A stretch of DNA of 35,672 bases from Kiritimatiellota bacterium (lineage in GTDB: Bacteria; Verrucomicrobiota; Lentisphaeria; Oligosphaerales; JAADHN01): contig JAADHN010000048.1 of assembly GCA_013151865.1 (NCBI GenBank), positions 1 to 35,672 of the forward strand, given 5' to 3'. Positions 1 to 35,672 of this stretch are shown in pieces. The position numbers and the translations under genes are program-made. Position 1 is the first letter of the stretch, and every line of letters begins with the position of its first letter. The notes beneath the pieces were generated by a model. It was not told the DNA's origin. It saw only the letters and a program-made list of their open reading frames with translations, and searched no databases.

Positions 1-3000
1 GGGCGAGAAACTCACATACGGACGCAGAACGCCCGCATCGTTATGCAGTCCCAGTACATAGTTGCTGCGGGCAGCGGTGACGGACCGGCGGACAATGATG
101 CTGTCCGCAACTCCAGTCGGTTTGATCCAGCCTTCCAGCGACCAATTAGCGAGGGCGAACCGCGAGTTTTCGGGTAAGGTCACCAAAGCTGTGGCAGCAC
201 CGGTGAGTTCGAGTACACGGTCGACGAGTGGACTGGTTTCGTCCGCAGGATCGGTCCCGGCCACGACTTCCTCCAAATCCGTTTTTCCGTCATCGTCAGT
301 GTCAGCCAACCGCGGATCGCTCCCCGCAGTTTCCTCCGCTCTGTTAGAGAGCCCATCCCCATCCGAATCTTCGTCTCCGTCCCTGAGTGTATCGCCATCG
401 GTGTCAAGGCTCCATGGACTGACTCCACACATGTATTCATAGAGGTTACTCAACCCGTCGGCGTCGGAATCGGCTTCCGGTGCATTATCGAAAACTGCGT
501 TTGGATCCACATCTCCATATCCTGTGCCCGTCACATTGTTCCAAGGGTTGACTCCATACGGGTTCCATGCTGTCCACGAACTTCCTCTCCAATCGAGCGG
601 GGGCGAGGAAATCGCACTTCGCGTCCCGTATACGTACCACGCATTCGTTAAGAGCGTTTGGCGATCGACCTGCCCAAAGCTGATTACGTCGACCGTAGAA
701 AAGACATTCCGGTCCGGATAGTCCGTCGGCGGCGGAACCGGCATGCTTCGATACTGCACTCGCAGCCGTGCGTCAAACCATCCGCCGCCACTGGGATTGG
801 TGACTTGAATGGCAATGCGATTCACGGCCGTCTCGACAAATGAAAGTGCCTTGGTGCCCGGTGTTGTCGGGTCGTCCATGATTACGGTTATTCCCCGGCC
901 GGTAAACGGCAAGGTGACCGGAACCGGCGGCTGAAAGGGCGGCGTAGGGGGACCGCCGAACGGCATTGCCCAGGGACCGGTCGTCGGTGGCGGCTGGTCC
1001 AATGGTTCGGGCCACGGCGGACCTCCGTTGGGTGCGGCGAAGTAATAGGCGGTCCCTCTGAACGGAATTCCGTTCACGTAAACATCGAGAGTGCCGTCGT
1101 GGACAATTGCAAGCCGACTCGTCTGATAACCAGCAGTCCCGGCAAAAAAGTCGCGGGGGATATCCTTAATGAAAAAGGCGTTGTCGGGGCCCTGATCGAG
1201 AACGGAGGGATCCTCGCCGCCTCTTCCGAACGGCGCATTCGAGATCCGCCAACCGGCAGGAAAACCCTCGCTGTCCGACTTGAAATAATACTCCTCAAAC
1301 CAATCGGGGATACCATCGCGGTCTCTGTCATCGGCATCAGGCCGGAAAAGGCGACGGACCGACGCAGAACGGACCGCGACCGGGGCGACTACGGGGACCG
1401 GCGTCATCCCCGTTGCGAAGGCAGGATCGACCCAGTCCGCCGTCCCGTTCCTGTCGGCATCGCCGACGGCATAGGTCTCGGCGTGCAAAGCATAAACGGG
1501 AGCATTCCGAAACGTCAAGTCGTCAAAGCGGAACGGCACCGTGAAATCCTCGATCGACATTCCGCCGTCGTCAAAGCGATAGTAGGCCAGCAGGTTCGTG
1601 TTCGGCGGGCCGGGTGGGGAGTAAATGAATTCTTTCGAAAACTGCTGGAGCAGAATGTCGGACCGCGCTTGTCCCCAAACACGAACTTCGTCCAGAAATC
1701 CGTCGCTGAGTGTTCTCAAGGGATCGGTGGCGCCATCTCCGCCAAGATAGAAAGTCCCCGAACCGAAAACCGGGATTTCGTCCGTTGTGATAGCCGAAAC
1801 AGCGACGGCATCGATATACAACGTGAGGGCCATCTTGTTTGGCGCATTCGTCTGGTCCGGATTGAAGACAACCGCCAAGTGGCGCCACTCACTCTCCGGC
1901 AATTCCGGGGCTATTCCGTCGCCGCCAACTTTCCAGGTATTTGCACCTGCCGTCTCAAAAAGTCCATAGGGCCGACCGTTTTCGATGCCGAGTTCAATCG
2001 CCGATAGGTCGCCGATCCGGTACACGGCGATAACACCGTCAGAATCGTTCTTGCGTTGGAACCAAGTCTCGATCGTAACGGGTCCGCCATGGGTGTCGAA
2101 ACGTCCGCTTTTCGGGAGTGCAATTCCCCGCCACGCGGCCCCCATGGCCTGGGCCGGTATGGCCAAATTCAAGGCTTTGCGAATGTAATTGGGAGGTTCC
2201 ATGGAATAAGGCTGACTCATCGAGTATCGGGGGTTCCTGGGCCACAACCGTGCACTGCCCGTCCCATTTGGGCCCGATTGCAGGCTGTTTCTTCCCTCGC
2301 CAATCCACTGCTGGCCGTTTGCATCGGTATACGAAAACTTGTCGGAATATCCGTCGTCGTCCGTGTCGTTGCTGTTGGGGTCCGTGCCCTCCTGCTGCTC
2401 TTCAAGGTTGCTCGCCCCGTCGCCGTCCGGATCTTCCATCAGGCTCGCGGGTTCGCTCGTCAAAGGGTCCCCCTCGACATAGAACTCGTATAAATCGTTC
2501 AATCCATCGCCATCGCTATCCGTATATCCATCAACCGCACCAAGTCCGGTTGCCGGTCCTGCTGTTGTGAGATTCCCAAAGCACCCCATTTCCCAAGAAT
2601 CGGCCATGCCGTCGGCATCTGTATCGCGGAACGGGTAGGCGCCTGCCGCGCCCCCCCATCGCAGAATATGAGCGAACTTCGCCCCGTTCCGGAGCAATGC
2701 CGCACGGGGGGCATTATCGATAGAGGCCTGAACGCTTGAAAACCGATGTAGAGAATCCTCTGCACCTCGGTCGGTCTGGTCGTCATCGAATCGGAAGTAT
2801 GAAAGCAGTCCAGACGGATACGGCGCGTCCAGCGGAACAGTCTGATATGCGGCCATCTGGTTCGGGGTCATGCCGGCATTCCAGAGCATAAGTTCATCCA
2901 ACTGGCACGGCAACCAGTTTGCGGAATTCGCACTGCCGATATTCACGGGGCCGGGCAGGCTTTCCGGCGCGCCGGCCGCGTTGTTCTGAGACGAGAAGGT

Positions 3001-4884
3001 GTAATCAAGAAACGGGACATAAGCATAGAGAACCACACGTCCATGCAAACCAAGACTTGGATTGATCGAGGCGCCGACATGAACCCAACCGAATTCGTTT
3101 GTGATTATCAGGCCCGGCAGTGTCGAGACCGTATTCGCACCGGCCATATTGCGATAACTGAATGTCAATTTGCCGTTAATAAGTTCAAGCACGAATTCAT
3201 CGACGCCGCCCGGCCCTGCCGGGAGTCCCGGGGATGGTTTTTCAAGAATGCGTCCGGTATTGTCATGGGGATCTGTCAGTCGAATCCAACAGTTGACGGA
3301 AAACTGGTTGGCAACAGCTTGGCCGGAAAACAAGTCCATGATCGAGACAGTTGCCGAGGCACCGGCGGAGCTTGAAAGGTCCAAGACACGATTTCTCAAA
3401 GGACTGAGAGAATTCAGCGGATCACTCCCAGCGGCGGCTTCCTGACCGTCATCGACTCCATCATCATCTGTGTCGGCGCTCAGTGGATCAGTACCGTAAA
3501 TCTGTTCCGCGAGTTCCGGCAGGCCGTCGCCGTCGCCGTCAACTCCGTACCAAATCTCGGTGGTCCAAGGATCGCCGGCCGTGTAGAACTCGTACAAATC
3601 GTTTAGACCGTCTCCATCAGAGTCCGTCACTCCGTACACAGTGCCCGGACCGGCGGTGGTCGTATTGCCGAAGTGGATCAATTCCCAGAGATCCTTGATG
3701 CCATCGTTGTCAGCATCTTGTTTGAAATAATCGTACGATTCCCCGGCGGCTCCCCGCCACCCGACTTCTAAAAAGGACGCCCCGTTCCGTGGATAGGCCG
3801 CGTGCCGATTGTGCTCCGGATTCAGTGGGTCCACAAAATCCCGCGTTACATCCTGGGCCCCGCCATCGTTCTGAACATATTCATCATCGAATCGGTAATA
3901 CATCGCCAAATCTTGAGGCAAGCTGGTGAAAACCAGAGGCGCCCCGCGTGATGCGGCGAGATTGGCGCTGGATAAAGCCGTCTTCCAAAAGCGAACTTCG
4001 TCCACAAGGCAAGGCAGCCACAGCGTAACATCGGCAGCCCCAAGATGGGTGGGGCCGGAACGGATGACCGGGCCTTGCTGTACTCTGCGCACCTGCCTCC
4101 GATAGATTCTGTCGATTGCAGGGACGTACACCTCGATACGGACGATTCCATCACTACCGTCCGAGAAATCGAGCGTTGCCGCGACGTGCACCCAACCGAG
4201 CGAACTGGAGAGCGCAACCGTTTGCAGGTCTGTGGCAACCAGCGCACCATTCTCTTGACGGTATTTGAGACTGAGCGTCCCCGCATTCACATCCAAAGCA
4301 AGATCAACGGCTTGGTCCGGCCCGAGACGCTCAAACAATCGTCCTGAATCTCGAGCAGGGTCTGTGAGCTTTAACCAGAATTCCAACGTCGCTTGGACCG
4401 AGTACGGCGCCTTATCCAAGTCGGGAGATTCCTGGATTTCCGCATAAGCTCCCGGCGCTGCAGTAAGATCCAAAACTTGATTCGTCCTGAATTTCAGACT
4501 CGGGTTTCCTACATAGACCGATACTGTAGCCGTATCAACGTGGTGGGCATAACCGTCGTTGACTCCGTACTCGAAGGTATCAAGCCCGGAAAAGCTTGCT
4601 TTCGGTGTGTATACAATGTTGGAGCCGGAGATCACGGCGGCGCCGTTGGCCGGCCCCCGGGCGAAACCGGCGAGCACGAGTCCATCGGGACCACTGCCGG
4701 GAAGATCGTTGACCAACACGTTGATGGTGACGGACCCTCCGACCGGGCATCGGGCTTGGTCGTCTGACGCGATGGGACTGGTGGCCCGCAGCGTGAGTGT
4801 GCCGAACAGACAAAACATCCCGAGAAACGCCCTGAGAATCAGGCGGGGGCACAAAGCAGCGGGTTGAGGGTGGACTGAGATCAT
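1..4884 (-). CDS. Giant secreted LamG / thrombospondin-type-3 repeat protein (C-terminus beyond window)
   Basis: The frame is open from the ATG at 4884 to base 1 without a stop, giving at least 1,628 residues; the C-terminus lies outside the window. A purine-rich GAGGAG lies upstream of the ATG. Residues 1-34 look like a signal peptide (basic n-region, core AFLGMFCLFGTLTL, cleavage near LRA). A cadherin-like/Big_9 domain follows at about 45-125 (VTINVLVND, then a TFEYGVNDG-type end). Four concanavalin-like LamG modules begin near residues 136, 485, 892 and 1574, the last cut by the edge. They are separated by clusters of acidic DSDGDGLNDLYE and DTDDDG motifs (about 390-480, 750-855, 1184-1202, 1470-1570), typical of calcium-binding thrombospondin type 3 repeats. 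Such proteins are exported, sugar- or surface-binding and adhesin-like. A C-terminal anchor or sorting domain cannot be seen. Substrate and export route are unknown; the T2SS/T4P-like machine nearby is a candidate. Confidence 0.9.
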   Translation of the reverse strand, partial: MISVHPQPAALCPRLILRAFLGMFCLFGTLTLRATSPIASDDQARCPVGGSVTINVLVNDLPGSGPDGLVLAGFARGPANGAAVISGSNIVYTPKASFSGLDTFEYGVNDGYAHHVDTATVSVYVGNPSLKFRTNQVLDLTAAPGAYAEIQESPDLDKAPYSVQATLEFWLKLTDPARDSGRLFERLGPDQAVDLALDVNAGTLSLKYRQENGALVATDLQTVALSSSLGWVHVAATLDFSDGSDGIVRIEVYVPAIDRIYRRQVRRVQQGPVIRSGPTHLGAADVTLWLPCLVDEVRFWKTALSSANLAASRGAPLVFTSLPQDLAMYYRFDDEYVQNDGGAQDVTRDFVDPLNPEHNRHAAYPRNGASFLEVGWRGAAGESYDYFKQDADNDGIKDLWELIHFGNTTTAGPGTVYGVTDSDGDGLNDLYEFYTAGDPWTTEIWYGVDGDGDGLPELAEQIYGTDPLSADTDDDGVDDGQEAAAGSDPLNSLSPLRNRVLDLSSSAGASATVSIMDLFSGQAVANQFSVNCWIRLTDPHDNTGRILEKPSPGLPAGPGGVDEFVLELINGKLTFSYRNMAGANTVSTLPGLIITNEFGWVHVGASINPSLGLHGRVVLYAYVPFLDYTFSSQNNAAGAPESLPGPVNIGSANSANWLPCQLDELMLWNAGMTPNQMAAYQTVPLDAPYPSGLLSYFRFDDDQTDRGAEDSLHRFSSVQASIDNAPRAALLRNGAKFAHILRWGGAAGAYPFRDTDADGMADSWEMGCFGNLTTAGPATGLGAVDGYTDSDGDGLNDLYEFYVEGDPLTSEPASLMEDPDGDGASNLEEQQEGTDPNSNDTDDDGYSDKFSYTDANGQQWIGEGRNSLQSGPNGTGSARLWPRNPRYSMSQPYSMEPPNYIRKALNLAIPAQAMGAAWRGIALPKSGRFDTHGGPVTIETWFQRKNDSDGVIAVYRIGDLSAIELGIENGRPYGLFETAGANTWKVGGDGIAPELPESEWRHLAVVFNPDQTNAPNKMALTLYIDAVAVSAITTDEIPVFGSGTFYLGGDGATDPLRTLSDGFLDEVRVWGQARSDILLQQFSKEFIYSPPGPPNTNLLAYYRFDDGGMSIEDFTVPFRFDDLTFRNAPVYALHAETYAVGDADRNGTADWVDPAFATGMTPVPVVAPVAVRSASVRRLFRPDADDRDRDGIPDWFEEYYFKSDSEGFPAGWRISNAPFGRGGEDPSVLDQGPDNAFFIKDIPRDFFAGTAGYQTSRLAIVHDGTLDVYVNGIPFRGTAYYFAAPNGGPPWPEPLDQPPPTTGPWAMPFGGPPTPPFQPPVPVTLPFTGRGITVIMDDPTTPGTKALSFVETAVNRIAIQVTNPSGGGWFDARLRVQYRSMPVPPPTDYPDRNVFSTVDVISFGQVDRQTLLTNAWYVYGTRSAISSPPLDWRGSSWTAWNPYGVNPWNNVTGTGYGDVDPNAVFDNAPEADSDADGLSNLYEYMCGVSPWSLDTDGDTLRDGDEDSDGDGLSNRAEETAGSDPRLADTDDDGKTDLEEVVAGTDPADETSPLVDRVLELTGAATALVTLPENSRFALANWSLEGWIKPTGVADSIIVRRSVTAARSNYVLGLHNDAGVLRPYVSFSP
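180..480 (-). repeat. Thrombospondin-type-3-like DxDxDG cluster 3 in the LamG giant
   Basis: This encodes about residues 1470-1570. Visible motifs are DSDADGLSNLYEY, DTDGDTLRDGDE, DSDGDGLSNRAEE and DTDDDGKTDLEE. It ends in GTDPADETSPLVDRVLEL, the same kind of entry into a LamG module as GSDPLNSLSPLRNRVLDL after cluster 1. This shows that the repeat unit continues past the left edge. Confidence 0.78.
2320..2640 (-). repeat. Thrombospondin-type-3-like DxDxDG cluster 2 in the LamG giant
   Basis: This encodes about residues 750-855 of the giant protein, with DTDADGMADSWE, TDSDGDGLNDLYEFY, DPDGDGASNLEE and DTDDDGYSDKF motifs. It parallels cluster 1: both carry a FGN-TTAGP stretch followed by DSDGDGLNDLYEFY and a GDP turn. 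It lies between LamG modules 2 and 3. Confidence 0.8.
3440..3720 (-). repeat. Thrombospondin-type-3-like DxDxDG cluster 1 in the LamG giant
   Basis: This encodes about residues 390-480 of the giant protein. It contains DADNDGIKDLWE, DSDGDGLNDLYEFY, DGDGDGLPELAE and DTDDDGVDDGQE motifs, spaced as in calcium-binding TSP3 repeats. It links LamG module 1 to LamG module 2. The block around GNTTTAGPG and DSDGDGLNDLYEFY recurs almost unchanged in cluster 2, which points to duplication of a LamG-plus-TSP3 unit. Confidence 0.8.
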
Positions 4885-5687
4885 GGTGAAATGCCTCTCC
4901 TCATTGCATCATTGCAGGGGCAGTCGATGCAACGGCAGTGCGCCGAAAGCAAACATGTTTTGGCGTGCTGTCGTGCGATGATCCTATTGGCGCCGCCCCG
5001 CTATCGTTCCATTTCCCCCGAAAAAAGGTGCGGCGGGCGTGGCGGCGCGACGAGTCTTTCCCCCGACCGTGCGCGGGCCAGCCTCGAAACCATGTGACAG
5101 ACTCTACAAGGGGAACTCCACTAAAACAAGCCGGAACCCGTTGCGAGGACAACTCCCGGCAGAGCAGATCGAGGGCGGAATCGGTCGGCTTCCCCAAGTG
5201 GTGTCGCCGTCGGCCTGGTGGTGTTGCCTCGAAGAAGGCCCCCGGAAAGAATGCTCCAACCGGCAGGCTGCCGTACCATACTGAGAAAACGAACTACTCA
5301 GGATCTTTATTGGGAACGACATTGCCACGGTTGGAGGAGCGACGGAGGGGGGGGCACCAGAATTCAGTGGATTGAGCTTGGAGGTCTGTAAGGTCGAATT
5401 CCCTTTCTCGGGCAGACTTCCTGGCATGGGTGTGGGCGATTGCTTTGCAGTTGCCGGTGGATTCGAGTTCGGAAGCGTCGTTTTCTGTAAAGTAGTCCCC
5501 CATGCCGGCACTGTCGGAGGCAAAAAAAGAGGGCGTTCAGTTTTACGCATTCACTGAGTTCTGGGGCATTGTCCGGAACTTTACGGCGGGTTTTGGGGAG
5601 GGGCACCGAATCGCGCACCTCCCGGAGAGTTTTCCCAAACGTCGCTGTACCGGCCCCATTTGATTTCGTCTATTGGAACCTCCGGCG
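4885..5687. other. 803-bp gene-free stretch between the GYF_2/TPR and LamG genes
   Basis: No reading frame here has convincing codon use together with a ribosome-binding site. Minus-strand frames at 5104-5550 (Pro/Ser/Thr-rich) and 5294-5503 (69 codons) are open but have no Shine-Dalgarno sequence and resemble nothing I know. A perfect dyad CGGCAG-g-CTGCCG lies at 5261-5273, and a run of eight or more G residues is near 5347. The right end of this stretch should hold the leader and promoter of the giant LamG gene, but I could not pick out sigma-70-like hexamers with confidence. Confidence 0.5.
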
Positions 5688-7604
5688 TCAACGTACTGCG
5701 ACCTTCTCCCACTTGATCGCTCCGTAACCCGTCCCTTTTATTCGACGGTGGTCCGCCCACCGGACTTTTTCCCACTGCACTTCAAGTTCGGTCGGTGAGA
5801 CAACAGTTGCGCACACTTCGATAGCTCGCGTCACTCGCGGTGTTGCGGCAAACACGATTTCAAAAACACCCGCCAACTTCGTCCCATCCCGGGTCCACTG
5901 CCCGTGCCAGGAGCGCAACTGTGAACTCAAACGAGGGGCTGTGATCCGGAGCACTTTGTCGTCACCTTGAACAAGAACGTCCTCACCGTCAGGCAGTCGC
6001 CACAAGCCGGTCAATTCTGCAGTAGCCGGATCCTTTTTCCGTTTTTCGATTTCATCGAGCAGTTTTTGAGCGGCTTGATCATCCATGCCCATGGCGAGTG
6101 CTTGACGTGCGAATTCTGCTGCCTGCACATGGTGGGTGTGGATCATGAGTTTCCGCGCCTGCTCGTAAAGTCGCTGGTAAGCAAGAAACTGCTTCTTCCG
6201 GGATAGGATTTCCGATCTAACGGCTTTTGCCTTGGCATTAGATGGATCATCCCGAAGGATTTCGTCAAGTTTCTCCAGCGCTCTGTCGTATTGATCGGCC
6301 TCCACCAGTCCCAAAACGATTTTCCAAGTGCTCGCATACTGCTGGTGTCGCCGAACTTCGAGGACAGCCGAGCGCAATTCGGGCCGAAGTTTCTTTTCGC
6401 AATCCGGATCAAGACGGACCAGCTCAGCGACATGTTTTTCAAAAAAGACCGCAGTCTCCTGCTTCTCCGATCGAGTTTCGGCGATCAGACGGTTCAGACG
6501 GTCGACAACGTTCCTGTATTGACCAAACATCAACTGCGTTTTGATCGTCTTCAGCCATTCTGCGGCTATTGTTGCTCGTGCGTCCGGATCGATACGGACT
6601 GCGGCGGAAAACGCTTCGTCAACATCATCGAACCTTCTCTCCTTCGCTGCCTGGGCAGCAAAGCGAATCAATCCGTTGCGCAATGGTTCCCGCAGATCGG
6701 CCGCGTCGCGCGCCCATTGTTCGAGTATAACCGGGACGGGTGGGGCGTACTTGTTTGAGGGCCCGGTTGCCTCATGTCGCGACGCTATGGCAATCAGCCG
6801 GTCGGCCATGTTCGGATCGCTCCGAAGGACGATCTGCACGCAGCGCCTGGAGGATAGACTCCCGTTAAGGACCACCCCGGCCCTTTCGATGGCGGCAATC
6901 AGCATAGATGCCAGTTCCTTCCTCGGCACAATGTTAAAGTCGGAGAAGAATTCCGCCATTTCGGTCATGCGCGTCAAGAAGTCCGGCGTCTTGGCCGGAA
7001 TAGAATCGAACAGAGGAGGCAAATCCGTGAGCGCTCTGTTCCGCCAGCGCACATCGGTCAAGAATGCCACTCTGAGGTATTTTTTTGCCGCATCCAATCG
7101 TTGGTCCGTTCGAACCAAAGCGAGGCCGAAGTTTTTCGTGGGGCGCGTGTTTGCCGACGAGGCGTAATCGCCTAACGCGGCAACACCCATCAGATAACAT
7201 GCGTGGGCATTTCCTGTGTGCTTCGCCAAATAGGGCGCCAGCCGCCAACCGGCGTCGATGTAGCGCCTTGTCGCGATCAACATTTCAGCGTCTCGGATCG
7301 GTGGGGGCGTGTGCCATTTCAAGAAAAAGAACGCACCTCCACCGGAGATGGCCGCTGTGATCAATGCCAATCCCAAACGCCGGATGTACCTCTGTCTCCG
7401 CCTCTTGCGGAGCTGCTTCCACAATGAAACAAGGCGGGGGATATTCCCCACGGGCTTCCAGTCGGGCATTCCCTCCCGCCAACACAATGTTTTGTCACTG
7501 ATTCGGCCTCGGATCCAGGCCTCCACCACCTCTGGAGAGTCAAAGGGTCCGTCGGGCTGGTCGTCCGAGCCGGGAAGATACCATTTTGCGCGTTTCCGCT
7601 TCAT
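5688..7604 (-). CDS. GYF_2-domain, single-TM, TPR-like membrane protein
   Basis: The protein has 638 residues, with the start ATG at 7604 behind AGGGGAA. Residues 5-60 form a GYF_2-type domain, seen as KWYLPG, then DGPFDSPEVVEAWIRGRI, then CWREGMPDWKPV; this family is common at the cytoplasmic face of membrane proteins in Planctomycetes and Verrucomicrobia. A basic stretch (KQLRKRRRQRYIRR) precedes one membrane span at about 76-95. Residues 105-540 are helical and TPR-like; the clearest unit is near 430-475 (ADQYDRALEKLDEILRDDPS). The last 95 residues (GLWRLPDG to YGAIKWEKVAVR) are beta-rich and should lie outside the inner membrane. It follows the zinc-ribbon membrane protein gene by 217 bp on the same strand. 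Its cellular role is unknown; a scaffold or sensor between cytoplasm and periplasm is a guess. Confidence 0.85.
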   Translation of the reverse strand: MKRKRAKWYLPGSDDQPDGPFDSPEVVEAWIRGRISDKTLCWREGMPDWKPVGNIPRLVSLWKQLRKRRRQRYIRRLGLALITAAISGGGAFFFLKWHTPPPIRDAEMLIATRRYIDAGWRLAPYLAKHTGNAHACYLMGVAALGDYASSANTRPTKNFGLALVRTDQRLDAAKKYLRVAFLTDVRWRNRALTDLPPLFDSIPAKTPDFLTRMTEMAEFFSDFNIVPRKELASMLIAAIERAGVVLNGSLSSRRCVQIVLRSDPNMADRLIAIASRHEATGPSNKYAPPVPVILEQWARDAADLREPLRNGLIRFAAQAAKERRFDDVDEAFSAAVRIDPDARATIAAEWLKTIKTQLMFGQYRNVVDRLNRLIAETRSEKQETAVFFEKHVAELVRLDPDCEKKLRPELRSAVLEVRRHQQYASTWKIVLGLVEADQYDRALEKLDEILRDDPSNAKAKAVRSEILSRKKQFLAYQRLYEQARKLMIHTHHVQAAEFARQALAMGMDDQAAQKLLDEIEKRKKDPATAELTGLWRLPDGEDVLVQGDDKVLRITAPRLSSQLRSWHGQWTRDGTKLAGVFEIVFAATPRVTRAIEVCATVVSPTELEVQWEKVRWADHRRIKGTGYGAIKWEKVAVR

Positions 7605-7710
7605 GGCACGTTCCCCTGTCGATCTGACTTCTGACTTTCTTGAACCTCAAAACCGATACGGTGAAGCTACGATTCACTGCTGACCGGTGCTCACCTGCAC
7701 CGACTTCGCG

Positions 7711-7733
7711 GTGCGTGCATTGAGAGAACGCAC
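7711..7733. repeat. Inverted repeat GTGCGT...ACGCAC downstream of the zinc-ribbon membrane gene
   Basis: A perfect 6-bp inverted repeat, GTGCGT and ACGCAC with an 11-nt loop, lies in the 217-bp gap between the zinc-ribbon and GYF_2 genes. No T-run follows on either strand, so a classical intrinsic terminator is not supported. It could be a weak hairpin or chance in GC-rich DNA. Confidence 0.3.
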
Positions 7734-7821
7734 GGGGTCCGGCCGACCGCTTGTGGAAGGCAATCCTCCCGGGCTGGAAGGCCCTCCCGGCATAGCGGCC
7801 CGAAGAAACGTTCCGCGCAAG

Positions 7822-9165
7822 TCAATCAATGTGCATCTTCCGCGTGCGCTCCCCGACGAGCTTTGGCTGACGTTCCGGGTATAATTGCAATAACATCCAC
7901 TCATAGTGACAAGTGAAAGAGTCGACCCAATAAACGAAAAACAAGCTCCCGGGCACAGCCAGACAAATGGTGATGCCGAACCACCGAAAGAGGTCGCCCC
8001 ATGGTTTCCGGGGAGTCTCGAGATCCGGAGTTCTTTCCTTCCCGCTCCCGCTGACATTCCAGGGACCCGATGATGTCCCGCCAAACGAAGGCCATGGCGA
8101 ATTCCGGGACCGAGTCCCGCCAAAGGGCAACGAAGAAGAAAACGACTCAATTTTCGGAACCATGGAACGAACTTTCGCGACAACACCAACAACAGGACCG
8201 TTCGATTCACACGTTGAAATGAAGCTTGGTCCGAGGAGCAGAATCAACGGTACCAACACCACAGCCTCCAAGAACAACGTGATCCCAAGATGAACAAAAA
8301 GTGAACAGGGTAATCGCACAAGGAAAGAAAAGAAACGCGCAGTGGATCGGATCGCACCACAGTTTTCCACAGCGACTCCGCAGGGAATCAATACACCGGT
8401 TGCCAGCGCCAAACTTCCCAGAGAAGTCAGCGCCACCTGAGGCAGGAAGAGCAACGAAGCAAGGAGTGAACCGAAAGTCTCATTCAGATTGAGCGCCCCA
8501 ATAAAACCATGGAGGATCACAATCCCCAAGAGTGGGATAAGAATGGCCAGCCAAGCTGCGCCAAACAGCGATGCGAACTTCCTCATGCAGAATCGAAACG
8601 TTTCGCGTATGTCCGGTTCATGTCCTTCCACCTCTGCCCAGGTCATCCAAGCGACTCCCCCCGCGATGACTCCGCAGAGCCCAAATCCGACAATGACAGC
8701 GACAGCCAGCAACAATGCTCCTGCCAGAAGGCTGAGTTTTCTCATTGCACCTACGGCTGCGATAAAGAGTAGTCCCAAAACCAAGACAGAAAGAAACGCT
8801 CCCATCAAGAAAAACCCCAGTTTTCGGAAGCTGACGGCCCGGCTCAAAGCATTCAGTACTTGGTCGATGGTTCTTTGGGAATTCTTCTTGTCTGGCGATT
8901 CCCCAGCCTCGGACCGGTTCGAGCGGCCTGATCTCGATTCCCCGCCCAACGGCGGCGACGGTTCTCCCGCCACCGGCGGCAATGGAGGCGGTGTTGAGGG
9001 CGAGAGGGGATGACTTGGGGGCGTCGTCGTCGGGGGCTTCTCTGCCTTGAGCAAAGGAATGGCAAGTGTTGCCCCGCAAGCAGGGCACGGCGCCTCGGCG
9101 CCGGCCATCTCGTCGGGTGCTTCGATTTTCTGACTGCAGATTCTGCAAAAGAAGACTATCGGCAT
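7822..9165 (-). CDS. Zinc-ribbon multi-pass membrane protein of unknown function
   Basis: The protein has 447 residues. The start ATG at 9165 follows GGGAGTAGG with good spacing. Residues 5-32 form a short zinc ribbon with C7xxC10 and C27xxC30, of the kind found at the N-terminus of many PVC membrane proteins. A Pro/Ser/Thr-rich linker (40-75) and a charged stretch lead into about six hydrophobic segments (near 117-137, 145-172, 198-222, 233-262, 290-314, 403-425). A hydrophilic Ser/Pro/Gly-rich loop occupies about 325-395, before the last span. The body resembles the DUF4013/glycerophosphoryl-diester-phosphodiesterase-type multi-TM proteins only in general form, so I do not assign a family. 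The next gene downstream is the GYF_2/TPR protein, so both may act on one membrane task, but nothing in the sequence says which. Confidence 0.8.
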   Translation of the reverse strand: MPIVFFCRICSQKIEAPDEMAGAEAPCPACGATLAIPLLKAEKPPTTTPPSHPLSPSTPPPLPPVAGEPSPPLGGESRSGRSNRSEAGESPDKKNSQRTIDQVLNALSRAVSFRKLGFFLMGAFLSVLVLGLLFIAAVGAMRKLSLLAGALLLAVAVIVGFGLCGVIAGGVAWMTWAEVEGHEPDIRETFRFCMRKFASLFGAAWLAILIPLLGIVILHGFIGALNLNETFGSLLASLLFLPQVALTSLGSLALATGVLIPCGVAVENCGAIRSTARFFSFLVRLPCSLFVHLGITLFLEAVVLVPLILLLGPSFISTCESNGPVVGVVAKVRSMVPKIESFSSSLPFGGTRSRNSPWPSFGGTSSGPWNVSGSGKERTPDLETPRKPWGDLFRWFGITICLAVPGSLFFVYWVDSFTCHYEWMLLQLYPERQPKLVGERTRKMHID

Positions 9166-9773
9166 TGTGACCTACTCCCGTATACGTGGCTGAGATACAG
9201 GATTCGCAGAACGAGACCTAAGATGAGCGACCGCAACTCAAACCCCGACACAAAGATAAGGAGACGTGGCGAGAAAGGCAAGTTTCGCATCGGCATTTTT
9301 TCGGAAAGACCATCTGCCCGGCTGTTGGCCGCCGAAACCCGAATACTGCATGACTCGTCTGGCGCGATGCCGCAACGCATACTCTTTCAAAACGTTACCG
9401 CCGCCAAACCGGCCGAGGCGGTGTTTCCACACGGCCTCGCCCGGCGTCCGACGCAACGACGTGAATCCGTATAAACGGCGTCTTCTCGCGACGAAGTTCA
9501 TGAGTCGATCGGGGTGGAGTGCCTCACGTTGCGCGGCTCGCGCATTTTCGCATTTTCGTATGGATGGATTCCCGCCACTCCTTCTGCCGTCTTGAGGGCA
9601 AACAGGCGACCGGAAGGACGGCGGGAGTGTGAAGATTCGTTCCCGCCCCGGGATGTTGCTCCCTTGCAGGCACCGGGACAGCACGTCAACGCTTTCCACC
9701 TGGAGGCGTTCGCGCGGCCCCTCTGTTTTGCCAAGGTTCGGCAAGAACAGAAGTCCGTTGCCGCTGCGGGGTT
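9166..9773. other. 608-bp gene-free stretch with a GNRA-capped hairpin
   Basis: No convincing gene is present. A minus-strand frame of 264 codons (9238-10032) starts inside the neighbouring gene, is Arg-rich and lacks a ribosome-binding site, so I treat it as spurious or a relic. The stretch holds a strong hairpin at 9414-9439, annotated separately. The length and structure leave room for an untranslated RNA or a decayed repeat, neither of which I can prove. Confidence 0.5.
9414..9439 (-). repeat. Hairpin with GGAA (GNRA) tetraloop in intergenic DNA
   Basis: On the minus strand the order is CGAGGC, c, GTGT, GGAA, ACAC, c, GCCTCG. This gives ten base pairs with one internal mismatch, closed by a GNRA-type tetraloop when read as RNA. 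No T-run follows. The regular build suggests a structured RNA element rather than a simple terminator. Confidence 0.5.
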
Positions 9774-12038
9774 TCAGAAATCGCCAGCGCCCTCTCGTTC
9801 CTCGGAGTTCTGCGTTGGCTTGGCTGTCGGGTCGAAAAAACGCACGTCCAGCTTGGGCTCCCCCCGAGGAGACGGGTCGGAACGATCTTTGTAGGTCCAG
9901 ATCGTGAAAGGGCGCTCCAAGCCGGGGAGGATCCCTTCGAGGCGTTCCGTGACGTCCAGCCCGGTGTCGGGGATTCCGGCGGCCGTGAGATCGAAGGATT
10001 GCAGGTGCAGGGCCCCCTTCCTGTTGTGACAATAGAAGAACAGCTGCGCCGACATACCGCTGTCCGCAAAATCCGGGGCCCTGACCGTCACCGCCACCGT
10101 TTTCAGGCGGTCCCCCAAGGCGTTGTAGAAACAGCTCCGGTCCTCGATGGCCGGCTTGCCGTCCTTCTTGCCGGCGAACCGGACGATGGTGTGGAAGATT
10201 GCGCCTTCGACCACTTTCCCCGTGACGCGGAAACGGTATTCCCCGCCTGGATGCACCCGTGTCCGCGCCGAACGGTAGACGGGATACCCTTCTGAGAAGA
10301 CGGCCAGACCCGCCGCGTTGCGGTGCTTGGAAAAGTTGGGAGCGTGGTCGTCGACAAGCGGTTTGGCGAACAGCGTTGCCTTATACCCGGGTCCGATGAC
10401 GAGTCGCGTCCCGGCGGTGAGTGCATGGCGATACAGGACGCTCCGCCCGCCCGATTCCAGGGCAGGAAACACGATGTCCAGTGTTCGGGGTGTGAGTTCG
10501 ACAGCCGGTTGGAATCGAGGCAGGCGGTAGCCGGGTTCGACCCATGTATCTCCGGAGCGAACGATTTCGTGCGGTCGGAGACAGGGGATCTCGGCGTTCA
10601 GTTTGCGGCACGCCACCCGACTTCGTGCGCCGTCTGCAGCCACGGCGACGAGACGGAACGCCCGGCCACTCGGGAGGGTCCCATCTCCCGTGACTCGGAC
10701 CCACCAATCGCCTGCTCTGCACTGCTTGCCTGGAATGTCACCGAGGTTGACGGTGGGCGGGGCGCTGTTTTCGAGCGGAATGGCGAAACCGTCCGGCACG
10801 AAAAGCGTGAGCTTGACGTCTTTCAGCGTAGCCCGGTCCGCATCGCCGCCGTACCACGAGGCGTTGCGCGAATTCCGCACCTGTCCCCAGACGTGAATGA
10901 AATCTCCCGGGCGCTTGTTTTCCGCCTCGTAGTCCAGCGCCACCTGCGGCCCCAGGGCGCGGTCGACGACATCCAGCCCCACTCGGTGATCCCAGGCGAA
11001 TTTGCGGGCATGATCGGCGATCGTCCAGTAACGGTCCGCCGTGACATACGGCAGTTCGTTCCAAGCCTTGCTGGAGCGTCCGCCTTGCATGTACAGAAAA
11101 CAACCCAGGTTGCCGGGGTTGCGCCAGCGCGCCAGTTCCACGGTCCGCTCGAATGGGGCAATTCGCATGAAGGGCGGGGTGGAAAGCTGGCTGAAAAACA
11201 GGCAATGGAGCTTGTTCACGATGGCACGGGTTTGACGGTCCCATACGCGATCATTATTCGGATAGCCGAAAATGCCGTCGCACACTCCCGGTTTGATAAT
11301 GTCCCGGTAGTGAATGGGAACGATACGCGGCTTGCATTTCGTGGCGCCTTCGGGATCGTGGTCGAGGGTGTAGAACGCCGTTGCCTGCCAGTAGATGACG
11401 ATCCGCCCTTCCCCGGCTTCTTTCATGGTCCGGTGGATTTCGCCCAGAACTTGGGCGTACTTCTTCCCCCACCACAGGCGGTGCTCGGGTTTTGCCATGT
11501 CAAAGGGCTCGCCCAGTTCGGCGGCGATTTCCTTCTGAAATCGTTTGATGCCCCAAGGGAGTGGATCACCGGGTTTCCAATTGTTCTTGAACGGGCTGGA
11601 CGTGAAATGTCCGGGGAGTTCTTCGAGAAAAGTGGCGCCGACGACGTTCCGAGGCGCACTTATGCCTTCGATGATCAGTCTAAGCTGGCGGCGTGTTTCG
11701 GCAAGCACTCTTTCGCGCACGCCTTTCTGATACAGGTAATGGAACAGTGTGGCTTGTCGCCGGTTTTCCGGGCAGTCCCCCATGCCCATGATCGGCCAGA
11801 CTCGGATCACGAACTTGTGTTTGGGATTGAGACCGAGGATTTGATTGCAGCGCGCCACGGTCCGCTCGTCGGCGGGGACATTGCCGAAGTTAATGAGGGA
11901 CCAGTCGTACCGGGCCACATCCAGTGCGGAGCTGGAGCCATAGGTTCCCCAGCCCCATGTCCAATACTTGTCGGAAGCATGCGCTGCCGTACCTCCCAGC
12001 GCGAGCACCGAGAAAAGAACCGTTGCCAACCGCGGCAT
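9774..12038 (-). CDS. Secreted protein with probable TIM-barrel glycosidase-like and beta-sandwich domains
   Basis: I chose the ATG at 12038, giving 754 residues, because it begins a clean signal peptide (MPRLATVLFSVLALGGTAAHAS) behind AGAAG. The same frame is open 28 codons further upstream, but those codons do not look coding. The N-terminal half (about 20-350) has the alternating pattern of a TIM barrel rich in Trp and Tyr. A conserved-looking E139-E140 pair in FLEELPGHF, plus RIVIYWQ and CDGIFGYPNND strands, would suit a glycoside hydrolase-like active site. About 370-490 resembles an NPCBM-associated/CARDB-type beta-sandwich (HVWGQVRNSRNASW, LGDIPGKQC). The C-terminal third is also beta-rich. 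I recognise no named family. It lies 210 bp downstream of the EIIA gene and may be a separate transcription unit. Export as a carbohydrate-active enzyme is inference. Confidence 0.8.
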   Translation of the reverse strand: MPRLATVLFSVLALGGTAAHASDKYWTWGWGTYGSSSALDVARYDWSLINFGNVPADERTVARCNQILGLNPKHKFVIRVWPIMGMGDCPENRRQATLFHYLYQKGVRERVLAETRRQLRLIIEGISAPRNVVGATFLEELPGHFTSSPFKNNWKPGDPLPWGIKRFQKEIAAELGEPFDMAKPEHRLWWGKKYAQVLGEIHRTMKEAGEGRIVIYWQATAFYTLDHDPEGATKCKPRIVPIHYRDIIKPGVCDGIFGYPNNDRVWDRQTRAIVNKLHCLFFSQLSTPPFMRIAPFERTVELARWRNPGNLGCFLYMQGGRSSKAWNELPYVTADRYWTIADHARKFAWDHRVGLDVVDRALGPQVALDYEAENKRPGDFIHVWGQVRNSRNASWYGGDADRATLKDVKLTLFVPDGFAIPLENSAPPTVNLGDIPGKQCRAGDWWVRVTGDGTLPSGRAFRLVAVAADGARSRVACRKLNAEIPCLRPHEIVRSGDTWVEPGYRLPRFQPAVELTPRTLDIVFPALESGGRSVLYRHALTAGTRLVIGPGYKATLFAKPLVDDHAPNFSKHRNAAGLAVFSEGYPVYRSARTRVHPGGEYRFRVTGKVVEGAIFHTIVRFAGKKDGKPAIEDRSCFYNALGDRLKTVAVTVRAPDFADSGMSAQLFFYCHNRKGALHLQSFDLTAAGIPDTGLDVTERLEGILPGLERPFTIWTYKDRSDPSPRGEPKLDVRFFDPTAKPTQNSEEREGAGDF

Positions 12039-12248
12039 TTCTCTTCTCACCGTATGCTTCCTATATTCCGGAACCGTTTGGCTCCCGTCAGAACGGTCGC
12101 AAAGATGACCGTCCACTTTCATCGCCGCGTTTTTCCCGTGCCCGGCGCTGCTCGGCGAGCGGCGGCAATACTCTGAAGATGTGTGAGGTGCGTCATCGCA
12201 GCAGATGCCTCACGCATGATTCAGGGCAGAATCGGACTCCGTCGGGGG

Positions 12249-12716
12249 TCACGGCGCCTTGAACTTGAAACGCGCGAGTGTGGATGCGATTTGTCCAGGA
12301 GTACGACACGCCAGAAGTCGTTGAGTGCGAGTCGGATCGTGGGCAAAGGCCGCCAAGCGTTGCAGCAGGGGTAAGTGCGCCGTAGGCGCAAAAGCCGGGA
12401 CCGCGATCAGGAACAAGAGGCGTACGGGCTCCCGGGTTTCACTGAAAACCAGACCGGGCTCGCTCGCGATACCGACGGTCAGTCCCAGGGATCGAGCGAC
12501 CGCACTCCGGGCGTGGGGGAAAGCGATCCCCTGCTCGACCTGTGTGGTGATCTGCCGTTCGCGTTGCTCCAGGTCGAATACGAACCGGTCGAGATCGGTG
12601 ACGATGCCGTCGGCGTCGAGCGGCGTGGCGAGTTCCCGAAAGATGTCTGCGCGGGTTGCGCTGGCCACTTGCAGTAAGACGTGGTGACGCGGCAACAGCG
12701 TTTTGAGGTCGATCAT
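12249..12716 (-). CDS. PTS EIIA type-2 (fructose/nitrogen-PTS-like) domain protein
   Basis: The protein has 155 residues and is a single EIIA-2 domain. The start ATG at 12716 is chosen because the product then begins MIDLKTLLP, as in the family, only 16 nt after the preceding zinc-ribbon stop; an upstream in-frame extension overlaps that gene. The phosphoacceptor is H68 in EQGIAFPHARS, matching the GIAIPHAR signature of PtsN and fructose EIIA proteins. Family members receive phosphate from HPr and either pass it to a transporter or act as regulators. No EIIB, EIIC, HPr or EI gene is in the window, so a regulatory PTSNtr-like role is more likely than sugar uptake. It sits at the distal end of the pilus/glycosyltransferase series. 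What it controls is unknown. Confidence 0.88.
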   Translation of the reverse strand: MIDLKTLLPRHHVLLQVASATRADIFRELATPLDADGIVTDLDRFVFDLEQRERQITTQVEQGIAFPHARSAVARSLGLTVGIASEPGLVFSETREPVRLLFLIAVPAFAPTAHLPLLQRLAAFAHDPTRTQRLLACRTPGQIASTLARFKFKAP

Positions 12717-12732
12717 GGCCAGGGGCTCCGGA

Positions 12733-13065
12733 TCAGTCGTTCCCGGTGAGAAGCAGGTACCGTCCACAATTGGGACAGACACAAGGAATTGCGTTACGCC
12801 GCATGCGGTTCAGATCTCCGACGGGCACATTCAAGCGGCAGGCGGTGCATACGCCATCCACTTCGGTGGCCACGGCCGGACCGGTCCGCAAGAGGGCGTC
12901 GAAGCGGCGCAGGACCTCTTCCGGCAGCTTCGCACGCAGTTTTTCGACGCGTTGGCACGTCTCCGCCGCTGCCGCCGGGGGCGTGCTGCGGTGGACGATG
13001 CGCGTTTCCTGCAGGACGAGTTCCAGTTCCTGCAGTTCGTAGAGTTGTTGGACGAGTCGGCGCAT
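12733..13065 (-). CDS. Small C4-type zinc-ribbon protein with helical N-terminus
   Basis: The product is 110 residues. The ATG at 13065 follows GGGAG by 7 nt and begins the heptad-like helix MRRLVQQLYELQELELVLQE; the in-frame extension upstream does not look coding. Residues 1-60 are helical and likely coiled coil. A C4 zinc ribbon follows with C73xxC76 and C97xxC100, plus an extra C95 (VDGVCTACRLNVPVG, then PCVCPNCGRYL). This is the layout of the DUF164/zf-RING_7 type C4 zinc-ribbon proteins, which are usually about 240 residues, so this one has a shortened coiled coil. It is 16 nt upstream of the EIIA gene and surely co-transcribed with it. The family's biochemical role is poorly known; nucleic-acid or protein binding is possible. 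Confidence 0.85.
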   Translation of the reverse strand: MRRLVQQLYELQELELVLQETRIVHRSTPPAAAAETCQRVEKLRAKLPEEVLRRFDALLRTGPAVATEVDGVCTACRLNVPVGDLNRMRRNAIPCVCPNCGRYLLLTGND

Positions 13066-13358
13066 CGTCAGACTCCCGTTTTTCAGTGGATAGGGCGCCC
13101 GGAGTTGGCGGTACTCAGGCACGCCTCGCGGAACAAAGGACCGCACGTGCGCCTTCGGGGGCGCCGAGTGCGTGATTGCACTTCTGTCACAGTGCGCCTC
13201 AGCATGACCTGTACGGTTTTGCAGAGGTTGAGAGTTCGCCCGCGCTCCCGATTGTGTCGAGACGATCAGAAGATCCGAAAGCCCGCTGTAATCCTCCCGG
13301 TAACGGGAAGATAAAAGCTCGACAATCCAAATACAAGTACCTGGTTCGGATTCCTGTG
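13066..13358. other. 293-bp gap with two hairpins inside the long minus-strand series
   Basis: No gene is supported. One hairpin at 13293-13310 pairs CCTCCCG with CGGGAAG around GTAA (seven pairs including one wobble). A second at 13149-13164 pairs GCGCC with GGCGC around six bases. Neither has a T-run. They lie after the GT-C-like gene and before the zinc-ribbon gene, so this gap may mark a partial stop or a processing site that separates the pilus/polysaccharide genes from the zinc-ribbon/EIIA pair. Confidence 0.4.
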
Positions 13359-14939
13359 TCACGGGTTGCGCGGCCCATTCCCCGGCGCGGTTTCACGGCC
13401 GAGGAAGCGTAACCTGGATTCGTGTGCCGGCGGCACGACGCACCGCCAGAGCTGCCATCCGGGCGGCCAGGTCCGCTCGAGCAACAGCCAGGGCCGGCCG
13501 TTCCGGTGCAGGTCTGCGACCCCGCCGGTCCCCAGCGGGTAGAAGATGCCGTCGGCCGGCGGAACGAGCAGGTAAAGCTGCTCCTGCCGGGCCTGTTCGA
13601 GTACGACGCCTTCCCGGAAATCGAGCCGGTGCAGAAAACGTCTTTCGCGGATGTCGGGGTAACAGGTCGGTGCACGGACACCATAGACGAGGACCCTCGA
13701 ATTCTGCCAGTATCGGTCGATGAAAAATGTCAGGAGCTGTGCGTACGGCGCTGTCCGACGAAAATCCGCCGCGGCCTGGAGGCGTGGTGGTCGTCCGAGC
13801 CCGGCGAGGAGTGCGAGTGCGGGCAGGGCCCACGGAGCGAGTCTGGGCAGCAGGCCGGTTCGGTCCCGGGTCTGCGGCACGAGCCGAAGAGCGAGGGACA
13901 TGGCGGTGATCGTGAAAAACAGTCCTTCGACACCGGGCGCCAGAAACCGGATCGGTTCGAGTCCGGCTCGACACCAGGCCAAGACGACCAGCATACCCAG
14001 CAAGGCGAGTTCGGGGCGCAGGCGCCGGGGGCGTCCGGCGATCCCGAGGGCAAGAGCGTTGCCGAGGACGGCGACCGCTGCCGGCAAGGGGATGTTTTGG
14101 AGGAGGGTCGCGGAGGCGGTCGCCCCAGGAGGAGGGGCGGCGGCGAGGGTAGCGGCGAGACGGCGGAGAAAGAATATCGGGTCGTCCAGAATCAGCCAGT
14201 TTCCGACAAAGAGCAGGGCTACGGCGTAGGCAAAGGGGGCCCAGAGCAGCAGTGCGGCGCCCTTGCGGTCGCGACGGGGGACTTGCAGTGCGACATCGAG
14301 GGAAAGACGCAAAGCGATCAAGAGAGCAAGCCCGGCGGCGACGCCGGCGGGACCGCCGAAAGCCAGTACCCCGGAACACACCGCGGCCAGCAGTGCGTCG
14401 CGCAGCTCGCGTGCCCGGGACCAGCGGACCACGTGGAAGAGTGCTGCCGTTGCAGGCACCGTTGTGATCCAATTCGGGTCGAGGGCGAGAACGGTTGCAC
14501 GAAAGGTCGGCAACGCTGCCAGGGTCGCTGTACAGACACCGACCCAAAGGCGGTCGCGTTTGCGCGTTGCCAGTCGAAGGATATATGAGAAGCTCCATGC
14601 CTGGGCGAAGGCCACCAGAAAAAACGGCGCCAGCTTTTCCGGCACAAGCGGGACGTGCCGGACCAGCAACAGTGCGAGCGTGGGCAGAGGGGGGAAATCG
14701 AGGGCGCCCATCAGGGCCTGCCGCCCCCAGTTTTGTCCGGCGCTGAGGGAGTCCGCGATGGCGCCGTGTGCGGCCATCAGGTCGGAGTCATGGAACGGTA
14801 GGTTCATCCGCACCGCCATGAGTGAGACGAAGAAGAGTCCCCATAAAAGGCGTCCCGAGACGGGTGGCATGATGCCGAAACGTTGCTGGAGAGCGGCAGT
14901 GACGCGCCGGAGCGATTTGGATGACGTGATTGGCGTCAT
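13359..14939 (-). CDS. GT-C-like multi-pass membrane protein (putative lipid-sugar-dependent glycosyltransferase)
   Basis: The product is 526 residues. The ATG at 14939 overlaps the stop of the preceding glycosyltransferase as ATGA, so translation is coupled; the longer in-frame extension overlaps that gene and is rejected. There are roughly ten to twelve hydrophobic segments. An acidic motif, HDSDLMAAHG with D51 and D53, directly follows the first span. Its position is that of the catalytic Asp in the first outside loop of GT-C glycosyltransferases such as the PMT/ArnT/RgtA-D families. A soluble C-terminal tail of about 120 residues (from RTAPYAQLL onward) should lie outside the membrane. 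Family members move sugars from polyprenyl-phosphate carriers onto polymers, lipids or proteins. The fold assignment comes from topology and this motif only. A polymer-export or modifying membrane protein is the alternative. Confidence 0.72.
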   Translation of the reverse strand: MTPITSSKSLRRVTAALQQRFGIMPPVSGRLLWGLFFVSLMAVRMNLPFHDSDLMAAHGAIADSLSAGQNWGRQALMGALDFPPLPTLALLLVRHVPLVPEKLAPFFLVAFAQAWSFSYILRLATRKRDRLWVGVCTATLAALPTFRATVLALDPNWITTVPATAALFHVVRWSRARELRDALLAAVCSGVLAFGGPAGVAAGLALLIALRLSLDVALQVPRRDRKGAALLLWAPFAYAVALLFVGNWLILDDPIFFLRRLAATLAAAPPPGATASATLLQNIPLPAAVAVLGNALALGIAGRPRRLRPELALLGMLVVLAWCRAGLEPIRFLAPGVEGLFFTITAMSLALRLVPQTRDRTGLLPRLAPWALPALALLAGLGRPPRLQAAADFRRTAPYAQLLTFFIDRYWQNSRVLVYGVRAPTCYPDIRERRFLHRLDFREGVVLEQARQEQLYLLVPPADGIFYPLGTGGVADLHRNGRPWLLLERTWPPGWQLWRCVVPPAHESRLRFLGRETAPGNGPRNP

Positions 14940-16363
14940 AGGGTCTCCCCGGTCGGCTGTGTTTCTTGAGCGGGTTCCGCGAAATGCCGGGTTTTCTCCC
15001 AATGGTGGGGCCGGCGCAGCAGCTGGAGCGCCCCTTTCCAGGCGCCGATGCTCATCAGGGCCCAATACAACGGCATGGCCAGTGCATATTTGGTCAGGTG
15101 TCCGAAGCCGCGTCGAACACAGGCAATGCCACTGGTATAGGCAAAGACGAAATTCCCGAAGAACAGACAGACCGCCCCCATGGCGAACACGGGGCCGGGG
15201 AAATAGGCGTCCAGGCCCGAAGGCCGGAAGACCAGCCAGAGCAGGGCGAGAAACCAGTAGAGGGGGTTGATCAGTTGACAGAGAGGTGTTCCACCGATCA
15301 ACAGGTGAAAATGCAGACTGTTGCGCAATCCGAGACAGCGGCTCATTTTCAGCGGACTTCGCATGTGAACAAGGTAGGTTTGGATATATCCCTTGACCCA
15401 TCTCGAGCGCTGACGGATCCAATAGGGCAGGCTCGGGCAGGCCTGTTCCCAAGTGGTACTGTCCAACATGCGTGTGCGCCGGCCCTGAGCGAACAGGCGC
15501 AGACCCAGGTCACAATCTTCGGTGACGTTGTACTCGTCCCAGCCTCGCAGTTCACGGAGTGCGTCGAGTCGGAAATGGTTCGAGGTCCCACCGAGCGGGA
15601 TCGGTGCGTCCAGGTAATCCAACCCGGGGAGGCAGAGATCGAACCACATGGCGTACTCGGCGGTAAAACAGCGGGTGAGAAAATTGCGGTCTGGATTGTA
15701 GAAATTGAGCTTTGCCTGGATGCAGGCGACGCGGACCGGCATTCGCGAGAAGGCCACGGCCGCCTTCTTGAGCTGGTCCGGGTCGGGTCGGTCTTCCGCG
15801 TCATAGATTACCAGGAAGTCGGCGTCGGCGTCCGCCATGCCGACGTTGCAGGCCTTGGGTTTGGTTCGCGGTTGGGAGACGGGTACGGGAAAGACGACAA
15901 ACGGGGCCGGGGGCTTCAGGCGTTGCGCGGCCTGCAGGGTTTCTTCATCGTCTTCTTCGATGAGCAGCCGGATTTCGAGTCGGTCGGGGGGGTAGTCCAA
16001 TCGGCTGAGGGCCTGGACGAGGTCCGGCAGGATTTCGCCTTCACGGTAAATGGGTACGAGCACGAGATACCGGGGCCACTCGCCGTTGGGAGGCAACAGC
16101 TGGTGGGGACCGACGCGGATTTCTCGAGTCCGGCGCAGGGAGACGTCGATCAAAAGGATTCGATACGCCGTAGTCGCCAGATAGAAGAGCGTCATCACGA
16201 CATTCAGGGCGAGCAATTCCATTCGGGGGGCGACGATCAGGCCGGCGGCCAATACGCCGCCGACGACGATGAGCGCCTTTTTCTGCCACGGCACGAGTGT
16301 GCGAGAGGCTTGTTCGAAGCCCCGGGGCGCGGTCGGACTCGGCATGGCAGTGGAAGTGCCCAT
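14936..16363 (-). CDS. Membrane-bound processive-type family-2 glycosyltransferase
   Basis: The product is 475 residues. The ATG at 16363 is chosen because it lies 17 nt after the upstream stop; the frame is open further upstream only as an overlap. Two spans at about 28-45 and 48-70 precede a GT-A domain with LVPIYREGEIL (about 102-112), DAED at 188-191 (metal-binding DxD-like), TED at 281-283 (catalytic base) and QRSRW at 318-322 (the QxxRW motif). Three or four spans follow between 350 and 445. This is the build of processive polysaccharide synthases and XagB/BcsA-like enzymes, which polymerise NDP-sugars and pass the chain through the membrane. No PilZ domain is present, so c-di-GMP control is not seen in this chain. 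Product sugar is unknown. Its stop is translationally coupled to the GT-C-like gene. Confidence 0.9.
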   Translation of the reverse strand: MGTSTAMPSPTAPRGFEQASRTLVPWQKKALIVVGGVLAAGLIVAPRMELLALNVVMTLFYLATTAYRILLIDVSLRRTREIRVGPHQLLPPNGEWPRYLVLVPIYREGEILPDLVQALSRLDYPPDRLEIRLLIEEDDEETLQAAQRLKPPAPFVVFPVPVSQPRTKPKACNVGMADADADFLVIYDAEDRPDPDQLKKAAVAFSRMPVRVACIQAKLNFYNPDRNFLTRCFTAEYAMWFDLCLPGLDYLDAPIPLGGTSNHFRLDALRELRGWDEYNVTEDCDLGLRLFAQGRRTRMLDSTTWEQACPSLPYWIRQRSRWVKGYIQTYLVHMRSPLKMSRCLGLRNSLHFHLLIGGTPLCQLINPLYWFLALLWLVFRPSGLDAYFPGPVFAMGAVCLFFGNFVFAYTSGIACVRRGFGHLTKYALAMPLYWALMSIGAWKGALQLLRRPHHWEKTRHFAEPAQETQPTGETL

Positions 16364-16380
16364 GAGTTGACGTACGGTTC

Positions 16381-18672
16381 TCAACGCTTGAGTGATTCGT
16401 TCGTATCGGAGGCGGTTGCGAAGACTGATTTCAGAGTGTCTGCCGTCACGCGCGTCAGCCAGATTCGGGTACGGTCGTTCGGCGTACGCAGCCCGATTCG
16501 GCCGTCGAACGTGCGGAATGTGCTGCTGAAATTCCGGGTCGATCCGGGGTAGTCCAGTAGTGCTTTCGAGTAGAAGTCGACTACCGGAACACGGAGTTTG
16601 AAGGCCAGTTCCTTGATGAGCAGCGCCGCCTCGCGAATCGTCGCGGGCTCGACCCCCGGAATCGGGGGCAGGGTGCACAGGACGGGGGTGCAGCCCGCGG
16701 CTTGAACAGCTTCGGCGAGGAAGAGCAGGTCGAGGCACAATTCCACGGGTCGGCGGCCGGCTTTCAGGTCTGCGGCGCCCACCGCCCAGAGTACTGCGCT
16801 CCCCTGCTTGGCCGTGGCCGGCGCCAGCAGGGCGAATTTTCGCAGGCGCCGTACCGACCCGACAAGATCGGGCGAGTCCACGCCGTAATAGTCGACAGGG
16901 ACGCCCAACAGTTCGGTAAGTCCGGTCTCGGGTCGGACCAAGGCGTCGGGCGCCGAGGCCACCGCCCAGAAATCGTCGACCACCGCGAGTCGTGTCGACC
17001 TCGAAGGGCTGTGCACGCCGCGAGGCTGTTCGCGGTTGGCGGGGTTCGCCAGGGGGCGCAGCACGGCCGGGACACCATCGGCAAAAAGGCGATTGCCCCG
17101 CAGGATCAATGGAGGGACGGGGCGGTCCGGACGAAGCAATTCAACGATGACCGGCCGTACTGCGGGAACGGCGCCACCGGCCTCGAGGTGCAAGACCAGG
17201 AGGCGGGCGCCACCCAGGGGGACGCGCAGGGACCGTATGCCGTGGTCCGGTGATTCAAGCGGGACCGTCCCGGAAGAGAGGGGCTGGTCACTGCTGTCGC
17301 GGGTTTCCCAGCGCACGGCGTCGCTTCGCGCGAACGCCGGAGCCAGGGGGGGCGGCACGTCCAAGACGGCGCATGAGGCGGTCAAAGGAGCGTCGGGCGG
17401 CAGCACAGCGGGCAAGTTCCGGAGTTCGAGCACGGGCGCCGCCAACCGGACCGGACCCCAAATGGTGTGCCCGGGCAGCGAGACTGTGGCTCGGGCGCCG
17501 GCCTCGTCCTGTGCGGTCAGTGTCAGGCTCGGCAGTTTGCAGCCAGGAAAGAGCATACAAGACACCGGAAGTCCAACGGCATTTCGTCCCCCGGCAGCAA
17601 GGGCTTGTGAACGGATGGCGCCCCTGCTGTAGGACCGACCGCGTCCCACCGCGTTGAGTGCCAGGGCGTTGGCGCCGGTCTGCGTGAAAACCCAGCGTTC
17701 GAGTTGCCGAATTTCGAGGCCCGGGTGCAGGGCCTTCTTTCGGCGTTCGATTCGCAGAGCGGGTGGGCGGCGGGTGGGGAAGAGGCGTTCGGACTGAAGG
17801 GCGGCGGGTGGGGTGTCTCCCTGTTGCCAGGAAAGGGCGGGGATGTTTTCGCCACTGCGCTGATACACGAAGAAATCGAGCCGGTGAAAGCCGGGCGCGA
17901 GGTCGAGCGGCCTGCTGAAGCGGGTCCCCTTATCGGGCGGCAGTCCTTCTTTCCAGCCCACGATGAAGGCGTCATCCACAAAGAGGAACCAGGCAGTGTT
18001 GAGGGCCCCGGCGCCGAAGCGTACGGCGGCCTTCTTTTCGAGCCGCAGTTCGGTTTCCCAGTGCAGGACGGCGGTATAGCGCTCGGGTGGCGAAGCCCAT
18101 TTGTCGTATGGAAGTTCAGGAGTGATTCCAGGCGTCCAGATGGTGTAGCGGAACCCGGTTTTGGCCACGGCTTCGAGTCGCAGCATTTCGCGTCCGAGGA
18201 AGGGACGGGTTCGGTATCGGGCCAGTCTGCGGGTGAGCGCCACGGGCGTCCGTCCGACGGGGGGGGGGAGCGTTGCCGCCGGAGTCGGCGGCTTCCCGGC
18301 CCGGGTCAGATAGAGTTCCACGCTGAGAGGCGGGCGCCGAGTGCTGCGGGCCTGTCGATAAGCTGCGCCTGCTGTGTGGCGGGAAATATGGAGTTCGACG
18401 CCGACCGTACGCCCCTGGAATTGGATTGGGCGTGCGGCGACGGGTTTCCCATCCGTGGTAAACGCCGCAACCGCCGCGTTGGTTGCGCTGAATTCTTCGG
18501 GTAGGTCGACTCGCAGGGTATGGGATTTGGGGGCGGCCGGCGCGACCAGAATACGAAAGTCGGCGTCGGGCACACGCCATGCCGAAGCCGACGTCGCGAC
18601 GGGCGGCGGCGCCCCCCGAATGGCGGCACTCACAGAAAGGACGGCGGCCAGGGCGAGGACGTCAGTTCTCAT
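16381..18672 (-). CDS. Secreted protein with PA14-like and degenerate SGNH-hydrolase-like domains
   Basis: The product is 763 residues. The ATG at 18672 overlaps the end of the ATPase gene by 11 nt, follows GAGG and starts a signal peptide (MRTDVLALAAVLSVSAAIRG). Residues about 170-290 have a PA14/GLEYA-like pattern (paired WETELRLEKKAAVRFG, FLFVDDAFIVGW, LAPGFHRLDFFVYQ). A beta-rich middle follows. Residues about 555-760 align in order with the SGNH/GDSL blocks, but the key residues are changed: block I reads VVDDF in place of GDS, block III reads VGAAD in place of GxND, and the DxxH block reads DGRIGL. If the alignment holds, the domain is not an active esterase and may bind glycan instead. 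It lies between the assembly ATPase and the glycosyltransferase, so a periplasmic role in polymer handling is inferred. Confidence 0.75.
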   Translation of the reverse strand: MRTDVLALAAVLSVSAAIRGAPPPVATSASAWRVPDADFRILVAPAAPKSHTLRVDLPEEFSATNAAVAAFTTDGKPVAARPIQFQGRTVGVELHISRHTAGAAYRQARSTRRPPLSVELYLTRAGKPPTPAATLPPPVGRTPVALTRRLARYRTRPFLGREMLRLEAVAKTGFRYTIWTPGITPELPYDKWASPPERYTAVLHWETELRLEKKAAVRFGAGALNTAWFLFVDDAFIVGWKEGLPPDKGTRFSRPLDLAPGFHRLDFFVYQRSGENIPALSWQQGDTPPAALQSERLFPTRRPPALRIERRKKALHPGLEIRQLERWVFTQTGANALALNAVGRGRSYSRGAIRSQALAAGGRNAVGLPVSCMLFPGCKLPSLTLTAQDEAGARATVSLPGHTIWGPVRLAAPVLELRNLPAVLPPDAPLTASCAVLDVPPPLAPAFARSDAVRWETRDSSDQPLSSGTVPLESPDHGIRSLRVPLGGARLLVLHLEAGGAVPAVRPVIVELLRPDRPVPPLILRGNRLFADGVPAVLRPLANPANREQPRGVHSPSRSTRLAVVDDFWAVASAPDALVRPETGLTELLGVPVDYYGVDSPDLVGSVRRLRKFALLAPATAKQGSAVLWAVGAADLKAGRRPVELCLDLLFLAEAVQAAGCTPVLCTLPPIPGVEPATIREAALLIKELAFKLRVPVVDFYSKALLDYPGSTRNFSSTFRTFDGRIGLRTPNDRTRIWLTRVTADTLKSVFATASDTNESLKR

Positions 18673-20470
18673 TGTCCTCGGGCACTTCATAGGTGAGGTC
18701 GAGGGTGCTGGTGATCCGGGTGACTTCCTCGATGGTGGTAAAGCCGGCCTGTACCTTGACCCAGCCGTCGTCGCGTAAAGTTCGCATACCGTGCTCCCGT
18801 GCCTCGTGGCGGAGTTGACTGGTGGAGGCGTGACGGCTGACCATATCCTGGATGTTCTCGTCCAGCAGGAAGATTTCGAAAACGGCCACGCGTCCCCGGT
18901 AGCCCGTATAGTTGCACTCGATACACCCCTTGCCCTTCCAGGCATGGACTTCTTCGGGTGCGATGCCGAGACTTCGGGCCATCTGCGCCCGGAGTCTCGG
19001 GTTGATCTCCGTTTGTTTTTCCTTGCAGTGCGGACAGATGCGACGGACGAGGCGCTGGGCCAGGGACGCCACCAGGGACGCGGCGACCAGGAAGGGCTCG
19101 ATCCCCATGTCGATCAGGCGATTTACCGCCCCGACCGAGTCATTGGTATGCAGCGTACTGAGAACCAAGTGTCCGGTCATGGCCGACCGAATGGCGATTT
19201 CGGCGGTTTCGGCATCCCGGATCTCGCCCACGAGGATGATGTCCGGGTCATGCCGGAGGATCGAACGCAGGCCGCGGGCGAACGTGAGTCCGATGTCCGC
19301 CCGGATTTGGATTTGCGATGTGCCTTCGAGTACGTACTCGACCGGATCTTCGACCGTGATGATCTTCCGTTCCGGGCTGTCGGCTTTCACTTTGGCCAGG
19401 GCGGCGTAGAGGGTGGTGGTTTTTCCGCTCCCGGTGGGGCCGGTTACCAAGATGATCCCGTGGGGCAGTTTGACGAGTTTTTCGAGGATGACCCGCTGTT
19501 GCCGGTCCAGACCGAGCTGCTCCATTTCGAGGAAAATTGAGGCACGGTTGAGGATCCGGAGACAGAGCGTTTCGCCGAAACGCGTGGGCAGGATGGAGAC
19601 ACGCAAGTCGAAGTCTTCCTCTCCCACGCGGACGCGGATACGGCCGTCGTGGGGAAGGCGATGCTCGGCGATGTTCAAGTCCGCCATGACTTTAAGCCGG
19701 GCGACAATGGCTTCATGGAGTTCGCGCAGGCCCGGTGGGGTGGGAATGTCGCGCAACATACCGTCGATGCGATATCGGAGTCGGACCGTATCCTCGAACG
19801 GCTCGATATGGATGTCGGTCGTGTCCATTTCGAGCGCCTCGACGAGCATCTGGTTCACCAGATGGGTGATCGATGCGTCGTCCTCGGTTTCCGTCGTGGT
19901 GAGATCCTGGCCGGCGGTGCTTTCGAACCGAACGGCATCTGCGGCGCGGCCCAATCCCCGATCCTGGCGTATTTGCAGTACGGTTTCCGCGCCCAGTCCG
20001 TAGATATTCTTGAGGGTGCGGGCGATGTCCTTGGGGCCCGCGATGCAGGGATCCAAGCGCAACCCAAGCAGGAGGCGCAAGTTCTGCCGGTCCCGTACCG
20101 ACGGAGGGGAGGAAAAGGCGGCGCGAAGTGTGCCGCGGGAGATGGAAATCGGCACGAATTTATAGTGGAGCGCGACTTTGGCCGGGACCTTCTTGGCCGC
20201 GTCTTCTCCGAGTTCGGTTTCGCTGAGTACCATGAACGGCAGCGCATTCGTCTCGGCCACGGCGCGGAAGACGTCCTCCTCCGAGGCGATGCCCAAATCC
20301 ATGACCGCCTGGTGGCTCGGAATGGCGGCGCGCCGCATCCGCCGCCGGGCGGTTTCAGCTTGTTCCGCGGTGATCACATCCTTGTCCACCAGCAGTGACA
20401 GGAGGTCGCCGCCGGAGGGCGAGACGAGCGTGCGTTCTTCGGATATTTCGTTGGGAGGTGGGGCGCTCAT
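18662..20470 (-). CDS. gspE: GspE/PilB-type secretion or pilus assembly ATPase
   Basis: The product is 602 residues, starting at the ATG at 20470; a TTG two codons upstream is the alternative. Residues about 20-165 form the MshEN-type N-terminal domain (LLSLLVDKDVITAEQAE), a fold that in some relatives binds c-di-GMP. The motor domain carries Walker A GPTGSGKTTT (344-353), an Asp box at EDPVEYVLEG (375-384), Walker B ILVGEIRDAETAE (412-424), a His box (STLHTND), and the zinc-binding pairs CPHC (479-482) and CIEC (516-519) typical of GspE and PilB. It powers polymerisation of pilins or pseudopilins at the inner membrane. It starts 15 nt after the PilP/GspC-like gene and overlaps the next gene. 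All catalytic motifs are intact. I cannot decide between T2SS and T4P assignment from this protein alone. Confidence 0.96.
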   Translation of the reverse strand: MSAPPPNEISEERTLVSPSGGDLLSLLVDKDVITAEQAETARRRMRRAAIPSHQAVMDLGIASEEDVFRAVAETNALPFMVLSETELGEDAAKKVPAKVALHYKFVPISISRGTLRAAFSSPPSVRDRQNLRLLLGLRLDPCIAGPKDIARTLKNIYGLGAETVLQIRQDRGLGRAADAVRFESTAGQDLTTTETEDDASITHLVNQMLVEALEMDTTDIHIEPFEDTVRLRYRIDGMLRDIPTPPGLRELHEAIVARLKVMADLNIAEHRLPHDGRIRVRVGEEDFDLRVSILPTRFGETLCLRILNRASIFLEMEQLGLDRQQRVILEKLVKLPHGIILVTGPTGSGKTTTLYAALAKVKADSPERKIITVEDPVEYVLEGTSQIQIRADIGLTFARGLRSILRHDPDIILVGEIRDAETAEIAIRSAMTGHLVLSTLHTNDSVGAVNRLIDMGIEPFLVAASLVASLAQRLVRRICPHCKEKQTEINPRLRAQMARSLGIAPEEVHAWKGKGCIECNYTGYRGRVAVFEIFLLDENIQDMVSRHASTSQLRHEAREHGMRTLRDDGWVKVQAGFTTIEEVTRITSTLDLTYEVPEDNEN

Positions 20471-20485
20471 GGGCAAATTCGAAAT

Positions 20486-21166
20486 TCAGGGAAGCAGGAT
20501 TTTCTTCTGTTGGCTGAAGGCGATTCTGAAGACCCGGCCCTGTGGGTCGGTCACGACGAGTGTCTTGCTGTCAAAGTCTTTCACGGAGAACTCACCCAGC
20601 TTGTCACCGGGCAACAGGTACTGCAGTTTGTTGGTTTTGAGTTCACGCACGAGGGCCAAGCGCTTGCCCGAGCCGGTGGTGATGCAGCCTTGATACTGAA
20701 CGATGCGGACGACTTTCGGTTTCGGTTTGGGCTTCGGCTTTGGAGCGACGGCTTTGGCCGTCTTGGCTGCGGGTTTCTTGGCTGCGGGTCGGGGTTTCTT
20801 GCCGGTGCCCGGCTTTTTGGCAAACGGATTGGGGATGCCTCCTCGCTTGCCGGTTTTGGTCGTCTTGAGCCTGGGTCTCTTTTTCCATGGTTTGGTCGGT
20901 TTTCTGGCCTCCGGGACTTTCAGCACGAAAAAGAAGGGATGCTGGTTCATGTGCGGCGGGGGCAATTCCTGTTTGAAGGCAAAGGCAGTTTCCATGTTGA
21001 TGAGAGAGGTGACCCGGTCGCGATGCTTGGTGGCCTGCACGCTCCCCTCGCCGCCGCCGAAGAGGCCGAGCAGCCAATTCACGCCGAGGCCCAGCAGAAT
21101 AAGGACCATGGCCCAAAAGAAGGTCTTTTCCCAATTGGTACAGGCCCGTTGGAGGAGTTTTTTCAT
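20486..21166 (-). CDS. PilP/GspC-like inner-membrane protein with Lys/Pro-rich linker
   Basis: The product is 226 residues; MKKLLQRACTNWEKTFF at the ATG at 21166 gives a normal membrane-anchor start, whereas 20 further in-frame codons upstream look non-coding. One span lies at about 18-37. A long basic linker (about 85-155) is built of Lys, Pro and Ala and includes KPKPKPKPK, recalling the rigid periplasm-spanning arm of TonB. The C-terminal 70 residues (VRIVQYQGCITTGSGKRLALVREL, then YLLPGDKLGEF, then VTDPQGRVFRIAF) match the beta fold of PilP and the GspC HR domain, which contacts the N0 domain of the secretin. It lies 15 nt before the ATPase gene. Assignment rests on position and fold pattern, as sequence in this family is weakly conserved. 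Confidence 0.75.
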   Translation of the reverse strand: MKKLLQRACTNWEKTFFWAMVLILLGLGVNWLLGLFGGGEGSVQATKHRDRVTSLINMETAFAFKQELPPPHMNQHPFFFVLKVPEARKPTKPWKKRPRLKTTKTGKRGGIPNPFAKKPGTGKKPRPAAKKPAAKTAKAVAPKPKPKPKPKVVRIVQYQGCITTGSGKRLALVRELKTNKLQYLLPGDKLGEFSVKDFDSKTLVVTDPQGRVFRIAFSQQKKILLP

Positions 21167-21340
21167 TGTTTTGAATCCGCGATGGCTCCGCTCTGCCGCC
21201 TGAGTTTCCCGCGTCCCCGCGGGCACACCCGCCGAACTTGCGGGTCAACGCCATTTCAGGGCGACCTGCCGGGAACAAGGTCTTGTTGCCCGAAGGCCGG
21301 GCCGCGTCGAAGGCGACAGGTCGCTTCCAGCCGACCGGCC
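21167..21340 (-). other. 174-bp leader between PilO-like and PilP-like genes
   Basis: This is the longest gap inside the machine genes, and no reading frame is supported in it. Most of it is taken up by the nested inverted repeats at 21261-21324, listed separately. The rest, next to the PilP-like start, carries nothing that I recognise. Confidence 0.5.
21261..21324 (-). repeat. Nested inverted-repeat element between PilO-like and PilP-like genes
   Basis: The ends form a perfect 8-bp inverted repeat, GCGACCTG at 21261-21268 and CAGGTCGC at 21317-21324. Inside lie AACAAG-gt-CTTGTT (21274-21287) and GCCCG-aaggc-CGGGC (21288-21302), the latter also able to form a UUCG-capped loop in minus-strand RNA. 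Three paired elements in 64 bp are hard to explain by base composition alone. REP-like repeat, RNA stability element and attenuator are all possible; no T-run supports a terminator. Confidence 0.55.
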
Positions 21341-22246
21341 TCAAGCGCCGGGCGGAACGTTCACTTTTTCCGCGGCGGGCCCGGAGATTTTCTGGCCGAT
21401 GCGGAAAAACGCACTACACTCCACCGTGACCTCGATTCGGTCCAACTGCCGTACGGCGAGGGTGGGGACAACTTTCTTGATTTCCATTCGTGAGATAGGA
21501 TAGAAACGCGGTTTTTTTGTTTTTGGATCTTGGCCGTGAAGCGCCCGGAGGAACTCGCAGAAGTCCTCGACTTTGCCGACCAGAGTCATCCGCACCGGGA
21601 TTTCGAGGAGATAGGGTTCTTTGTCTTTTGTATTTAGGAAATACCCGCGGACCGGCAACACGGTCAGCTTGGAGGCCAGCAGGTATTTTCGTCCTTCCGT
21701 GGCGACGCGAACCTTGGGGTCGCGACTGGGCATCAGCCGTCGATCGAGGGCCAGATCCATCAGGTCTTCGAGCGTCCAAAGCTGAAGCATCAATTGGTAG
21801 GTGTATGGGGAATCGGTATTCTCCCCAAGACCCAATTCTTGCTCGGCCAGGATGACGCCGCGACTGCGCATTCTCCGGTCGAAATCGTCGTACTCGCTCT
21901 GGAAGTCAAGACGACTCACTGCATTGCGAAAGTCCTCGGTCAAATCGTAGAAGGCGCCGATTCGTCGCGTAAACATGGCCGTGCACTGCGCGAGCGTTTC
22001 CTCGGAGAGCTGCTTGATTCGCTTGAGTTCCCGGTCTTTTTCTTCGCGCAACGAGCCCAAGCGCTCTGGGTCGATCGTCCATCCGGTCTTCTTGAGTTTG
22101 GTTTCGTTATCGGCGACGTCCTGGCGGGCGATGCCGACGTCTTCGAGCAAAGGTCGGATGAGAAAGATGAACACCACCACCGCTCCGAGCACGGCGAGGG
22201 CGAACAGCTTAGCCATGGTCTTGTGTTGTTCGGGCCAGGGCCTCAC
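21341..22246 (-). CDS. pilO: PilO/GspM-like alignment protein
   Basis: I favour the GTG at 22246 (301 residues). It overlaps the preceding stop as GTGA and has AAGGA six nt upstream; the ATG at 22216 (291 residues) has no ribosome-binding site but is the alternative. The order is a short cytoplasmic tail, one membrane span (LFALAVLGAVVVFIFLIRPLL, about 14-34), a coiled coil (about 40-95, many Glu/Lys/Arg heptads), then a periplasmic alpha/beta domain ending in RIEVTVECSAFFR. This is the layout of PilO, which pairs with PilN to align PilM with the PilP-secretin part of the machine. The GKVEDFCEFLRAL stretch fits the ferredoxin-like PilO core. The function is assigned by topology and by its place right after PilM-PilN. 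Confidence 0.82.
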   Translation of the reverse strand: MRPWPEQHKTMAKLFALAVLGAVVVFIFLIRPLLEDVGIARQDVADNETKLKKTGWTIDPERLGSLREEKDRELKRIKQLSEETLAQCTAMFTRRIGAFYDLTEDFRNAVSRLDFQSEYDDFDRRMRSRGVILAEQELGLGENTDSPYTYQLMLQLWTLEDLMDLALDRRLMPSRDPKVRVATEGRKYLLASKLTVLPVRGYFLNTKDKEPYLLEIPVRMTLVGKVEDFCEFLRALHGQDPKTKKPRFYPISRMEIKKVVPTLAVRQLDRIEVTVECSAFFRIGQKISGPAAEKVNVPPGA

Positions 22247-24108
22247 TCGGCATCCTTTCCTTTTTCCGGCTTGGGCGGGTGGACATCCAGCTCGGCAAAC
22301 GGCATGCGCAAAACAAAGGCCTTGTACCGTTCGCCGCCAGCCCGGCGGGTGGTGTACAGGAGTTTTTCCCACGGGAGAAAAATGTCTTCGCGCGCGGCAC
22401 GTTCGCTGTCCGGGAAGAGGTCCACGTTCCGGAAGAGCGGGCGTTTATCCTTCGAGGTGTTGAGCTTTTCGATGATTTTCTTGACGCCCCGGTAGGGGTC
22501 GACAGGCTGGATGCGCGTGTAGACTGCGGCGATCATAGTCGTAACGGGCCTGATATAGGGGAGTTTGATCCGTACGGGGTAGGGGTCGGGCAGACCGGTA
22601 TCGTCGGCCGCAGAAGTTCCGGCGGATGCAGCTCCGAATCCCATCCCCATCAGAGGGGAGCCCGCCCCGGGTTTGGGGGCGGTGGGTTTCTTGGGTTTTT
22701 CTTCTTTCTGCTTGCCGGCTTCGTAAGAGTCACGGTCCGCCAGATAAACAAACCAGTCGTCCGGCCCCCGGGCCTCGGCCAGCTTTTCGATGGCGGCAAG
22801 GAACCGTCGGGCCCGGTTGCCTTTTTCCACGAACGGCAACAGGAGTTTCTCCCGGTGTTCGATGTCATTGTTCAGGCTGTCGATCTGCTTGATGAGCTGA
22901 GCGCACTGGTCCAATTCCAGCATTCTTGCCTGGAGTCGTTCCTTTTCCACGGTCAGGGCCTGATAGGAATAGAACAACCCCCCCGCCATGAGGAGAATGG
23001 CGAGTGCGGTGGCGGTGTAGAGATAGCCGACCGAATGCCTGCGGAGGTTCATCCAACGCACGCTGTCCGGCGCAAGGGAGATTCGGGCGTGTGCCGCCCC
23101 CATTCCCTGAAGGGCCAAGCCGAACGCGACCATAAAAACGGGATCGCGTCGGCCTTCGCCGGGGGCCTCGACGGGCACGCCGACGACCTTGGATTCGCAA
23201 CCGAATGTCCGGCCCAAGAAATCGGCCAGACCCGTGAGTTTGGCGCCGCCTCCGGCAAGCCCGATGCGTTCGAACATTTTCCGGGCGATCTCGGGGGAAG
23301 CCTGGGATCGCCAGTGCTCGACGGCGGTGCGGAGTTCTTTTTCGAGAAGCTTGGCGGCCTGAAAGAGCGGAGAGGCCGGGTCGGCCGGGTTGAGGCGTGC
23401 GTTCCGCTTGGCCTGTTCCACGATTTCTTCGCCGCCCTTAAGATGCTGGGCCAAGGCTTGGTTGAATTTCTCGCTGCCGAAAAGGAGACTGGTGACGAAG
23501 ATGGGGTGCCCGCCGTTGAGGACCACCATCGTGGTGTTCTCGATCCCAATGTCCAGCAAGAGTTGCGGTCCACTCGATTTCGATTCTTCTGGGTAGAGGT
23601 GACAGTATGCGTTGGCGAGAGCCAGTCCGTTCATGGCGAAATCGCGCACCCAAATGCCGATGTCGCGGAATTGTCGGGCCTGCTCATCGACCACGGATTG
23701 GCGGCAGATGCCGATGAGGACCGGGTTCTTGTGGTTCTTGGTCGCCGGCAGGCGGTGATAGCCGAAAAGGAACGGTTCGTCGGACAGGCCGGCCAGTTGC
23801 TGGGTTTCGAATGCGACCATCTCGTCCAGGGCCTCGCCCGAGCCCTCGGGAAAATCCGAGATTTGCGTGGTGGCGAGATACTGGGGAACGCCGACCGTAT
23901 ACTCCCCCCCGACCAGTCCGACCTGCTCAAGCCACGGCTTCAGTTGAGCCAAGATCTCGTCCGGGCTCAGAAGTCCCTCTTCCTGGCAATCGAGGAGATG
24001 GCATTCGACCGTTTCGGGCGTGTCCGAACTGCCGGAAAGGGCCACGACTTTGACCGTGCCCTGGCCGATGTCGAGTCCGATCGTGGGTTTTGTCTTGATG
24101 AAGCCCAT
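22243..24108 (-). CDS. pilM: PilM-PilN fusion: actin-like ATPase joined to a membrane alignment protein
   Basis: The product is 621 residues from the ATG at 24108; the open 20 codons upstream look non-coding. Residues 1-345 are a PilM/FtsA-type actin fold with phosphate-1 GLDIGQGTVK (11-20), phosphate-2 LLDIGIENT (184-192) and the adenosine motif GLAGGGAKLTGL (283-294). A PilN-like part follows: a short cytoplasmic tail with RWMNLRRHS, one span at about 361-382, a coiled coil to about 450, and a periplasmic domain interrupted by a Lys/Pro then Gly/Met/Ala-rich linker. In most bacteria PilM and PilN are separate, and PilM grips the PilN tail, so the fusion fixes that contact. Unlike a plain PilM (about 350 residues), there is no stop or start near the junction. 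It is coupled to the PilO-like gene by a 4-nt overlap. Confidence 0.9.
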   Translation of the reverse strand: MGFIKTKPTIGLDIGQGTVKVVALSGSSDTPETVECHLLDCQEEGLLSPDEILAQLKPWLEQVGLVGGEYTVGVPQYLATTQISDFPEGSGEALDEMVAFETQQLAGLSDEPFLFGYHRLPATKNHKNPVLIGICRQSVVDEQARQFRDIGIWVRDFAMNGLALANAYCHLYPEESKSSGPQLLLDIGIENTTMVVLNGGHPIFVTSLLFGSEKFNQALAQHLKGGEEIVEQAKRNARLNPADPASPLFQAAKLLEKELRTAVEHWRSQASPEIARKMFERIGLAGGGAKLTGLADFLGRTFGCESKVVGVPVEAPGEGRRDPVFMVAFGLALQGMGAAHARISLAPDSVRWMNLRRHSVGYLYTATALAILLMAGGLFYSYQALTVEKERLQARMLELDQCAQLIKQIDSLNNDIEHREKLLLPFVEKGNRARRFLAAIEKLAEARGPDDWFVYLADRDSYEAGKQKEEKPKKPTAPKPGAGSPLMGMGFGAASAGTSAADDTGLPDPYPVRIKLPYIRPVTTMIAAVYTRIQPVDPYRGVKKIIEKLNTSKDKRPLFRNVDLFPDSERAAREDIFLPWEKLLYTTRRAGGERYKAFVLRMPFAELDVHPPKPEKGKDAE

Positions 24109-24190
24109 GGGGTTGTCTTTTAACGGTCCCCTAACTTTCGCCAGTCCCGGAAGTTGCGTCGTGCGCAACGGTATTCCGGGGTTCGGGCGG

Positions 24191-26305
24191 TCATTTGCCG
24201 GTCGCGGGCGTACGGTAGTCCATGAGGTCGCCGGAGGTTCCGATCACCGTAGCGGTCACGAAAATCAGTAAATGCTGTGGTTCGGTTTGCTCTTCTGTGT
24301 GGCGGAACAGGACGCCGAGGTACGGGATATCGCCCAGGATCGGCACCTTCCGCACCGTCTTCGAATGTTTGGACTCGAGCGTCCCACCGAGGACCACCGT
24401 ATCGCCGCTGTTCACCACCACCGTGGTTTGCAGTTTGCTCTCATTGATCTTAGGCAGGCTGACCAGACCGCCCGGCTGTTCCGTGGTGTTGTTCGAATTG
24501 GCGGTGTTGGTATTCGTGTTATTTGTGCCCCCGCTGTCGCCCGAGGTTTGAAAATTGAGCCATTCGATGAATTGGGTGATATCCGGTTCAAGCGCGAGCT
24601 GAATGGTTTTTCCGTCGTTGCCGATGCTGGGTTTGACCGTGAAGGTGATCCCCAACTCCAGTTCCGTTGGGCTGCCCGACGGCACCAGTTGGGTCACCGT
24701 CCCGGCCGTGCCGTTTTGGACGGTGGTCTGAATCGATTGGAGGTCGTATTCTTCGAAATAATACATGGTATCGCCTTTGCGAATCCGTGCCGTATGGTTG
24801 TTCACGACCGTGATTCGTGGGGCACTAAGGGTGCGGGTCGAGCTTTTCTCATTCAAGGCGTGCAACACGGCCCGATAGGTGTGGTTGCCCAAGATGCCGG
24901 AAAGGGTGATGTTCGCACCGTTAGTGGCGTTCTTGAAGTCTTTGAATTTGGTGACGCCGTCCATGGTCATGATCATGGCCTTGTCGCCCAAATCTCGGCC
25001 ATCGAGGCTGAATTCAGGGATGTCGAGGCCGATTTCGGCGAGATCGCCTTCGCCGATGGTCAAGAATCGGGCTTCGATGAGGACTTGGAGCGGCGGTTGG
25101 TCGAACGCTCGCAGCAACTCCTCGAGGGTCCGGAGGCTCTCCCGGGTGTTCCGCACGAGGAGGAGATTGCGGCTTTTGAAGATTTGGTACATCGCGCCAT
25201 CGGGTGGGTTGGCGTTCAACAGACCTTCGATGGCATCCTCGAGTTCGGTGTCTTCCGGATTGCTCGGACCTTTGTCGCCGCCTCCCCCACCGCCGCTGCG
25301 GCCCCCGCCCTTGCTTTTCGACAAGGCCGGAATGAACCCGGAACGGATCTGATAGATGCGGGTTTCGAGCTTTGGACCGCCGCCGGCGTCGTCGCTCTTC
25401 GTAACCCAGATCGTGTTCTCGCCCACATAGAAGGCTATTCCCATGTTGCGGGCGATGTAACTGAGCAATTCCTTCAGGGGGACATCCTTGACGCTGATGT
25501 TCAGTTTCTTGTCCTCCTCGAGTGCCTCGTCGGCGATGATGTTAAGGCCCTCGACTTTGCTCAATGCCATGACCATGTCTTTCACACCGGCATTGGTCAG
25601 AGTCATGGAGACTTTTCGGTTGACCAAGTCCTCCATCGGCCCCTGAGGCATCTCGACGGGGCCGAGGTCTCGGGAGATGGTCACGGTCCGGCCATAATTG
25701 TCTGGAAGGATCAACCGTTGGCGCACTTCGTTCAGAGCGCGTGCATGGGAGCGTTCCGCGGCCCGCGCGAAATTTTCTTGCAGGGCCCTCTGTTCAATCT
25801 GCCGGCGGAGCTTCTCCACGCGGTCGGTCAGGATCCCTTTACCCAGGAGAGGGGCCAACATTTCTTCGGCTTTTGCAAGTTCCCCGCGTCCGGCCAGGGT
25901 CTCGGCTTTGGCAAGGCGTCTCGCCGCCTCGTCGAGGGCTTTTTCGGCTGCCTTGGGAGGCTGTGCCCCGGCGTCGATATTCGCGGTCGGTTGTTCGGGG
26001 GCGGGCGGGATGGACTTTGCGACCGGGGCGGCGGTTTCACGGAGCTTGCTGATTTGCAGTAAGAGCGGTGTGAGTTCTTTCTGGTAACGCAAGTCGCCCA
26101 GAAGAGGTCCCAGGGCTTCTTGGGCCGCATCGGCCTTTTTTTCGCGAACCAGGCGACGGGCCCGGTTCAAGGCCTGTTGCGCCGTCGCGTCGGCAAGCGG
26201 CGCGGCATCGGAGACGGCGGCACGCCGCGACGCCAGTGCATCCAGGGTGCGGCACGAGCTGCACGCGAGCACAACGGAAAGCAGCAAAAATGCTTGTCGT
26301 TTCAT
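24191..26305 (-). CDS. Outer-membrane secretin of the PilQ/GspD family
   Basis: The product is 704 residues. AAGGAG lies six nt before the ATG at 26305. The N-terminus (MKRQAFLLLSVVLAC) is a lipoprotein-type signal with C15 as the probable lipidated residue. Residues 40-210 are helical and TPR-like, an addition before the usual N domains. An STN/N1-like domain is at about 223-309 (VKDMVMALSKVEGLNIIADE, KDVPLKELLSYIA). A Gly-rich loop lies near 330-347. The secretin core, about 450-686, shows RTLSAPRITVVNN, an Asn/Thr-rich loop, and the signature VPILGDIPYLGVLFR. Such proteins form the ring channel through which a pilus or folded protein passes. No separate pilotin gene is visible. The gene stands 143 bp after the pseudopilin gene and 82 bp before PilM-PilN. 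Confidence 0.95.
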   Translation of the reverse strand: MKRQAFLLLSVVLACSSCRTLDALASRRAAVSDAAPLADATAQQALNRARRLVREKKADAAQEALGPLLGDLRYQKELTPLLLQISKLRETAAPVAKSIPPAPEQPTANIDAGAQPPKAAEKALDEAARRLAKAETLAGRGELAKAEEMLAPLLGKGILTDRVEKLRRQIEQRALQENFARAAERSHARALNEVRQRLILPDNYGRTVTISRDLGPVEMPQGPMEDLVNRKVSMTLTNAGVKDMVMALSKVEGLNIIADEALEEDKKLNISVKDVPLKELLSYIARNMGIAFYVGENTIWVTKSDDAGGGPKLETRIYQIRSGFIPALSKSKGGGRSGGGGGGDKGPSNPEDTELEDAIEGLLNANPPDGAMYQIFKSRNLLLVRNTRESLRTLEELLRAFDQPPLQVLIEARFLTIGEGDLAEIGLDIPEFSLDGRDLGDKAMIMTMDGVTKFKDFKNATNGANITLSGILGNHTYRAVLHALNEKSSTRTLSAPRITVVNNHTARIRKGDTMYYFEEYDLQSIQTTVQNGTAGTVTQLVPSGSPTELELGITFTVKPSIGNDGKTIQLALEPDITQFIEWLNFQTSGDSGGTNNTNTNTANSNNTTEQPGGLVSLPKINESKLQTTVVVNSGDTVVLGGTLESKHSKTVRKVPILGDIPYLGVLFRHTEEQTEPQHLLIFVTATVIGTSGDLMDYRTPATGK

Positions 26306-26311
26306 CTAGGA

Positions 26312-26317
26312 CTCCTT
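26312..26317 (-). promoter_or_regulatory. Strong Shine-Dalgarno AAGGAG of the secretin gene
   Basis: AAGGAG on the minus strand lies six nt before the ATG at 26305. It is the best-matched ribosome-binding site in the window and fixes the secretin start. The other machine genes have weak sites or overlap their upstream neighbours. Confidence 0.8.
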
Positions 26318-26332
26318 AGACTGTCTGCCCGT

Positions 26333-26412
26333 CTCGGGGGCGCCTCCGATGTCGACATGTATTAAACGAACGACAGGCTCGACACGGCGTGCGGCGCACA
26401 GGGCGCCCCGAG
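26333..26412 (-). repeat. Inverted repeat in the pseudopilin-secretin gap
   Basis: CTCGGGGGCGCC at 26333-26344 pairs with GGCGCCCCGAG at 26402-26412, eleven base pairs with one bulged G, enclosing 57 nt. A smaller GTGC/GCAC hairpin lies inside. There is no T-run. It is placed to act as a processing or attenuation site that could let the pseudopilin be made in excess over the secretin. Confidence 0.5.
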
Positions 26413-26448
26413 AAAAGGGCAAGACCGCAGTGATGGGGGGTTCCGATT

Positions 26449-27204
26449 TCAGGGCGTCCAGACCCCTTGTTCCCACTCGGCTTTGCTCAGAAAAAAGTTC
26501 CCGGCATACGAGACGTTGAGTACGGGGAGGTCGTTAATACCGATGGTCGTGATCTTCTGAAGACGATGAATATGCCAGAAGCAGCGGAGCACGGGGAAGA
26601 GCGTTTTGTCCCAGGGAATGGGGTTTTGTGCGGTCCACCCCGGGGGGTACGTTTCGGCTTGGCCTCGTATTTGTTTTTCCTTATATTCGGACCAACTGTT
26701 GTACGCAGGGGCAAACGAACACGGTGCGTGGGAGTATTCGTAGAAATAGCTGGATTTCTTGATATCGTTGTTTCGGGGCATCATGCCCGAGGCCGGGGTG
26801 CTGCCTGTGCGATCGTAGGCCTCGGAAAACTGGTTGTCTTTCCGGGCCTTCCACTCATTGTCCGCCGTTCCGGGGTCGTTTCCGTCCGATGGGCACAGAT
26901 AGATCTTGTCGCTGCTGATGTAATCCGGGTAAAGATTGGAAATCCAGGGAACCATCTTGTCATCGTTGTCGTCCCGGTACATGATAAGGGCTGTGCCGAA
27001 CTGCTTGAGATTGGCCGTACACGTGGCTTGGTGCGCCTTTTCCCGTGCTTTGCGGAGCACGGGTAGGAGCATTCCCGCCAAGATGGCGATAATGGCGATG
27101 ACCACGAGCAACTCGATGAGCGTGAACGCCCGTGCGGAACGGCCTTTGCCGGACCGCGGCGCGGAGATCGAACCGGAAACGTTCTGTCGCCAGTGTCTCT
27201 TCAT
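26449..27204 (-). CDS. Type IV pilin-like / pseudopilin protein (prepilin with N-methylation stem)
   Basis: The product is 251 residues from the ATG at 27204, which has AGGTGG seven nt upstream; the ATG two codons earlier (27210) is the alternative. A basic leader of about 26 residues ends in RSARA and is followed by [20 protein letters not shown], the class III prepilin stem with Glu at position 5. The residue before the cleavage site is Ala, not the usual Gly. The rest ([22 protein letters not shown], then MYRDDNDD) is typical of the large prepilin-type families of Lentisphaerae and Kiritimatiellae. The periplasmic domain has few Cys and no HxxxxxxxxxDG end motif that I can see. It is divergent from the GH5-like gene and is the first gene of the machine series. 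Whether it builds a pilus or a T2SS pseudopilus is open. Confidence 0.9.
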
Positions 27205-27646
27205 TTCCATTCCACCTCGTTTCTGCAAAATCGGTCCTCTGCGCGAGAGCATCCGTGCCTCGAGCGATCGATTGGAGCCGGTTTGCAGCGGCCGCGTCTC
27301 CGTGCGGAAAGCCGATTTCAGGGACGGCCGCGGCACCCGCCCGGCGCTTGATACCGTACAGCCCCGAGCGCCGCGGCTCAACCTGAGGGACACACAAGGA
27401 CCGCGCACCTTGCCCCGCGTCTTCTACACTGTCCAAACGTTTTCGAGTCACGGTTTATTGACATGCACCCAACATTCAGGCAGGTCCACTCGTTTTCTTG
27501 ATCTGAATACGACCGCGGCACAAACGGGGAGAGTTTCAGCCCCGCAAATCGGGAGTCGCGGGACCGGATAGCCGGGCAAGCTGTCGCGCTCAGGGCGGGT
27601 GACAGCGCGTTTCGGTACGGGCCAGACGGATTGGACGACAGCGCGG
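27205..27646. other. 442-bp divergent intergenic region
   Basis: This lies between the divergent pseudopilin and GH5-like genes and must hold promoters for both directions. I found TTGACA at 27458-27463 on the plus strand, but the hexamer 17 nt downstream (CAGGTC) is not a good -10, so no promoter is called. GAGGTGG next to the pseudopilin start (27212-27218) is its ribosome-binding site. I see no gene or clear operator. The part from 27599 to 27646 could instead be coding if the GH5-like gene starts at the GTG at 27599. Confidence 0.55.
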
Positions 27647-30052
27647 ATGATACCTTTTCTTGAACCCCAGCTTTCCCGGCCCCTCGGCCCGCGGCGCGCG
27701 CCGGTTGCCGTTTTCGCCTGCACACTTGCGCTTGTCGGCGCCACTGCGGCCGTGCCCGGTCCTGGGTCCGCGATTTGGCCGACAGACGGGAATAGCGACG
27801 TTTGGGCGCGGCGGACGTACGATGCCCGCGGGACCGCCCAAGACTCGCCTTTGCCCGTCCGCAAGGCAGACGATGGCAGTGTGCACGTGGACTTGCCCGT
27901 TTCCCTCCCCGGTGTGAACGAGTTTGTGCACCCGATCCGCAACCCGTGGTTCAAATGGGGGAAACTGGCCGTCGAGATCGAATTGCCCGCCCGACTGCCC
28001 GCGGACGCCCAGCTCTATGTGTTCACCAAGGATTGGGACTTTCTCTGGCGCCAAGTCCGATTGCGCGTGCCCCAAACCGTGGGCAGGGCCGTTGTGTTGA
28101 CTGTGCCCATTTCCGGTGCTCCCGCCGAAGCCGCCTGGCGCCCCTGCGGGCACTCCAGGCCCTGGCATACGCTGACCCCGTTGCAGGTTCGTGAAGTGGG
28201 TCTAAAAGTCGTCCTTCCCCCAGGCAGCCGGTCACGATTCCAAGGCGTCATACGTCTGCGCAGAATGTGGCTCGACGCCCCGGTGTCCCTGCGGGAACCG
28301 CTGGCAATCACGCAGTTTTCGTATCGTCCCCGGGCTCCTCGAGTGGGAGAAACCTGCGAGTTCACGATCGGGTTGCGGGCGCGCTATTCGAACCCGTTCG
28401 ATTCGTCCCAGGTCCTGGTGGAGGCCCGGATCACCGGGCCCGACGGGCGCGTTGAACTCGTGCGCGGGTTCTACTATGAAGGTTTCACTTTTCCCGACGG
28501 GCAGCTTTCGATGCCCCTCACGCCGTCCGGGCGCCCTTGTTTCAAGATACGGTACACTCCGCGCAGCGCCGGGAAGCACCGCGTTCGAATCACGATCCGG
28601 GCGGGTCCCGGCCGAGGCGAGATCCCGGAATTCGCCCTGCCGGTCGCCCCGTCCGCCCCGGATTACGCCGGATTCGTGCGGGTGGACCGCAAAGACAAGC
28701 GTTTTTTCTCGTACGACACCGGCCGGGTTTTCGAAGGAGCGGGAATCAACGTGCGATCCCCGTTCGACACGCGTTATGCAGGGAATGCGCCGTACTCGAC
28801 GTGGCGCGATCAGGGTTTGGCCTGTTATCCGGATCTGTTTCGGAAATACCAGGCTTCCGGCGTGAACGTGGTCGAAGTTTGGATGTGCTCATGGTGGTTG
28901 GCCCTCGAATGGATACCGGACCGCCCCGGATACCATGGGGTCGGGTATATGAATCCGTACCATGCCTGGATGCTGGATCGCATCTTCCAATGGGCGCGGG
29001 CGAGAGGCATCTACATTATTCTGGTGTTCAACAACCACGGCAAGTTCGGGATGACGTTCGACCGGGAGTGGGGGCGCAACCCGTTCAACGTCAAGAACGG
29101 TGGGTTTCTGGACGATTGCGAGAAATACTTCTCCGACACACGGGCCAAAGCCGCATTCAAGCGTTTTTGCGACTACACGGTTGCGCGGTGGGCGAGCAAC
29201 CCCAACCTGCTGGCCTGGAAGTTGTTTACCGAGATCGACCTGACCGGGAACTCTTTGGGGTTTTATCAGAAACCGGTCATGAGTCAGTGGCACAAAGAGA
29301 TGGGGGATTACCTGAAAAGTCGCGATATTTACAAGCACATGATCACGACTCATTGGATGTTGAGTTACAAACAGATCAATGCGGCCGTGGCAGACCTGCC
29401 GGAACTCGATTTTCTGACCACGGACGCCTATTACCAGAAGGGCGCCACGGCAGAACTCCTCGAGTTGCTCCGGGGCTCGATCCAGTTTCAGGCTGAACGC
29501 AAGAAGCCTTTGCTGATCACTGAATTCGGGGGCTCGCCTTACGGGGAAGGTATGGGGAACCTGATCAAACAACATCACCTCGGGTTGTGGACCGGTTTCT
29601 TCTGGGGGTTCCCGATTCCACCCATGTTTTGGTGGTTTGCGCTGATCGACGAGAAGGACCTGTACCCGGAATACGCCGCGTTTCGGAGGTTCACCGCAGG
29701 GGAAGACCGCCGAGGCATGACTGGGAGTGACGGGCCGCTCGGGGATACCGGCATTCGCGTCAACTGGCTGAAAGAATCCGGCGGCAGAGTGCTTGTCTGG
29801 GGCTATGACGAGCGGTATTACTTGGCCGGAGAAGAGAACCTCTCACCGCGCGAGGTCGCGGATTTGAAGTTGCCTCTGACAGGCTTGGCGCCCGGCGTTT
29901 ACGATGTGGAGTTTTGGGATTGTGGGGCCGGTCGTCCTATCCGGCGTGCCACGGTGGTTCGGAAGAAGGGAAAGGCGGGCGCCGGTGCCTTGACCGTGCC
30001 GCCGTTCCGGCTGGATTTTGCTCTCAAGCTCATTCCCAAGAATGGGAAGTGA
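27647..30052 (+). CDS. Secreted DUF5060-like / GH5-like glycoside hydrolase
   Basis: The product is 801 residues from the ATG at 27647; an in-frame GTG at 27599 would add 16 residues. Residues 1-38 are a signal peptide with an Arg-rich n-region (core VAVFACTLALVGATAAV). Two beta-sandwich parts follow; the second, about 205-350, matches the DUF5060 type found before clan GH-A barrels. The TIM barrel (about 355-680) has NVVEVWMCSWW on an early strand, E529 in KLFTEID at the acid/base position and E626 in LITEFGGS at the nucleophile position, as in GH5 and GH2-type retaining enzymes. A short beta domain closes the chain. The substrate cannot be named. It is the only plus-strand gene and meets the right-hand giant protein tail to tail with a 52-bp gap. 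Confidence 0.85.
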   Translation: MIPFLEPQLSRPLGPRRAPVAVFACTLALVGATAAVPGPGSAIWPTDGNSDVWARRTYDARGTAQDSPLPVRKADDGSVHVDLPVSLPGVNEFVHPIRNPWFKWGKLAVEIELPARLPADAQLYVFTKDWDFLWRQVRLRVPQTVGRAVVLTVPISGAPAEAAWRPCGHSRPWHTLTPLQVREVGLKVVLPPGSRSRFQGVIRLRRMWLDAPVSLREPLAITQFSYRPRAPRVGETCEFTIGLRARYSNPFDSSQVLVEARITGPDGRVELVRGFYYEGFTFPDGQLSMPLTPSGRPCFKIRYTPRSAGKHRVRITIRAGPGRGEIPEFALPVAPSAPDYAGFVRVDRKDKRFFSYDTGRVFEGAGINVRSPFDTRYAGNAPYSTWRDQGLACYPDLFRKYQASGVNVVEVWMCSWWLALEWIPDRPGYHGVGYMNPYHAWMLDRIFQWARARGIYIILVFNNHGKFGMTFDREWGRNPFNVKNGGFLDDCEKYFSDTRAKAAFKRFCDYTVARWASNPNLLAWKLFTEIDLTGNSLGFYQKPVMSQWHKEMGDYLKSRDIYKHMITTHWMLSYKQINAAVADLPELDFLTTDAYYQKGATAELLELLRGSIQFQAERKKPLLITEFGGSPYGEGMGNLIKQHHLGLWTGFFWGFPIPPMFWWFALIDEKDLYPEYAAFRRFTAGEDRRGMTGSDGPLGDTGIRVNWLKESGGRVLVWGYDERYYLAGEENLSPREVADLKLPLTGLAPGVYDVEFWDCGAGRPIRRATVVRKKGKAGAGALTVPPFRLDFALKLIPKNGK

Positions 30053-30104
30053 GCTGGTGACGGACTGGCGCGTGTGCCCCGAGAGGAGCAGCGCCTGGAT
30101 CCCT

Positions 30105-30549
30105 TCAACGCGCCCCGAATATCCAGTAGCTGCGCAGAATGAAGAGGGCCGGGGCATCCGTGTCGCGTACGGGCAGGTAGCGGCGCCCGTCCCAATCGAA
30201 AACAGCCCCGACTCCGGCGACCCCTTCGGGCATGGGGCCGGTGGTGTCCGGGGTGTACAGATTCCAGCCGGGCAGCGTGGCGGGAGGGCTCCCCGCGGTC
30301 GTCCGCGGCGAGGGCCGGGACAACCCCCCGGTGGGCGAATACACCCACAGCCCGACTCTTGCCGGCGGCGAAACGTCCGGGGCGAGCGCCGCGTAGCTCT
30401 GTGTGGCAGCGTCCCAGGCCCAGACCGGTCCGAGCGCAAGCGTTCCCCGGCCTGTCGTCCCCGCGAGCAACTGCGCCAGGGACAGTTCCCCATTGGCCGG
30501 AAACCCCACCAGATTCCAGCCGGGCTGCAGTTCGAGGACCATGTCCGAT
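30105..30549 (-). repeat. Tandem C-terminal GWNL-type domains in the right-hand giant
   Basis: Two similar units end the protein. The first has LQPGWNLVGFP, then GPVWAWDAATQSYAAL, then VGLWVYSP; the second has LPGWNLYTP, then GAVFDWDGRRYLPV, then SYWIFG. Both keep the order GWNL, aromatic-Trp-Asp, Tyr, and aromatic-rich end over about 65 residues. A C-terminal sorting or anchoring role is possible but unproven. Confidence 0.6.
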
Positions 30550-33500
30550 GTGACCCCCAGGCGCACCGGGCCGGCCGTGGCAATGCCGTTTCGGTCCACC
30601 AATACCGCACGATAGACGCCGGCGTCTTCCGGGCCGATGCCGCGAAACTCCAGGGTGGACGTGCCGGCGCTCTGGATGGGCTCGTCGTCCTTGGTCCATT
30701 GGATTTGAAGCGCCCCGGCATGATCCGCTTCCACTCGGAGGTGGGTCCAGGCCCCTTCGGTCACGAGTTTGTCCGGACTGAATGTTCGGACGGCGGGACC
30801 GGTTGGCAAGTCGGTCCCCGGAGCAATCGGCGCTTCGATCGCCGTGCCGCCGTCGGTCGTGGAGCGTGTGGCGAACACTGTCGCGGACAGTGTTCCGGCG
30901 GTTTCCAGCATGACACGGTCGATGCTGCCCGGCGCGAAATCGGACGCCCGGGACGGTCCGGCCAAGAGTTCGCCGTCAGGGCGTATCAGGGCGTAAAAGA
31001 GTGCGGTTTCCGCACCGCCCGCGCCCCAGGCGAGCAAGAAAGCCGTCCCGGCGGCGCCGTCCGGCACGCCCGCCACGGCCAACGCTGTCAGCCCGGCTGC
31101 CGTCACGCCGTTGCCCGGCAAGACTCGCCAAACGTCACGCCGGGTCGCGTCGAGCGTCCAGAGGCGCAGAACGCCTGTCGGGTCCTCGATGGCGGCAACG
31201 AAGCGCCCCGTCGTTTCGTCGACTGTCACCGCAGCGCAGCGGCCGGCTTCATCCGAAACGGTCGTGGGGCCGGTCCAGACGCCGGCAGTGTGCATCCAGG
31301 CCTGCGTCAGGCCGTTGTCGTCCACGGTCAAGAGGGCGCCTGACGGCTCGACCGCGACTTCCGCGGTTCCGGTCATCGCCCACGACGCCAGCCGGCGAGG
31401 GACGTCAATCGAGGCCGGGGGCGCTGTCCAATCCCCGAGGACCGGGTCGTACACGGCGAATTGCAAGTCCACCAGATCGCTCATCGGCCCATCCGATGCT
31501 TTGGCGAACACGAGGAGGATGCGCTCGCCCACCGGCGCCAAACGGGGATCCACGGCCGCAGCGCCGACTGCGGAGGCCAAGGTTGTCGGCCCGGCAATTA
31601 CGGCGCCGGTGTCGTCCAGGCGTGCGTGCCAGATCCCGGCATTGGGGAACGGGTCGCCCAATTGGTCCGCGTCGATTGCGGTCCACACCAGGAGAAAACC
31701 GCCGTCGCCCAAGGCGATCGCGGCGACGCCAAGCACGACGCCCGCCCGCGCGATCTCGTTGGACGTCCCCCAGGACGTATCGCTTCGGAGCGCAAACCGT
31801 ACCGTCATTTCTCCGTTGTCGGTGCTCACGAACGCCAAGCCGCTTCCGGCCAGGGCGGCGGAGCGGCCGCCGGGGAGGTCTGCCGCGACGGTCTCGGCCG
31901 GTTCGTGCGCCGCGGTGTCTCCGATGAACCACGCCGGCGGACTGAGGGCGGGAGTGACGACTGTTTCGCTGTTGTCGAGGGCGACAATATCATACCACCC
32001 GCCGCCGTTGCGGGCCCCGCCAGCCCCACCGGGCCGCCAGTCGATCCGGGTTTCGTGCAGGTTGAAAGAGCGGGATAGTTTGACTCCCCAGAGATTGACT
32101 CCCACTTCGCCGTTGAGCTGAAACGCTCCCTCGACGCGGGTGATAAGAGGCCACTCGGGCCGGGTGTTGAGTGTGAATTTCAGCCCCTTTTGTCCCACGA
32201 TGTCTTTTGGGGGGCCGAGCTGTGCGATCAAAGAGCCCGATACGTTTTTCGACAGAGCCGTCACGTTGATACCCACGCCCGCGAGGATTTGGACGTTGAA
32301 TTTGTTTACGGTCTCAGTCTGTCCGGCTCCGCCCAGTAAGTGCCAGACCGGCGGGGCCTGCCCGGGGACGACAGTGCCGAACTCCGCCGGTGTGGGGAAG
32401 AACGTTTCGCTGGTCCGTTCCACGCCGCCTCCGACGCCGATGTCCAATACTCCGTTGAAAACCAGCGCGCCGGAACGCCCCAACCCTCCCAAAAGAACAC
32501 CGCCGGCCGGGAACTTTTCGATCAGCGGAGTGAGGTCGCGCAGCAGGCGAATTTTGACGAAAGCCCCTGCCTTGGTGCGGTATCGGTAATCCGGCGCCCG
32601 ATCCTGGTCGAGAAAATCCGGATTCAGGTTCTGGACGATGGTTCGGGTCAGAGTACCGCTGACCGAAGCCGAGTCGACCGTAAAGATCCCTTTGAGGAAC
32701 GCCGGGGTGTAAAGGGTGAAAGCCTCTTTGCTGTCCTTTTCCACGGTCCCGGCGGCAAGCAGTTCGACCGTGCTGTTTTCACCGTTCACCTTGAAGCCGA
32801 TTTCGCCTTTGTATCCCAGCCCCAATGTCTTCGGCCCCAATGCCAGCGGGCCGGCGGCGGGGGCCTTCCCCCCTTCGATCATCTGTACGCCGATACGGTA
32901 CTCGTAGGTGAGGTATCCGGTGAGCGGATTGAGATCCAATCCCGAGGAAAAGGAAGGCAGCGGTACGAAACGGCCGACCGGGACAACATTGGAAGGATCG
33001 ACATCCGGTGCGAATGTCGCCGCCATCCCGATCACCTCGAGAATGGTCGCGGCCCATTTGGGGAATCTGATGCCTTGGAGTTTTTTCTTGCCGGCTGGGA
33101 GCCGGTAGTCGGCAGTGGTCACGACCCCGTATTTTGTCACCACAAAAACCATGGGCATGAAATCGCCTGCGGGCAGTTCGTGCAGCTTCAAAGTTCCTTC
33201 GAATGTTCTTGTCGCTTCCCGTGCATCAGGCGGCGTCCGAAGGGTGCCCGGCGAGTGAATCACGAAGAAATCCGCCCCGTCCCGCTCTGCGTCCGTGATC
33301 TGCTTGAGAAAGGCTCGAAAGGTCGATTCCGTCAGCGGCGCCGGCGCCGTCAGCATCGCCTGCGTCTGCGTCGTGTTTGCCACGAGCGGCTTTTCGAACC
33401 AGCGTTTGTCCACAAGCCAGACTTCCATGATTTCGTCGTTTATGGAGAAGCTGGTGCTCTGCGGTGTGCCGCCGGCGTCGTCGTAGCCTGGCAGGGTGAC

Positions 33501-35672
33501 GTCCACAGTGGCGGATACGGTGGCCACGCTCCAGGTGGCCGTCAGGCCGGAGAGCGCGTTGTCCGCGTTGAACCCTCCGGCGTCGCCGCTTTTCAGGACG
33601 CCGGGCACAAAGAGGCCGAACCGGTCCAATGCGAACTCACTGATGGTGGGCGGCGGGAGCGGAACCAACGCGATGGTCCCGGTGTTCAAATCGGCTTGGT
33701 CCGGACTTGCCGGCGCCAGACGCTGCCGGTGGGGAACGAATCCAGGCGCGCGCACTTCGATGTACACCGGCTGGATGTTGAAGTTGCCCAGCAGGAATGC
33801 TCCATTACTGTCGGCGACGCCCTCGGCAAGACTGTTCCCGCTGCGCCGGTGCAATACCCGGACCGAGGCGCCCGCCACCGGCTGTCCGAGGTGATCGTGC
33901 ACCGTGCCTGCAACGGTCATGCCCCGCCGCAGAGACAGGTCGATTCGGTATCGTGCAGGCAGGGGTTCGAGCCGAATCAGGCTGGCGGCCCACGATTCGT
34001 AAACCCACTGAGCGGGGGGCTGTACGTCGAAGACTCCCACGGAGTACATGGAATCGGCCGTGACCGGGGCGTCGTCGTCGCCGGTGGTGGTAAATGAGTT
34101 TACGTTGCCGGTCAGTTTCCCGGTCACGCCGGCGATTTCCTGATCCGGGTAGTCTGCGTTGACGCCGTGAATTTCGACCTCATAATGGCCGGCGACGAAC
34201 CAGGGGGCATGCCCTGGAAACATGTTGTTATCCGGGCCTTGGTCCCGCACCTGCAATTCCATCCCGGCCGTCACCGAGTCCGCGAAGAACCAATTCCCGC
34301 TGGCGTAACTCCGAACCCAAACCTTGAACGCCCCGCCCGCCGGCGCAAAGAAGGAGTTGGAGGTTGTTGAATCGGGGGCGGCATGAAAGGCCGACTGACT
34401 GAAAAAAGGTTGGAAAAAAAACGTGGATCGAATTTGAGAAGTCCCGAAATACTTCTTGACATACTTGTAGATGGGGTTGCCGTTCCAATCCGTGCCCGTC
34501 TGCTCCCATCTTTGAAAATCGACTTGAACGGACCCGGGAGAATTGTACTCCGGTTCGAGGGGAAAGCCCCAACCGATATCGTGCGTTACGCCTGGGAACA
34601 TGTACGTGGGGTCGGTGTAAACGGGATCGACCGGCGGCGGCTCTCCGGGCGGCGCCCAGGGCGCGATCAGGAGCTGGACAGGGCTGACCGACGTGTACCT
34701 CGGGTGCTGCACCGAGAGGGTGTAGCTCCCGGCCGGGAGGTCCCGGAGCAGGAATACCGGGTTGGCGCCGGCGTTCGGGTTCGGATCGCGGACGATGGGG
34801 ACCGTTTGCGTCACGGGGCCGACCGCCGTGACCGTTCCGGGGCCATACTGGTTCAAATCGAAGACCGTTGCATCGACGAAAGCGCCCGATGAGTCCTGGA
34901 GCAGCACGGCCGATTCGATCGGGTCGGTGGCTCCGGCACGCACCCTTCCCTTCAGGTTGACCGTCTGCCGGTGCAGGAACAAGTCTATGGATATCCGCTG
35001 TGCGGAATCCATTTGCAGCCAGCCCAGGTGATGTTCTTCCTCCCAATCCGGCCAAGGCCATTCGGCAGGGAACGGCCAGCCGGTACGGGTCCGGGCCGAC
35101 GGATCTTCCGGGTTGTCCCGGATTATGGAATGATGTCCCGTGTACTCGGTCATTCCGGGGATTCGGATTCCGTATCTTCCCGGCGGCAACAGCGTGGAGA
35201 AATACCCGTCCGTGTCGGATGAAACCACGGCTTGCAACGGGCCTTCGCGAAACAGATCGCTTCCGGCCTGTGACTCGATCCGAATCCCCTCTTGGTGCAT
35301 CGGCCGGAAGATGCGGGGATCGATCCGCTCCAGAGGGTCGAAGTCGTAAAGCAGCCAGGGATCGATCCGTTGGTCCGGGCCCGTGGCCAAGAGCCGCCCG
35401 CGCAAGACGGCAGGGACGGGGACCATCTCTACCGGGGTTTCCAGTTTCTCGTCATACGCCACTTCCAGGGCGATTTCCCGAGGCAGGAACTGAACTTCGA
35501 TATCCGTATCCCCTTCCGGAAAGCCCGGGACACCCGGGCGTCCGTCCCACATCACGGCGTTTCCTGAGAATTCCGGAAGCGCGACCAGGCGGCCGGTGTG
35601 TTTGACGTGCACCCAGTATCGCCCGGGAAGGAGCTGATTGAACACAGCAACGACACGGTCCCGTCCGTCGAT
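30105..35672 (-). CDS. Giant secreted multidomain protein (N-terminus beyond window)
   Basis: The frame is open from base 35672 to the TGA at 30105-30107, giving 1,855 residues of the C-terminal part; the GTG at 35645 is internal, because codons before it stay open to the edge. Beta-rich carboxypeptidase-regulatory-like domains fill the start; the clearest is at about 575-660 (GTVHDHLGQPVAGASVRVLH, then SNGAFLLGNF). About 660-1220 is beta-rich and unassigned. About 1240-1630 has repeated blades such as GDGGFLLVWTAIDAD, suggesting a beta-propeller. An Ig-like domain lies at about 1635-1705 (IQWTKDDEPIQ, GPEDAGVYRAVLVD). The final 140 residues hold two copies of a GWNL-containing unit. This build is typical of very large surface or secreted proteins in this group. 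The ligand is unknown. The stop is 52 bp from the convergent GH5-like gene. Confidence 0.88.
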   Translation of the reverse strand: MDGRDRVVAVFNQLLPGRYWVHVKHTGRLVALPEFSGNAVMWDGRPGVPGFPEGDTDIEVQFLPREIALEVAYDEKLETPVEMVPVPAVLRGRLLATGPDQRIDPWLLYDFDPLERIDPRIFRPMHQEGIRIESQAGSDLFREGPLQAVVSSDTDGYFSTLLPPGRYGIRIPGMTEYTGHHSIIRDNPEDPSARTRTGWPFPAEWPWPDWEEEHHLGWLQMDSAQRISIDLFLHRQTVNLKGRVRAGATDPIESAVLLQDSSGAFVDATVFDLNQYGPGTVTAVGPVTQTVPIVRDPNPNAGANPVFLLRDLPAGSYTLSVQHPRYTSVSPVQLLIAPWAPPGEPPPVDPVYTDPTYMFPGVTHDIGWGFPLEPEYNSPGSVQVDFQRWEQTGTDWNGNPIYKYVKKYFGTSQIRSTFFFQPFFSQSAFHAAPDSTTSNSFFAPAGGAFKVWVRSYASGNWFFADSVTAGMELQVRDQGPDNNMFPGHAPWFVAGHYEVEIHGVNADYPDQEIAGVTGKLTGNVNSFTTTGDDDAPVTADSMYSVGVFDVQPPAQWVYESWAASLIRLEPLPARYRIDLSLRRGMTVAGTVHDHLGQPVAGASVRVLHRRSGNSLAEGVADSNGAFLLGNFNIQPVYIEVRAPGFVPHRQRLAPASPDQADLNTGTIALVPLPPPTISEFALDRFGLFVPGVLKSGDAGGFNADNALSGLTATWSVATVSATVDVTLPGYDDAGGTPQSTSFSINDEIMEVWLVDKRWFEKPLVANTTQTQAMLTAPAPLTESTFRAFLKQITDAERDGADFFVIHSPGTLRTPPDAREATRTFEGTLKLHELPAGDFMPMVFVVTKYGVVTTADYRLPAGKKKLQGIRFPKWAATILEVIGMAATFAPDVDPSNVVPVGRFVPLPSFSSGLDLNPLTGYLTYEYRIGVQMIEGGKAPAAGPLALGPKTLGLGYKGEIGFKVNGENSTVELLAAGTVEKDSKEAFTLYTPAFLKGIFTVDSASVSGTLTRTIVQNLNPDFLDQDRAPDYRYRTKAGAFVKIRLLRDLTPLIEKFPAGGVLLGGLGRSGALVFNGVLDIGVGGGVERTSETFFPTPAEFGTVVPGQAPPVWHLLGGAGQTETVNKFNVQILAGVGINVTALSKNVSGSLIAQLGPPKDIVGQKGLKFTLNTRPEWPLITRVEGAFQLNGEVGVNLWGVKLSRSFNLHETRIDWRPGGAGGARNGGGWYDIVALDNSETVVTPALSPPAWFIGDTAAHEPAETVAADLPGGRSAALAGSGLAFVSTDNGEMTVRFALRSDTSWGTSNEIARAGVVLGVAAIALGDGGFLLVWTAIDADQLGDPFPNAGIWHARLDDTGAVIAGPTTLASAVGAAAVDPRLAPVGERILLVFAKASDGPMSDLVDLQFAVYDPVLGDWTAPPASIDVPRRLASWAMTGTAEVAVEPSGALLTVDDNGLTQAWMHTAGVWTGPTTVSDEAGRCAAVTVDETTGRFVAAIEDPTGVLRLWTLDATRRDVWRVLPGNGVTAAGLTALAVAGVPDGAAGTAFLLAWGAGGAETALFYALIRPDGELLAGPSRASDFAPGSIDRVMLETAGTLSATVFATRSTTDGGTAIEAPIAPGTDLPTGPAVRTFSPDKLVTEGAWTHLRVEADHAGALQIQWTKDDEPIQSAGTSTLEFRGIGPEDAGVYRAVLVDRNGIATAGPVRLGVTSDMVLELQPGWNLVGFPANGELSLAQLLAGTTGRGTLALGPVWAWDAATQSYAALAPDVSPPARVGLWVYSPTGGLSRPSPRTTAGSPPATLPGWNLYTPDTTGPMPEGVAGVGAVFDWDGRRYLPVRDTDAPALFILRSYWIFGAR

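Follow-up and report, generated by a model that had tools for sequence, protein, structure and literature searches.

SGNH-type folds are found in polysaccharide systems with a family 2 glycosyltransferase (GT2) synthase, such as those of AlgX, AlgJ and WssI, a likeness shared by the protein described here. AlgJ and AlgX each possess a catalytic triad within a circularly permuted core (PMC4148444, PMC9487903), and WssI is termed an O-acetyltransferase (PMC10302187). BcsB is built of carbohydrate-binding and flavodoxin-like domain repeats and is required for the activity of BcsA (PMC11379886). The OSK domain of Oskar, an insect germ-plasm protein, has an SGNH-like fold in another role (PMC7250577). 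Loss or change of single block residues within active SGNH families is known, and the word "pseudoenzyme" is absent from the main text of a 2022 superfamily review (PMC9487903 for both). Among pilus systems, production of the cyanobacterial hormogonium polysaccharide (HPS) has been tied to type IV pilus activity (PMC9239167). While the SGNH fold and single-residue loss are known already, the literature searched described no family that has lost all SGNH catalytic residues and is associated with both a GT2 and a pilus-type locus, and such a family is new in that sense; nor did this search, which was of partial coverage, return a publication on the module of pseudo-SGNH gene, GT2 gene and third gene presented below.

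The window (the whole stretch of 35,672 nucleotides analysed here, from a Kiritimatiellota bacterium) contains a member of such a family. A preliminary description of this DNA had placed an open reading frame at 16381-18672 on the minus strand; both coordinates and strand are right, and the 763-amino-acid frame is followed by two further genes:

16381..18672, minus strand: pseudo-SGNH protein, 763 aa, about five predicted domains (ATG at 18672, stop at 16381)
14936..16363, minus strand: BcsA-like family 2 glycosyltransferase (GT2), 475 aa, with a QRSRW motif (Glyco_trans_2_3, 1e-27)
13359..14939, minus strand: polytopic membrane protein (third gene), 526 aa, with a soluble C-terminus, GT-C-like at best

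We propose that the pseudo-SGNH protein is exported and serves as a conserved accessory subunit in a polysaccharide module that depends on a synthase and is coupled to a type IV pilus-like machine, a reading on which we find ourselves evenly balanced between acceptance and doubt. It offers roles for two genes without a family over cut-off (the pseudo-SGNH gene and the third gene) and a partner for the GT2. Two observations go beyond the preliminary description, i.e., that the three genes form a fixed module over many genomes and that this module is linked to a pilus-type locus.

A search of its own genome with the pseudo-SGNH protein (E<=0.001) gave one match in the whole genome. The AlphaFold2 model of the whole protein, for which the input was an alignment of 28 homologues from 30 loci (short pieces L027 and L030 excluded), has a mean pLDDT of 85.9 and a pTM of 0.78. 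Together with separate modeling and searches, it outlines the following domains:

18298..18576, minus strand: N-terminal beta domain, residues 33-125 (whole-protein model)
17761..18249, minus strand: PA14-fold domain, residues 142-304 (separate model and structure matches)
17053..17760, minus strand: beta-rich region, residues 305-540 (secondary structure of the whole-protein model)
16408..17007, minus strand: SGNH-fold domain, residues 556-755 (structure match with Z up to 18.1, and profile match to TesA)

In the model, residues 305-540 are perhaps two Ig-like domains, and the secondary structure contains one alpha/beta domain, at the C-terminus. Residues 1-20, which precede the N-terminal beta domain, are judged by eye to be a possible export signal; in a simple hydropathy scan no segment rose above threshold, the N-terminus was weakly hydrophobic, and no C-terminal membrane anchor was found over threshold. 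The Foldseek list for the whole protein was left unused, as multi-domain proteins filled it at TM-scores near 0.12. A function as a defence protein was rejected, there being no PADLOC match up to E 0.01.

Structure prediction and comparison uphold the SGNH fold that had been claimed for the C-terminal part. The predicted model of residues 556-755 matches the solved structures 4rsh (Z 18.1, 2.6 A, 170 aligned), 1yzf (Z 18.1, 3.1 A, 177 aligned) and E. coli TesA 1ivn (Z 15.6, 3.2 A, 173 aligned), and at the sequence level TesA is also retrieved with a profile built from 28 C-terminal domains (4jgg, E 9.7e-6; 1jrl, 2e-5). These fold Z-scores and the TesA profile match rule out a chance resemblance to SGNH proteins. 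With Pfam Lipase_GDSL_2, the window protein alone reaches 19.5 bits against a cut-off of 32.9, and 15 of the 28 homologues match at E up to 0.1 (best 4.8e-6). Pfam OSK also matches 5 of the 28 homologues weakly; we rejected OSK membership, as these matches are below cut-off and probably arise through the shared fold.

As in TesA-like SGNH/GDSL hydrolases, the predicted fold extends over 170-180 residues, the blocks are colinear and block V retains its PN. Unlike those hydrolases, the protein is multi-domain, its Ser, Asn and Asp/His are replaced, and family-specific residues (D566, R680) are kept. The same colinearity with TesA, block I first, sets the domain apart from the circularly permuted cores of AlgX and AlgJ, and the comparison with these two proteins that the preliminary description had proposed is therefore a poor fit. 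AlgX, AlgJ and BcsB were absent among the matches listed, which proves nothing, and a Pfam scan of 14 window neighbours revealed no MBOAT-type acyl-transfer partner.

In the HMMER alignment to TesA, GDS (GDA in the mutant row) falls on DDF (566-568), GGND on GAAD (632-635) and HPN on TPN (730-732), and the positions of the catalytic Ser, Asn and His are occupied by F568, A634 and T730:

16969..16983, minus strand: block I equivalent, V564-V-D-D-F568, Ser lost (D566 kept in 59 of 62 homologues)
16768..16782, minus strand: block III equivalent, V631-G-A-A-D635, Asn lost
16477..16491, minus strand: block V equivalent, L728-R-T-P-N732, His lost, PN kept

The loss of catalytic residues had been read from the strings VVDDF and VGAAD, which are residues 564-568 and 631-635, and for these two blocks the reading stands. 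For the DxxH block, DGRIGL (723-728) had been named; the absence of a His is correct, but because HPN aligns to TPN (730-732), DGRIGL sits a few residues too early to be block V. The block II region is too divergent for its Gly to be placed. The register of block I, judged from alignment start points, is uncertain by one residue, with 7 of 10 E. coli TesA structure rows pointing to F568 and 3 of 10 to D567, neither of which is Ser.

This one-residue uncertainty, along with three homologues that keep DDS, could be taken to favour an active SGNH esterase whose unusual register is missed by sequence comparison. Such an enzyme is extremely improbable. The sole His after residue 550 is H554, which lies N-terminal to the domain start, so that the domain of the window protein has none, and the lack of any His after residue 554 speaks against a Ser-His mechanism; moreover, G[DENQA]S, GxND and DxxH strings occur nowhere in the 763-aa chain, a result that also dismisses an active triad elsewhere in it. 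The two outcomes on which the preliminary description had staked its reading, i.e., a fold other than SGNH or a triad elsewhere in the chain, were not found. The C-terminal domain has a predicted SGNH fold and lacks the catalytic residues, and we propose that the protein is a pseudoenzyme.

The loss extends across the family. We counted residues in 62 homologous C-termini (33 from the window's order, 2 more from the same class and 27 from another class, that of genome G160), several of them partial, after removal of L027 (an N-terminal piece) and L130-L132 (PA14 match only). No catalytic residue is retained in 54 of the 62, one is retained in 8, and two in none. Specifically, the block I Ser is present in L105, L108 and L112, the block III Asn in L010, L077 and L103, and the block V His in L017 and L111. 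Four of the 62 have DxxH within their last 90 residues; by inspection, these strings lie outside the aligned block V. The preliminary description had suggested asking whether orthologues keep the same substitutions, and they do: no homologue has more than one of Ser, Asn and His. Constant instead are D566 (59/62), P669 (61/62), R680 (60/62), A683 (61/62) and D699 (61/62). Seven close pairs gave dN/dS values of 0.157-0.352 over the full length and of 0.128-0.269 over the last 225 residues; in 6 of the 7, the C-terminal value is the lower one. Matching losses in 62 homologues and dN/dS of at most 0.352 in all seven pairs rule out local decay in one genome. Judged from these sequence comparisons, the residue counts and dN/dS values indicate that SGNH chemistry is absent from nearly the whole family, that the loss is old and that the gene is under purifying selection.

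The constant positions could themselves be the sign of a re-tooled enzyme with a new active site made of D566, R680 and D699 for other chemistry; here, each of the three is conserved far better than any residue of SGNH catalysis. An Asp like D699 occurs in ordinary SGNH proteins too, and D699 may therefore be structural, while the three have no constant Ser or His partner; we regard re-tooling as highly unlikely. In the accessory-subunit reading that we prefer, an SGNH esterase fold would have lost its chemistry long ago and persisted in a different function, in one chain with a PA14 lectin-type fold and further beta domains.

The PA14-like domain had likewise been claimed from the outset, and the predicted fold bears this out, though the Pfam score is below cut-off. 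In a model of residues 30-315 (22 rows, pLDDT 90.1; the model number plus 29 gives the protein residue), residues 142-304 match 5a3l (Cea1A; Z 14.6, 3.3 A, 166 aligned), 6xa5 (a bacterial PA14 domain; Z 13.3, 3.1 A, 147 aligned) and 2xjp (Flo5; Z 12.9, 2.6 A, 149 aligned). Pfam PA14 has no match in the window protein up to E 1 and matches 1 of the 28 homologues (E 0.021). The domain may bind sugar, although the fold alone is no proof of this.

PA14 folds occur in adhesins, and the N-terminal part of the protein is conserved too (mean column identity of 42% for residues 30-315 over 22 rows vs. 39% for the C-terminal part over 28 rows, the row sets differing), as would suit a secreted structural or adhesive protein in which the SGNH part is merely a spacer. 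The lower C-terminal dN/dS in six of the seven pairs, the five SGNH-domain positions kept in 59-61 of 62 homologues and the gene order that ties the pseudo-SGNH gene to the GT2 all argue against this, and we hold the explanation to be distinctly unlikely.

A polysaccharide synthase had been supposed next door, and a BcsA-like GT2 does lie downstream, starting 18 bases past the pseudo-SGNH stop. Its profile matches BcsA 7lby (E 9.8e-22) over 59-402 of 481 positions, the processive GT2 motif set (D, DAED, TED-type, QxxRW) is present, and D136, D186/E188/D189, E280/D281 and Q316/R319/W320 are invariant in all 12 aligned rows. Within the window's order, the pseudo-SGNH gene is carried by 35 of 47 genomes, and in 29 of these 35 carriers it lies directly upstream of the GT2 on the same strand, 25-340 bases apart. 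Six carriers are exceptions: in G018 the gene and then the GT2 start lie at a contig end, in G004, G033, G043 and G046 the two genes are on different contigs, and G015 is without a GT2 match at E<=1e-60. In 31 genomes of the order, the third gene sits next to the GT2. When the 47 genomes are scored for co-occurrence (uncorrected for relatedness), 34 have both the pseudo-SGNH gene and the GT2, 1 the former only, 1 the latter only and 11 neither. The GT2 count treats the G010 match (48% identity) as a paralogue, which leaves 35 GT2 genomes, and one count within the order leaves out G002 (a 42-residue match), leaving 34.

Beyond the order, 387 genomes of the phylum were searched, and the gene turned up in G373, G160 and G227, whose sequences were then used to widen the search profile. 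The widened profile matched 46 of 288 genomes in the class of G160 (E<=1e-8); 19 of these matches are short (PA14 or SGNH region) and were excluded, and the counts use the 27 genomes with long matches. In the window's class, it matched 42 of 196 genomes, 8 of them outside the order, of which 2 (G373, G569) have long matches. Absences in these large searches (387, 288 and 196 genomes) are soft, because 2 to 5 candidates were scored per genome. In the other class (n=288, uncorrected for relatedness), 26 genomes have both genes, 1 has the pseudo-SGNH gene only and 10 have the GT2 only, these ten GT2 carriers being without a long match to the pseudo-SGNH gene; the pseudo-SGNH gene directly precedes the GT2 in 18 of the 27 genomes with long matches. 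Genomes of family f43 carry the GT2 at a separate site: it turned up in 8 of the 9 that were searched (10 of 11 over all handles). Retention of the family mostly beside a GT2 suggests that an old enzyme is now used to handle or bind a surface sugar polymer. A family without the SGNH catalytic residues that is under purifying selection and mostly beside a synthase would exemplify how a hydrolase fold can be converted to polymer handling.

In 10 of 22 neighbourhoods, a protein that by eye is solute-binding-like (cluster F3) is encoded upstream of the pseudo-SGNH gene. We rejected it as a part of the module and judged it a separate gene, because it is on the opposite strand and was not seen in the remaining neighbourhoods.

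Like BcsB, the pseudo-SGNH protein is the gene partner of a BcsA-like GT2 and joins carbohydrate-binding-type beta domains to an alpha/beta domain. It differs in being without the two CBD-FD repeats and without a visible C-terminal anchor, and in having PA14 and SGNH folds instead. By analogy, it most likely works like BcsB without being a BcsB member, guiding the chain as is thought for BcsB with cellulose. The GT2 would make a sugar chain, presumably a polysaccharide, and push it across the inner membrane; the pseudo-SGNH protein, exported to the periplasm or surface, would bind this chain, its dead SGNH cleft and PA14 domain holding and guiding it. The role in glycan binding or as a scaffold that the preliminary description had suggested may apply.

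The membrane protein of the third gene may belong to the same complex as the GT2. The gene overlaps the GT2 stop by four bases. Pfam PMT_2 matches 2 of 15 third-gene members (best 2.8e-4), the window member not being among them, and a PDB search with the protein gave no match up to E 5. GT-C enzymes are expected to have acidic loop residues, and such residues are variable among the aligned third-gene proteins; given this inconstancy and the weak PMT_2 matches, "GT-C-like" is a label of convenience.

Upstream of the pseudo-SGNH gene lies a pilus-type locus on the same strand:

18662..20476, minus strand: PilB/GspE-type ATPase (T2SSE, 1.6e-130), its end overlapping the pseudo-SGNH start by 11 bases
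20486..21166, minus strand: PilP-like protein, named by position only, no family over cut-off
21341..22216, minus strand: PilO-like protein, named by position only, no family over cut-off (G003 homologue, 44%)
22243..24108, minus strand: PilM-like protein with an extra C-terminal part (PilM_2, 1.1e-16; Amuc_1101 family, 85.3 bits against a cut-off of 650)
24191..26305, minus strand: secretin (Secretin, 5.1e-34; Amuc_1098 family, 167.8 bits against a cut-off of 750)
26449..27210, minus strand: prepilin-like protein with an N-methylation motif (PF07963, 1.6e-7)

The secretin and the PilM-like protein are homologous (NCBIfam) to those of the Akkermansia Amuc_1098-1101 locus but score far below the cut-offs and are not members. 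The Akkermansia locus is not known to contain a pseudo-SGNH or GT2 module. Among the neighbourhoods L041-L060, PilB is found beside the pseudo-SGNH gene in 2 of 20 (G003, where the wider locus is present too, and G005) and was not found in the other 18, some of which have little upstream DNA. G373, of the window's class, also has the pilus-type locus next to the gene, as does G160 in divergent orientation. Among 25 further loci of the other class, 14 have a divergent secretin beside the pseudo-SGNH gene. All 14 belong to the 16 loci that have 2 kb or more of upstream DNA, a count that omits 9 loci with less than 2 kb, in which no secretin is seen and the DNA is too short to tell; the two exceptions among the 16 (L180, L182) are from one genus.

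This gene order suggests that the synthase module is coupled to the pilus-type machine, and the two may cooperate through the neighbouring prepilin, secretin, PilM-like protein and PilB. The HPS system is a precedent for coupling between pilus and polysaccharide, whereas here we infer the coupling from gene order only. The main rival explanation is pilus decoration: the GT2 and the membrane protein would build a sugar on the pilin or attach one to it, and the pseudo-SGNH protein would present or recognise the glycosylated pilin. The divergent arrangement beside the secretin locus in 14 of 25 other-class loci is compatible with this, as is family f43, where the gene can remain beside the secretin while the GT2 is on another contig (L175/G507, L179/G151), and as is the third protein, whose likeness to GT-C enzymes is distant at best. 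On the contrary, the QxxRW motif of the GT2 and the extent of its BcsA match are more in keeping with a polymerase than with a lipid-sugar synthase, and acidic residues of the kind expected in GT-C loops are inconstant in the third protein. We consider decoration rather unlikely and favour a polymer-handling accessory subunit. Counting against the subunit reading are the weakly hydrophobic N-terminus, the missing C-terminal anchor and BcsB-type repeats, the 18 neighbourhoods in which no PilB was found, the unlinked GT2 of family f43 and the ten GT2 carriers of the other class with no long match to the gene.

A bolder form of this accessory-subunit proposal, possible but on balance doubtful, is an unnamed export system in which synthase, polytopic protein and pseudo-SGNH/PA14 protein feed the polymer to or through the secretin and PilB-driven machine as one device that two or more bacterial classes would have inherited. 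If true, pilus-type apparatus and synthase would be a single envelope-spanning device. The pilus-type link would also suggest a route by which a largely uncultured group exports or uses surface polysaccharide. T2SSF genes are present in all six genomes tested, and a platform protein is therefore available elsewhere in the genome.

The module formed by the pseudo-SGNH gene, the BcsA-like GT2 gene and the gene for a polytopic membrane protein has a pilus-type locus as its neighbour:

18662-27210, minus strand: pilus-type locus; the Akkermansia Amuc_1098 and Amuc_1101 families are its distant relatives

This locus also adjoins the pseudo-SGNH module in the other class (that of genome G160), with the gene order conserved. 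In carrier family f43, the pseudo-SGNH gene occurs without linkage to the GT2 gene, yet can still adjoin a secretin gene. In many members of f43 and of a second family, f44, the SGNH domain carries an insert that contains Cys (observations on both families come from loci L175, L179 and other f43 loci, and from L119-L128).

Single catalytic residues persist in a few homologues. Block I still reads DDS at three loci (L105, L108 and L112), with the Asn and His positions altered, and these proteins are possible intermediates of catalytic-residue loss. The block V position is His at L017 (genome G009; within HPN) and L111 (G200), both lacking the Ser and the Asn; these histidines are perhaps remnants of an active ancestor.

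Beyond the pseudo-SGNH family, the other class holds a wider set of PA14 proteins. At loci L184-L186 (genomes G476, G395 and G416), proteins of approximately 700-800 aa match the family significantly in the PA14 region only.

Three further genes of the window were annotated:

5688-7604, minus strand: protein of 638 aa that begins with a GYF_2 domain at its N-terminus, the rest having no family assignment
12733-13098, minus strand: small zinc-ribbon protein (PF02591, score at the cut-off)
30105-35645, minus strand: ORF of 1846 aa that includes a carboxypeptidase regulatory-like domain

The 1846-aa product may be a large surface protein. The zinc-ribbon gene lies downstream of the module, and genomes G001 and G003 carry a homologue at the same place.
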